Below are positions 1-64,000 of a stretch of DNA of 64,000 nucleotides, piece by piece. Where the stretch lies: NCBI GenBank assembly GCA_963922205.1, contig CAWUHX010000133.1, forward strand, positions 372,001 through 436,000. Reading direction: 5' to 3'. Made by a program: the position numbers and the translations under genes. The number at the start of each line of letters is the position of its first letter. Positions within the stretch are counted from its first letter, which is position 1. The notes below the pieces were generated by a model that was not told the DNA's origin, searched no databases, and saw only the letters and a list, made by a program, of their open reading frames with translations. This DNA comes from Romanomermis culicivorax (lineage: Eukaryota; Nematoda; Enoplea; Mermithida; Mermithidae).

Positions 1-748
1 TGCTTTTTTTATGCATTTTAGGAGCATACCCAAGCATTTGTTGTATTTACAGTCAGAAACCTGCAAAAATGAGAGGAGAAATTGAGAAAATTCTAGTTAT
101 ATTGGCCAAAATGAGCTCATAAAGAATATATTGGTGTCCTACAGGAGCGGTTGAAGCCTGTTAACGAATAACGATAGAGTTCTCAGGAATTTATCCGCTG
201 TTAACATTTCTATGGCTCTCATTATAATCATCTAATTTTATTTAGTTCTTGGTCCGGGGCCCCACGCTGGAGAAATTTTTGGATTTTCACTTTCTAAAAC
301 GCTGGAAATTGAACCTTTACAACATTGGAAAATAAATTAAAATCCGACTGGTGAAGTATAATTTGTTCCCAATTCCAGCACCGAGCGCTGGAATAATTTT
401 TCAGTTTTTATATTCTAAAACGCTGGAAAATATATCTCTCCGACAGATATTCATAAACAGAAGTTCTAAAATTGCAGTCTAGAATGATGTCTCCAATTTC
501 CATCTCCAATAAACACAAAAGTTCAGGTTGCAGATGTTTAAAAAATTCCAAACATCGAGAGAAAAAATTGAGAAAATTGATGAAAAATCTCAATTTTGGG
601 TGACATAATTGACTGTTGACGATTAACGAACCATACCCAAAATTTTTTTCCTCAAAAGACCCCATTTGAGGGAAAAAACGGTGCCAAACATCACCCAACC
701 CCCCCCTTCTCCAGTTTGGAAAAAATTGAAAAAATTTGCAAAAAACTA
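1..748. other. Intergenic AT-rich stretch with an internal duplication
   Basis: No supported gene. A segment around 263-318 ending in 'ttctaaaacgctggaaa' is repeated imperfectly around 383-432, so the stretch contains a small diverged duplication. Short open frames here have no recognisable domain. Directly seen in sequence; function unknown. Confidence 0.5.
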
Positions 749-1432
749 CAGTCGAACACGGTTAATGAACACTCTGCATATTGAGCATTTACGCTTAATA
801 AACACGCTGTAGCACAGTCCCAACTCAATTCCTATAGTTTCTTATATGTTGATAATACAGTTAATGAGCACACAGTTAATGGATAATGAACACGCCTGGT
901 AGAATCACTGCATATCTTGGTACACATTGAATTCTACATTTAATGAACACGTGTTGACGGATATTGAACAGGCTTTAATCTACGCTTAGTAAACACGATG
1001 TGTACAGATAATATGTACACTTTATCGATTACAGAAACTTCCAGAAACTTCTAGAAACATCTTAATGCAACACAACATCTTGTCTTGTTGTTTTGGTGCT
1101 ATTGTACATTGCTTTTTTTCTTGTGTCAAGTGTGTCATGCCGCCTGTCAAAAAGAATGTTGTTTCTATATTGGTTGTCAGAAATTTTTTGTTTTCAAAGG
1201 AATCTTCTGATGAAATACTTGCCTCTGTAAATTCTATTGATGATTTTATGGATACAAGTCATATTGCTTCGTTGAAACAGTCTAAAATAAGGTCATTTTT
1301 TAAATGATGATAAATGATTCATGTTGAAGTAAAATTTATGTTGAATTTGACGGAGTTCTGATAATGAACATGTACTGATAGTGAACACTTTTATTTCGGT
1401 CCGCTCGGGGTGTTCATTAACTGTGTTTACTG
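749..1432. mobile_element. Non-autonomous pogo/Tigger-like (Tc1/mariner) element
   Basis: The ends form an inverted repeat of about 25 bp. The left end begins CAGTCGAACACGG followed by TTAATGAACAC. The reverse complement of the right end begins CAGTAAACACAG followed by the same 11 bases. Both ends are flanked by TA, the duplication used by Tc1/mariner elements. The CAGT start and the 'TTAATGAACAC' core resemble pogo/Tigger termini. The 684-bp interior is too short for a full transposase and holds only a C-terminal remnant (1065-1307), so this is an internal-deletion derivative. The interior repeats the 'aatgaacac' motif several times. Confidence 0.75.
1065..1307 (+). pseudogene. Remnant of pogo/Tigger-like transposase C-terminus
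   Basis: An 80-codon open frame inside the pogo-like element. The last 15 or so residues, ending LKQSKIRSFFK, resemble the basic-aromatic 'KQ.KI..FF' tail common in Tigger/pogo (CENP-B-like) transposases. The upstream half is Cys/Phe-rich and has no catalytic DDE motif. It is probably the 3' end of a transposase gene whose body was deleted, preserved because it lies beside the right terminal repeat. The call rests on this short tail plus the surrounding inverted repeats. Confidence 0.45.
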
Positions 1433-2340
1433 TATGTTTTTTGGCCTTTTTGGGAAAAATTTCGACTATTTTTGACCCGCTCCCCCCAAATTTCGGATTT
1501 ACTTCCCCCCCCCCCCCCCCCAACTGGTCAGAGGTCTTACAGGTATGCCCTATACCCAAATGTGGGGATCCCCACCCCAACTCAGTCAACCCAATACCTA
1601 CTACCTCCCAAAATTTTTGAAATGTTGGGACCCCTCACCCCCAAAATTTTGGGTTTACCCTCCCCCCCCAACTGGTCGGACCTCTTACAGGTGTGAACCG
1701 GACCCAAAATTTTTTTCCTCATTTTCCACAAATTTTTAACATTTTTCAAAATGTTTATAATGTGCCTACGGATGCTTTTTTATGCATTTTAGGACCATAC
1801 TCAAGCATTTTCATGTCCGAGAGGGGGGGTAAATCTTAAATTTGGGGAGGGATTTGGCTAAATGCCCACTTTGCAAATTTTAATTTTTTCCAAACTGGGG
1901 GGGGTTGGGTATATGGTTGGCCAAGTTGGGGGGTACCCCCAACGGCAGGGGCTATGCAGCGCTGGGCGCTCTATAACAGTATTTCATTATTTTTTTGTTC
2001 AGCGCCTGGTGCTGCATAACCAAGCAGTATGATTTTTTTTATTCAGCGCCTGGGGCTGAATAACCAAAAAGCCATTTTTTTCCCAATTTTTTCCAAGTGT
2101 GCGGGGGAGGGCATTGGGTATAGGGTTGACCAAGTTGAGGGTGGGGGTTCCGATTGGTATAAGGTTCGACCAAGTTGGGGGTGGAGGTCCCCCATGACTA
2201 GGCATAGACGATGTACTGATGTTTTCAATCAGCCAGACACTGTGGTCAACCAACTGGATAACAAAAAAAATCAGCTAGAAATGGGCGAAACGGTAAAAAT
2301 CACATCTATTTTGGATTGATGATGGACAACCGAAGATCAG
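1433..2340. repeat. Cluster of poly-C/poly-G miniature-element fragments
   Basis: Contains C runs (longest around 1506-1521) followed by 'aactggtcagaggtcttacaggtatg', repeated at about 1664-1693 as 'aactggtcggacctcttacaggtgtg'. The same right end occurs at 5605-5634, where the element is complete. An inverted piece near 1905-1945 matches the start of that element on the other strand. Proline- or glycine-rich open frames over these runs are composition artefacts. I read this as several overlapping, partly truncated copies of one miniature-transposon family. Confidence 0.6.
1955..2070. repeat. Palindromic 'TTATTCAGC...GCTGAATAA' repeat units
   Basis: Three imperfect copies of a 25-30 bp inverted-repeat unit: 'gcagcgctgggcgctctataac' near 1957, 'gttcagcgcctggtgctgcataac' near 1998, and 'ttattcagcgcctggggct' plus 'gaataac' near 2040. 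Each could fold as a short hairpin. Three more copies lie at 5233-5346. Origin unknown. Confidence 0.6.
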
Positions 2341-5232
2341 AGATCTGGCCCCCAATCAAAAATCTGGATTCTTCGACCAGCATTAACTTCTCTCATTTTC
2401 TAACACAGCGCATGACTCTAAAATGAAAGAGCATGCTACCACAACAATAGCATATACTTGTAAAAACAATCTGTAGTCAGTCCATACAGAAATTCAGTTG
2501 GTTCTCAAATCCTCTCCATGTTTGCCAAGCCGAATCAGGCTAGAAAACCAGCTGTAGTACATTTATTTCGAAGAAAATAGACAAAATACAATCAAAGGTG
2601 ATTGTCGGGCTTATTTCAGAGTCTATCAAGAGCTCCCAAGGTCAGATTTTCAGATAGTAGTAAATTTAATAATTTGTGGGGGCAATGTATAGCTAAATGT
2701 CCAATATAAATGCACCAGTTTTGACAAAACTAGCCACCCAGTGATCAATTCTTAAGACTTTGGGTAGGGGTAATACCCCCTCGTACCCCTCCCTATGGGA
2801 CAGTCTGGACACTTTTGAACAAATTGAAAATGAATTTATCATGTTGAACATAATTTTTTTTCCCTGTACTGTTAGCCAGTTTTCCAATCAAACTGGCCCT
2901 GACTCAATTTTTGACCTGGGGCTACTTTCACAATTCACAAGTATGGTGGTTGAGTCATACCTCTCACATGCTCAGTGGTGTCGGCTTGCATCAACGACTT
3001 TTAGAAAAATTGATTTTCTAGTGTTTCAGTAGTGTTCACATTCTTGTTTATAACATGTAAAAAGAATGTAATAATGTATTTCTTATCAGGTGAAGAATGT
3101 TGAAGTGCATTTTAATCTCATGAATGGAAAACTAAAATTTTGCATAGTATGACTATATCCGTAAACTAAAATTCTCTGTAATCCTGTTCCAAATCCACAA
3201 CAAATTTTTTCTCCCTACATTATTCAAGCGAAATGCATCTACTGTAAGTCTTTAAGTAGAGCACCCCATAGGGGGAAACGGGATATTGCTGCGCTCTCAT
3301 GTTTGGATATTCATTTACCATCCCAGTAAGAATGACTTACTGATGAAATGAGACAAAAATGGTCACAGGTACACAAAACTTTGGGGAGTGTCATAATGGG
3401 TAGGCCAATTTGAAGGAAATGAGTAAGCAGACACTTTTAGAAGAACTGCTATTGGATATTTTTTTAAAGTTCGTGGTCAGTATGAAAAAAGTATGTTTAT
3501 CATGTCCACAGGTTTGAAAATGTATCTATTGCATAAACGATTTTGGTATATGAAAGTGAAAAAACTTGACAGCTGTACAGAACCACTGGCTTTTGTAGGA
3601 GACAAACATATTTCGCTCTGTACGAAGAATTTTGTGGTATGTTTTCAGAAAGCACAAATACAATCAGTCAAAATTACAGTTTTCTGGTGCCTAGTGCAGG
3701 AATCTATGTTGTAATTCTTGGGATTGGAAAATCCGCTGTTTTTACCAAATTATGCTTATTTGGGAAAAATGTTTAAAAAAGCTGAAAATGTTAATTATCG
3801 ACGCACGAAAAACAATATTGGTGCATTTTCTAACGTGAGCATCTGGAATTGGCCAATGTAGTGGGAAATAGTGAGTTGTCTTTCGAACATTGCTCTACAC
3901 CTACTCTGGCTGTTGGTGCATGAATTGTTAAATTTCTATAGCTCATTGGCATGAGCACATGAAAACAATTATCTAAGTGTCAACTGGAAATCTGCACAAT
4001 AAAGTATCACTGAACTGCTACATTTTGGTGCAAGCGAAACCTTTATAGAGGTGCCCTGAACTCTTCTAAAGGTTCAGTGGTACCTATAAATAGAAGTAGG
4101 AGCAAGAGAAAACGCCATTCAATTAGTTCAGTTCATTTTTATTTTCTGTGGTGCAGTGTGTGTCAGTTCTATGGTGCAGAGTTTGGTACAGGTCAATTTT
4201 TATGCCACTGAATCAATAGAAAGGCTCAGATGTGTTTGGTACATCTAGCCCCTTGTCTAGTGCCGAGAACTAGTCCATCTGTTAGTTGCCAGTTGAGCTA
4301 TTTTCCATGTATATGATACATTGACCATTTTTTCTAGTAGTTACTCATGTGATCGTAAGAATCTAATGTTTCCATCATGTGAACCAAATATTCGCATTTG
4401 AGACATATAAAACACAAAAAGTGAAAAAACTATAAGTAATCTGCTTTGTTGGTGATATATATGCAATAAAGTTGATCCTGAACCTGTTGAAAAAGAACTA
4501 CTCTAGGAGTGTTTTGTGCAAGTGAACAAGCAAGTAATCCTGAACTCTTGACCTTCTAATACGGTGCAAATAACAGTGTGGATCTTCTAGGTTGCTGCTA
4601 GCAGAAGTTGATGAATAGAAAGATCGCCACCACTAGTAATGTGTGCTCTGTTAAATTTTTCCATGACTTGTTTCACGGTTTTCAAGCTTCGCTGTACACC
4701 CACCGTATGATAAAAATCGTATGCTTGATGAGAAACTGTTCTTGACTAGCCAATTCTTTATTTCTAAGCAGATTGCATTTCGTGTTCAATCATTTCCGAG
4801 ACCCCAGCAAAAGTCCAAACACCTAATAGGGGTGAAAACTTTGTGAGTTATAGCCACAGTAGTAGAAACGTCATACTATTAGAGTCTGGCTTTCAGAAAT
4901 AGGCGTTATTATATTGCAACAAAACTACTGAGGATTAAATTAAAATCATATTCCTTAACCACAAATCACTTGAAAAAATCCTATTGTAATGTTAAACAAT
5001 TGTAAGCTGTCAAAATTCATTCTTAGCCAGACCGACTGCAAGTGACCAGTTGTAGTTTGATTGCAGTTCAGAGGGGTTTATCCGAATCTGACAGGTTCGT
5101 ACTTTGAATCATCTCATGATGGATGATGGAACTCATATTTTGATGAAACAGAAACTCAATGGGTGCAACGCAAGAAGTATATTGTAACATAATAGGACAG
5201 ATGGCTAGATAACCAGCGTAATGATAAAATGT
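2341..5232. other. Long intergenic stretch without a supported gene
   Basis: Nearly 2.9 kb of AT-rich DNA whose open frames are all short and lack domains or plausible splice context. One possible promoter-like spot is 'ctataaata' near 4084, followed about 30 bases later by 'tcaattagttcagtt', which could be an old LTR or promoter remnant, but I found no partner repeat. No RNA gene or element boundary recognised. Confidence 0.4.
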
Positions 5233-5346
5233 TATTCAGCACTCGGCGCTGCATAAAGAAAATTAACATGCTTGGTTATTCAGTGCTGGGCGGTGAATAA
5301 AAAAAATTAAGGCGGAAGGATATTCAGTGCTGGGCCCTGAATAACC
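5233..5346. repeat. Second cluster of palindromic TTATTCAGC repeats
   Basis: Three more units of the hairpin family seen near 2 kb: 'ttattcagcactcggcgctg' near 5233, 'ttattcagtgctgggcggtg' near 5276 and 'atattcagtgctgggccctg' near 5320, each followed by 'aataa' or 'cataa'. Spacing is about 43-45 bp. Clustered, with variation in the loop but conserved arms. Confidence 0.6.
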
Positions 5347-5441
5347 ACTGCCCCCCCCTCCCCAGTGACAGGTATGAGTATTTTGATGCTTTTGGATCAG
5401 GATTTTTTTCCATACAGCAACCAAATTTCGGGCTGTACAAC

Positions 5442-5634
5442 CATACCTGTAATTGGGGGGACCCCCCCAACTTGGCCCACCATATACCCAACCCCCCCAA
5501 ACTTCAAAAAATTTGCGAAAAAGTGCCTTTTTGGGAAAAATTTTGACTTTTTTCGCCCCCCCCCCCCCCACTAAAAAAAATTTCGGGTTTACCCCCCCCC
5601 CTCCCCCCAACAGGTCAGACCTCTTACAGGTATG
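5442..5634. mobile_element. Miniature hAT-like element (MITE), poly-C family
   Basis: 193 bp starting catacctgtaattgggg and ending with 'cttacaggtatg', so the ends are inverted (CATACCTGTAA). The flanking 8-bp sequences are tgtacaac (5434-5441) and tgtgcaac (5635-5642), matching at 7 of 8, as expected for an old hAT-type duplication. The interior is dominated by C runs and contains no gene. A longer relative with a perfect duplication lies at 36893-37309. Confidence 0.75.
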
Positions 5635-5642
5635 TGTGCAAC

Positions 5643-6085
5643 CAAATTTTTTTTGCCAAGTTGCACAGTGCAACTTGAGGCGTGACTGCTCTTTTGAATA
5701 GTTTATAGGGCTTCCTTTCCAGAGATGCATTTTTATTCGTTCTAAAATGGAAAAAAGTGAAAATTTTCTGGGGCAAGGGTTTTAATTCATTTACAACTTT
5801 TTATGTTATTCAAGTCGTGGTTAAAAAATGTCATTCTAGTTAGTGCTTATAGGCTCTAATTATCAACATATTATGGGTAAATGTTTGATCCTGTATTGTT
5901 TTTCGACGAATTTGGTAAAAACTAACACTTTTCTTCGTCATTTTCCCAGAATCTTTTTGGGATCTTCATAAACATTTTGTCTTTCATGTGATTAAAACAT
6001 TTTGAGTGTAAGACAATGCTATAAATTCTCGCTGGTTGAAAGATCCAAATTCTTACTCGTTCGTGTAGTTTTTGAATTTTAGTTT
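5643..6085. other. Intergenic flank of Gypsy-A
   Basis: AT-rich flank with no supported gene or repeat. It ends with gttt (6082-6085), which is the left copy of the 4-bp target duplication of Gypsy-A. Confidence 0.5.
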
Positions 6086-6642
6086 TGTTGTGGAGCGATT
6101 TGGTGCCTTTGTAAAGTGTTCATCAGTTTTGCCAAAAGATCGACAAGTTCAATTGAGAAAGATCATGGCCAGATGTTAGAAGAGGCGTGGCTACACTGTC
6201 GGAGAAATTGTGAAAATAATTTCATTGTGGGTTGTGTGTGCTTTAGACGAATGGTTGTGTCTAGAGAGAGAGTGTTGTTTTTGGTTAGATTGAAGCCACA
6301 TATTTTCAGTATAGTAAATTGTGATTTGAAGGTGTGTTCTAGGTTAAGTCAAACTATTTGGAAAATAGTTTGAGTAAACAGGTTCAATTCCTAATTGGGT
6401 AAGTTAGCGCAGTCCGAATTCGGGCATCCAAAAATCTTTAAGGACCTGAGCGAAGTTCCTAGGAAAATTTGACATAGCCCTCTCTACAAGCCCGTCAATC
6501 TCCTGCGTACGATTATCATTACGTGAAATTCATCAAACACTTCAAGTGTTCCATTTACAGTGTTCCGCATGCTCTTCTATGTTCCATACGTCTCTAATTA
6601 AAACATGCGTGATTAATTGTAATTATTTTCTCCTATATGACA
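6086..6642 (+). repeat. 5' LTR of Gypsy-A
   Basis: 557 bp, TG...CA ended, closely matching 38840-39383 in the same orientation by eye with small indels. One clear difference is a stretch near 6480 ('cctctctacaagcccgtc') missing from the right copy. Followed by 'aattggtttattctc', where a primer-binding site (TGG...) would be expected; the tRNA was not identified. Confidence 0.85.
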
Positions 6643-6677
6643 AATTGGTTTATTCTCATTTAAAGCTCATTTAAAGG

Positions 6678-8572
6678 TTGAGGAAATGCCGAAATTTGCA
6701 AAAAAATCCGAAAAAACCACTGGAACTGACCCAAAAAATGGAGGAAAACTGCACACGTTGCTCTACTGCTTTAGGCTATGAAAAAGGTTTCTACAAGAAA
6801 CTAGTGAATCTCAATGATCGAGAAGTCGAAAATTTTGACTTCAAAAATGCAAATCTACCGCTTCTCTATGTAGGAGATAAGCCTTATTTTGATTTACCGC
6901 AAAGGTCTGCTCCACAAAAAATGTGAAAAACTTCACAATTGTTATCTCTGAAAATTGTCAAAAATCGAAAATTCAACTTTTTAAAACTGAAACTGAAGGA
7001 GACCGATGCTCAAAAATCTTGGATAATGATGTGTACATGGATGTAATGCGAAAATGATATGCTGAAATGATAAATTTCTGTGGCGACACTACTAACCCAT
7101 TAAGTGAAATGGTTACGATAGCGACTCAACAACAAAAACTTCTCGATGAGTTTAAAACACAAATCAAAGAAATGAGAGCTCAGAAAAGAGAGTTATCGAA
7201 ACCGAATGTTCCTGAAATTGAAATTATCGCAAGACCATGAGCTCTTACGCTCAGTCTCTAAAATAAAATAAACCGAAAACGCCATTAGCAATTCAAAAAG
7301 TCAACTTAGTTTTTGAGGCATAATTGAGGACAATGATGATCTAATCATTCTGACACAAACATTTGATGGCTCTAACACCCTGAACTCTCAGATAAATTTT
7401 TTGTCTATCCCACGTTCTCAGGTGCATAGATCTTTCGCCGACGACAAAATGAGATTTAAGACTATCTGTAAAAAGATACCGCGCAAAAATTTGATAACTC
7501 CACTCAAAATTAACAAGTATTGAAATTCTTCATCGCCCTCAGAAACGAGTTTGGCCTCGATGTGTCTGAATATGTAAAACTTCACATGTTGAGTTGCTTG
7601 ACTTGCGATGGTGCTCTGAACATCTTTTGAGACGTCCGATCATATGAGGAAGCAAAACAGATTCTGATGTGTATGAATGCACCAAATTGTGATCAAGATA
7701 CGCTCCAATGCGAGCTCCAGTCCATCCCTCTGTTCAAAACTGAAGATCTGTCAGCTTTCTTGAACGGAATCAGCACCTACGTACATTTACTGTACTATGA
7801 CAGAAGCGCTCTGTATCACCATAGAAAAGTTATCACATGTTTTCTTTGGAAAATCCCAGAAATTTATAGAGTGTATCAATTGACGCGATTACTCTAGAAA
7901 CAATCACTGATTTAGTGATAGCCATCGCGAAAGTTCAGAAAATTCAGTAAGCGAATAAACAAATGACCGTGAGAGCAACCATCTCAGTCTCGTTTTAGAG
8001 ATGATTCGAAACCTCCTTTCAGAGATAACTCTCACTCCTAAAATACAGATGATTCTAGACAGCGAAATGCCATCCAATTTCAAGAAAATTTGACTTCAAT
8101 GAAGACAAAAGAATTCCAGGAATGCATAAAACAAGTCCTGGAAAAGTTCGGGATCTGAGAAAATTCGCAAAACACTAACAATTTCAAAAATCGAAGGTCA
8201 CAATTGGATCAAGGAACGAGTCCGAATTTCCAGAATAGAGAGAACATTTCTATACCAGATTTTTCTCAAAAAACTTCCAACAAAATCAATCATGTGAATG
8301 ACTTGCAAAATACTGCACCTACCATGGTCATTGTAAGCATGGCAGCTCGGAATGCTATCACTTGAAACCACAGAGTACACAGCCTCCACAACAGCAACTG
8401 AATCCACAATGGCGAAATAATAATTGGCATTCTTGTTTTCAACAAAATAGGCGTAACTACATGCTCAATGAGAATCAAAATTTTGACTGAAATAACCAAT
8501 TTTACAATCCCGATAATCAAAACTATCAGAGAGATGTGGCAAACCTTTCTCTCTGAATCCACAAATGTTCAC
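6678..8572 (+). pseudogene. Degraded gag of Gypsy-A
   Basis: No continuous frame, but fragments in all three plus frames read as Gag. There is an open piece at 6678-6926, a coiled-coil-like Glu/Lys-rich stretch near 7070-7240, a helical segment at 7520-7890, and near 8306-8370 a Cys/His cluster (C-x2-C-x4-H-C, then a later E-C) in the place expected for a nucleocapsid zinc knuckle. It follows the 5' LTR directly and precedes the protease. Stops and frameshifts occur about every 100-200 bp, so the gene is long dead. Identification rests on position, the Cys-rich motif and continuity with the protease. Confidence 0.6.
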
Positions 8573-8601
8573 AAAAGGACATCAAACTTCTGAGCTTATA
8601 C

Positions 8602-9210
8602 GCTCCTACACAAGCTTTTCATATTGATGCCAAAATTGGAAAAACCAAAACAAAAGCCTTGATTGATACCAGTGCCCAATGTTCAGTCATTTCCTCAAGT
8701 CTAGCTAAATGCTCTTTGGGGATTGACTATGATACCTTAGAAACATCTGCACAGATAAAAGTAGCCGACAGTGCTATCCTCGATGCCCGAGGTCCAATAA
8801 TCTTCAAAATCAACTCATCTTTCAGAATGCATCTAGTACAATGCTGGATCCTTCCCACTTCAGGAGAGCAATGCCTCCTCAGAAGTGATTTCCTAGTGCA
8901 TCAAAGTGTTCGAGCCATAATAAACTTTTGCCAAAACTTCATCAAAATCGAAGACGTTCAACAAGAACTAAACCTAGTATTGAAACTGATTGAAAAAACG
9001 CCCTACAATGAAGTATTTCCAAATACTTCCATGGGACAAAGTCAAATGCTAGTTGTGAAAATCGACGGATCGCTACTAATTTTGAATATCTTGTCGTGTT
9101 ATATAGAACCAAATTGTCAAACATGGGTTAACGGAAAAATCTTTCCTTTCACAAACAAAAGTTTTAAAAGCATCATAGTTCAACCCATGATCTTCAGAAA
9201 AAAACTGTGA
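8602..9210 (+). pseudogene. Retropepsin (aspartic protease) region of Gypsy-A
   Basis: Open frame of about 200 codons. Near its start is ALIDTSAQCSVISSSLA, the retropepsin active-site block, in which the usual D-T/S-G-A reads D-T-S-A, so the Gly after Thr is replaced. A later 'GEQCLLRSDFLV' corresponds to the second conserved block (normally 'iLGxDfL'). Retropepsins dimerise and cleave Gag and Gag-Pol during particle maturation. The frame ends just before the Maverick insertion, and the reverse transcriptase that should follow is absent from the window. Confidence 0.7.
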
Positions 9211-9235
9211 ATACTCGATAGAATTGGGGATAATC

Positions 9236-9298
9236 AACATAATTGAAGGCAAATGTCCACTATTACAACATAATTGATGGCAAATGTCCACTATAGCA
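9236..9298 (+). repeat. Two-unit tandem repeat at the Gypsy-A/Maverick junction
   Basis: A unit of about 31 bp, 'aacataattgaaggcaaatg' plus 'tccactatt', is repeated with two or three differences. It sits where Gypsy-A sequence stops and may reflect the insertion/deletion event there. Confidence 0.6.
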
Positions 9299-9534
9299 AA
9301 GATTCTCTAGAAGTGAAACAAGCTCTCAAGAAAATGTGTACAAAGAAGTATGCCGATTGTGAAGATTACAGCAACAACTTTGCCAAGGTTTTGGATGAAA
9401 TTTTCCTCCGTACAAGTATCGGCCAAAAAGGCATAAGTGACATTGTTCTTCAATGTATCAAAGCACCAGAATGTGAAACAGCAAAGATGATGGATGATAT
9501 TGTTTCTAATATTGTATGTGTTGATATTGTCTAA
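9274..9534 (+). CDS. Unidentified 86-codon ORF at the left edge of the Maverick
   Basis: An intact plus-strand frame, opposite in strand to all other Maverick genes and convergent with the major capsid gene, about 75 bp away. The product is helical and charged with scattered Cys residues, including a C-x7-C spacing near the N-terminus. No family recognised. Mavericks often carry extra ORFs near one terminus, so it could be Maverick cargo or a host fragment. Frame integrity next to decayed genes is the main reason for listing it. Confidence 0.35.
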   Translation: MMANVHYSKDSLEVKQALKKMCTKKYADCEDYSNNFAKVLDEIFLRTSIGQKGISDIVLQCIKAPECETAKMMDDIVSNIVCVDIV

Positions 9535-9609
9535 ATATCCTAATAAAAGATGAGAATGACACAACATTGATTTTATTTATCAATCAAAACAACATACAAA
9601 TGACATTTA

Positions 9610-10997
9610 TCAAACTGTGTAATCCATATAAGCTTGAGGAGTATGATCAATCATCAATAGAGAATCAAACTCTGCATATACAATACATTCAATTCCACCA
9701 GCAGGTAAATTTCTACCAAATAACATTTCTAGAGTTGTTGTTCCTTCATGCACCAATTCCCATGTGGATGAGTCTGAACCATCACTTCCTAGCTCAAAAA
9801 CGAAGAAGCTAGACCCATTTCTGAAACAATTCATACTAATCATGTTTCCTTTGTCATCCCCGGCAATGTTCAGGCCTTCAAACATCTGTGTGTAGGCTTT
9901 CACGAAGCTATTTTGTTCAAAATCCAATTTGTACAGAACAGATGGAACTACTGTAGTACCACAAGTAATTTTGATTTCTGATAAACCAAAATCTTGAAAA
10001 CTGAATGGATTAATTTTGTAAGTACCCCTTACAGCTTCAGCCAAAACTAGGTCGATAACTAATCGTCTGGGTAAAATACCATTAAATAGGGAGTTTAGAG
10101 GCGTTGAGCATCTATTCTCTGTAATTAACAAGCTCCTTATTTGGGTTCTTCTAAAGGGATACTTTACGCTTGTTTTCTGAAGCATTGATTCAATCGCCAT
10201 GATGATGCTTTCAGATACTTCTACTTTACACACAAAGAGGGACATCTGCTTAACTTGTATTCGATATTTAGGAGTGGTAATTTCATTTCCATTGTCGATA
10301 ATGCAAAATGTATCACTGTTGCGGTGAAGCTCAACATGCAATTCACATTGATTAATTAAAAACCGATCTTGCATAAACAAGTCAACATGGAGTGGTGCCA
10401 TAACTTCAACCCATGCACTGTTTTTGAAGATGTGCATTCGTGTTGCCATACCATCCAGGTTGTTTTCAGGATCTTTATCTGCATAGTACATGCCGGTTTG
10501 CAGTTGGCTACACTTTGCATCAGTACTAAAGTTTAGTTCCGTCTCCATCAACGCCCTATAAGCATATTTATGGCCACTAAAATTAAAAAAATCAATGCAT
10601 AACACAACTACAAAATGAAAAACAAATTTACCTGTCAGATAATAATTTTCCATTGAGAAACACTTTGATTTGGCGAAAGAATGTCTTTCCTATCAGATTA
10701 ACTGGTAAAACTAAATCTCCATCACATGCATTAGTATCAGCATTTTGGGTGACTTTACAGTCTCTGCCATCGGGTTTTGTTATGCGTAACACAAAGTATA
10801 CAATTCTTTGATAAATCCAACATGTACAAATCTGGGGACAGTTTGAATTCATATGGTCCTTCATTAGTACATGGATTTTGGAGTTGCACTTCCGACCAGA
10901 ATGATCTTTTTATAGCCACTTGTGTTGGTGGTACTGTGAACAAGTCAAGCTCACTTTTTGTACTTGGTAGTGAGCCTTCATCTAATAGTTTGCTCAT
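9610..10997 (-). pseudogene. MCP: Maverick major capsid protein (double jelly-roll), frameshifted
   Basis: Starts at the Met at 10997 (MSKLLDEGS), followed by SELDLFTVPPTQ, the hallmark N-terminus of Maverick major capsid proteins. The C-terminal part ends IECIVYAEFDSLLMIDHT, also typical, and the interior holds HVDLFMQDRFLINQCELHVE and a PFSFQDFGL block. The family builds the pseudo-hexameric capsid facets. A 1-base shift near 10800 separates the first 65 residues from the rest. A 55-bp intron with GT/AG ends lies at 10577-10631, and joining across it keeps the frame. It is preceded in frame by the pX-like protein with no stop between. Length (about 445 residues) is normal for a Maverick major capsid protein. 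Confidence 0.85.
10577..10631 (-). other. Short intron in the major capsid gene
   Basis: On the minus strand it starts GTAAATTTG after '..ctgacag' and ends 'tttaattttag'. It is 55 bp, AT-rich, and the codon it splits (AG+T) is restored in frame. It contains the stop that otherwise interrupts the capsid frame. Confidence 0.75.
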
Positions 10998-11468
10998 ATT
11001 CACTTGGTAAAAAATATCTCTCAAACCAACCACCTTACGCAAGCTTTTCTTTTTATGAACAGGAGTAAGAGAATGCATCCTCTTCCTTTTATATGTTTTC
11101 TGCTTTGGAGTATGCCCTAAGCCACTACCCTTTTGTACAATTTTATCTGCAGCTTGATGTAGTAAGTTACTCGCTGCTTTTCGGCCATGTTCTCTCATGC
11201 TGTCTGATAAGGGTCTACTATCAGCCAGATCTGCAGCTATTCTCGATCCAGTTGTCAATGCTTGCTTCCCTGCTGACTTTAGTAAGGGCATAGCCATTCT
11301 GAATAGACTTTTGAAGAAACTACCTAATCTCGCACCTCTGTGATAGGGGGCATAAGCTCGGAAAGCAGGTAATTCACCTCCTGGCTGATACTGTTGTTGA
11401 CTTCCCAATGAACTTTCATAAAATGACAGCCAGTATGCAGTACTTTCTGGTAGATATACTGAATGCAT
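10998..11468 (-). CDS. Maverick pX-like small basic protein, fused in frame to major capsid
   Basis: About 150 residues. A Gln/Gly/Pro-containing N-terminus is followed by a GARLGSFFKSLFRMAMPLLK segment, a Gly/Ala-rich helix (KSAGKQALTTGSRIAADL) and a very basic tail (KRKRMHS...KKK). This layout is the Maverick 'PX' family, comparable in size and composition to the adenovirus core peptides pX/pVI and usually encoded just upstream of the major capsid gene. Here no stop separates it from the capsid Met: the frame reads through ...RDIFYQVN directly into the capsid start. That may be a lost stop codon, or a spliced or true fusion. Start at 11468 because it is the first Met of the frame. Confidence 0.7.
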
Positions 11469-11469
11469 T

Positions 11470-12277
11470 CTAATCGAATATGTAAGAGCTTTTCTGAAAG
11501 TGCAGCTTCACAACAACTTTACCAAATTCAAATGATAAGAATTCTCCTGTATCTGTCCTTATATTGATTTCAATATGACTAACATCTTTGAGGAGTACAG
11601 GTATGTAATGAGGATTGTCATATGTTCTATTTATAACACTGCCATGCTTTCCGTGCACATCTATGATGTGTAATAATGGAGCCATTGTGTTTCCAACAAA
11701 TTTGGTTTTCAACAATGTTACAGTAAACATAAAAGGTTTCAAAATGAGCAGATAAATCTGGCTTGAATCTGCCGAGTCGGGAAGCTCTATGATCATCTAT
11801 TGTTGTATATTCCTCTCCTCCAACCAGATATTTGTTAAAAATTATTCTATCATCAAAACGTAATAGATCCATCAGTCTTCTAGATAGAGTAATAACAGAT
11901 ACATTCCAGTAATCTGAAGTTACTTTGATTCGTCTCTGTTTGTCATCATATTCAAACAAACAATACAAATCTTGATATTCAGGTCGTTTTTTTTCTAAAA
12001 CAACAGCTTTGTTTAGTGCATTTGTTAGATGATTGATTGTTTCATAGTTTCCTGGTGGAATAATCACATGGATTTCAGTATTCTGCAACTCTATATTGAC
12101 CACATTTGCATCATTTGCACTGCCAAGAATATACCAACTTACAGGATAGATAATTTCTGCTAAGCCAACTTCCCAATGATCTGATAATTTCAGCCGCTGT
12201 GGTAAAGTAACCCTGAAATCTGATGCTGAATCACCCGCCTCAGTATTGCTTGGTAGAGTAACATAAAATTGTGTCAT
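11470..12277 (-). pseudogene. mCP: Maverick minor capsid (penton-like single jelly-roll) protein, frameshifted
   Basis: The N-terminus MTQFYVTLPSNTEAGD and the following block WEVGLAEIIYPVSW are the conserved opening of Maverick minor capsid proteins. A late block, VVVKLHFQKSSYIFD, is the conserved end. The protein forms the capsid vertices. The first 195 or so codons (12277 to about 11690) and the last part (about 11700-11470) are in different frames, so at least one frameshift disrupts it near 11690, within the '..DLSAHFETFYVYCNIVE..' region. Its start lies about 50 bp from the end of the protease gene, a tight virus-like arrangement. Confidence 0.85.
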
Positions 12278-12330
12278 CTTCTGATCTAGACTGCAAACTT
12301 ATTAATGAGTCAAGTGAAGAATGTAAGCAT

Positions 12331-12861
12331 TTATATACCATTTTTATTTTTGAAGTAATGCAAAGATGTACAACTCTGATGGTTTTTACAACATATACGA
12401 TGATGAAACTTAAAGTATTTGTACAAAAAATTGCAAACTAGTTTATCATTAAAAGTTGATTCTTCCGGACGAAAGTGTTTCAATATAAACGGAAGTTTCA
12501 TTCTACGAACCCGGTGATATAAAAAGTACAAACAATAAACACCACAAACTGAACTATCCCAACTCTGCAAGCGCACAGAGTTATAATTTTGGACTTTACT
12601 ATTTCGATTCATGAAATCAATATATTCTTGTATATATGGGTACATACCATAAGAGTCAAAATAATCAACGTGTCCATTCTGATCAAAGTACATTGCGATC
12701 CAATGCTGCCCTGGTTCATTTGAGGTATCTGTATTTGCAATAATAGCTGCTGGATATCTAGTTATCGTCCAATTTAGCTGATCTCTAGCAAATACACCAT
12801 GGGAAACCTTCTACAGAGATGCATCTCTCTGAATTAGTTGAACAAGCTCGTACGAGTTCAT
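12331..12861 (-). pseudogene. PRO: Maverick adenain-like cysteine protease with early stop
   Basis: The product resembles adenovirus maturation protease (C5 family). The catalytic His lies in GQHWIAMYFD near 12690-12710, the acidic partner region is DYFDSYG, and the nucleophile Cys is in SVCGVYCLYFL near 12535. Such proteases mature the capsid. The start Met at 12861 overlaps the integrase stop (ATGA). Codon 17 (12813-12811) is TAG, so the full frame is interrupted near its beginning, while the remaining 160 codons are open. The catalytic residues themselves look intact. Total length of 177 codons fits the family. Confidence 0.85.
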
Positions 12862-13936
12862 TTCAAGTCATTTTCATTAATCCATTCATTGAACTCATCA
12901 GGATAACCATTCCATTTGACAAAAAGCTTCACAGATCCATCAATGAGCCTTTTTTGTTTTAAAACTTTTCAATTTTCAAGGTTTTTATGTTATCAAAAAC
13001 AACTCTTTGCAATTCTTTTGCATAAAATGTACCCTGTATTTCTTCTCCTTGTAGATCTTTGATTTTATATAATGGCTCAGTAGCACGATTCAGTACTTTA
13101 TATACACAAAAAGTTTCTTCTGTCCACTGTGGTAGATAACCCTTATCAAAGTGCTGACGAAATTTAGAAATTCGTACATAGTCATTTATTTGTAGAGTTG
13201 GATGTTGTGAGCTCTTTCTTGGGTACAGGCGATTTCTAATTTCTGATTCATTTTCATAAGTGACATTCACAGGCTTTTCACCAATTGAACGATGAGTAGA
13301 ATTGTTGTATGCTCCAACCAGTTGTTGAAGTATATCTATCCATTTGAATGTCTTTCTGTCAGTGAAGTATCTCCACATTTTTGATTTTAAGGTACGATTG
13401 AACCATTGGACTATTGAACATTTCACATCCTCATTTTGAGAGGTAAAAAACTGTATCCCGTCTAAGTTTAAGAGCTTTTGAAATTTGTAATTGACAAACT
13501 CTTTGCCCTTATCTGTGCGAATACACCAAGGCTTCCTTCTGCTTGATATAATGTCTTTAAAAGCTATACATACAGATAAGACACCTTTATTTCTTAGTGG
13601 TCTTACCCATGCAAATTTGCTAAAAACATCGATACAGCATATCATATACTTTTATCCCTTGTTGTACTCACTATATGCTTGCATATCTACCAAGTCAGCC
13701 TCCCATTGAGCATCAATACCACTGACATAAATTCTATTATGTTTAAACTTTTTATAGGCCTGCTTATGTAATGTGTAAGGATCCTGTTTTTCTAGCCAAT
13801 TCTTCACATCATTTAGAGTTATACTTCTGTCATACTGCTTTGCATGCTTGTACAGCTTGGGAACACCACCGTAAGATCCAGAAGCCCCTATGTCTGTATA
13901 CAATGTTTTCAGGACCACTTCTTTAGAATTCTTCAT
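12858..13936 (-). pseudogene. INT: Maverick integrase (retroviral-type, chromodomain-like tail), inactivated
   Basis: The N-terminal part (13936-13652) holds a zinc-binding-like region and the first catalytic Asp in WEADLVDMQAY. After one TAA the frame continues with the second Asp in RTDKGKEF. The third catalytic residue, Glu in the usual 'SIVERFNRTLK' block, reads SIVQWFNRTLK (near 13420), so the Glu is Gln. The C-terminal SH3-like and chromodomain-like segment ends in another frame (KWNGYPDEFNEW, 12930-12870), which needs a 1-base shift near 12960. The family inserts the element DNA. The TGA stop overlaps the protease ATG, indicating a compact cluster. Confidence 0.85.
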
Positions 13937-14702
13937 ACATCAACTTTTTCTTTTTCCCAGACTTTTTATCATTAGAAAAACTTAATCGCTTTTTAACATC
14001 AACATTATGAAATGGAGAATTGTTGATTGTCTCATCAGTTTTATAGTGATTAATGAGCTTTAAGTGATTTGGATTTCCAATATAGGCTTTGGGTACATTA
14101 AGCTTTACCAAATGTTGCGCAAATTCTTGATAACCTTCTGGAGGTGGAGCTGTAGGTCTGTCTCTTATAAAATCATGTAATAAATCTATGATATTGCTGT
14201 TGGGTACTCTAACACCATTTAAAATAACTTTGCTTTGCTTGTTTACATCAAAATCACTTTTATTGAACACTTCTAGAAGCATTTCAGCATGCTTGACTTT
14301 AGCTCTAGGTAAGCCTCTCAACCAATCTCTACCATCATCTGAAGATTGCTGTTCAATTTTTAGCCCTCTCTGATTAGGTGTAGATGATTGTTCTTCATTT
14401 TTCATTTGTTTCTGATGTAGGTTATCAATATCTACCGATTGTTGATATGTATCATTCAGCTTGCTATCTTTTAATTTAACCTCAATCGGCTTTTTACTCT
14501 CTTCATCGAGCTTCAAGTATCTGTGGAATAGTTGTCCATATAGCTTATATTGAAGTTCTGCAGACATATCATTATTCTTCAATATGCGTGCAAGCTCCAT
14601 TTTGAAATCAGACATTTGCTTTCTCAAACCGTTAGAATTTTGGTCACTTTTCTTGTCAAACATGTCTTGCGGAACAAGAACCATTTTACTAGTGTATTTC
14701 AT
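13923..14702 (-). CDS. Conserved Maverick accessory protein upstream of integrase
   Basis: Intact frame of 259 codons, overlapping the integrase start by 14 bp. Starts MKYTSKMVLVPQDMF. A 'KMVLVP..' opening, a helical middle, a 'VNKQSKVILNGVRVPNSNIIDLLHD' block and a basic nuclear-type tail (KKSGKKKKLMYEEF) match my recollection of a conserved Maverick ORF of unknown biochemical role found beside integrase. The middle is Gln/Ser/Asp-rich and probably disordered. It is one of the few Maverick genes here without a disabling mutation. Possible roles include core/DNA binding or capsid scaffolding; the family assignment is from memory and needs a profile search. Confidence 0.6.
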   Translation of the reverse strand: MKYTSKMVLVPQDMFDKKSDQNSNGLRKQMSDFKMELARILKNNDMSAELQYKLYGQLFHRYLKLDEESKKPIEVKLKDSKLNDTYQQSVDIDNLHQKQMKNEEQSSTPNQRGLKIEQQSSDDGRDWLRGLPRAKVKHAEMLLEVFNKSDFDVNKQSKVILNGVRVPNSNIIDLLHDFIRDRPTAPPPEGYQEFAQHLVKLNVPKAYIGNPNHLKLINHYKTDETINNSPFHNVDVKKRLSFSNDKKSGKKKKLMYEEF

Positions 14703-15046
14703 GTTTTGATAACTTTGGGTAAAATTTCAGTAGCTAGTGCTAGCAGAGAGGGTAGAAGTATAGGTAAAAATCCACCACTTTGTATAATTTGCTGCTTTTT
14801 TGCTCTCAAGTTGATCTTTTGCTTTGATGCTAAATGTCTTATAATCTTGCTATATTTAGCAAGCTTTTTCTTCTTTAGGGTACTTATAGGAATATTTCCT
14901 TTCAGCAGGTTGTGACAAATTTCACATAAACAATGCACAAATTCATCCAGCAAAGTTTCTAATAGTGCACTTCTTTGTTTCATATGATTACTGCAGCAAT
15001 TTAAGACATGTAGATGGTGAATGTACTTTCGCAACAACTTTGACAT
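14699..15046 (-). CDS. Small basic conserved Maverick protein
   Basis: Intact 115-codon frame whose stop overlaps the next gene's start (ATGA at 14699-14702). An N-terminal helix with H/C residues is followed by LCEICHNLLKGNIPIS, a basic middle (TLKKKKLAKYSKIIRHLASK) and a Gly-containing hydrophobic end (SGGFLPILLPSLLALA). Small proteins with 'CE...NvLkGniPlt...KkkL' and 'GGFL' blocks are widespread in Mavericks. Their function is not established; a condensing core or membrane-active role would fit the composition. The downstream overlap suggests joint translation or a common transcript. Confidence 0.55.
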   Translation of the reverse strand: MSKLLRKYIHHLHVLNCCSNHMKQRSALLETLLDEFVHCLCEICHNLLKGNIPISTLKKKKLAKYSKIIRHLASKQKINLRAKKQQIIQSGGFLPILLPSLLALATEILPKVIKT

Positions 15047-15112
15047 GGCATTCTATTAGAAATTCAAAATGAATAATGAGACATTTCACATAGCAACAGG
15101 TATATATACATT

Positions 15113-15451
15113 TCAAGCTGGGGGTCGTCTATCATAGAGTGCATCCATCAGAACTGATATTTCATTGTTATCATACAGATTCAAACCATTTAACATTACA
15201 CTCTGCAAAGTTTCCCGCCTACAACACACATGTGTTTGATGATCTCCAATCAAAGTTGGACAACATTGTGTATTTGTAAATTGTCCTTGTCCGGGCCTAC
15301 ACCATATGGCATTTCTAAGAAAGTTTCTTAAATGTACCGCCTCGTGTTTGTTATATGAAGTAATAAAACCAGCTCCTGTGAAACTTTTGTAATTAATGAT
15401 TACAAGTTGACGATTCTCGAGATCAACACTCAATTTTTGTATTGAGTACAT
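15113..15451 (-). CDS. Unidentified Maverick accessory ORF (112 codons)
   Basis: Intact frame, with a Cys-rich middle (QCCPTLIGDHQTHVCCRRE) that could bind metal or form disulfides. No family recognised. It lies between the polymerase/ATPase half and the integrase/capsid half, where Mavericks carry variable genes. Same strand and tight spacing support it as a gene of the element. Confidence 0.4.
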   Translation of the reverse strand: MYSIQKLSVDLENRQLVIINYKSFTGAGFITSYNKHEAVHLRNFLRNAIWCRPGQGQFTNTQCCPTLIGDHQTHVCCRRETLQSVMLNGLNLYDNNEISVLMDALYDRRPPA

Positions 15452-15569
15452 TTAGTAACGAGGGTACCATATGTTTGCTAATGTTGAATGTAGGTGCCCT
15501 AATACTATCAAAATTATTGCTCATGTCACAGCAGGCATAGAGATTGCCATTGTGGGGTATTTTTGTTGA

Positions 15570-15821
15570 TTATCTTTCAGAATCAGGATCAAATAAACTG
15601 CCCGTTTTGTTGCAAGCCAATGCTCTCAATAGGAAATTTCCGAAAGATATTTGTGCAGCCAGGGTTATGTTGTAAAAATCTACTCCAGGAGCAGATCCAT
15701 AGGACCTCATCAAAACGAGATGACTGTAAGAAAGATCATCTGCACTTTTGAGGTTTGAGCAGACTGCTAATATCACAGCTGCAAGAAAAGTGAAACACAT
15801 TATTTTATTATAAGCCATCAC
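15570..15821 (-). CDS. Unidentified small protein with hydrophobic N-terminus
   Basis: Intact 83-codon frame. The N-terminus (MMAYNKIMCFTFLAAVILAVCS) looks like a signal peptide with possible cleavage after CS or LKS, so the rest may be secreted or lumenal. There is an N-glycosylation-type sequon (NIT). No family recognised. Location in the variable part of the Maverick suggests accessory cargo. Confidence 0.35.
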   Translation of the reverse strand: MMAYNKIMCFTFLAAVILAVCSNLKSADDLSYSHLVLMRSYGSAPGVDFYNITLAAQISFGNFLLRALACNKTGSLFDPDSER

Positions 15822-15904
15822 CTGAGAAACAACTGTTCACCACCAAAATACAAACACAAAACTGAATATTATAACATGCACATTGCTTATATACAATAAA
15901 TGGT

Positions 15905-16228
15905 TCACGAAAAACTGGAAATTTCATTTTGTAGTATCGATAAATAGAAAATGTTTCTATCATATACACTGCTTTGATTGATCAACATGAAGTAGAACTT
16001 GTCTTCTTGGCTCAACCCGGCAAACAGGTCATCGATATACTGTGCATCTATGCATCTTTTTCTTAGTTCTCCAAAGAGCTCCAAGGTGAAGAACCAAAAT
16101 CCAGTAATTTTATTTTTCCTTCGTTTAATTTGATGAAATTCATTATATTGTACAGCCTTTAACTTGTAATCTTCTTTCCGATTTTGGCTGAATCTTGACC
16201 ATAAAACATCAGCATATTGAGCTTGCAT
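15905..16228 (-). CDS. Unidentified Maverick-region ORF (107 codons)
   Basis: Intact frame with a basic centre (HQIKRRKNKITGFW) and an aromatic, acidic C-terminal half. No membrane segment or known domain seen. Same strand as the surrounding Maverick genes, with short spacers. Could be a variable accessory protein; evidence is only the open frame and context. Confidence 0.35.
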   Translation of the reverse strand: MQAQYADVLWSRFSQNRKEDYKLKAVQYNEFHQIKRRKNKITGFWFFTLELFGELRKRCIDAQYIDDLFAGLSQEDKFYFMLINQSSVYDRNIFYLSILQNEISSFS

Positions 16229-16411
16229 GCGCTCAATGATGAGAACTCCTTAAAATTACATGTACAACATATTTAATTATAAATAGGTGCACATTATATT
16301 ACCTCTAATTTTTGCCATAAGTCGTATTAAAAATAATTCAAATGATGCTGGAGACATTGGAAATAGGACTGCTTGTCTACAGGTACTGATGAGTGAATAA
16401 GAGCTGGCAGA

Positions 16412-16939
16412 TCATTCTTTCAAGAGTTTGAGAAAGGAATTTACAGTTTGTTTATTCAGCTCAATTGTTGCTAAATTTAGGCTCTTGAATTGGCCATCTT
16501 CATCGCAGCATGCACGTATGTCAGCATTTAATGGTACTGATTTCTGACATAGGGGCCAATATTCATGCATTTCATGTAGAGGGCATAATAAGTATTTTTC
16601 AATAAAGTGTGCAACATTCTGTCTACTACTAGCATTGACTGAATACATTGCGATTTCATCATTCTTTATTTGCACCAAAATGAATGATTTTTCCTTCTGA
16701 ATAGAGAAATTGCTTGTTAAAGGGGGTGCCCTGGTGTCATGTAGAATTGACCAGAAGAATCCTCCGAGGAACAGCATAAAACATATACTGGATGCTATTT
16801 TTCCATATGTCTTGTTGTCAAACATTCGGATTAAAAGGCATTGCGGAGGTGGACGTGGGGGCATACCATTTAATGCATTATATACCCTTTCAGTTGTTGT
16901 ATCAAACTCCATTTCCTCAACAGTGCGCGAGTTATCCAT
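16412..16939 (-). CDS. Unidentified single-pass membrane protein of the Maverick
   Basis: Intact 175-codon frame. An N-terminal acidic/proline-rich cytosolic-type segment (residues 1-45) is followed by one hydrophobic segment (about 48-66, SSICFMLFLGGFFWSILHD) and a Cys-containing C-terminal domain of about 105 residues that includes LLCPLHEMHEYWPLCQ and ACCDED. The topology resembles a type II membrane protein. No family recognised. A membrane protein in a capsid-encoding element is worth noting, as it could aid entry or release, but nothing in the sequence proves this. Confidence 0.45.
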   Translation of the reverse strand: MDNSRTVEEMEFDTTTERVYNALNGMPPRPPPQCLLIRMFDNKTYGKIASSICFMLFLGGFFWSILHDTRAPPLTSNFSIQKEKSFILVQIKNDEIAMYSVNASSRQNVAHFIEKYLLCPLHEMHEYWPLCQKSVPLNADIRACCDEDGQFKSLNLATIELNKQTVNSFLKLLKE

Positions 16940-17014
16940 AATAGAAGCAACTTATCAGTAGATGTTTATAAAAGAAAATGATCCAAGCTGACAAGTTGAT
17001 GGCCTATATATCTT

Positions 17015-17609
17015 TTATCGTGGTACATATATAATCATACATGCATCAGTTGGGAAGATATTTGTCCTGAGTCTAAATTTATCTGGTGTGTCTTGAGTCA
17101 AATCAATAATCAAATAGCCATAAGATGACGCAGTTGCATCTTCAAAGGCTTCTATAAAGTGTTTAGAACCTGGAAAAATTTGCCTTCCCAATGTCTGTAT
17201 CTGTAGTCTATCTGCTGGATTTTTCATTAGCACCAAATATTGAGCATTTATTCTGCTTGTCATCATTTCTTCAAAAAAAGCATTTTGAACAATGTGTATA
17301 ACTGATAAATTCCAGTGATGAGAGCCTCTTGTAAACAACTCATTGAGCCTCTTGTCAGTTTTCATTTCCTGCATCATGTCATCTAGAACTAATAATTGAG
17401 GCTGTTGTTTGAAGCTTTTCAGAACCTGAATAGATGGTAATCCTTCGAGGAAAGAAACATTGCTACATTTGTTTTGCAAATCAGTGTAAGTATTCTGCCA
17501 TTCAGTATAACACCATTAGTTTTTTCACAAACTCAGTTTTTCCCGATTTGGTAGGAGCTGAGACAATACAATTGAAAGGGTGCTTCCAAGCAAAGTTGAA
17601 AGTAGCCAT
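17015..17609 (-). pseudogene. ATPase: Maverick genome-packaging ATPase (FtsK/HerA, A32-like), frameshifted
   Basis: Starts MATFNFAWKHPFNCIVSAPT at 17609. The Walker A loop is SAPTKSGKTEF, then the frame breaks near 17520 and resumes in the frame of 17479-17015, which contains Walker B (QLLVLDDMMQEM) and the later sensor-like region (SVIHIVQNAFFE). A32-like ATPases pump DNA into capsids. Total about 195 codons, near family size. It lies between polymerase and the accessory ORFs, with its start about 50 bp downstream of the polymerase stop. Confidence 0.85.
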
Positions 17610-17658
17610 TTTATTAAGCATATAAAACAAATGAATAAGCAAATTAACACATCAATAT

Positions 17659-20600
17659 TTATACTTTCCATCCATAAGGTACAGTTGTAAAATCTTTCAC
17701 AATAACACGTTTATCATATGCAACTCTAAATTTTTTTTGTACAGGTCTAGTTACAACAGTATGGTCCTGTTTTCTATCAATTCTTTCAGTTACAACATTA
17801 ATTTCTTCTGTATCATTAGATATAATGAATGATTTTACCATTTGTTTCAAACTTTCAAAGCTTACTTGTTTCGCTACTTTGTGGTTTAATGTAATACCAC
17901 AAACTTTTGTTATGTAATGCAGTTTCTCGTCCTTTGTACTATATACACAGTAGGAGTAGTTCTTTGGACCACCACTGATAAATTCCATAATGTAAGATCC
18001 CTGGCCAATCCTTTAACTCATCCGTCATTTCACCCAAAGACCATCCAATTGGTACTTAATATTCATTGGTATCGCTAATGTTTGATTAATAAATGACACT
18101 ATCTGTGTCAAAATATAAAACACGTCGCTCCAACTTTTCGATATAAGAGTAAAGTGTTAGCCGGGCTTGAGTTGTCATATAAGCTGCTATCACAGGGTTG
18201 ATGTACGGCAATGTTAGGACAAATTCTTCTTTCTCTGTGTAGCTGACAGCAATGAGAGTTTCACTAATGATTGTTACACTGAATAATTGCTGATGGATCA
18301 TATATATAGTCGAAATATTGCTGCGGATTCGTAAAATAAACTGTCTTTGTCAAGTTATTTCGTTGACCAAACTGAAAATGGTATGACAGATTAAAAAAAC
18401 CATGTTTACAGTTTTAATAATTCTTACTTTGCCCCAAACCAATTTAGCATCAGCTTTGCCAAAGCCCATTTGCCTGGATTTTTTTCAATTTCTGTTCTGT
18501 CCAGCATTATTCCTTCATGCTCCTCTATATCACTGAAGTATGCCTGCTTAGAGGCATCATTGTTACAATGCGCCGGCCAGCCTTCTGCTTCCTACAAATC
18601 ACAATAATATATATAAAATATGACTTAATGTTTGCTTTACCATTTTCATTTTCATAAAAGTGTTCAGATAGCTGGTGAATAAACTGCCATCTGGATTGGA
18701 AATTTGATCATATCTATCCACAGCTTCATAATGCCAAACTTCAAAGACTTTCAAAACCTGAAATTGGTTCTTGGTTAAACAGAGCTAACATCAGCTTATC
18801 AAATATTACCTTGTAGCCTTTATCTAGAGCTTTGTAAAGTTCCATTGTTACCCACGTTCCCAGCAAGGCTCGATCCTCTTCATTGGAATGTGTACACTTG
18901 GGTAGCTGTAAGTTGGTGCATTGTCCAAAAAATGGAAATGTTAATTTACCATTTGAACGATAGGGTAAAACGGGGTGATAGAGATCTTGTGGAGGTAAAA
19001 CAAGGCACTTGATCAAGCCTTCGTATGGTTTTTCATTGATGTCTTTGAAGTTTTCCGTAATTAGTAATGGATGTCCGATTAGATATACACCATACTTGTT
19101 CGTCTATGGGTACAAACTACAGACATCCACGTAATTTATCCTTCCTGTTTCCTCAATCTTCTGGTACAGCTTCATGGCATTTGTACAACCACCGTAGAAA
19201 GCTACAAGAGGGAAACTTAAAAAAGAAACATATGACACAAAAAGATCTTACCATCTCTTAGATCCAAAGGTTCTACTGGTGCCGATTTCTTGAAAAATTC
19301 AGCCATCTCAAGATTGTTTGTGAGCAAGATGTCGAGCTCGCACTCCCAAAGCTCAACGAGCTGATATCCTAGTTGTTTTAGATGTTGTCGATGTGCCATT
19401 GTTCTCATGTAGGCATTCCGGGCAGTTGAAACTTGATCAGCTGTGAGATGGTTCCTCTGCTTCATGCATTTAAGACAGCCATGCCAATAGCATCCATAAA
19501 ACTCGTAAATTGTACCTCCATCGATTCCATCTACCTTGTAAGAACTGACCCAGACTTCCTTACCATTCAAAGCATGCTGGATACGCAGGTTGTTTTTCAC
19601 ATTCAACCACTGAAGCCACATAGTGGCCTTTACGGATTGTTTGTCTTTGCCCCGGTATCCATTATGTGGTACTAAACCTATCGTATCTTTCTTTAAAAAG
19701 AGCTTACGATACACTCTATTGCATGCTCCAGCAATGGTGAGTGATTTTTCGAATGGATCCACAGTTGTTTCATGCATGGATATGTTTCAAAACTTGAGGC
19801 AGGCTTTGACGAGTACATCTACATCATTTTCGCAATATTTGATAAGCTCTTCTTGGAAATTGAACACCTAAAGATGGTGATAATGTCAATTTATTGTACA
19901 ATTATAATTTTACATCAACTAACCTTTTCTGTTTGCTGATAATACCATCACATAAATTTGTTGTGGCTTCCCTCTTCATGGTGTCTGGTGAATAAAAATG
20001 CACATCTGGCTATTTTCCAACATAATTCCAGTTTTCCTGTCTGTTGAACAAGTGTGGAAAGTAGCCTTTACAGAGTTCATCAATTCGGAATGCTTTTGGT
20101 AAAGCGCTGAGTGGCATAGGCAGAAAATTGAAGGAATCGATAACTTTGATGCTGTCGACTGTCAGGGAAATGATGTTCAACCCTGAAAAAGCAATGTATT
20201 TAGTCATTTATATAATCAATATCTAATCTCACCTTTTGTTACAACTTTGGGAGCAATGCCTTCTTTATACAAATATATTCTAAAAGGAATTGTGAATCAA
20301 AGCCCTTGGCATTATGAGCTATTGCAGTTGTATTTTTCATGGATGAGTTGAACAGAAATCTACAAAATTTGTCCAAGCAATCCTCTCCTATGAATGTTCG
20401 TTTTCTCGGTCCACATCAATGACACACAGTATCAGAAGCCTGATTTTGACATGTATCACATATTACATGTGCAATACATAAATTTGGCACATGCTCCAGC
20501 TCTTCAGCAAGCTGAGTCTTCCTTAATACACACTCTTGAGTGGTCTCAAAATCAAAGAAAACCAAACCTGGGATGATTTCCAGCTTTTCCCATTTTGATT

Positions 20601-22309
20601 TTGATTTAGCACATGCAGCCTCATCATCCCACAGACTGTCTCCATTGCAGGAGTCTAGTTCTACCAGCTCTTCTCCTTCAGTGTCAGAATCATCTTCAAC
20701 ATCAATCCTTTCCATGTGGCATTGGTGACCTATAAGCAAGAGATTAATGAAAAGCCTATCTGATGGTAAATTGACAATTCTTACCTTTTATCAAGACTTC
20801 CTGCTTACAAATTCGGCATTTAGTGTAGCCATACTTGTGTTTGGATAAACCACTTTTACGCATGTGTCTCTTGCATGACGTGCATCAGTGAATCTTGTCA
20901 CAAATCGAGACAGTCTTTGTATGCTTTGTCTTGGATCCAGTAGATGTGGCAACATACTCTCATAGATGGTTGTTGTAGCAAAATACACTGTTGAAGTAGC
21001 AGTTGCATTCTTCACAAATTATAATTTCAACCTGTTTGCAAGGTGGACGATGGTAGCACAAAGTGCACTTGTTGATGCATCGATGATTATCTTCACAGTT
21101 GTAGGCGATACTGCAGAGTTTGCACTAATATGATCGGGAGAAAAATCCAGGCATAGAACTGATGATGGTGTAGTGTTGATCATGATAATACAGGTGGATA
21201 ACCTTTTCAGCATCATTATTCCCTAAATGAATCAAAAGTTGCATTATGACAAAGAAGCAAAATGGAAACTCACCTTCAAAGATGATGGCCCAATAGTGCT
21301 CACTGCTAAACAGCTTAATTTTGTAGTCTGGTAACACAGCTTGAATCTTCTTGAGCTCCTCGATGCAGCATGCACCATGGTGGTTGGATAAACCAGCTTC
21401 ATCCATCAGCTCCATAGCTTTTTGTTTTTGCAAGGTATGACGGTCAGAATCTCCTTTACGAATACTGTCATACTGATATGCTGGATCATCTTTGTTGAGT
21501 CAAGCTATGGCTGTGACAATGGCTCTCGGGAGGCATAGGTTATCTCAATTGTTTATATGTACAAAGCATCCACTTTTTCGGCGATATAAAAACTCATCGT
21601 GAGTAAAAAATCTCCATTTATTGTGAGAACTAGCACCTCGTAATTTCTTTACTGTCACCAACTTTATTGCTGCTGCCGGATCTTCCAAAGTTGTTTGCTG
21701 ATTTGATTGGATGATGCGCTGAAATAAATTGGCCATGATGCTTCCATTGAAATTGATGCAAGGCCGAAAATGTACGAGAATAGGATTGTCGAGGTTAGGA
21801 TAGTAAAAAGCTGCTCCAACTAAATCGTCCTCGTGTATATCAGTCATCATTTCATCAATTGCATGATCAAAAATTAGAGGTAGCTGTTGGTATAAATTGT
21901 TGCATTGTTGGAGGTTCCTCAAGAAGAACTGTCCTATCTGCCCACTTGTTTGGAATAACCGTACTCTTTGTTCTACACTTTCCCCGAGGTAGTAAAAGTG
22001 TTGGGGTGGAAATTCAACATTACCACCCTGCTGATTCGATTCCCCTTCATCTGATGCGATATATTCATCCACAGTTGTAATTTCCCAGTCTGATGAATTG
22101 TCGCTATTGTCAAGTAACACTGAAGTGCCTTCATCAGCACTGGGTAGAGTCCCCTGTCGATCTTCTTTTTCTGCCTCTTCTAATGGTCCCCATGTATTGT
22201 CAGCTGGATTGAGAATCCAATCCAAAAACGAATCATCCACGTTTAAGTCGAATATATAGGAATCACTAATATCCAAATCATTAGAGTCATCCATTTTCAA
22301 AATAGACAC
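17659..22309 (-). pseudogene. POLB: Maverick protein-primed DNA polymerase B, intron-rich and with stops
   Basis: Family-B polymerase in many pieces. The N-terminal acidic region runs 22309-21545, followed by a Cys/His-rich zinc-binding region near 21010-20800. Exonuclease motif I is FFDFETTQ near 20550 and motif II AHNAKGFDSQF near 20310; YCENDVDVL lies near 19830. Palm motif A is DVCSLYP near 19095 (followed by a TAG), motif B NPGKWALAKLML near 18470, motif C YFDTDSVIY near 18100. The C-terminus is 17988-17659. At least eight short GT/AG introns (about 35-60 bp) interrupt it, for example at 18370-18425, 18591-18640, 19870-19922 and 21223-21271. Stops in addition to the introns indicate decay. 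Protein-primed replication of the linear element is the family role. Confidence 0.9.
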
Positions 22310-22399
22310 ATGGAGAAAAATGATTCTCTGACAGTGTTTAAGAACCTTTATAGTCCTTTTTGTCTATGTGTTAGCTGTCTGCTTGAGCAAATTTACTTA

Positions 22400-22915
22400 G
22401 AGCAGTTTATTTTTTTATCATTCTATTTATACACTGTCTGGCTTATCTACATGTAGAAAAGTTTGGATTTCGCTGAACTAGTTTCTTCATCTCCTAGAAA
22501 AATCTCGTCATTGAAAAACAACATTTGTTTACTATTTTATTTTATCAGCTTATCTACGTGCATTGATACTACCATTGGCACTGTAACAAGCTAGTTTTCA
22601 TGCACACTGGGAACGTTTCAAAGAAAGTACTTTGTCAGTATTTCATCAATTGCCTATGTGAGATTTATATACGAGAACTAGTTTACAGTGCATTAAGAAA
22701 AAACAAAGCACACATTGATGTGAGCTGGAAAGTAAACATCAAGTTCTCCGAGAAATCTATTTTTAGAACACGCAAGAGGTAGAGGCTATACTTTATCAGT
22801 TTGTCTATGTGAGTTTTATATACAAGAACCAGTTTGATATGCATTAAGAAACAAGGCACGCAAGCTGAAAAGTAAACATCCAGTTTTTAGAAAATATGTG
22901 GGTGGCGCCCTGAAG
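22400..22915. repeat. Degenerate 100-150 bp repeats at the right end of the Maverick
   Basis: Blocks sharing 'atcaGtttgtctatgtgag', 'ttttatatacaagaac(c/t)agttt', 'gcattaagaaa' and 'aagtaaacatc' occur at about 22640-22770 and 22790-22890, with a weaker relative near 22440-22580 that has 'cttatctac(a/g)tg'. They precede a GC-rich palindrome 'ggcgccctgaaggcgcc' (22904-22920). Likely subterminal Maverick sequence, though no matching inverted copy was found at the left end. Confidence 0.5.
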
Positions 22916-22916
22916 G

Positions 22917-23160
22917 CGCCCAAGGTACTACTCTAGCACAACTGCTATTGTTACAGTACAACTGAGCATGAATGTCTTGCAATTGTAGAAGCATTCCAAT
23001 GGTACAGACACTATGTATATGGTCAAAAAGTAAAAGTCAGAACTGACCATAAACCCTTGCAATGGATTAAAGAAGAGAAAATCGAAATTTGTGACTTCAT
23101 AACTTTGCAATAAAACTACAAGTTGAATACGTGAAAAGAAAAGAGAATGCTTGCACTGAT
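22917..23160 (+). pseudogene. RNase H fragment of Gypsy-A pol
   Basis: On the plus strand, reads as the second half of a Ty3/Gypsy RNase H. The block ECLAIVEAFQWYRHYVYGQK contains the catalytic Glu, and VRTDHKPLQWI contains the catalytic Asp. The first Asp block (TDAS-like) and the whole reverse transcriptase are missing to the left, where the Maverick ends. Stops follow after about 60 codons. RNase H degrades the RNA strand during reverse transcription. Confidence 0.75.
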
Positions 23161-23331
23161 TTTTTGTCACAAAACGAGCCTCATGCTAAATATAAATCAA
23201 AGTCTAGCAAAGAAGTGACAAATGAAATATCCAGATCCGCATTTCGTGAACAGAAAAAAGCCGTGGCTGCAGCTATTACAAGATCAATGACATAAAAAGA
23301 AGAAAGAAACAAACCCTTTTCTCAGGATAAA

Positions 23332-24035
23332 GTGTCAATATTTGAAGAAGATTTCCAACAGCCAGAAAAAAGACTAGTAATTCTAGGAACACCAGAAGAA
23401 ATCAGAGAAGCTCAGAGGAAAGATTCGTACATCGGGAAGTTGTTAAAAATCCACCAACAAAAGCAAATTTCTACGATTTTATCTGTTTTTCATACCAAAA
23501 TTGAGATAGTATACCAAACATCAAAACAAGCTAATACAGCTTTGGCGATTGAAAGTGTTTTGTATCAATTCTACAGTGCAAAGATTTTAAGCTATCAATG
23601 TCATGCTCACACTACTGTGATGATCCGTCAACATTTTTGGTGGCCGAAAAAGGAAGAATCAATAATAAAATAGATCAGAATGTGCAAAATGTGTCAAAAA
23701 ACAACTTCACAGCTACTGAAACCACCTCCGTTGTAGCTGATACAGCCAAAATATCTATTTGAAATCGTTGTGACTGACAAAGTAAGCATTTCTCCTCTCG
23801 GCAAAAAAAAAGATCATAAGTCATTGTATTTCAAGACTATTTCACTAAATGGGTGAGTGCTCATTTGATCCCGGATCAAAAAGCAGCCACTATCATCGAA
23901 AGTTTCGTAAACAATGTAGTTCTAATTCACAGAAGCCCGAAACATCTTTTATCAGATCAGGGTTCAGGGTTTACTTCTAACTTGATGAAGGACATCGCAA
24001 AACTTCTAAAAGTTTGAAAAATCAATACTACCTTG
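23332..24035 (+). pseudogene. Integrase N-terminal and core part of Gypsy-A, interrupted by hAT-A
   Basis: An open piece of 113 codons ends in IRQHFWWPKKEESI, the zinc-binding (H-H-C-C) domain region, followed in the next sequence by CKMCQK, giving the C-x2-C pair. Downstream, in shifted frames, come the first Asp region (IVVTDKV) and the second Asp region ('LLSDQGSGF'-like near 23950). The rest of the core continues at 31115 after the hAT-A insertion. Multiple stops. Together the two parts form one integrase interrupted just before the third catalytic residue. Confidence 0.75.
24028..24035. repeat. Left target-site duplication candidate of hAT-A
   Basis: ctaccttg here faces ctacggca at 31115-31122. 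Only the first four bases match. The right copy restores the integrase reading, so the left copy is probably the mutated one. Confidence 0.45.
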
Positions 24036-25939
24036 CAGGCCCGTAACTAGGATTTTTTTCAGGGGGGAGTCACCAAAATGTTTTGGCTTACTCAAAACTT
24101 GGCAAATGGAGGTTGCGCAGTGACTGACCAGTGGGCTGAGGGGTCCAGGGTGACGCGCTTAAGCGCCCCCTAGTGGGGTCTAGGGCGAAGCCCCAGAAAA
24201 AATCAATTTTTAGCACTGTTAATGCTCGAAAAATTTCTTAAAACACTATATTTAGAGTACATAATTGAGAAAACTCAAGATCAAAATTTATTGGCACTAA
24301 ACAACTTATAAAATCTATTCAAAATTAATGAAGTGCTATGCGTCTATCACCCGTTTCAGAAAACAAATCAACAACCATATCACAATCAACTAATTGGGCC
24401 TGTTTCTTGTGGATTGACAATATGGCTAATGATGACAACCTTTCAATACCCATTGAAGTGCGCAAATCAGTAAAAATATGATTCAAAGTAGAGAAAGATC
24501 ATAAATTATATCTTCTCATTCACAACTCATAAGATATTTTTATCACTAATATTACCTCTCTACTGATGCGGTCGTAACCGGAAGAGTTGCAAGTAATTTC
24601 AAAGCCATGAACATGGTCGGATAAGCTAATCGTAGCTTTGTATCACCAGCAAACATTGCCAAAATATCACTAACCGATGAACCTTTTGGACAGTTTTGAA
24701 CTCATCCCTGCCAACGCCGTAATTCTGGCTCCAGGACACATTTTTCTTTGGCTTCGTTGAAAAATTTTTCGTATTTCATTAAGGCTTCACTAATTGCATC
24801 ATATGACAACGAGGCGGCATTATCAGGCAAAAAGTATTGGAACTTGAAGGCCACAAGTTGGTCATTTGAAAATCGGTTCTCCAATTCGGCTAGAATTTTC
24901 AACAGATAGGCGTCGTGAACTTTTTCTTTATAATAGGTCTTAACTGACGACTGGTCATTCAAATTGTCTTTGCGAAGACGCTTTTCTCGATTTGGAAAGG
25001 ATACTGTAATGCCCATATCATCTGCCATGCTCTTAAAAATATTCAGTGATATGATAATAATGTTTTCCTTTGATAAAAGATCATGTTGACTGATGCTCAC
25101 CTTCGACTTTGCATACAATTCATTGAATTTCGTCTCATCAATAGCTTCTTTAATCAATGTTGATGTCAGGCAAATTTCTTTATGTGCGGCTATCAAATCC
25201 ATCAATTCAGTTTGCAAAATAACAGCCAGATGCTTAAAAATGCCATCAAATTTTATCGAAACATTGAGAGAAAATATAGAATCAAATGTTGTGATTCCAT
25301 TAATCAAGTCTTCAGCAATTCAGTCATTGTCAGTTTTGGATAATTGTTGTAAAGTCACCATTATTGGAAGGAACAATTATCCAAAACTGACCAACATTCT
25401 ATGCCGGTCAACCCAGCGAGTTGGACAAATTTGTTGGATCTGCTCTTTTCTTGTTTCAGGCAGCATTTGATTAATCATTTTTCTTAAAATGTCCATTTTT
25501 CTAGGGCTACCATCAAAAAATACTAAAATGTCTTGGACTCGGCTCAAAAAATGTTTGATAGGAACAACAGTTGCCGCATCTGTGGCAACCAGGCTTTTAT
25601 TCATTTTTGACCCTTAAGCCAATTGGCTCCTAAGGCACTTTTTTTGGAGCCAATCACAATTTTTCCAGGCCAAAGCTAAAAAATGATGATTTTATGTATA
25701 TACATGTTTTTATACTTAAAATGTCAACATAATAAAGCTTTACTCCTTTTTAAACATATTTTATCTCACATTATACGATTTATCACTTGCTAGTGCGCCT
25801 TTTGGCAAGATCACCAACAAGACTGTGCAGCCCATACTCTAAAGGCATCTTCATAAGCAAATTTTTTGAATGAATTTCCATTCTTTTCGAGGCGCATTAG
25901 CAGATCAACATGTTCTGCCTAAAAAATTGACGTAATCAC

Positions 25940-26086
25940 CAGGGGTTTTTTTCCGTACGGTACGGAACTATTTTTTAACTAACTTAACTATTTTTGCGCC
26001 ATACGGAAATAAGTTAGGTGGTACGGAAATTTTTTCACTGGATTTCCGTACAGTACGGATCGATCAGTACGGAAAAAAAAGCCCTG
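25940..26086. mobile_element. 147-bp hAT MITE with perfect 8-bp duplication
   Basis: Begins CAGGGGTTTTTTTCCGTAC and ends (reverse complement) CAGGGCTTTTTTTTCCGTAC. Flanked on both sides by gtaatcac (25932-25939 and 26087-26094), an exact match. The interior repeats TTTCCGTAC and GTACGGAAA in both orientations, so most of the element can fold on itself. No coding capacity. Inserted in hAT-B. Confidence 0.92.
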
Positions 26087-26186
26087 GTAATCACATCATA
26101 TCAAAACTATAAGGCATTTGAATAGGTCACCATTGTTCGTGATCAAGTTTTTATCTTTATACGATTAATTAACAAAAAACCATGTT

Positions 26187-28564
26187 CTACATTTGCATTC
26201 GACGCATTAAAACACAAAATAATTTCGGCCAAAATGGATAAATTAGGGAAAGCCTCTTTGTAGTGAATCGTATGCCAAAGAACTTTGTGCCAATCTGGAG
26301 CATAATTAGGGCACGTGGATCAAATATTTTTGTTGCTTTTAATAAGTCGCTATCATTAGAATCAATTTGTTTGGATACCGTTTTGATGATATCACGAGTA
26401 AAAGCTGAAAAGTCAACTATCATCAGGAAAAGTTCATTAAAAGCTGGGAAAACTTATACCCTGAACTTCTTTTAAAGCTTTTTCTTCTTCAATTTTCACG
26501 AATTCATCATAATTTCGATTATTGCCTATACATAGGGGCTTGATATGGTACTTCAATTTTTTGACTAAATCATCAGTCGTAAGGTGAAGCGTGAGTAGCT
26601 TCATCGATTTACTTTTCCTAATTGTTTCTGTAGTTGCGGCAAAAGCATCCAAAATTTCACAAATGGAATCAGCAAAAACCTGAGTTTAAAGAATGAACAA
26701 ATACACAGACAGCTAATGGCTTATTTGAAGTAAAACCAGCACTTACTTTAACATCCTAGGGATGCATTTTCTCGCATTGATAAAGTTCATTCAAGGTATT
26801 CAAATGGTACAACACATCATTTACAGCATGTAACTTGACCATAAAATCAATTTGCGACATTCGTTTAAATAATCCTTCCGCTGTTGGATAATCTTGACTA
26901 CAATTTTCGAGATATTGTATAATGACTGGCAAATTTCTGACCACTGACTGGACTGCGAGTGACTGGGATAACTACCTGAATGTATAAATGAAATGGAAAT
27001 TAGGAAATCTAAAATTTGAATCTCATATTTCCAAACCGAACTGCAATCCAGGGTTCTAAATTTGTATATTCTGTTTCCAGTAAATCTGCTAAAGCATTTA
27101 ATTCAACACGATGTTTATGTGTATTCAAAAAGGCAATCAAATCGTTCAGCATATGTTCCATTTTCATGAAAGAGGCATGCTTTGCCATCTTAAAAATATT
27201 AAGGATAAAAATATATTCTGTTTTATTTCTTTAACCAACTCACCTTGCATGTATCCTTTACACCAAGAGCCTGCAAGTGAGCCACACACTGAAAAGAGAT
27301 AATATGGGGGCAATCTAGGGCTCTTTTAATTTTCATGGCTGTCCCATTTTGCCATCCAAGCATTACCTTTGCACCATCCGATGTAAACATTATAATTTTT
27401 TCCATCAATTCCATTTTCCTCAAAATATGTCAAAATAGCTTTGCTAAGGGCTTCAGCATCTGTCTGTTGTAAACCAATTACTTTTCGAAATTGTTGCTTG
27501 ACAGCTTGGCTAGCTATATCCACATGTTGAGTATACACTAATAATAATTTTGTTTTTGAAATATCCGTTGATTCATCCACATGAAGAGTGAAACATTTGG
27601 CTTTCTATAAGAAAATATCTACATAAATTAAATATGCATCATCAGCAATGAGTCTCCATTTTACTTTCAATTCTTCGAGTTCAGTTTCTTCAACATATTT
27701 ATTCAATGCATCTAAGTATTCATATGTTGAATAATTAGAGGTATGAAAATCAATGCCAGGTATTTTAAACGGGCTTTTTTCATTAGAATTATTCTAAAAA
27801 AGAAAACATTTATTTAATCCATAACATTTCATTCATATATATCTACATTTTCTTCATTCCATTTATCGTCCAAGTGGGATAAATGACCCATGAGTAAATC
27901 ATGCAATTTTTCGACCATACTAATTGGCAACTCATTTTTAACTGCAAATAAAACATTTTCCAGGCAAAGGAGTAACCGCTTTTGTCATTGCTGCACCATG
28001 GGCACTTCGAAGTTCATTTCGACAGGCGGGCACCTGAAAACCATTGATTATGTATCATTATTTTTTTAAATGATTGTTTTTTTGTGAAAAACCTTTAGTG
28101 CTGCTTTGTGGCCTTCCGATTTTTCATGTTGCATGAATGTGTACTTTTTCCAACCTTCTTTTGTTGGACAATGTAGCCCCATTATCCATTGCACATTATC
28201 AGTGTGAATTTTTGCATCAGTACAAACTTTACATGTTACCAGATCTTTCTTTGAATCGTATTTGATCCAAGGCATTTGCTCTTTCCACTTAAGTTGGAAC
28301 CCACGTTTTGCCTTAAAAATATGTTGAATTTAGATGCAAAAAAAGCATAAATGAAATTTTTCTACTTACCTTTTTTTGAACCGGTTCATCATCATCAATA
28401 GTTTCTGATTCAGGATCATCATTTAAAGAACTATGAGCTTCTTCTACACCAACAATTGGTGGCGTACAAGGTTGGCTTGAAATATTATGCTCTGCTTGGT
28501 TCCCTTGCTCTACTGCTGCTTTTTGTTGTTTTTCAAAAAAATATTTTAAAGAATGAGAAGCCAT
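26187..28564 (-). pseudogene. hAT-B transposase (KIAA1586/ZNF862-like), intron-containing
   Basis: N-terminus MASHSLKYFFEKQQ (28564). The next exon has a zinc finger, CKVCTDAK with a distant HEKSEGHKAAL (28240-28090). The catalytic region is MDESTDISKTKLLL (27575), and FTSDGAKVMLGWQNG (27385) with FQCVAHLQALG supplies the second Asp block. A late FDPRAL segment (26320) leads towards the dimerisation domain. An intron at about 28312-28371 has GT/AG ends on the minus strand. This arrangement is seen in the KIAA1586/ZNF862/C17orf113-type domesticated hAT proteins. Some stops and the nested MITE downstream indicate decay. Confidence 0.75.
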
Positions 28565-30584
28565 TCTGAAAAATTTAGAAAATCATCAATAGGGTGAATT
28601 ACTTGATGTTAAAAGTAATATAAAAATAGAAGGAAAGTCCTATCAATAGCAAAACACATAAATTTCGAATTTTTATTGGTAAGCATTACAGTAACTTGTC
28701 ACTTAGCAGCAAATTTTTTACAAGCCAGAATGGCTTGCATGCCCAATTTTTTACCAGCCAAAATGAATTTCAAGGAGCCATGGCTTCAAATTGGCCCAAA
28801 AAAAGCCTGGTCGCGACTAAGTTGAGCTTATGGCTCAAACAATGATAGTAATCCGCCAGAGGGTACATTTGTTTCATTTGTGACTGAACGCCTGGAAAAA
28901 GTTTCTTGGTTAATAAATTATGTACTTCTTAACTTTATGTATTACATTTGAACACTTGTGACCAGCCATATTTGCTGCTCCATCATATCCCTGCCCAATT
29001 AGGCTACTCAGTTCAATGCCGGTTTCTTTTAGCATGTCAACAATTTTCAAACAAAGGGTTTCGCCTAAAATTTTGTAATGCTCTTTGAAACTTCAATAAT
29101 ATTTTAATCACAGCTCATTTACCCGTAGTTTCAGAAACGTTCTGGAAGCCCAAAAACGCCTCACGAATCAAACATTTTTCATCAACATAACGCACAGCAA
29201 TTGTGATGAATTCTTTTGCTGCTGATGAAGTTTCGTCCGCTAAGATGGTGAACATGCATGCCTTATTGATTGAGTCCGCTATTTGGTTCACAATGACTTT
29301 TGCATAACAGTTCAATAACTGATTTGGACTCTTTGGACTCAAATATGTTGCGTTTGAAGGAGCATTGAGTAGCAGCTTCATTCTCTCGTCCCCAGATTTA
29401 AGCATTAATCTAAAAATAATCGAAATTGTTATGAATTCATTTTGAATTAGGGTCTCTTGTATCTACATAATTTGGTTTATTACTAATTGCTGACCTTAAA
29501 ACTCCACAAAAAACACCATTATTTTCGCCTGGTTCCTCCAGTGAAATAGGACCATAATCTTTATCGCCACACAATGGAAGTTCGTATCGGGCAACAAAGC
29601 GCAAAACCTGTTCATTAATTAATATTTTCAAGTGACAACATTCGAATGAAATAATTCCTTCTGTAAATTTACATCTAGCACAATCTTCAGAATTTCTCGA
29701 TTTTTCTTGATGTTTTTTTTATGTAAGAAAGTGGATTTGCTGAAGGATAGTTGTTTTATTTTCTTGATTGTACTTGAAACCAGCCACCGTTACGCAGCTG
29801 TTATTGTGGTATTGGGTAGACAAATGGTTCTTCCAGTCCTCCTATATAAAACACAATAAAAATTTTGCATAATATATAAATGAAATAGTATGTTACTTAC
29901 ATCAAAATCCTTGAATCGCCGATAAGGTTGTGTCACAAATTTTCCCGCATTATTATTTGAGCCTTGCCCAACTTCTCATTTTCCAAATATAAAACACATT
30001 TTACAATAAAATCCGTGCTCAATGTGACTGAAGGTCACATGGTCATTGTTAAACCATCACCATTATACTTTCCTTAGCCGTTTTGATTGCAACATGTGCT
30101 TGAACACATAGTTTGGCTGAGGTTTGAACGGGTGATCCAAAAAATCGATTCTCTTGATGTCCTTTAAACACTGGTTATTTACTGCCAAACATATATCATA
30201 TTTTGACAATGGTTGTGGTTTCAAGGCAGCTGGAATATTGATCCGCAGAGTGTAGGCGTCAGTTTCATTTTCTCGGGCAGTTATTTCTTCATTTTCTGAA
30301 TTCAAAATTATAATTCATTGTGCATCGAAATTTATTGTTTGAATCGAACTAACCTGCTGATGATGCTACTGAAAGGTCTGCTGGCATCGAAGGTTCTGTA
30401 GAAGCGGTAGTTGATGCTAGTGTTACAACTGAATTAATATTTAAATTAATTTTAACTCATTAGAATGATGATACAATTTTATTTCAACTGACCTGTTAAT
30501 TCTGAAGGTTTTTGGGAATCATTCACAGCACTGGATTCACGTGAAGAAGCTGAATTTGATGCTACACATTGACGTTTGTTGTTT

Positions 30585-30735
30585 AAATTAGTGAGTTAAA
30601 AATTAGTTAAATTAAAAATTAATTAAATTAAAATTAAAAAATTAAAATTAATTAAAAATTAGTTTAAATTTTTTTTAAATAAATAAATTTAAATTAGTTT
30701 AAATTAAATTAGTATTTAAATTAATTTAAATAGCT
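30585..30735. repeat. Low-complexity A/T tract
   Basis: About 150 bp built almost only of 'aaatta' and 'aaaattaatt' words inside the 5' part of hAT-A. Likely replication slippage; no other signal seen. Confidence 0.8.
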
Positions 30736-31114
30736 AGTGATACGCTTCATATCCTATTAGATTCAAAAGTTGAAACAATCTCGAAAAAATTTTCATAAAC
30801 TTCAACCCCTTAACTTAAAAAATACATACAGCAAGAAAAAGCGTAATATTGTGTAGGAAACAGCAAAATGAAAGTCAATCAATATTCAACAAATGCATTA
30901 CACTGTTAGACATGCAAATTTTATTATAAAATATAATATTTGTACCTTTAACCCTTCATTTTTATGATTCAATAAAGGAATAGAAAAAAATTCACAAGTG
31001 CCAAGAGTATTCACTTGTTCACATACATGCGCTTGATCAGATACACTAAAAAACTTTTTTCAGATTTCATTTCAGGGGGGAATTCCTCCTATCCCCCCCC
31101 TAGTTACGGGCCTG

Positions 31115-31693
31115 CTACGGCATATCATCCTCAATGTAATGGGATGGTTGAAAGATTCAATCAAACATTAATTTCACAACTCAAAATATCCCGACAATTG
31201 GGAGCGATATTTACCTTTCGCAACATTCCTCTATAACGCTGTTCCTCACACAGCTACCCACTTTTCTCCATTTCGACTTTTAGGAGGGTATGAACCCAGA
31301 ATCGCCATTGACTTTGACTGGGCGAAAAGTCTAACCTTGCTGCTAAACTAGAACAGGTATCAGTATATCTTCACTCAAGGGCAACTAACGTTGTATAATG
31401 AAGTTTCGGAAAATTTGAAGAACACATCAGAATCACATAAACAATACTTCCACAGGAAAGCAAAAGAACAGAAATACGATCATAACAATCTTATACTACT
31501 AATTAACAACAAGAAATCGAATAAAATTGTCAAAAATTATATCAGACCCTTCATAGTGGTCAAAAACTCGGAAATCTCGAAAAATGTGATAACAATGGAT
31601 AGTCTAGATTGTCCCGGACAATCTCAGAAAGTCTCACTTTCTCGCGTAAAGCCATACATGCCTCGCACAGCATTGGCAATCCTAGAGTCGTAA
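31115..31693 (+). pseudogene. Integrase C-terminal part of Gypsy-A
   Basis: Immediately after the hAT-A right end the sequence reads AYHPQCNGMVERFNQTL, the block with the third catalytic residue (Glu), here intact. A shifted region follows with 'SPFRLLGGYEPR'-like residues, then an open frame (31391-31693) with a basic tail domain (HRKAKEQKYDHNN... IRPFIVV) resembling the GPY/F-type C-terminal domain. Stops separate the pieces. Continues 23332-24035. Confidence 0.75.
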
Positions 31694-32484
31694 GACAGCA
31701 GTTCTCCGAAACTAGGAAATAAATCTGAAAACTTGTAAAATTCGTCATATTTCGACTCATATTTATTTAAATTTTGCCAACAAATTAACATTATTATTGG
31801 ATCATATTTTAATCATAAATGATGACGATGAGCATAAAAAAATTTAGTATCCAAAATGTGCTCAATGCACTTAATCAGATTCTGTGTGGAATGAGTGAAT
31901 GAAGTGTGTGTGTGGTATTGTCGCAAAGTGTTATAGATTCACGACCATCTTGAAGAAATTGACCTTCCCTGAGAAGCAGCGCGATATAAAAAAATTAACT
32001 AAAAGCAGGCACCGTAGATATATCTTCCTCCGGTCCCACCCAACCTGAACTTTACACTTTCAGTTATGTGCATGAAAAATTTAAAGTTGTGGTTAACAAC
32101 TTTCCACTTTACACCTTCATTTTTATAGCAAGATTCTGAATCTTAATTCTCATTTTTTGAAATTGGAAGTCTCATGAGCAGTCCTATTGAAGCCAAATTC
32201 TGATACTGAAACGATTTGAAATTAAAAAGAAATATGACAACTGATACCGAGGTGACAATGTCGCAGACCTCGGACATAGTGTCATCACTTATAAAGCTGC
32301 TGCGGATATCTGGAAAACATTTTAACAATCAAGACCAGTACATCTCGTAGGAGCGTAAACAATATTGGCAAGAGGATAGGTTTTTCTTCACGTCTGAAAA
32401 AAATAGAAACTCCAGGTTTCTCTTCCCCTGGGAAGAATATATCGATTCATTGATATATTATATTTCAGTTGCAGTAACTCCGCC
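31694..32484. other. No supported gene downstream of Gypsy-A integrase
   Basis: About 800 bp of AT-rich sequence between the integrase end and the next decayed coding stretch. Open frames are short and domain-free. Confidence 0.4.
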
Positions 32485-35400
32485 AGAAGATTTGCATGCT
32501 GCGATTCAAAAGATTGATGTTTCCAAGCCAAACTAAGTCAATTGGTTCTAATCCGAAATTTTATATTTCTAGAATTCAACGTCAAGCAAATGATCAGAAT
32601 CAGGGTATTGGAAAAGTGGTTCAAAATGGTTTATGTGAAACCATTAAACGTTCTATGCGAACGGACCAATGTCGAAAGCGGCGATTTGCAAAATGCGCTA
32701 GTGTTGTACGCTGAACCAAATTTTAGAAGTCACATATTGGTCCATTTTGATGTCCAAAAATTTTAACAAATCAATTTTATATTCACAAAAACACCAGGCT
32801 GGATATCCAGAACCAGAACGCGGCTCATGTCCCAAGGTTTGTCTAGCTTGGCTTTCCAACTGGCCATACAATTATGTTCCATGCTCAGGCCACTACATCA
32901 GACGATTGGACCACCTTTTACAAATTTGTATTGGCACCGAAAACAATTGTAATCAGTTTCGTCCAAGCTGATGATTGGAAGTGTCTCAAGGGCATGCGCG
33001 GTTGTGATTTCTATTCTTCCAACACATGCAAAATGCACTCTACAGTGCTCGCACCCAGTATTTGGTAGACCTCCAAATAATACTGGAAAATATTGAAAGA
33101 TCAGCAGAGAAATGGGAGAGAGCTTGACTTATCAGCCTCTGCCCTGAGAATAAAATGTTGAAAGGAATTTTAGACATCAAACGATTTAGGTTATATTTTC
33201 CACAGGCTAATGATGGTATTGCCTTGCCTTAGCAGGCAAACCCGATGAACAGGTCATAGCCTACTTGATTCTAGACGCCTATTACCTGATAACAATGTTT
33301 TTAGTGTACGGGCACTATGGTTTTGTAGACAGTGTCTGCGACAACATACAAATATTTCTGCATGACTTTTTGCTGCCCGAGTACACACGGCTAGGCTAGG
33401 ATAATGCCAATATCAACTACGACAGCAAGGAGAAAGGCGCCTACTTTATCAAAAAGCCTTATCCACGTGATAATGCGAGACAAAATTTTAGCATTGAACC
33501 AAGTCATTTTCTATGACTACAAGGTTCCTAACATGTGTTTCTCTCTATACAACCATGCAAATGTAAAGCACTCTACTAAGGGGTTGGGACAGAAAATGCA
33601 TCCCGCTAAATTGCCAATGATAAAAGGAACTAAACAAAATACGTCTTCACGACCAATGATGAAAAAACAGAACCATATGATAACGTCATCTTGTGCGCGG
33701 ATGTAAGTGACAGAGCTTTACATTCGAATGACATTACAAGTATCCACCATACTGTCGGTGCCTGGATGTCGCTTTTGTTTCTGTCAGAAATAGACCAAAA
33801 CATGGTCATGAGCAACAAATTGAGACAAATGACGTACAGCACACCCAAAACTTAGCCGATATATGACATGAAATCAGAATATCAAATTTCAGAAACCCCA
33901 GCCCTAGTGCCCCTATACACAATTGGGAATCATAACAAATAGATGAATGCTGTCCGAGGAAGGATGTGGCTAGCCGAAATGAACTGCCCAAACTGCTCGC
34001 AAAAAGTGATAATATGGAAATGGATCTCATTTACGAGCAAAACTGAATAAAACGTGACAGCACATTCGAGCCAGAATTAATGGACTGGGCTAGCCGAACG
34101 CCCCTAACAGAATAAATTTGAAACAATAATAAGCAACCAGTTTATTTAAACTGTTATTTCGTCAGACTGCTCATATTTAGAAACGACAGCTTCCCTGTCT
34201 CTCATGAAACAGAATTAGTTATGAAAAAGAAGTATAAGGAAAATCCTTACTACTATTTTATAATTCTCCCATTCTGGCTTCACGAAAATGCGAACATCTG
34301 ATTTGCTTTCAGCCAAACAATATCTTGATGATGAGTTCAAATCTACCAGTATTTCCGGAATCGATGTTATTGGCCCTAAGTACGACAGAAACGCCTACAC
34401 AGGCTCCTACTGATATCAAATTGGACAAAGAAACCGTGATGGCTGTTGAGTCATTAATAAAGGATATCACCGAAGAATCCTTTGTGATAAAAACCAAAAT
34501 TCTGAGCAAAACCGATATAATCGAAATATAAAGGGATGACGAAGACGTATCTCAAACTGATACTACTGCACAAATTCCGAAGATCAAAACAACAACTTTG
34601 GTAACTCCGTTGTCTAAAAGTCTATCGAGCATTCAATATCACATAGACTGGGACAAAGGAGCAGAATATAGAGCAAAAGCGGTGTTGACAAAAATGATAT
34701 CGATGAAAGATCTTTCAAAAATAGAAGATGACCATTCTAAAATGGTACTGCCACGAATAATTCTGAGGAGACACAAATTAACGACGCCGCAAGAGACAGA
34801 GATTTCTACACCTCTCAGCACTGACAGTAGAACTCGGGTTTTGGAAATAAAAGATCCATTATGTGACAAACACAGTCAACCAATTTGCAATATTGGAGCA
34901 TATCAATTTTCGCTATTCGGAAGGGGAAACAGGATTGACTAACAATTGCAAATGATTCAAGACTATCTTGAAATGCATCCGGAAGATCCGAATTATGTAC
35001 CCACGCCAAAAAAGTGTCGCAACTCGTGAGAGGAAACAAAAAGTAAGGAAAGAAAGGAAATCGAGTATATAAGTTGAGAAACACATCACGAACAGCCCTC
35101 GAGGTCTATCATACATCGAGAAAATGAAGATTATGATAGTCGAAAGAATTGACATGGCGAGTATGCATCAAACAAGCACCGGAGAAAGTATCATCATGAA
35201 TTATACTTTTCTAAATACAAATGCAAACATCCGGAAAACTCTAAAGACAGACAAAAGAAGTTGGAGTGGGCAAGTGCCCTCAAACAAGACCAACTAAAGA
35301 AAGACAAAACTGACAAAAAGGAGAGTCAACAGCCTATGATGGCTGACTCTGAAAGGATGATCGACAAACCAACTAGGAGAATGATGGATGAACCAACAGC

Positions 35401-35543
35401 AAGCTGAAACAGCCAGGGAACAACAACAACGGAGATGAATCGTTCAGGAGTATAAAATACCGCATCCGCGATTTGGATGACAACGTACACCACCAGAAAA
35501 ACAGTACCCTAGCATACCTACTGCGCCTATCACGGCCTAAATA
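32485..35543 (+). pseudogene. Decayed ORF(s) in the post-integrase position of Gypsy-A
   Basis: Plus-strand coding-like pieces in shifting frames. Near 32560-32766 an aliphatic-rich stretch with LVHFDVQKF; 32880-33068 with DDWTTFYKFVLAP and CDFYSSNTC; 33290-33500 with '[19 protein letters not shown]' and IKKPYPRDNARQNF; 33690-33990 another open run; 34325-34940 an acidic/Thr-rich, probably disordered protein; 35170-35400 a Lys/Glu/Met-rich tail. Together about 3 kb that was probably one or two proteins. No Env features (signal peptide, membrane anchor) or known domain seen. Position is where retroviral elements carry env or accessory genes. Confidence 0.45.
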
Positions 35544-35902
35544 CAGGCTGTCCACCATACCTGGAAAACCTGGAAAAGTCAGGGAATTTCAGAATATTTC
35601 AACAGTTTTCGAGCATCTTGAATTACACTGTTTTCAAAGACTTTCCTCAAACTTTAATCTATTTTCTGATAATTAATCGAAACATTGTTAAATCGAGGCT
35701 ATAAAAAGTTTCTTCTACGGAAATATTACAAAAAATTCAATGATAAAAATAAAATTAACACACAAATAAAATTATCACTTCACAGGCGGATATGTTTTTT
35801 AAATAATTCGATGAAGCCTCTCATCAAGCCATAGTCCAAGTACACACATTAACTATGTTCATATTTTATATGTCTACCAAACACATATTAATGGGTTAGG
35901 AG

Positions 35903-36873
35903 CACTTTTTTTCCACGAACTTTTTTCCACAAATGTGGAAATGGGTCAAATTTTTTTCCACATGTGGAAAAAAATTTTTTCGTCTTAAAATCCTCGTTTT
36001 TTGGCTTGAAAATGCTCACAGACGCTTTATCACACTGTTTTTGAGCTTTTTCAAGCCTTCAGGTGTTTTTAGAGAAGTTAATTCATTAAAATTGGAGAAA
36101 AAATTGAAATGTTCGACTTAAAAGCCTAATCTACAAGCATTGATGAACAAATTTTCCAGCAAACTATCCAAGAGCATAATTGACTTAAATTACACAAGAA
36201 ATCAATGGTCAAGTCCTCTATGATGACAAGTGAAAGCCCAAAAAAGACGGTAATCTTTCCAGCGCGAACCACCGGAAATTTTTTTGAGTATACTGACATT
36301 CTGGGATGCTGGAAAATCAATTTTCCGAACATTTATTTCAAGAATTAGATTCCAATTTTCTGTTCAAGAATCATAATTTCTAGAATTTTACTTGAAAAAT
36401 CTTAAAATCTGTAATTTATTTGTAAACTCTCTTGAACTTGGTCGAAAATATATGAGTAAGAAAAGTATACATTTCCGAAAGATATTTCCATGAAGCTTTT
36501 GAATTGATTTTAGGTTAGCAAAGAAATAATCCCATCAAAAAGCATAGAGACTTGATGAATTGATCTTTCTCAAAAGGAAAAAATGTGAATCTTCCTTAAA
36601 TATCATGAAGATCACCAATTGAAACATGAGATACTATGTTTAAGATGATGAAAACTGTTATAGATTAAGTGATGAATGAAGGTAGACATGATAAAAGCTG
36701 CGCCTGAATAATGATGATCATTAAAGCTATAACCCTCGCCACGAGCTGGAAAATTCTGAGATTTGGACCTCCTAAAATGCACCAAAATGCATCTTTTCTA
36801 TATGAAAACCCCAAATTTTTTTCACATTCCAGATTTTTTTTCCACATTATAGTGCAAATGTGGAAAAACAGTG
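35903..36873. mobile_element. 971-bp non-autonomous hAT element with perfect duplication
   Basis: Ends CACTTTTTTTCCAC and (reverse complement) CACTGTTTTTCCAC. Flanked by gttaggag at 35895-35902 and again at 36874-36881, identical over 8 bp. 'ttttttccacaaatgtgga' motifs recur near both termini. No transposase domain in either strand. Lies 19 bp from the next MITE. Confidence 0.9.
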
Positions 36874-36892
36874 GTTAGGAGTTAAGAGTGCC

Positions 36893-37309
36893 CATACATG
36901 TAATTGGGGGGGGGAAGTGCTATGGGAACCCCCCCCCCCCAGAAATCGTCGACCATATGGCTAGCCATTGGGTGACCCCCCCCCAGGATTTTCCAATCCT
37001 ATGGCTAGCCATATGGTAGCCCTAGGGACCCCCATAGTTTCAGTCGGAAAAAATACTGAAAAATGTCAATTTTTGGACAAAAAATGGTCAAAAACGTCAA
37101 TTTTTTCAGCGCTTCGAGCCATAAGTTTATCTTTTTTTAGACGAAAATTACTACTTTTTAAACCATTTTTCGGACATTTTTCATGGAAAAAATCGAATTT
37201 TTTTCCTTCAGGGACCCCTCCCCCCAAAATTTTGGTAATTACTGACCCCCGGCCCGAAAAAAGTGCTCCAACGCCCCCCCCCAGACCTCGGAGCTCGGTT
37301 ACATGTATG
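36893..37309. mobile_element. 417-bp poly-C hAT MITE with perfect duplication
   Basis: Ends CATACATGTAA on both sides in inverted orientation. The flanks agagtgcc (36885-36892) and agagtgcc (37310-37317) are identical. The interior has G/C homopolymer runs, and 'ccatatggctagccat' words occur twice. Same family style as 5442-5634 (CATACCTGTAA ends with C runs). No gene. Confidence 0.9.
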
Positions 37310-37849
37310 AGAGTGCCAAAACCCGTCCTCAGGACTCCTCTGGTGACCTTTTTTCTCCCTTTTTTCTTTTTTTCCTTTTCTTTCTTTTATTCTTTACATT
37401 TTTAATACTGTAAACTTTTTTATAAAATATTTTCCATTAAATTTTTGTGTTATTGTTATTTTCACATTATATCTATGCGCATTTACATTCTTTCATTTTT
37501 CACTATATCGAGATACTTTTGAAATTTTGTTGCAGCATTACGTATTTATATAATATTCATGCTAGCTAAAAAAGCTGCATTTCAATCTGGTTGGATTAAC
37601 CCCGATCTTCACATTGAAAATGCTCATTTCATTTTTATTGAAAGCACTCTTGTGTGAAACAAAATCAATAAATACCTGGAAATTGTGAAAAAATTCTGGA
37701 AAAAACCTGGAAAAGTCAGGGAATTTCATTATGGAAAAGTGGTGGACACCATGTAAATATTACGGCAAATGTCTGATGAAATGATTATAATTGATTATTT
37801 CAATTGCACTCACTTAAATTTCGATCCAACAAGTTTATAACAGGCCACT

Positions 37850-38266
37850 GTGGCTTTGCAACAGATAGCGCAGGATTTTCCTGACTATTTCCATCCACAA
37901 TATTTACATCGCGATCCACATTGCACAGAAGAACTCACTGCAGTTCTTTTGAGCTGGATGTGTGATTATTACAAATATTACAGCGCGGAAAACATGATCA
38001 TCATAACACAGCTCACGCTGTTCCTCTTTCACTCTCAACAAGCATTCGACTATAAGACCATGGATAATTCCTATTCAATGGCCTTACCCTACCTTTTGCA
38101 ATATCTGACTGACACGAGAGCCGCGAATTATCCAGTTACCGAGGAGCGAAAAGCAATAATTGGAGACATCCATGGCAAATATCAGATGGAAAGGGACAAA
38201 AAATCCGAAATGAAGAAAAAGAAAAATTCGATAATGCCAACAAAACCGGCTGTACCTCCCAAATAA
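37850..38266 (+). pseudogene. ORF of unknown function near the 3' end of Gypsy-A
   Basis: A 138-codon open frame (first codon GTG; the frame is open slightly upstream), mostly helical with aromatic residues (SWMCDYYKYYSAEN), then a charged tail (YQMERDKKSEMKKKK) and Pro-rich end. Coding-like sequence continues in other frames to about 38540, including TVQAPQMPAPGILKTSKTP. Lies between the 35544-37753 insertion and the polypurine tract, so it is probably the end of the same post-integrase protein as 32485-35543. Not recognised; not envelope-like. Confidence 0.4.
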
Positions 38267-38828
38267 CAAATGGAATCAGTGCGAATTATTGCTGCAACCA
38301 CGATGATGCAACCACCAGTCGTCGAAATTTGAACGTCATCAGGAGCTGCACAATGAGCTCTCGCGCCAGGAGTGCTGACCACAGTTCAAGCACCACAGAT
38401 GCCTGCACCTGGCATCTTGAAAACAAGCAAAACGCCCATCAAAGTTTGCCAAAAGGTCGAGGCTTTCCACCGAAATAAAAGAAGCAGGAAGGATAAGAGT
38501 GTCAAACAAAGCTATACGCATTCTTCAATAGTTTATTCATATCCACCAGAATCTTTTCTTGTTTTGATCTCTAAAAACTTTAAAAATTTCTCAGTACTGA
38601 AGTACTAGTTTCCTTATTGCTTATCATTTTGTACCTTAACATTTGTGATATTGTCGTCAATATTTTTCTGTTTATTTGTTTGTTTAGTTGGCCGCAGCCT
38701 TGAGGATAGAGAGACACCGCTGTCACCAGAAAGATAAAAATTGTGGATACAAGCTAAATGCTCTCATGTGATCAAAACATCAAAACCCCAAACGTACCTT
38801 CAAATCACTTCAAGTGATTTACATCGCA

Positions 38829-38839
38829 ATGGGGAGGAG
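38829..38839 (+). other. Polypurine tract of Gypsy-A
   Basis: 'atggggaggag' directly abuts the TG of the 3' LTR, the expected place for plus-strand priming in LTR retrotransposons. Confidence 0.8.
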
Positions 38840-39383
38840 TGTTGTGGAGCGATTTGGTGTCTTTGTAAAGTGTGCATCAGTTTTGTGAAAATATCAGCAA
38901 GTTCAATTGAGAAAGATTGTGGCGAGATGTTAGAAGAGGCGTGGCTACACCGTTGAAGAAATTGTGAAAATAATTTCATTGTGGGTTGTGTGTGCTTTAG
39001 ACGAATGGTTGTGTCTAGATAGAGAGTGTGTTGTTTTTGGTTAGATAGGAGCGGTGTATTTTTAGTTCAGTAAATTGTGATTCGAAAGTGGTTTCTAGGT
39101 TAAGTCAAACTATTTGGAAAATAGTTTGAGTAAATGGGTTCAATTCCTAATTGGGTAAGTTAGCGCAGTCCCAATTCGGGCATCCAAAAATCTTTAAGGA
39201 CCTGAGCGAAGTTCCTAGGAAAATTTGACATAGCGCCAATCTCCTGCGTATGATTATTGTTGCGTGAAATTCGTCAAACACTCCGAGTGTTCGGTTTACA
39301 GCATTCTGCATGCTCTTCTACATTCTGTACGTCTCTTATTAAAACACGTGTGATTAATCGTAATTATTTTCTCCTATATGACA
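38840..39383 (+). repeat. 3' LTR of Gypsy-A
   Basis: 544 bp, TG...CA ended, same orientation as 6086-6642 and very similar throughout by eye, including the shared 'ggcatccaaaaatctttaag' segment. Followed by gttt (39384-39387), the right target duplication. Confidence 0.85.
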
Positions 39384-39387
39384 GTTT

Positions 39388-41104
39388 GTCAGACCAAAAA
39401 TTCATTAAATTTTCTGAGAAATCAAACCTTCTGCCCGGGAAATAAAAGGTGGAAAAATTCATTCTCCAGTGTTATAGAATACCGAAAAAATTTTTGGGGC
39501 TATGCACCGAACAAAGCACTTTAGTCTGACCATATATTTATCTTTTCATTTTCTCATCAAAACTCAGAAAATTGGGTTTTAGAAGCCTAAAACCGACGCT
39601 CATCGAATGAAATACAAGAAAACTAGTTTAGAATGGTTTTCCCGATAAAATTGAGCAAATTTATTGATTTTAGAGTGAGCAACCGAAAATTTTCCCCAAA
39701 TTGCGCATTGCAACGTGGCTTGTGCAAAAAAACCCCTGTTCCGGGAATTAGAATGCTATTAGTTACCCTTTCTATACATTTGAGAGAAGTCAGGTATGGG
39801 CATCACTGCGTTTAATTTTCATATGGAAATAATTCTACTGTAGTTGATGCCATGGGAAAGACAAAATGCACGATGCTGGAGAATATACTTTTTCACAGAC
39901 ATGGAAAAGTTTCTAATGAGAAAGGATGAAAACCCAATACTAGAAAAGTGAATTTTTTCCAACGTTAACCCAGGTTCTCAAAAGTCTAGTTCACTCCTTT
40001 TTCTAGCTTGGTGACTATCCAAGCAAGTATATTTTTCTTTTTTCTGCCCCATCGGGACATTTTCTAATAAACTAGTATATCACGAAGATTAGCAATGTAT
40101 TAATTGTCATGATTTCTTTGGGATGTCAAATCAAGTCCTGGTTAGTGATGTTTATGTCATTACTTTGTCGGGCTTTATTAGTGTGATTTTTCAGTGAAGA
40201 TCTACCTTGCTGTATTTCATTATGAGAATTTCCGCTACCATGATTTCAGTTTCAACTATTCCAGCTTATTAAGTTTAGACTACTTTTTTATGCCAATGTC
40301 ATCTCATGCAGTGTGTAGTAAACTGCATATTCGGATTATCTGGTTCGGTTATTGTAACATGCTATTTCGGTCTATGTTCGAAAATTATTGTTTTTTGTCA
40401 TTTTCTAACCTGATGATGCTAAATTTTTCGCAGTGAATTTCTTATTTTCTGAACAAAAAAAATCGAACCTATTTGCCAGCCGACCTCCGACTAGTCAACA
40501 GAATACCTGATTTGCCCTTTGTCTCAAATGAGCTGTCATGACTGCAGCCTGAATTTCATTTAATTTAATTCTCCACAGTGAGTTCTGAAAAAGTTTTCCT
40601 GCAAAATGAACATTTTGATTTTTATTTACGGTTGAGAATAAGCAAGTTTTGTTGTGGAAAACAGGTTTTGTGGGTTTCGAATCCATTTTACGCACTTTCG
40701 TATCGATTCCTCGTTGAAGTTTCAGTTGTGCATTTATGTGGACGACGAAGTACAATATTTTCCAATTGAATAGCCCAAAATTATATATTGTTCGGAAAAC
40801 CTGTCTTGTCATATTTGGCTATTTTTTCTAATGTACACCGTTTAATATCCATTATAATGCTCCTTTACTTGTGCTTGCACGGCTATTTGTCAGGTTCTCT
40901 CTTCGTGCAAGCTTATTTATGGTTGTTGGAAACTTATTTCATGGAAAATTTCGACGATCTGCTCCCGACGATGACCCACCATTCGAGACCACTTATTGAC
41001 GATCGAGCTTAAGAAAGCCGACATTCAGCATATCCATTGTATTTTCGTGGACAGTTTGTTGAAATCGCATAAGAATTCCTGAATTTCGTGCCATTTTGAC
41101 GTAT
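39388..41104. other. Upstream region of the VGLL4-like gene
   Basis: About 1.7 kb with no clear gene. An ATG at 40939 opens a 24-codon frame (MENFDDLLPTMTHHSRPL) that could be an upstream ORF or part of an alternative first exon. Promoter elements were not identified. Confidence 0.4.
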
Positions 41105-43877
41105 ATGGAAAAAAATTATCATGCAGACCAGTCAGACAGACATTATCGGGGCAAAAGGAATTCCACATTGTTCGGAGGATATACCGAAGATGAGCTGAAG
41201 GCCAAAAAGGAAAGGATTAAGTAAGCTACCCGTTGTTGGTATTTTCTGAAATGATCCGTGTCCTGAAATTGATATTAACAAAAGTATAGGACATAAATAA
41301 ATATGGAGAACGAATAACAGATATTCGTAAAGGGCCTGTGTACCGATAAACACTGAATATGAATTAAAAAGCTACAAAAAAGAACTGAATTCTAATCAGC
41401 AAATATATTATTGTATTGTTTTTGTACTATGCAATTTATTGTCACCTCATTCCGCTTTGATAGATTTCTTAAAATTGTGTTAAAAACGGTAGAACGATAG
41501 GAAATTTTTCTGAAAGATTTAATTTTCATTTGACTTCATTTTGAATTGATTGTTTACTCAATTTACGGATGGGTGTTACACTTTGTTTGGTCATAAAGTG
41601 AAAATGTCATCCGTGTTTTTTGACTTGCAATAATTGAAAAAAATTTTGCTTTGGTATAGTTTTGAGTATGAGAAAGTGATCGATTGGTGTAGTTTACAAA
41701 TAATTGGGAGATCCGTTTTGCAGAAACTTCATTAACTAAAAATTACAGATCAAAATCGAAATTAATCGCAGCAAATGCATTTGAGATGCTATAGACCAAG
41801 TTATCAAATATTCTTTAGTTTACAAAGTCGCTCAACTACTCAGCCGAACCGTTTTGTTCATGTTATCATAAAAATTCAGAGCTTTTGCGTTCATAGCACG
41901 CGTGAAACAGCTTCGGAAGACGACGATGATGAATCAGGAGAAATTAACGTCGTCGATACGTCGGACAATGAGGCCGAATTTTCTCTGAAACGTCGCCTAG
42001 AACTTCAGTTTTTATCGTCGGCATCACCTGTTTCCTTTCAATGCTCGAATTTAGTTCACAAGCCAGTTATAAAATCGAACAGTTTGGACGAAGAAGTTGT
42101 CGATGAAGATGATAATGCGCGTCAAAAATTGAAGCTATCAAACCGATATTCGTTCGAAAGTCCGTTGGACCTGTCTTATAAAAATAATAGCGGTAAAGAC
42201 GGCGTTTTTTACTTCAAGAATAATGATGATCGTAATAGAAAATCACAATCGCTCAATAATCCCGGTGATGCAAAATTGATCATAAGTGATCTTACGATTA
42301 ACAATGATCATGAAGTATGTACCTCCCAGCAAATGGTCAGACGATCGGTTATAAAATCTTTAGGTGAGAAGTCTTTTCGATCTTCTCAGATAAATTTGAT
42401 GATATAGAAATATGTTTGGGATGAAGTTATAAAAATATTCAAACAGGAAATGTGTACACTAGACGTGTACGGCCAAAGTTTCAAATGTAGATGGGTCTAG
42501 AACTGAAAATTTGAGGAAAGATTATGGCGACGGGTAAAAATTTTCTTGAAGAAAAACAAATTCTAGCAAAAATATTTTGACAATTTTTTTTTATTTCTAA
42601 TTTTCTGTTCCGGGGGAATGACCATTTTTTCCATTTTTATAAGTTCATGCAAGAGTGTTCGGAGCTCTAGGTAGTAGCTTTTAGTCCTAGCCCCTATATA
42701 TATATATATATATGAATCTATGATTGACGCAATTTATTTATTTCTGTTGTTTATCAGAATGTTAATTTTTTTGTACGTCTTCGTTGTTTATTTTTTAGTA
42801 GGTTTTTTGCGATTACACTTGAAATTCTTTTTTTGGAGTTGAAAATACCCAAAAATTCTTGACGGAATACTCGACGAGTAACGCCATTTTAAATGCAACA
42901 GCTATTCAATCAAATATAATCACTGGTTGCTTATTTCAGAGAATGATCGAGGGTGGATTTTACCTCGAAGAAATGCTTCAATTTTGATGTTCTTAATCTT
43001 TCGTTCTGCCTTCAGATCAAGACCAATCCTTCTCTAATGTGGAGGAGCATTTTCGAAGATCATTGGGGAGACACGCGTTTGCTGCTTTCAGCCAACCAAA
43101 AGGTGATTATTGTGGAATGATACATGGGGATTATAGTGGAAAAATCTGTTTAATTCACCATGATAAAGTACTAGAGTTATATCGGTAATCTTCGAGTGGG
43201 GATTAAAAAACTCGCTCATGTACAATTTGTGAAAATCAATCATGCGTCGGGAGATGAAGTTTTTCGGAGACTCCTGATCACAGTTCCTGAGTCATGCGTT
43301 CAAGCTCACGTCTAGTAGTTTAGACGGCGTACATGCCATAGGCATTTCTCGATCCTTACGTGACTAAAAGTTAGACGTCAAAACAGATGCGTTTAACTCT
43401 CAGCATAGTGACAACTATAAACAAGTTAAATATAAAAAAGTGGAGTTTCAATTCTTTTTTTACGACTTAATTTTTTCTGGGTTTTTTCCAAGTGAAGCTC
43501 AGTATATGGTTGGAAATATGATTTTCGTTTGTCTAGGGTCATGACAAATTTTTGTTGTGGTTCAAAAATGGGTGCATTAAATTCAAAGAGATGAGAAAAG
43601 ACTAAAAAATGTTGTTTTTAGAAATTGGATGGATCCGAACTTAACGGTGCATCTTTTTTGACTCAATCAGACGTGTTCAACTGACTGAGAATACCTGATA
43701 AAACTGTTCTGTTTGATGTATTCCTTTGTTGGTGAATTTTTTATTCATTTACACTATCTGTAATTGTTACTTTTACCTTTTTCAGTTGAAGATCATTTCG
43801 CTAGGGCGCTGGGCAATGCGTGGCCGTCGATCGACGACGGTTTTGTTGATCGAACGGAAACTTCTAATCATTTTTAA
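41105..43877 (+). CDS. VGLL4: Vestigial-like family member 4 orthologue (TEAD cofactor), four exons
   Basis: Coding exons 41105-41220, 41897-42363, 43016-43102 and 43786-43877, total 762 nt (253 residues). Donors are gtaagc, gtgaga, gtgatt; acceptors ttcatag, cttcag, ttcag. Phases match at all three junctions. Exon 3 encodes VEEHFRRSLG and exon 4 VEDHFARALGNAWPSI, the two Tondu (TDU) motifs in VGLL4 order and spacing. VGLL4 binds TEAD factors and competes with YAP, restraining Hippo-pathway growth output in the nucleus. The long exon 2 is acidic then Ser-rich (EDDDDESGE; SPLDLSY) and probably disordered. The start at 41105 is the first Met of exon 1, but an earlier exon cannot be excluded. 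No disabling change seen, in contrast with all neighbours. Confidence 0.88.
42696..42713. repeat. (TA)n microsatellite in VGLL4 intron 2
   Basis: About nine TA units in 'ccctatatatatatata'. Simple repeat in the intron between exons 2 and 3. Confidence 0.8.
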
Positions 43878-44037
43878 AGTCGATACAATCACGAGTATAT
43901 CTTCACGCGATTTTTCTTTTAATTTATTTTTGTTATATAAATAACTTTGCAAATAGTTGCCAGTATTATTACATAAGCATTATACATTTCGTGCCTTCTT
44001 CCCGTTATGATTTTCCTCGATTAATTAAAAAAATGTT

Positions 44038-44392
44038 TTAGTCCGTAGCACTCTGCTGGGGTTCCGCACGGTTGGCCCGGCCCTGGACGGGCTTCATATC
44101 GTAGACAAATCCTTGCATGGTCTGATCTGTCAATTCTCTAAAATAATGTTGGACTCCATTTTCTGTCGATGTCAACTTTCTGTTCAATCCTTTTATATTC
44201 TGACTAATGGTTTTATCGTGGATTCTCGAGTATTCTGATGCCTTCTTTGAGTACTCATTCTGCCAGGTAGCGCATTCCTCTGCATCATAGTTCCGAAAGT
44301 TAGTGTCGAATGAACATTGCTTCGAAGTTGGACAGTTTTCAATCACTGATGTGTTAAGACACGATTTCGGAGAGATTCTACCTTCTGCTCTA
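44038..44392 (-). CDS. Probable terminal exon of an unidentified host gene
   Basis: Minus-strand frame open for about 118 codons to a TAA at 44038. Upstream it is bounded by 'cttatcatacatag', a reasonable splice acceptor, with a stop just beyond, so it is likely the last coding exon. The product is hydrophilic with Cys and Trp (ENCPTSKQCSFDTNF, ECATWQNEYSKKASEYSRIHDKTI) and ends in NRAEPQQSATD. No family recognised. Tail-to-tail with VGLL4, whose stop is 160 bp away. The upstream exons were not found with confidence. Confidence 0.45.
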
Positions 44393-44894
44393 CTGACCTA
44401 TGTATGATAAGTTGGAAATTAATAATATCAGGAAAAAAGATATTTTGCGCAGTTTACACGCAGAGAATCGAGGCAGCATTCATTTCACATAAAAAACTAA
44501 ATTCGCATAGTATAGTATGACAAAGTCTGAAATTTTTACAATTTTTGACATTTTCTAATCGATATACGTGTTTCAGAATATCACAGCTCAGAAAAGGCGT
44601 TATCTAACACTAATCATCCATTGAATGCGGAAGACAATGCTCTATAGTCAGATATGAAAAAGAATTTTTAATCCCTTACTTTACACTTTTTATGCTGTTT
44701 TAAAGTGTCAAAAAGTAAGTCAAAATAAAACGCAAAAGTCATTTGGAGCCTTCCTTGGGCACTTTCCCAAAGAACTGCAAAACTTTTTTCTTGATTTTTG
44801 TAGCCAGTAATGTCTGACACATTGTGCTAAAACTTTAATCAAACTAATGTACCCTTTCGGGAGCTGTAGGTGTCCGTCCGCACATTCTGAAAGT

Positions 44895-45776
44895 TGTAAC
44901 GACCAGATTTTGTGAAGCACTTTACTTTATCCAATTGGACGTTACGGTGGACAAAATGGGGCGTGGGGCGGGGTAGCAATGATGATACACGGATGGTCGA
45001 TGGTCGCTTGAACGTCGACTACACAAAATTAAACAGCGCGTTCGCTTGCAAATAAAAATACGACTCGGTTTAACTGCTTTCGAAAACGGTTGCTTGCAAA
45101 TATAAACGAAACGAGCGCGGAAACCAAAAACTGGGAACTACAAATAATGATCAAAATCATGCTCTGCTTCTCTTTAAATACGACGTTTTTGGCCACTCCC
45201 TGGGCGTCGCTGGAGGTCGTGCTTCTGTCCATCTTCTTCCGCCAATCGTCCCTTCCTGCTTTACTATTCATGCTTATTTAGTCACGCCCTTTAACGCTCT
45301 TCTAGTACGGCATGCTTTTTGTGTCTTGCTTGCTTCCTATGGTGGGCTTAGCCACACCTCTGTGCTTCTGTTCATGCTTCCTGTATCTGTTTCTCTGAAT
45401 ACACATGTTTTGTGGGGCCGTCACTACACCGTTGCACTTGAGACTACTGTCTGGCGGGGCTTTTACTTATTTTACTGTGTGCAGGTGTTGTTTACGATTT
45501 TTAAGGGGGGATTACGGTAGCCGTGGAATGTGTAGTTTAGTGCAGGTTCTAGAGGACCAGCTGCCATTTGTGCAAATTAATTGGGGCATCTTAATTGGGC
45601 TACAGGGGTGTGAATGGATCAAAATAAAGTACTTTACGTAATTTTATAGGAATGTTTGGGTGTGAATCCCGGACACCCTTGAGATGATAAAATAGGAAAA
45701 TGAAATAATATTTAATAATTACTATCACATACAGTATGCTATATATTTACAGTATTGCGTTAGCAGGTACGTTACA
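44895..45776 (-). repeat. 3' LTR of Gypsy-B
   Basis: On the minus strand it runs TGTAACGTAC...GGTCGTTACA: the terminal 7 bp are perfect inverted repeats and TG...CA ended. Immediately before it on that strand is a purine tract (GGAAGGAGGGAAA, 45777-45789) and, 32 bp away, the end of the integrase frame. 882 bp. The partner LTR is beyond the right edge, so boundaries rest on termini, polypurine tract and pol position. Confidence 0.7.
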
Positions 45777-45807
45777 TTTCCCTCCTTCCGGAGTTGAATG
45801 TCCTCGT

Positions 45808-47781
45808 TCAAGGCTTTCGAGGGTGAGGAGGGGTGGGGGCAGTTTCGATAGGTGATTCTCGAGGGTAAAAAGGGGTTGTCTTGTTTACATGTACCGTAAA
45901 TGTGATATTCTTATGGGGGTGTTTGAGTGTAATGTTGGGGTACATGAAATTTGTGACTGTATAGGGCCCGTTTTGACGAGGGAGGAATTTGGGAGTCCAC
46001 CCTTGTTTACACGAATGATTTTTGTAGAGAAGGAGATCACCTGCCTTGTAATGGATATTTTGAGCATGCTTGTTATACTGAAGGGTATAGTGATCTTGGG
46101 CTTTTTGCAAGTTTTTCTGTATGGTTGAGAGTGCTTCTGTAAAGTGAGATTTTACATGAAGGGCATAGTCGTCTAAATCAACCATGTAGGATGTGGGGAA
46201 AAAATTTAAAGCTGTGTCTGATGGAAGATTAGCCTGTCTACCATGGAGTAATTCAAATGGGGGATACGAAGTGCTATCATTCTTGTGAATGTTAATCGAA
46301 AAAACAGCATAGGGTAGATAAGTATCCCAATCAGTGTGATTTGAATTGATGTACATGTGGATATGGGTGGCTAGGGTCTGGTTGCAATGCTCAACTTACC
46401 CATTGGCAATGGGACGGTATGGGGTAGTATGAATTTTTTGAGTATTGCATAAACTGGTGATCCGTGAAAAGAGATCAGATACAAAATCAGAGCCACAGTC
46501 ACAGTGGATGATTTTTGGGGAGCCATGACGGCAAACAATTTTGATTATGAATAATTTGGCGATCGTGGCTGCAGTGATATCAGGGGTCGGAAATGCCTCC
46601 ACATATTTGGTGAAATAATCGATGAAAACGACAATGAATCGGTTGCCGTCTTCAGTTAGGGGTAATGGCCCCATGCAATCAACACCGACTCTATCAAATG
46701 GGCCAGTTGGCTGAATTGGTACCAAATTCGCATGTATTTTGTGCCGGAGGGCTTTTTGTGTCTGGCATGGGTGGCAAGTTTTGCAATAACGTTTAATATC
46801 ATGGCTCATTTGGGGCCAAAAATATTTCTCCTGGAGCAAGTGTAAAGTTTTCCGGGCAGAGAAATGGCCTGTGAATTTGCTGTCATGATGTGAGGTGATG
46901 AGATGCTGGACTTGTGACTTGAGGATGTATAGTTTTGCCTGTTTGTTGACTATACGGAAGAGAATGTTTTGACGCACTGGGAATTGGATCATAGTAAGGG
47001 GGTGTTTTTTGGCGATTTTTGCTGAAATACTTTTGACTGTTGCATCGGTGCGTTGAAGTTCAGCAAAATTTTTCTGTTGCTCTTCTTGTTCAGTTGCTTC
47101 AGCCTCAAGAACAGAATTGATGGTGGATATTTCAGGGCGGGTTTTGAGTTGCTCAATATCAAAGGATTGCTTCGCTGTCTCTGAGGGGAAACTAGAAATA
47201 GCATCTGCAGCGCGGTTAGCAGTGCCTTTCTTAGGTCGAATGTCTAGCTGAATACCCGAGAGGGCTAATCCCCAACGGGCAATGAGAGGGGACGGGTTTT
47301 CCTTCTGTAAGACTGCCTGAACTGCAGTATGCTCAGTGTGTACAATAACATGTTGCTGGAAAAGATAGGGGCGGAAATACTTGACAAACTCAACTACTGC
47401 AAGGGTTTCCAACTCAGTTATTGGGTAGTTGCCTTCTGCGTGTTTCAATGTGCAGCTCCCAAAAGTGATGTGGCAATCCTGACCTTTACTGTCTAGTTGG
47501 CTGAGAATGGCGCCCATTCCAAGTTTAGAGGCATCAGTTTGCAGAATGAACAGTTTGGTGAAATCGGGATGCTGCAGTATCGGGGCATGAATGAGCAATT
47601 CTTTGAGTTTAGTGAATGCGTTTTGCTGTTCGGGCCCCCAGCAAAAATTCCGAATTCTTTTTGAGTAGAGCTGTGAGAGGGCTAGAAATTTGGGAGCACT
47701 TCGGGATGAATCTGAGATAATAGGAGGGTAGACCAAGGAATGATTTAACTTCTTTGGAGGTTTTGGGGGTGGGGATGTCAT
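45808..47781 (-). pseudogene. pol: Gypsy-B RNase H and integrase
   Basis: One frame with a single stop near 46394. RNase H: LQTDASKLGMGAILSQ (first Asp), ELETLAVVEFVKYF (Glu), VHTEHTAVQAV (usual TDH reads TEH). Integrase: zinc domain with HHDSKFTGHFS and CKTCHPCQ, first Asp GVDCMGPLPL, second Asp IHCDCGSDF, third residue Glu just beyond the stop (ANG-stop-VEH). C-terminal GPYTV motif near 45970. The integrase inserts the cDNA; the catalytic triad appears retained. The frame ends 32 bp from the LTR, so nothing is encoded after pol in this element. Confidence 0.85.
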
Positions 47782-48890
47782 AAATGGTTTGTACCTTATT
47801 GGGGTCTGGTGAAATGCCTTGCTGAGAAATGATGTGGCCTAAGTATTGGACTTGGGGCTGGCAGAATTTGCATTTTTGTATGTTTAGTTTAAGGCCTGCT
47901 TGTGAGAAATGGGCCAGAATAGTGTCTGAACATTCCAGCATTTGGGCATGGGAGTCTGCGAAGACTAAAACATCATCGAGATAGACAAGGCATGTGTTCC
48001 ACTGCAATCCCGAGAGGATAACATCCATTAACCTTGGGGATGTGGCTGGAGCGTTGGTGAGACCGAAGGGGAGATAGTTAAACTGATATTGTCTGGCGGA
48101 GCAATTAAAGGCAGTTTTCTCCCTGTCTGCTTGTGCGATTGGAATGGAATAATAGGCATTGGATTGGTCAAGGGAGGTAAAATATTTCATTCCACGTAGG
48201 GTGTCTAGAATTTTGTCTATGTGGGGCAAGGGGTAGGTATCTTTTTTGGTTACCTTATTGAGGCCTCTAAAATCAATGCATAAGTGATGGCCACCATCTT
48301 TTTTTGGGGACTGAAACTGTGTTGGTGCACCATGGAGAATTGCTCTGGCTTATGACACCTGCTGCTGTGAGTTGCTCAACTTCTGCTTGTATGATTTGCT
48401 TTTCTTTTGGGGAAGTCAGAAAAAGGTGTCTACGTATGGGTTGGGAGCCATTGGTGTCAATTGTATGTGAAGCAAGGGCGGTTCTACCTACGTCCATTTT
48501 GGATTTAGCATATAATGTAGGATACTTCGATAGGGCGTGTAGAAGTTGAGTTTTTTTGGTTTCTGTGAGGTCACTGGAGGTTAAATTAACATTTCCTTTT
48601 AACCATGTGAACGCATCAAAACGGTTTGGCTGGTTTTGCGTGGAGGGGGTTACTTTAGCAGAAGCGTCTTGTTTTGGGATGTAACATGAGACGGTACTGA
48701 TGCATGTTCCAGGGTAAAGAGTTTGGGCTGTGTCTTGCGTGTTTAATACTGATATGCATATGCGACTGTTTCGGTTCTCAGAGACACAAGCTGCGAAATG
48801 AACTTTGGCATTCTGTTTGGGTTTCGGGGTAAATTCTAGCTGTTTAACTTGTAGGTATGATTTGGGCAAGGGGACAGTAAATTAAGTTAC
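47600..48890 (-). pseudogene. pol: Gypsy-B reverse transcriptase, frameshifted
   Basis: The upstream part (48869-48273) contains the linker and the start of RT (VISQSNSPWCTNTVSVPKK). After a shift near 48290 the frame 48229-47609 carries FTSLDQSNAYYSIPIAQ (motif A), LPFGLTNAPAT (motif B) and YLDDVLVF (motif C, catalytic Asp pair near 47970). Typical Ty3/Gypsy RT order. Another shift near 47620 leads to RNase H. It copies element RNA into DNA. Confidence 0.85.
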
Positions 48891-49515
48891 TGTATGGGGT
48901 GGTAATTCTAATTTTTCATCTAAATAAGTTCCACCATGGGTCGAAAGGGGGCTCTATTCTAGGCCGTCACAAGGTAGTATAAGATTGCCAAATTTGACCT
49001 GGGATTTCTGATTGTTGATAGTATATTCCAAAAATCCACTGAGAAAGTTTTTGTTTAGAAGGACGTCTGCTGTGCAAGCTTTTTGTACATGGACCATTAT
49101 GGTTTCCTGAATAGTTTGTGGGCTGTTACTGTAAGAAAAGTCGTTCCTACAAAGTGAATCGGAAGGTTATTTGCTGCTTTGGCTTGGACTAGCGGGGATT
49201 TCATGTCTAGCTGTAAGATTTGAGTGATTCGTGAATCAATGAGTGAGTATACGGCACCAGTGTCAATCATGCCTTTTGTAATTAGCTTGCCATTAAGTGT
49301 GATTGGAATGTGAGGGGTATGTTCCTCAGGTACATTCTGGGGTGGCTTGTTTGATCCAGATTGGTGAATTTGATTAATGAGTTTGATTGCAGGAGTTCTG
49401 GGGATATCAATATCGACAAGGACGTATTTCTGCTGCCTTTGTGCCCCAGGACGATTAGCTAATTCTAGGAGAGCATGGCTGACTGATGGGGGAATGGTCT
49501 CATGTAAACGTCTGT
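48890..49515 (-). pseudogene. pro: Gypsy-B retropepsin
   Basis: Frame opening near 49515, overlapping the end of the Env membrane-anchor frame. The active site is GMIDTGAVYSLID near 49240-49275, with the canonical D-T-G-A intact. Preceded by about 80 residues without a clear domain. Stops appear before the RT frame. The step from the Env frame to this frame is at 'cagacgtttacatga', so either a frameshift signal or an indel lies there. Confidence 0.75.
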
Positions 49516-51375
49516 TGTGTGATGGTATTTCCTACGACCTGTTGCTTTGGGGAAGGGAAATATTTTTGAAGAATGAGAAAAGAGTAAAAGACGCCTGCCA
49601 TAACTACAGTAATAACGGCTAGATTAATAATGATTTGCAGGGGTCCTTTGAGTAAATTATTTAATCCGTCTGTGAGGCTTTGGGTGGTACTGGTTATTAC
49701 ATGTTCAATGCCTTGCCGGGCACCAGAGAGGGTATTTCCGATTGCTTGGCCACTGCCTGAGATCATATTGTAAACTGTATCTGAGTTAAGGGACATTTGG
49801 GTGGTGTAATTGACGAGTTTTTAACAAGGTTTTCGAGTGTGTGAGTTTTGTAAATGTATTGTTTCAAATTGTCGAAATTGTTGTGAGTTGATCATGAAAA
49901 ATTGGAGGTGTGTTAAAATGGAAAAGGGAGAAATTTTGGTTCCAGACGATTTCTAACGGTAGATCAGTGACATGCGGGGATCCTGTTTCACTGACCCATG
50001 TGTTATTCTGTTTGTAAAGGGCTACATGCATGTGATGGCAGTCAATGGTTTGTGAGAAAGGGGTCAAATGGTTTCCTTCTGGGTTCGAAAACATGAGTTT
50101 GGTTCCTACGAGAATGGGTAAAAGTTTGTAGCATGTTTGGTTGATTTTATGGTTGTAAAAGACTTCAGATGCGTTTACCTGTTTACAGGGCCAGACTGTG
50201 AGGGCTTCTCCTGTGAATTCTGCTATTATGTCAGTTCACTGTACGAATGCGCGCGCCCCAAGGGTTGCATCAAGGCGCAAAATTTGTCATACTAGATCAA
50301 GGTGACGCTGTGCCTGTCTGCATAATTCACTCCATATGTTTTTGAAATTTTGGATTTCGAATTCCTGGATTTTGTCTGCTAGATAGTTTAGTTTTGCATT
50401 AATGGGTTCAAAATCATCAAAATCGTATAGTGTAGTGTGAGTTTCATTGGTTTTCGGGGTTAAAAAGGTGTTAGGATGTGGGGTGCTTTTATCTAGCTGG
50501 ACAACAATGCCCTGTTCCGTTAGGACACTGTCTTGGATTTCTGGGCAGTTGGGGTTCGAAAAGAGTGTACTTTTGACTGAGAATGCACCTTGTAGCTCTT
50601 CTATTATCATGTGGGTTTGCGTCAGTTTTATGGGATGTGTATTTTTGTATTCGAAGGGGCATACGTTTTCAAATGTTGTTTCATTCCAGATAATGGACCC
50701 GTCGGTCGTTACACAATAGCCTGATGTTGGTTTGCATGACCCCAGGTCACCTAATGTACCTGTCATAGATTTTCCATTCCAAGACGCTATTTGTCCTATT
50801 TCTATGATGACCTTAGTGACCGACGTACAGTGGTCTGTACAACACCATGTGTATTATACGCTTAGGGAGTTGTTTGTTGACCAAACTCCTGGTTGAGTTT
50901 CGTATAATTTTTGACTGTTGTGTTCTTTGTCGATAACGATTGCCTTACAAACATGCAGGGTTAGATTTTGCATTTCGGTTTGGTCAAAGACAATACCTTT
51001 TGAGCCAAAAAATCCTGTATTAGTACAAATTTTCCATTTGCGAACACTGCATTTGTATGCATCTGTAATGTGAGGTTTAATGGAGGGGATATAGATTTTT
51101 CCGAATGTCTGTACTGGTTTGTCTACTGTGGAAGGGGGCATGCATGATACAAGTTTTGGTATGCTGACTGAGTGACCGCTCAATGAAGTTCCACAGATCT
51201 GAAATTGGGCACTACACGATGTGGGGATTATTATACAAAGAAATATACAAAACATCCCCCAATACAATGTTTTAGTGGAGGCAGCGGGGCACTGTATTTT
51301 TTCACTCTGGCCGGTTTGGCGTGGCGGCTGTTGTTGTTTTGTGATTTCGAACTGAGGGGGTGGCCAGTTTGTCAT
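49500..51375 (-). pseudogene. env: Gypsy-B envelope-like glycoprotein, between gag and protease
   Basis: Starts [13 protein letters not shown] (51375). A hydrophobic leader (about residues 36-58, [18 protein letters not shown]) is followed by a Cys-rich ectodomain with KICTNTGFFGSKGI, a W-C-C block, SIIWNETTFENVCPF, IIEELQGAFS and, near 50240, DATLGARAF; C-terminal membrane anchor LQIIINLAVITVVMAGVFYSF (about 49640-49570). The same frame continues through stops at about 50860, 50285 and 50220; the anchor is in a shifted frame. The matching protein in Gypsy-C shares these blocks. Family not proven; not baculovirus-F-like as in errantiviruses. Resemblance to mononegavirus/chuvirus-type glycoproteins is only a suspicion. 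Described as an old, broken copy. Confidence 0.75.
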
Positions 51376-51451
51376 CTGAACAGTCTGTAAAACTTTAGAA
51401 GTTGAGTCATGGGATGGAGTTTGGATTTGCTTACTTGTGGGGGTCGGTAAT

Positions 51452-51455
51452 AATG
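51452..51455. repeat. Left target-site duplication of Gypsy-C
   Basis: aatg, identical to 62533-62536 on the other side of the element. Confidence 0.8.
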
Positions 51456-52074
51456 TGTGGGAGCGCTAAAAATCAATCAATAAAGATCGCCGTTGAGCAA
51501 CCTACAGTAAACAGCGATGCTTTCACCGTCGCGCTTATGTCAGGCAAACCTACGTTATCCAATCCTACTGTAGACATCGTGCCAAGATTCTTTGTTCACG
51601 TAACCTAACTTTTTTTATTTTTATATGACTACGCTTATTAAGATTATAATCTAAGATTGTATGAAACTATGACGTCAATGCTTAGTTTTTATGTCTTTTT
51701 ATTTATATATAAACGCTTGTTTTGTATGTTAAAATCACTTCAACATTTTATTAATAAATTCGGCTTACCTGCTTTCTCTGCTCTTCACCATCGTCGTAGG
51801 GTCACTGGATAAATCGTCATTTGTTCCGTCCGGCTTTTGCGACCATTGGAAGCTGGAAGGAATATATTTTCGTTGCGAGACTAAGATTTTCCTTTTACTT
51901 ACCTTGGCGTTTTCCTAAATCGTCGCCGTTGCCGCCCATCCTTTGACATTTTCGTTGATGATTCTGAAGAAGAAAGAATAAATTGAAAACATTTTAGTAT
52001 TCAGTCTGATTTGCAGGTTATTCAGCTACAGTAATCTGTATTTTCCATTGACCTAAAAATTGACAAACCTTACA
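51456..52074 (+). repeat. 5' LTR of Gypsy-C
   Basis: 619 bp, identical in length to 61914-62532. Contains a cAMP-response-like palindrome TGACGTCA (51670-51677), a TATA box tatatataaa (51704-51713) and an aataaa signal (51753-51758), in the order expected for U3 promoter and R/U5. Confidence 0.93.
51670..51713 (+). promoter_or_regulatory. Gypsy-C LTR promoter: CRE palindrome and TATA box
   Basis: TGACGTCA at 51670-51677 is the consensus CREB/ATF site; the TATA box follows at 51704-51713. In the 3' LTR the palindrome reads TGACCTCA, so only the promoter-proximal 5' copy keeps the consensus. Factor binding is inferred from the motif only. Confidence 0.55.
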
Positions 52075-52076
52075 AG

Positions 52077-52092
52077 TGGCGAGGCTGGCAGG
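52077..52092 (+). other. Candidate primer-binding site of Gypsy-C
   Basis: TGGCGAGGCTGGCAGG begins two bases after the 5' LTR. TGG at this place matches the complement of a tRNA CCA end. The tRNA was not identified. Confidence 0.5.
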
Positions 52093-52395
52093 ACCGTCGA
52101 CTACAATTTTCGGATTGAATTGACATTGAAGAAGCCTGAAAATAAAGAAGAAATAAAGGAGCACGAAGGCCGACGATTTTATTTGGCAACTTACTTGGCG
52201 TTTTTCGAATTTTTTGAGCCTGACGATTTTTCTTGAAGAACGGCTGAAGAAGAAAATTCACTTTTTTCGATTTTTAATAAAATAATCGCCCGCGCTCGCC
52301 AGAATCCTACAGAACACCGACGAACTAGAAGTGGACGACCATTATTTGAACATGCACCACCAGAAGAAAATTTAGAAGAAGAAAATTTACAAATT

Positions 52396-53952
52396 TTGGC
52401 GAATCAAGAAGATCAAGTTTTAGTTGGAAATAGAGACATAATGGCTATGGAAGAAATCAACGATTTGCTACGAAATACAGTGGCTCGAGTTACAGAACCA
52501 TATGAAACCCACCCGACGATTCCCACCGGTCTAGGTGATCTATCCCCATTTGCTGGCGACCCGAACCATTTAAATTGGTCAGAATGGGAAAGAAAATTTT
52601 CGAGATTAGCGATTTTGGCAGGTGCTACAGCCCTAAGTAGAAAAACGGCCCTGCTAGCAAATTATTTACGAGGCGCTGCACTCAATTATTTTGGAGAATT
52701 AGAAGCAAGACAACCACCTTTGGCTGACTGGGATGCATGGACTGGTGCTTACCTAGCCAAGTTTCCCCATAATCGCCAAATCGACGTCAAATATGAGCAG
52801 CTGGTTGCTAGAACGCAATCGTTGGGAGAACCCATGGCCGTTTTCGCCGCTGATGTCCGTCACTTAGCCAAACGAGCTTTTCCAACCTGGAACGGAGCCG
52901 AAGAACCTGATATAATTATTAAAAATCATTTTATAAATCGACTAATACCTGACATTCGTCATTGGGTCCAAAACGCCGAACTGGATTCATTCGAGGCCGC
53001 CGTTGCTGAAGCTGAAAAACAAGAATTACGAGAAAAACAATATCACAGTGAAAATAACCCTTCGTTTCAAGTTTTGGCGAATTCCGTCAGTCAGCTGACA
53101 AATTTAGTGCAACAGTTGAGTGCTGTCAACCTAGCTGGAAATTCGAATTCGGAAAGAAGACACGAACAAAGGACAAATCAAAATACTAATTTCAACAGAT
53201 GGCCATGGCAAGAAAATCGTTTTTGGCCTAGGAACAACGCGAGAGATTTTCAGATTCAATCGAACAGTCCCCAAGAGTCCAACAGGATGGGAGGTCGCCC
53301 AAATCCCGCGATAAATACCAACTTTAACCGCAGCCGCCCGTCAGGAAGGTCCTCAGATGGTACCGTTTCTTGTTTTAGATGTGGTAGAAGTGGGCATTAT
53401 TCTTCTACTTGCCCCATGCTTGAACGAAATCAAGATTCCAGATTTTTGAGTTCCCCGCGTAGCACATGGCGTGGTGGACCGCCCCGAGTACAAATGCCAG
53501 CCCGAGGCGTTTCGAACCCTAGGAGTCCAGGAGATGCCCTTTCTGGAACCCGAGGAGTCAATAGTCAGCTTTGCCTTGCCGAGGCTAATGGGCCCAACGT
53601 GTCAGAATTTAATCCTGACACCATCGCAGAACAGTCCGATCCCTGGAATTGCGATGATTTTGATCTGTTAGGAAATTCCAATGTGAGGCCTCAGGCACAT
53701 GTTTTTATGGCCCGATATAATGAATTTTATTTTGGAACAGGACACTCCACATTGGTGAGTAGTGGGACAGGATCTGAAGAAATTAGCGATAATCCCACTA
53801 TTGCCTCCCATGGGTATACTGGCAATTATTATGAAGCCCCAGAACACTTAGAAAACGGTTATTTAGAAAATGGTTCAGACAGAACCTCTGATTTTGATGA
53901 AACTTCTGATTTCGACTATTATGAAGATAGACGGCGCCCGTCAACGATTTGA
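52396..53952 (+). CDS. gag: Gypsy-C Gag (capsid and one zinc knuckle)
   Basis: Intact frame to the TGA/TAA region at 53952. The frame is open upstream to 52237 without an ATG; the first ATGs are at 52441 and 52447 (MAMEEIN), so translation probably starts there or after splicing from the LTR. A capsid-type helical region (WSEWERKFSRLAILAGAT ... YLRGAALNYF) covers residues 40-240, a Gln/Asn/Arg-rich linker follows, and one CCHC knuckle CFRCGRSGHYSSTC lies at 53371-53412. A long acidic C-terminal tail (about 170 residues) after the knuckle is unusual. Gag assembles particles and packages RNA. The adjacent env frame begins about 200 bp downstream. Confidence 0.88.
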   Translation: MANQEDQVLVGNRDIMAMEEINDLLRNTVARVTEPYETHPTIPTGLGDLSPFAGDPNHLNWSEWERKFSRLAILAGATALSRKTALLANYLRGAALNYFGELEARQPPLADWDAWTGAYLAKFPHNRQIDVKYEQLVARTQSLGEPMAVFAADVRHLAKRAFPTWNGAEEPDIIIKNHFINRLIPDIRHWVQNAELDSFEAAVAEAEKQELREKQYHSENNPSFQVLANSVSQLTNLVQQLSAVNLAGNSNSERRHEQRTNQNTNFNRWPWQENRFWPRNNARDFQIQSNSPQESNRMGGRPNPAINTNFNRSRPSGRSSDGTVSCFRCGRSGHYSSTCPMLERNQDSRFLSSPRSTWRGGPPRVQMPARGVSNPRSPGDALSGTRGVNSQLCLAEANGPNVSEFNPDTIAEQSDPWNCDDFDLLGNSNVRPQAHVFMARYNEFYFGTGHSTLVSSGTGSEEISDNPTIASHGYTGNYYEAPEHLENGYLENGSDRTSDFDETSDFDYYEDRRRPSTI

Positions 53953-54154
53953 AAATTCTGGGCAAGTCGAATCAGTTAATGTTTTCATGAATACGGCTCA
54001 GACTGGAGGTTCTAATTCCGACCGTCCCTCTGGAAGCCGCCCCATGGGTGAAGTTTATTTTATTTTGAATGGGCCTGCTGCAGCCAGTATTTGTAATTTA
54101 TGTAATATTTTGAATTGTATGCATATGCAAGAATTTGGAAGCCGGTCACGATGA
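53870..54154 (+). other. Gag-env junction with an overlapping small frame
   Basis: A 94-codon open frame overlaps the Gag end by 83 bp in a different frame and stops four bases before the env frame opens. It contains no known domain. It could be a short extra protein, the start of Env through a frameshift, or chance. Confidence 0.3.
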
Positions 54155-54157
54155 GGA

Positions 54158-56350
54158 GTGATCGCTAGACAAGGACCCTTGGAATTTATGACAGAAGGAT
54201 GGATCAATAAGTCGATACCATGGATTGTTTGGAGGCCCGAAGTCACCTCCCCAGAAGATCCCATGCGACATCAGTCAGCTCAAACTGACTCAAGAATGGA
54301 TCCAAGAAGGCTAGAAGATTTACAATTTCAATTTAGAGCAGAAGCAGTTCAAAGAAGCAGAAAATGTAACAGAAGAAGAGTTCCTCAACACCATTTCCAA
54401 GGAATTCTTAGAAATTTAGTTTCACTTACCTCTTCTTATTTTTTGTTTGCCGCCGTATTGTTACTTTCTTTTGTTGTCGGCTATTCGTTCGGCGAACCCT
54501 TTTATGAATGTGGCGCTTCACGAGGCGGTCGTGCTTTGATGGTTCCGATCATAGCTGAAAAACGTGAAATAAATTTGCATATTTGGTCCACGAATGGACA
54601 TTTGAATCAAATTATAGCCGTTCGATGCGTTTTATGAAACCGAACCATTTGTACAAACACAGGAGTTTTTGGATCCCGAGGAATTGTATCCGATACCACT
54701 TTGCAGAACATTGTCACTCCAGGTTTATGCAGACAAGTTTGGTCTGATAAAAGCTATATGGGACGCAATTTAGCAGAAATTCAACCTGGAATTTGGACCA
54801 CGAATCAGACGTTGCAAGTAGAATTCAAGTGGTGCTGCAAAGATACTTGTCGATCAGTTCAGAATTTACTCATGGAAGTTGGGACGATAGCAGCTGTTGA
54901 TCACAAAGTAACTATCAGTGATCTCGGAGACACTGGTGGTTGTCCTCCTGTTGCTGGACAATGTTTGAACGCTGGAGGAATGATCATTTGGAACGCCACC
55001 ACCTTCGAGAATTATTGTCTATTGGCTCTAGTAGGAAATTTCACAGGACACATCCTACAAGATCATGTGATAGTGGAAGAAGTTCAAGGAGCTTTTCAGC
55101 TCTCCGCGACAATTTCTACGTGTCATCTACAAAACGCTTATTCCACTGAGCAAGGACCTATTCTGCAGTTCGAAGAAGATGTTCATCAACTTTTGGCCGA
55201 TCGAGACACATCAAATATCAATCCTGGATCACTCGAAAAAGATCCTATGAATTCGAAATTTCAGTTTTTATACGACAAAATGATCCAGCAAGAAAATCGA
55301 ATTTTCCAAACTATTTGGACCGAATTATGTCATTCTTCAAAACAACGTTTAGTGATGATTTGGCAACTTTTGAAACTCGATCCAACTCTAGGAGCCAGAG
55401 CTTTACTTATGCGAAATGATATTATCGCCTCCTTTGCGGGTCAAGCTCTCATGGTTTAAGAATGCGAAAGAATCGTACCAGATCATATATTTTGGGACTA
55501 CCAAGTTAATCAAACCTGCTACGCCTATTTGCCAATTTCATTCCAAGATCACACACTTTTTGTGGTTCCCGGAACGAAGGATGTGATTGGAACGTCGCCT
55601 GTTGTAGATTGCAATCACCATGTGGTTGGTATCTATTACGAAACAGGAACTGGATGGAGAACATCTACTGGCCCAGTACACCTTGCAATGATCCCTTACG
55701 GTATCCAGTGGCAAGGCAGAACTAAGTTGCAAACTTTCAATACGCCTTCCTATTTTCACGATCAACAAGCTGGCGTTTTACACACTTTTGGCCTTATGAG
55801 AAGCTATTTTTCCAAAATTTCGATCCTTGAAAGCGCTTTGAACTGACTCACATGATATACAGCAGAACTATTGTTGGATCCAACTGTGGTGTATCAGACT
55901 TTGGCTGGTACAGGGAAGATGGTAGCAGAAATCACGGAAGGAGCCGCCAACTCGTTGGAACATATCAGCACTACAGGCGTGAAGAATTTGGTCACTACTA
56001 CAGATTATTTGATTTCTGGCCCCCTACAACTCATTTTAAATATGCTCATTGTCCTAGCAGTCCTAATCATTTTACTTTTGATAGGATATTTCGTTTTTCG
56101 TCATTACCTCAAAGCAAGGATTGGGAAATGTTTTGGCTGCCGAGAGGATGATCGTGAACCATTTGTTCGATTTTCTGATTTGCAAGAAACGGAAAGAGGA
56201 AATGAAGAACAGACGCGAAACGAACATGCCAATTCCCCATCATCTGAAGTAGCTTATTCTACCATGTTGAAGAAAGCTTTTTCGCCTTGGCTAAGTCGCA
56301 AAACTTCATCAAAAGACGAATCTTCGACCTCGAACTGTAGTATAAGACTC
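54158..56350 (+). pseudogene. env: Gypsy-C envelope-like glycoprotein, upstream of and in frame with protease
   Basis: One reading frame from 54158 through the membrane anchor, broken by four stops (TGA 54637, TAA 55459, TGA 55846, TGA 55855). A hydrophobic leader lies at about 54430-54490 (SSYFLFAAVLLLSFVVGYSF). The ectodomain has TICTNTGVFGSRGI, KWCCKDTC, MIIWNATTFENYC, IVEEVQGAFQ, KLDPTLGARALL and N-glycosylation sequons. A strong anchor, LQLILNMLIVLAVLIILLLI, at 56021-56101 is followed by a Cys-containing cytosolic stretch (RIGKCFGC). Blocks match the Gypsy-B Env, so these are the same protein family. Role would be membrane attachment and fusion. This old copy is interrupted and described as such. 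Confidence 0.78.
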
Positions 56351-57148
56351 AGCACCCAACCGACTCAAGATCGATGCCCCACCATTGATGTATGGTTGAA
56401 CGAAGACGTAGAAGAACCCATAACTACATTAGTCGAGAGTGGTTCAGATATCTCCCTTATTGGCTACAACTTAGCGATAAAAAGAGGATTTCAAATACTC
56501 CCCCCGATGATCAAAAGTTACAAGGTTTTTAATAGTCAAACTGCGGAAGTTATGGCTTCTTGTTGGGTTAGAATCTCACTTACAGTGGAGCAAAATTTGT
56601 CCTCACTGCCCGAATTTCTTCGAGTACATGTAGTCAGGAATTCCACCTATGATTTGCTATTGGGAACTGATTTCTTACGACGATTTGCAAAAACCGAATT
56701 ACATTGGAAAGCCGCCCGTATCGATTTTGGTTCAATCACCGTACCCATGAAGAATCCGAAAATTTTCCTACCCGATACCACCCGAGGAATAGTATTCCTG
56801 GCCCAGACAGTAGTCATTCCACCCCGAACTATTAATTTTGTGGATGCCCAGCTAGAGATGCCTTACACCCGATTGAATTCGTTGATTTTTGAACCCTTGT
56901 CAAAATTTGTACTCCGTTTTCACCTACAAGTCGCCTCCAGTTTAGTCAAACCCGACAATGGACTTATTCCAGTCAGCATTCTCAACACTACGGAAAGCCC
57001 TATCACCCTCTATCAAGGAATCAAAATTGGAAAAGTTCGAGCCTATCAGATTTGTATTCTGATCAACCAACATCCTGCCATCAAAGAGTTTGTTTCTCTC
57101 AAGATTTTTGTGACAAGAATGAAGAAGAAAAGGCCGAGATTTTGTTAG
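56351..57148 (+). CDS. pro: Gypsy-C retropepsin, fused behind the Env anchor
   Basis: Continues the Env frame without a stop from 55871. After an acidic/Ser-rich tail of about 95 residues, the active-site block reads TTLVESGSDISLIG: the usual catalytic Asp is Glu (codon at 56435, GAG), followed by S-G-S-D. The second block, YDLLLGTDFLRRF near 56650-56690, is canonical. The Asp-to-Glu change would be expected to impair a retropepsin unless this subfamily tolerates it. The frame overlaps the RT frame by about 97 bp (57052-57148), suggesting programmed shifting or an indel. Confidence 0.8.
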   Translation, partial: STQPTQDRCPTIDVWLNEDVEEPITTLVESGSDISLIGYNLAIKRGFQILPPMIKSYKVFNSQTAEVMASCWVRISLTVEQNLSSLPEFLRVHVVRNSTYDLLLGTDFLRRFAKTELHWKAARIDFGSITVPMKNPKIFLPDTTRGIVFLAQTVVIPPRTINFVDAQLEMPYTRLNSLIFEPLSKFVLRFHLQVASSLVKPDNGLIPVSILNTTESPITLYQGIKIGKVRAYQICILINQHPAIKEFVSLKIFVTRMKKKRPRFC

Positions 57149-58110
57149 CAAATCCTGAACTTCAGAGTGATATAAAAGAAGCTCACCTGACTGATGTCCA
57201 ACATCGCCAATTTTTCGGTCTTCTGGCCCGCTTTTCGACTTTGTTCGCCACCGACCACGATCTTGGACGAACCACTTTGGTCGAACATCAAATTGAAACC
57301 GGCGACAACGTCCCCGTTCGACAAATTCCGTATCGAGCACCCTATAAACAAAAAGAACAAATAAACGAAGAAGTTCAGAAAATGTTAGACAAAGGAGTTA
57401 TCACTCCGTCTCAAAGTCCATGGGCCAGTCCAGTCGTCTTAGTGCCCAAGAAGACGGGAGGATTTCGTTTTTGCATCGATTATAGGAAACTAAATGCCGT
57501 TACCAAAAAGGATAGTTATCCATTACCTAGAATTGACAATATTTTTGATGCTGTTCAAGGAGCTACTCTATTTACCTTAGATCAAGCTTGGGGCTATTGG
57601 CAGATACCAGTTGCTCAAAAGGATAAAGAAAAAACAGCATTTATTACCCCTAATGGCCTTTACCAGTTCGACGTTGTTCCTTTTGGTCTTTGCAACGCCC
57701 CTGCGACTTTTCAAGGACTAATGGACCTCGTTTTGAGCCGGCTCCAGTGGTCGACTTGCCTTGTTTATCTCGACGACGTTTTGATCTTTGGTCGAACGTT
57801 CGACAAACACCAATCGCGGCTGGACGAAGTCTTTCAACGTTTGCAGGCTGCGGGTTTAAAACTTCGCCTGGAAAAATGTCATTTTCTAAAATCGAAAATT
57901 GCTTATTTAGGACATGAAATCTCAGCGCAAGGAATAAAACCAGACGAAAACAAAGTTAGCAGCGTGAAGAACTTTACACCACCAACAAATATTGATCAAT
58001 TACACAGCTTTTTGGGCTTAGCAAGCTATTATAGACGTTTTATACAAGATTTCGCGAAAATTGCCTATCCCCTACATTTTCTACTAAAGAAAGCTCAGAA
58101 ATATGAATGA
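57052..58110 (+). CDS. pol: Gypsy-C reverse transcriptase
   Basis: Open frame ending in a TGA at 58108-58110. Palm and finger motifs are in order: VVLVPKKTGGFRFCIDYRKL, TLFTLDQAWGYWQIP (motif A Asp kept), VPFGLCNAPATFQGLMD (motif B), CLVYLDDVLIFG (motif C near 57760) and FLGLASYYRRFI. Ty3/Gypsy type. The terminating TGA stands exactly at the conserved Trp before 'TNACQQAFDTLK', and the next frame continues without change of phase, so RT and RNase H were one polyprotein. Confidence 0.9.
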   Translation: MYSDQPTSCHQRVCFSQDFCDKNEEEKAEILLANPELQSDIKEAHLTDVQHRQFFGLLARFSTLFATDHDLGRTTLVEHQIETGDNVPVRQIPYRAPYKQKEQINEEVQKMLDKGVITPSQSPWASPVVLVPKKTGGFRFCIDYRKLNAVTKKDSYPLPRIDNIFDAVQGATLFTLDQAWGYWQIPVAQKDKEKTAFITPNGLYQFDVVPFGLCNAPATFQGLMDLVLSRLQWSTCLVYLDDVLIFGRTFDKHQSRLDEVFQRLQAAGLKLRLEKCHFLKSKIAYLGHEISAQGIKPDENKVSSVKNFTPPTNIDQLHSFLGLASYYRRFIQDFAKIAYPLHFLLKKAQKYE

Positions 58111-58140
58111 ACGAACGCCTGCCAACAAGCTTTCGACACG

Positions 58141-60216
58141 TTGAAAGAAAAACTAACAACTGCGCCACTGCTGATTCATCCAAATTTTCATGCACCTTTT
58201 ATCTTATATACAGACGCTTCTAATGAAGGATTAGGTGCCGTTCTATCTCAAAAAACAGAAGATGGAGAAAAACCTATCACGTATGCCAGCAGAAGTTTGA
58301 CGAAAGCAGAAAAAAACTACGCAATTACAGAACAGGAAGCTTTAGCCATAGTTTGGGCAGTAAAATATTTTCGTCACTATTTGTATCAGCAGCGCGTTAC
58401 TGTTTTCACGGATCATTCAGCCTTACAGAGCCTTTTTTCAAAACCAAACCCTTCCGGTCGTATAGCTAGATGGGGACTAGCATTACAAGAATTTCAAGAA
58501 CTCAACATCAAACATTATGCCGGAAAAATCAACAAAAATGCGGACGCTCTTTCAAGAAATCCAGTATGTGGAGAAAACGACAAGAAAGGCGTAAAATTTC
58601 ACATAAATGCGATTACGCGCTCACAAACTTGTAAAACTAAGCCAAACGACTCAATCTCCGTTATAGCAGAAGCAGGTTCCGAAAAAACATCGACTATAGC
58701 AAGAACTAGTCTAGATGAAACTCAAGCCACACGCTCAAAAACGCCTGATAACCTATTTCCAATTCAAGAAGACGTGAATTTTGAAGAATTTCCAACTATA
58801 GGAAGAACTACTTTCGAGAAAACTCGAACTATAGTCACGGAAAAGGAAGAAAATGAGTTCAACGCGAGTAATATGAACGACTTTCGTAAAGCACAAAGAA
58901 GTGATCAATTTTGTAGTCAACTATTAGCTTATTTACAGTCTGACTACCTGCCTGAAGATCTTAAGCAAGCCAAGAAGATTGTTTCACTAGCATCCCAATT
59001 TACGATAAAAGACGAAATTCTATATTATTTGGGCGATGCAGACGAAAACGAACTGAAAGTAGAAGTTCCAGTTTCGAAGAAAGAAGAAATTTTAGAAGCT
59101 TGCCATGATGACGTTTTTTCTGGACACTTTGGTTTTACGAAAACATTAGCAAAAATTCGCTTATGCTACCATTGGCCTACAGTATACCGCGACGTACGAG
59201 AACATTGCTTGAATTGTATCAGTTACAGTATGAGAAAAACGTCCACAAAAAGAAATCGCGCCGCTCTTATGCCTATACCAGTCACAGGTCCATTTGACAG
59301 AGTGGCTATGGACATTTTTGGTCCATTGCCTATAAGCGAAAATGGAAATAAATACATCATTGTATTCAGCCAATATTTAACAAAATATGTGACGGCAGTA
59401 GCTCTACCAGAAACTATGACAGAAAAAGTTGCACAAGCTTTTATGACAGAAATAGTGCTACGTTTTGGTGGGCCACTAACATTACTTTCAGATAGAGGCA
59501 CGAATTTCTTATCTGATCTAATGTTATGCATTTGTGAAATATGTGCAACGAGGAAAATAAACATGAGTCCCTACCACCCACAAACAGACAAACTAGTGGA
59601 GAGATTCAATAAAACGTTGGCTACAATTATCTCAATGTACATCAATAAAAAACACGATTGGGATTCTTATCTGCCCTACGCGTGTTTTGCATTTAACACG
59701 GCCACACAAAAGTCAACAAAGTACTCACCATTTTTTCTTCTTTTTGGCCGCCATCCAAATTTGCCGATCAACGCCGCTCTTCATTTTTCGCCGGCTTTCT
59801 ATCGAATCGATGTTGACGATTACGGCGACAACATCCAACGTCTTTTGTCCGACGCCTGGCAATCTGCCAAAGAAAACATAAAAATAGCACAGAATGGTCA
59901 GAAAATTGCATACGTTAAAAAAGAACATGGAGAAGAATTCGCAGTAGGAGAAGAAGTTTTTAAATATAGTCCAGTGGTGAAGCCCAAACACTCACCTAAA
60001 TTTACTTTTCCATGGACAGGACCATACGTCATTATTGAAAAGAAACATCCGACATATTTATTGCAACTGAAAGAAAATCCGAGCCGCCCGTACGAAAAAA
60101 TACATTTCAATATGTTGAAGAAGAAAAAAACAGACGACCATTTGTCCATGATTCAGACTTCGATTGTATCATCAGACCAGTCTCCAGAATTCTTATCTAC
60201 ATGTTTTTCCATGTGA
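58141..60216 (+). CDS. pol: Gypsy-C RNase H and integrase
   Basis: Intact 691 codons in the RT frame. RNase H: FILYTDASNEGLGAVLSQ, EQEALAIVWAVKYFRHYL, VFTDHSAL, NADALSR (all four acidic positions present). A linker with repeated 'GRTTFEKTRTIV'-like segments of about 110 residues separates it from the integrase: HDDVFSGHFG and HCLNC (zinc domain), VAMDIFGPLP (first Asp), LLSDRGTNF (second Asp), QTDKLVERFNKTL (Glu), and GPYVIIEKKHP near 60025 (GPY/F domain). All catalytic residues of the triad are present. These enzymes finish reverse transcription and insert the cDNA. Confidence 0.92.
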   Translation: MKEKLTTAPLLIHPNFHAPFILYTDASNEGLGAVLSQKTEDGEKPITYASRSLTKAEKNYAITEQEALAIVWAVKYFRHYLYQQRVTVFTDHSALQSLFSKPNPSGRIARWGLALQEFQELNIKHYAGKINKNADALSRNPVCGENDKKGVKFHINAITRSQTCKTKPNDSISVIAEAGSEKTSTIARTSLDETQATRSKTPDNLFPIQEDVNFEEFPTIGRTTFEKTRTIVTEKEENEFNASNMNDFRKAQRSDQFCSQLLAYLQSDYLPEDLKQAKKIVSLASQFTIKDEILYYLGDADENELKVEVPVSKKEEILEACHDDVFSGHFGFTKTLAKIRLCYHWPTVYRDVREHCLNCISYSMRKTSTKRNRAALMPIPVTGPFDRVAMDIFGPLPISENGNKYIIVFSQYLTKYVTAVALPETMTEKVAQAFMTEIVLRFGGPLTLLSDRGTNFLSDLMLCICEICATRKINMSPYHPQTDKLVERFNKTLATIISMYINKKHDWDSYLPYACFAFNTATQKSTKYSPFFLLFGRHPNLPINAALHFSPAFYRIDVDDYGDNIQRLLSDAWQSAKENIKIAQNGQKIAYVKKEHGEEFAVGEEVFKYSPVVKPKHSPKFTFPWTGPYVIIEKKHPTYLLQLKENPSRPYEKIHFNMLKKKKTDDHLSMIQTSIVSSDQSPEFLSTCFSM

Positions 60217-60583
60217 AGAAAGAAAGAAAGAGGAAAATAGATAAGTACTTGTATATAACGCATATTATTTTTCTATATAAGTTATTGAGAAGGCTCATTT
60301 TTATTCTTTTATTCAGTTGTGTATCCCGCCGCTTAAATATTTTTATATTCTTTCATCAAAGCATTTTCCTATATATTCTTTTTCGGTAAATTGTTATTTG
60401 TGTATTCATTTATACTTTGTTATTAACTAATTTCTACATCTGAAGAGATGCCTTTCGCGAAAATTACAACGAGGATAGCTGTTGATCGATGATCACTTCA
60501 TTTACAAACTTGACTGTCCATACAAGAATCGTTTTCCGCCGATAAAACAAGAACCTTAGGCGCCAGCTAAAATAGACAAATTA
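60217..60583. other. AT-rich spacer between pol and the 3' ORF
   Basis: No ORF supported. Could carry splice or RNA signals for the downstream ORF; none identified with confidence. Confidence 0.4.
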
Positions 60584-61348
60584 TTGTTGTCAACCATTCA
60601 TCTACAGAACCCAACGTTATACGAAGAATTTAAGCGAAATTGCGCCTCCCGTATCCCAGGAATCTACGCGACATATAGAAAAATTGATCACCAGTCAAAA
60701 ACATTCAAAAACTTCTCGATTAGACGATGCTTTGCAACAACCACCCCATTTGTTGCCGAAGAAAACCGAAAATTCATCCAAATGATGACCGAAACGCCAA
60801 CTATCTTTAAACTGAAACCGCCGCCACCGATGAGCGATGCCTCAGGAGGTAATGCCCCAATGGTTCCTCCTCACACCCGTGTATCGATGAATGAACATTA
60901 TTTGATCAATCTAACACCTGAATCTTTCTTGCAATCAGTTATACCCTCGTCGACACAAAATGCACGATTGAACGTTTCCAGTTTAATGATGGCTAGCGCC
61001 AAAGGTAAATTACCTCTATTTTCAAATGTTCCCGATTCGATTAATAATAGCTTAATCAAAGTCACACCAACTCCCGCAGTTGCCCTATGATTGCTTCCCA
61101 AGTTCCCTCAACATCATATGAGGATAAAGTCAACATTGAAGAAGCCCAAAATCATTTCATCGCAAACCCAACCTCAACCTATGATTTATCCCCGGAAGCC
61201 ATTTACGGAATCGACCGCCGCTTACATCATCTACTACATGCCGCCGTATTATACCGAAATGATGCCCACCTTCAAAAAAAAAGTTGCCGAATATCGACGC
61301 ATTTACTTACGAGTCCAATTGCGACGCGATCCCCGGTTATTACCCTAA
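60584..61348 (+). pseudogene. Unidentified 3' ORF of Gypsy-C, in the usual env position
   Basis: One frame over 60584-61348 with a single TGA at 61088-61090, giving about 254 residues (168 before the stop). The first half contains CASRIPGIYATYRKIDH, a Pro-rich LKPPPPMSDASGG and a polar stretch. The second half is Tyr/Pro/Met- and Lys/Arg-rich (YYMPPYYTEMMPTFKKK). No signal peptide or membrane anchor, so not a second Env. A second start at 61087 overlaps as ATGA in another frame (61087-61356). No family recognised. Gypsy-B has no counterpart. Could be an accessory protein acquired by this lineage. Confidence 0.5.
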
Positions 61349-61356
61349 CAAATTGA

Positions 61357-61913
61357 TGCCCTAATGGCCAAATTTTGCAATATACTTACGAGAACCGCAT
61401 CGTTCGTTGTCCTCGTCCCTAATTACCGTCAAACAATCGTTGTCATCGTCAATTAATTCGTCGTCGTCGTTTTGTTCCAAATTTTCGTCGCCCTGTCATC
61501 GAACTGTCACCAACTTTGCAATATCCTCGTAACCGTTGTCCTTTTTTGTTGAATTTTCGTCGATTTTTGTCATATATATATATGAAAAAAAACACAACTG
61601 AACACACCATCTTAAATTTTGCTTATTTACAAATTCGTAAAATTTAAATCTATGCGAAATGGGAAAATTATAAAACAGAACAGGAAAAATCATAAAGAAA
61701 AACCGGAACATAAAATTGGAAAAAATGGAAGACAAAAAAAAGCGAAGAAAATAATAACGAGAAATCTGAGGATTGGAAGAAAAAAACGAAGAACAAATTT
61801 TTACCGCCATAAAGACACTTACCCGAAAAATCCGCCCTCGATTCGCCGCCGATTCACAGCCAAAACCTTGCCAAACGAGGCTGGGGGCAGCCTTTTCCTC
61901 AGTGCCGGAAGAA
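61357..61913. other. 3' untranslated stretch before the right LTR of Gypsy-C
   Basis: Mostly noncoding, AT-rich, with 'tatatatatatg' near 61571. A Lys/Arg-rich frame (61619-61927) runs into the LTR and is probably chance. A purine-rich 'gaggctgggggcag' at 61877-61890 may be the polypurine tract, though it is not adjacent to the LTR. Confidence 0.4.
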
Positions 61914-62532
61914 TGTGGGAGCGCTAAAAATCAATCAATAAAGATCGCCGTTGAGCAACCTACAGTAAACAGCGATGCTTTCACCGTCGCGCTTATGTCA
62001 GGCAAACCTACGTTATCCAATCCTACTGTAGACATCGTGCCAAGATTCTTTGTTCACGTAACCTAACTTTTTTTATTTTTATACGACTACGCTTATTAAG
62101 ATTATAATCTAAGATTGTATGAAACTATGACCTCAATGCTTAGTTTTTATGTCTTTTTATTTATATATAAACGCTTGTTTTGTATGTTAAAATCACTTCA
62201 ACATTTTATTAATAAATTCGGCTTACCTGCTTTCTCTGCTCTTCACCATCGTCGTAGGGTCACTGGATAAATCGTCATTTGTTCCGTCCGGCTTTTGCGA
62301 CCATTGGAAGCTGGAAGAAATATATTTTCGTTGCGAGACTAAGATTTTCCTTTTACTTACCTTGGCGTTTTCCTAAATCGTCGCCGTAGCCGCCCATCCT
62401 TTGACGTTTTCGTTGAGGATTCTGAAGAAGAAAGAATAAATTAAGAACATTTTAGTATTCAGTCCGATTTGCAGGTTATTCAGCTACAGTAACCTGTATT
62501 TTCCATTGACCTAAAAATTGACAAACCTTACA
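61914..62532 (+). repeat. 3' LTR of Gypsy-C
   Basis: 619 bp, nearly identical to 51456-52074. About ten differences by hand count, mostly transitions (for example the CRE palindrome change and 'gccgttgcc' against 'gccgtagcc'). Followed by aatg (62533-62536). Confidence 0.93.
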
Positions 62533-62651
62533 AATGTTTGGCGGGGGCGGAATCTATAAGGTTCGGGGGTCAGGCTGTGGAGAAGGGACAACAGGTTACG
62601 ACCTGTTTTCAAAGGTGTATCAGGGGCCGATGGCGATTTGGTGTCCTGTTT

Positions 62652-64000
62652 TCAGGGGATTTTGTAGTCTGCCCGGATGGTGGGCGGCGATTTTTCGATT
62701 TTGGCGGCTTTGGGCGTGGGGGGTGGTGACATGGTGCACCAATCCAGTATGTCCAGGTCGAGGACGTACTCTTCCTGACTACGGCAGTGGGTGTTGGGCA
62801 TAATAGTTCCTAAAGTAGTCTTAGGGCCATTAGTTATGGCGGGTAATGTTGAGTAGAAGGCAGGGTCATCAATGTCCATTAGGGGTTGGGGTTGCCTGTA
62901 CTCAATGCAATTTTGAATATTATGACTTTGTTGATTTGGACAGTACCTACTTGTATGACCTCTCTGCTTGCATAGAAAACATTGAAGATTTGAGTAGGGT
63001 TTTGGAAGGCAGTTATCAGATCTATGTCCTGTTTGGGAGCAGTGGATGCATCAGCTTTCACAATCACGTGTACTGTGATTATTACAAAAACAAATTTCAC
63101 ATGATTTTTGGGTGCCTACTGATTTACAATTGCGAGCTACGTGTCCAAGTTGTCCACACTGGAAGCATGTGGGTTGCCTAGGGGTAGTATTGTTCCTGTA
63201 AGCATTGTTCCTGCTGAAAGTATTGTTACTGAAACTGTTGTAGTTACTCTGTTGTGGGGGTTGAGGTTTTTGTTTGATCTGCAACAGTAAATCTTTTACT
63301 TGTTGTTCTAATTGATGCAAAAGGTCCTGTTGGTCTGTATTTTTGGTTAGGGAAAAGATGGGTTCGGGTTTTGGGGGTATAAATGAAAGGGCGTTGGAGT
63401 TTAGCTCATTTCTAAGGATTTGCTGTTCAATGTAAGCTGCTTCGTCTGACATTTCTTTTAGAGTTGTGAACTGTCTATACTTAATTGCTTCCCTGATTTC
63501 GTTTTGCATGCCTTCTACAAAGAGGGGTTTTATGATCATTTCTCGTGTGTCTGTGTTAAAGTTAGGGTAGGCGAGGGTTGCGAGGTGTTCTAGATCAAAC
63601 AAGAATTCAGTTACTGTTTCTGATCACTTTTGTTTTCTCTCACGTAAAAATTGTTGATGTAGCTCATTATCTCGGTTGTTTGGGAAAAAGGCCTGCAATG
63701 GGATTTTATACTGCTTGTATGTGTTGGGAGGGTTTTCGGAATTGGCTAGACTTTTGAATTTTGCTAACGCGGCTCCTCCTAAATGAATCTCTAAACATGC
63801 CAACTTTAACTGTATGTCTGTATCTTTCATGCCTTGAAGTGCCATGAATTGTTCTAAATGTTTGTTCCATTCACCAAAATGTTGGGTCATGCCACCCGTG
63901 AATACTGTGGGTTTCGCATAAAAAATATTTGCCATGTTATTACGAATGTTTGCTGTTCTTAGATCGTCTACTAGGGTAGGGTTTACTGTATTCTGGTTCA
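62652..64000 (-). pseudogene. gag: Gypsy-B Gag with four zinc knuckles, cut by the window edge
   Basis: The frame is open to the right edge; the Met at 63935 (MANIFYAKPTVFTGG) may be internal. A capsid-like region (WNKHLEQFMALQGM; DLEHLATLAYPNF) is followed by a Gln/Asn-rich linker and four consecutive CCHC knuckles between about 63190 and 62950: CFQCGQLGHVARNC, CEICFCNNHSTRDC, CIHCSQTGHRSDNC and CFLCKQRGHTSRYC. Stops: TGA near 63622 and TGA between the second and third knuckles; other short shifts. The C-terminal Pro-rich piece ends at 62652. Gag packages genomic RNA. Four knuckles is more than the usual one or two. Env of the same element continues at 51375 beyond Gypsy-C. Confidence 0.82.

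What the first reader, a model, noticed from the sequence alone, without database searches (positions are those of the whole stretch)
45808..64000. Two related retroelements with gag-env-pro-pol gene order
Both Gypsy-B (minus strand) and Gypsy-C (plus strand, inserted in it) place an Env-like membrane glycoprotein gene between gag and protease. Retroviruses and errantivirus-like Gypsy elements have env after pol. The two Envs share several ectodomain blocks (CTNTG.FGS.GI, IIWN.TTFEN.C, D.TLGAR) but are strongly diverged, and the Gag proteins differ (one against four zinc knuckles). The order therefore predates their split and is not a rearrangement in one copy. I know of no standard LTR retroelement family with this order.
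Basis: partly seen in the sequence, partly recalled or inferred. Interest (0 to 1): 0.95.

Follow-up and report, generated by a model that had tools for sequence, protein, structure and literature searches.

The report
Retroelements with envelope inside the polyprotein
Nematode retrovirus-like elements carry their envelope (cell-entry) protein in the middle of one long protein, between the capsid part and the enzymes, instead of at the end as in known retroviruses, which implies an unusual way of making virus parts.

Summary
Confirmed and extended. The window holds two nested Ty3/gypsy-type LTR elements (C inside B), both ordered gag-env-protease-RT-RNaseH-integrase. Both copies are decayed. 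The host genome (a nematode, judged by cuticle collagens) holds relatives with unbroken frames of about 2,400-2,700 codons around env; in 10 of 10 pieces read, the frame runs from gag zinc knuckles through env, and in the 8 long enough, to RT. Of 20 env hits sampled down the ranking, 18 had gag upstream, 19 protease downstream, none RT or integrase upstream. A metagenomic protein (2,604 aa) has the whole order end to end. B and C sit on separate sub-lineages in RT and Env trees, so the order predates their split. The Env is of the herpesvirus gB / chuvirus class, under purifying selection. Best model: one polyprotein threads the ER membrane twice, with Gag and Pol cytosolic and Env luminal. 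That topology is inferred; no RNA or protein data exist here, and half of the Envs examined have a Met where a separate start could lie. No printed precedent was found, but the most relevant paper (Chary and Hayashi 2025) was not held.

The parts
51452..51455 (.). target site duplication AATG, left of element C
51456..52074 (+). 5' LTR of element C (TG...CA)
52077..52096 (+). primer-binding-site-like stretch 2 nt after the 5' LTR; no tRNA was matched to it
   Evidence: label is an inference
52237..53952 (+). Gag of element C (CCHC at 53371-53412)
54155..54637 (+). gag-env linker, signal-peptide-like segment (54425-54493) and start of Env, element C; frame differs from gag by a shift
   Evidence: (relatives)
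54638..55459 (+). Env ectodomain, element C
55460..55846 (+). Env ectodomain continued, element C (same frame, one stop before it)
55856..57148 (+). end of Env, C-terminal membrane anchor (56042-56098) and protease (catalytic motif near 56429), element C
56893..58110 (+). reverse transcriptase, element C (another frame)
58111..60216 (+). RNase H and integrase with GPY motif (60019), element C
60217..61913 (+). tail of element C after pol; the 176-aa ORF at 60560 has no Pfam match, and no match to the ORF3 of relatives
61914..62532 (+). 3' LTR of element C
62533..62536 (.). target site duplication AATG, right of element C
62652..64000 (-). Gag of element B (runs past the window end; CCHC at 63126-63167, 63060-63101, 63009-63050, 62940-62981); one frame with two stops
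49864..51465 (-). Env of element B: signal-peptide-like 51208-51258 and ectodomain; one frame broken by stops
49500..49820 (-). end of Env and membrane anchor (49578-49634), element B; frame shifted against the rest of Env
49097..49531 (-). protease of element B (weak Pfam match, below the cut-off)
47609..48349 (-). reverse transcriptase of element B
45808..47838 (-). RNase H and integrase (GPY at 45925) of element B
44895..45776 (-). 3' LTR of element B, about 450 bp longer than the 5' LTR

Best explanation
B and C belong to an env-bearing lineage of Ty3/gypsy-type LTR retroelements in a nematode. Its members encode Gag, a gB/chuvirus-class Env, protease, RT-RNaseH and integrase in that order, and in the intact relatives read they do so in one continuous frame. 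Shown: the order, the open frame from gag knuckles to RT in pieces (and end to end in one metagenomic protein), purifying selection on Env, the order being older than the B/C split, and identical LTR pairs that point to recent insertion. Inferred: translation starts at Gag; an internal signal peptide sends the Env part through the ER membrane; signal peptidase cuts before the mature Env; the anchor after Env stops transfer, so protease-RT-IN stays in the cytosol; the aspartic protease then frees Gag and Pol. Gag, Env and Pol would be made on the same membrane patch and assemble together into an enveloped particle able to spread between cells. The layout resembles the capsid-glycoprotein polyproteins of alphaviruses and flaviviruses (recalled) more than retroviral splicing.
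For: Frame: 10 of 10 fetched pieces, chosen for long frames, are open from CCHC through env; 8 of 10 reach the RT YxDD, the other two end earlier. 71 of 150 B-env matches lie in frames of at least 2,400 codons and 150 of 150 have no stop inside the env piece. The gag-env linker is open in six of six subfamily representatives (201-386 codons), against 0-8 of 5,000 random sequences of like make-up. Order test: 20 env hits down the ranking; gag upstream 18, protease downstream 19, RT downstream 18, RT or IN upstream 0. Other genomes: P0001 carries CCHC-Env-PR-RT-RH-IN with capsid-like sequence in 2,604 aa; P0024 likewise in 2,973 aa; the capsid matches of both are below Pfam cut-offs. Env class: Monjiviricetes_fusion above its cut-off; all 11 PDB matches of the Env profile at E up to 1 are gB, five of them at E below 0.01, best 3.4e-4. 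Selection: env dN/dS 0.04-0.11 and RT 0.00-0.02 in the three pairs with usable dS. Topology: two hydrophobic segments bracketing Env in 9 of 10 pieces, the first under the threshold in L006; 16 cysteines in 11 of 12 ectodomains, sequons above shuffles in 12 of 12. No start Met or splice-acceptor-like motif shared by all families. LTR pairs identical over 621 bases in one C-related copy and 600 in two B-family copies.
Against: No transcript, ribosome or protein data. In 6 of 12 sequences (L006, L008-L010, P0001, P0024) a Met lies within two residues of the start of the hydrophobic segment, so separate initiation of Env is possible there. Outside Env, sequons also exceed shuffles in L004, P0001 and P0024; P0001 has a further hydrophobic stretch just before the signal segment. 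One polyprotein would give equal Gag, Env and Pol, which retroviruses avoid (recalled). The group with this order has only moderate support (80/88, 89/87), and P0091 falls outside, though holding it inside is not rejected (p-AU 0.51). Of 20 sampled hits, two showed no gag, one no protease or RT, and one RNase H/integrase where RT was expected.
Confidence: 0.68

Rival explanations
1. The order is the same, but Env is made separately: from a spliced subgenomic mRNA (leader or Gag start spliced to env) or from an internal start; the unbroken frame serves the genomic RNA.
For: A spliced mRNA from an element without a gag-pol stop has precedent in Cer1 (PMC10309623, passages read). A Met lies within two residues of the signal segment's start in 6 of 12 sequences, and a TTTTACAG motif lies 143 nt before it in the three B-family pieces. 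dS is low in the gag-env linker of the C subfamily, which could reflect RNA signals.
Against: No such Met in L001-L005 and L007 and no acceptor-like motif shared across families. No stop between gag and env in six of six subfamily representatives.
Confidence: 0.26
2. Artefact: env between gag and protease arose by separate insertions, nesting or rearrangement in these two copies.
For: C really is nested in B and both window copies are broken.
Against: Gag upstream in 18 and protease downstream in 19 of 20 sampled hits; same order in metagenomic proteins; one open frame in 10 of 10 pieces; RT and Env trees both separate the B and C lineages.
Confidence: 0.01
3. The Env domain is a non-fusogenic membrane protein used for intracellular assembly or vesicle transfer, not for entry.
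For: No fusion or entry data; of the proteins scanned only P0001 matches the C-terminal part of the Pfam profile (positions 251-638).
Against: Purifying selection on the Env segment as a whole and match to gB over the central region.
Confidence: 0.12

Closest known systems
Errantivirus-type gypsy elements of insects and other animals (Metaviridae)
   Same: Ty3/gypsy-type RT-RH-IN, viral-type env acquired by an LTR element
   Different: env lies after pol as a separate ORF (recalled; P0103, with Baculo_F after integrase, is an example here)
Atlas virus of Ancylostoma ceylanicum and related nematode belpaoviruses (PMC9094657, passages read)
   Same: nematode host, a single polyprotein (2,828 aa) that includes Env
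   Different: order Gag-Pol-Env, BEL/Pao RT, class II phlebovirus-like Env at the C-terminus
Cer7 and Anakin BEL/Pao elements (PMC7642597, passages read)
   Same: herpesvirus- or chuvirus-type glycoprotein captured by an LTR element
   Different: BEL/Pao superfamily; the passage names Roo, Tas and Cer-7 as having the glycoprotein downstream of the polyprotein
P0122-type elements (ENA, unnamed host)
   Same: single polyprotein with a related Env and two flanking hydrophobic segments
   Different: gag-pro-pol-env order; different place in the RT tree
Bdelloid rotifer Juno/Vesta elements (PMC5408684, passages read)
   Same: DEDDy exonuclease ORF3 after pol, as in some C-lineage relatives here
   Different: no env between gag and pol in the passages read

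Membership tests
Ty3/gypsy (Metaviridae) | PR-RT-RH-IN domain order | tested here: met
Ty3/gypsy (Metaviridae) | RT closer to Ty3 than to retroviral RT | tested here: met
   136 aa of C's RT only, against the PDB only: 4ol8 (E 2.7e-22; Ty3 by recall) and 7q5b, labelled Ty3-G Gag-Pol (1.9e-21), rank above the retroviral-type Pol chains (1.8e-14 and weaker)
Ty3/gypsy (Metaviridae) | GPY/F module at the integrase C-terminus | tested here: met
   pattern match in both window elements and in P0001, P0024, P0030, P0091, not in P0122 (motif recalled)
Ty3/gypsy (Metaviridae) | TG...CA LTRs and 4-6 bp target duplications | tested here: met
   AATG for C, ACTT for B, GATC for one relative
Ty3/gypsy (Metaviridae) | place in a tree with named Ty3/gypsy clades | not testable with these tools
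   few named reference elements at hand; the tree uses mostly unnamed relatives
Errantivirus | env downstream of pol | tested here: not met
Retroviridae | gag-pro-pol-env order | tested here: not met
Belpaoviridae (Atlas-like) | single polyprotein including Env | tested here: met
   as an open frame, not as a protein
Belpaoviridae (Atlas-like) | Env at the C-terminus after pol | tested here: not met
Class III fusion glycoproteins (gB / chuvirus) | sequence relation to the family profile | tested here: met
Class III fusion glycoproteins (gB / chuvirus) | class III fold | not testable with these tools
Class III fusion glycoproteins (gB / chuvirus) | membrane fusion activity | not tested
   needs a bench assay
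DEDDy 3'-5' exonucleases (ORF3 of relatives) | match to solved DEDDy exonucleases | tested here: met
   profile of four rows: WRN E 1.5e-6, mut-7 homolog 3.6e-5, EXD2 0.0032, RNase D 0.0065, over the last motif region only; single-sequence Pfam and PDB searches found no exonuclease match

The most novel reading that the evidence does not exclude
An old lineage of infectious LTR retroelements expresses Gag, Env and Pol as a single ER-threaded polyprotein, like the structural polyproteins of some positive-strand RNA viruses. As far as I could find, this expression and assembly strategy has not been described for a retrovirus-like element: Env delivery, Gag membrane targeting and Pol packaging are coupled in one chain.
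Probability: 0.47. Interest if true: 0.9.

Novelty: new variant of a known kind. Interest (0 to 1): 0.78.

Why it matters
Gene order in retroviruses and env-bearing LTR elements is usually treated as fixed: env last, made from a spliced RNA (recalled). A lineage that keeps env inside the gag-pol frame suggests that an LTR element can carry a fusion protein without a separate gene, and makes testable how Gag:Env:Pol ratios, membrane targeting and particle assembly could work from one chain. It also couples a gB-type Env to gypsy-type elements in a nematode, with Env and RT apparently inherited together.

Tried and rejected
Rearrangement or nested insertion as the cause of the order: rejected. 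Overlapping ORF in the gag-env linker to explain its low dS: I saw no frame conserved across families; low dS stays unexplained. The window's own C tail as a decayed ORF3: no tblastn match to the ORF3 of relatives. Relatives of P0001 in viral contigs: none in one scan. A start Met or splice acceptor shared by all families: none, though half of the sequences have a Met at the segment's start. Spliced-leader search for the nematode subgroup: not completed. Structure prediction of Env: tool off.
Full report
What is there. Element C spans 51456-62532 on the plus strand with 619-bp LTRs (98.4% identical; ends and AATG duplication). It sits inside element B on the minus strand, whose LTRs lie at 44895-45776 and just beyond the window (window-equivalent 64338-64771) with duplication ACTT. 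Domain scans give the order gag, Env, protease, RT, RNase H, integrase for both (motif positions); protease matches in the window copies are weak and below Pfam cut-offs. Both window copies are broken: C by frameshifts after gag and before RT plus stops, B by the C insertion, stops and frameshifts.

Genome-wide. The window lies in a 359-Mb assembly of 595 contigs. I take the host for a nematode: 50 matches to the cuticle collagen domain Col_cuticle_N (PF01484), all over its cut-off. That the domain is nematode-specific is recalled; it rang in 0 of 14 control genomes, whose identity the call does not give. The C env piece scores 141 matches, the B env piece 150; only these of 3,184 and 2,960 candidates were scored, and the lists overlap. 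Of the B matches, 71 of 150 lie in frames of at least 2,400 codons and 150 of 150 have no stop inside the piece; of the C matches, 42 of 141 lie in frames of 2,300-5,000 codons (counted). Ten pieces picked for long frames, from several subfamilies, are all open from the CCHC knuckles through env; 8 of 10 are long enough to reach the RT YxDD motif and do. My motif pattern found the protease in 5 of those 10; Pfam found it in L007 and L008; L006, L009 and L010 were not tested separately. I did not read a whole frame of any own-genome copy through integrase.

Order test. I took 20 env matches at steps of seven down the list (one row replaced by its neighbour because I already held other parts of that copy; the window's own copy left out). 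Gag-like sequence lay upstream in 18 of 20, protease downstream in 19, RT downstream in 18, and RT or integrase upstream in 0. L046 and L048 showed no gag, L052 no protease or RT, and L058 RNase H/integrase where RT was expected.

Other genomes. A search with the env region found two metagenomic proteins. P0001 (2,604 aa) has capsid-like sequence (below cut-offs), a CCHC knuckle at 411, Env 1012-1406, protease 1438, RT 1769, RNase H and integrase. A pol search (best 120 of 439 matches listed, candidates capped) added P0024, P0030, P0091 and P0122 with the same Env class; an env-only search added P0003 of the mermithid nematode Romanomermis culicivorax (taxonomy) and P0004, filed under a bacterial assembly. 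Of the 123 P proteins, eight hold this Env: six have it before RT, one (P0122) after integrase, and P0003 holds Env alone. Of the six, only P0001 and P0024 also show gag; the other four start within or near env. P0003 is 52-53% identical to the three B-family pieces.

Trees. In an RT tree of 47 rows (thinned from 131), 14 env-before rows form one group (80/88); P0091 falls outside and P0122 lies in another lineage. Without three long-branch rows the group has 89/87; holding P0091 inside is not rejected (p-AU 0.51), and adding P0122 instead lowers the likelihood by 14 (p-AU 0.095). B and C fall in two separate starred sub-groups. In the Env tree the C side is starred (100/100) and the B side is not (87/97) but shows the same split. 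So the order is older than the split, and Env and RT appear to have been inherited together. Few rows are named, so the place within named gypsy clades is open. The nearest solved RTs are Ty3 chains (4ol8 by recall).

Env. The Pfam family is Monjiviricetes_fusion, above cut-off in a C piece (just), a B piece and the relatives scanned; other Env pieces of the two window copies had no match or one below the cut-off. The Env profile's 11 PDB matches at E up to 1 are all gB, five of them below 0.01, best 3.4e-4, over the central region. Env dN/dS is 0.04-0.11 in the three pairs with usable dS, against 0.00-0.02 for RT; in more distant pairs dS is saturated. The gag-env linker has dN/dS 0.60 and 0.78 in the C subfamily, 0.05 in the B pair and 0.30-0.39 in three distant pairs, and its synonymous divergence is low in the C subfamily; I saw no overlapping ORF that explains this.

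Topology and expression. Hydrophobic segments bracket Env in 9 of 10 pieces; in L006 the first fell under the threshold. Ectodomains have 16 cysteines in 11 of 12 and sequons above shuffled expectation in 12 of 12; outside Env, sequons are below expectation in 9 of 12 and above it in L004, P0001 and P0024. Net charge in the 30 residues before the first segment is positive in 12 of 12 and higher than just after it in 11 of 12 (equal in L003), but the residues just after it are also positive in 12 of 12; P0001 has a further hydrophobic stretch just before the signal segment. The linker is open in six of six subfamily representatives, against 0-8 of 5,000 random sequences. No start Met is shared by all, but 6 of 12 have a Met within two residues of the segment's start. 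From this I infer an internal signal peptide, a stop-transfer anchor, and Gag and Pol both in the cytosol. The comparison with alphavirus and flavivirus polyproteins is recalled.

Recent activity. One C-related LTR pair is 621/621 identical with duplication GATC, another 98.6% over 582; the third C pair could not be made. Two B-family pairs match 600/600; a third B-family copy was not resolved.

Extra ORF. Some C-lineage relatives carry an ORF after pol (605 aa in L018). Of 86 env matches compared with 71 of the 95 ORF3 matches, 15 have one downstream on the same strand, 14 at 5.0-5.9 kb and one at 2.9 kb; none upstream, none on the other strand within 12 kb. A four-row profile matches WRN, mut-7, EXD2 and RNase D exonucleases; single-sequence Pfam and PDB searches found no exonuclease match. 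Rotifer LTR elements have a comparable ORF3 (PMC5408684, passages).

Literature. A single Gag-Pol-Env polyprotein is known from the hookworm Atlas element (PMC9094657, passages). Roo, Tas and Cer-7 are described with env downstream (PMC7642597, passages). A 2023 survey saw no clear chuvirus-type glycoprotein capture by Gypsy (PMC10084718, passages). The phrases gag-env-pol, gag-env-pro and gag env pro pol gave 0 papers; other order phrases gave no retroelement with env before pol that I could tell from titles and abstract starts (20 of 33, 20 of 979, 4 of 4 and 25 of 27 papers listed). Chary and Hayashi 2025 (eLife 108449) is cited in PMC13172572 (passages) as showing env-carrying gypsy elements across metazoans; it was not held, so novelty against it is untested. 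Troyka (PMC12440569, outline and passages) has no env.

Noticed in passing
L018:173-1987, L030:1501-3315, L038:1441-3267; downstream of 15 of 86 C-lineage env matches compared: A DEDDy 3'-5' exonuclease-like ORF3 lies downstream of pol in relatives of element C; L020's version seems to have lost some motif residues (motifs recalled).
   Followed up: partly
L038 (G000:C102); L039 and L041 hold near-identical ORF3 frames: An ORF3 frame of 609 aa follows visibly decayed integrase sequence in L038: possible non-autonomous elements keeping ORF3.
   Followed up: no
window 9610-19786 (-): Maverick/Polinton-like gene set: integrase (Pfam E 7e-9), adenovirus-type protease (0.0013) and A32-type ATPase (0.0099), the last two below cut-offs; capsid and polymerase guesses are from reading only, with no Pfam match.
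   Followed up: partly
window 8557-9210 (+): Retroelement aspartic protease ORF, a further LTR element remnant.
   Followed up: no
L002 aa 126-440 against L001 and L003: Synonymous divergence is several-fold lower in the gag-env linker than in env or RT of the C subfamily, unexplained.
   Followed up: partly
G000:C371:149340-150164: An env match is reported in an open frame of 24,354 codons, perhaps a masked or ambiguous stretch.
   Followed up: no
P0122: A related Env occurs after integrase in a single gag-pro-pol-env polyprotein (33 member sequences, ENA): the usual order with the same Env class.
   Followed up: partly
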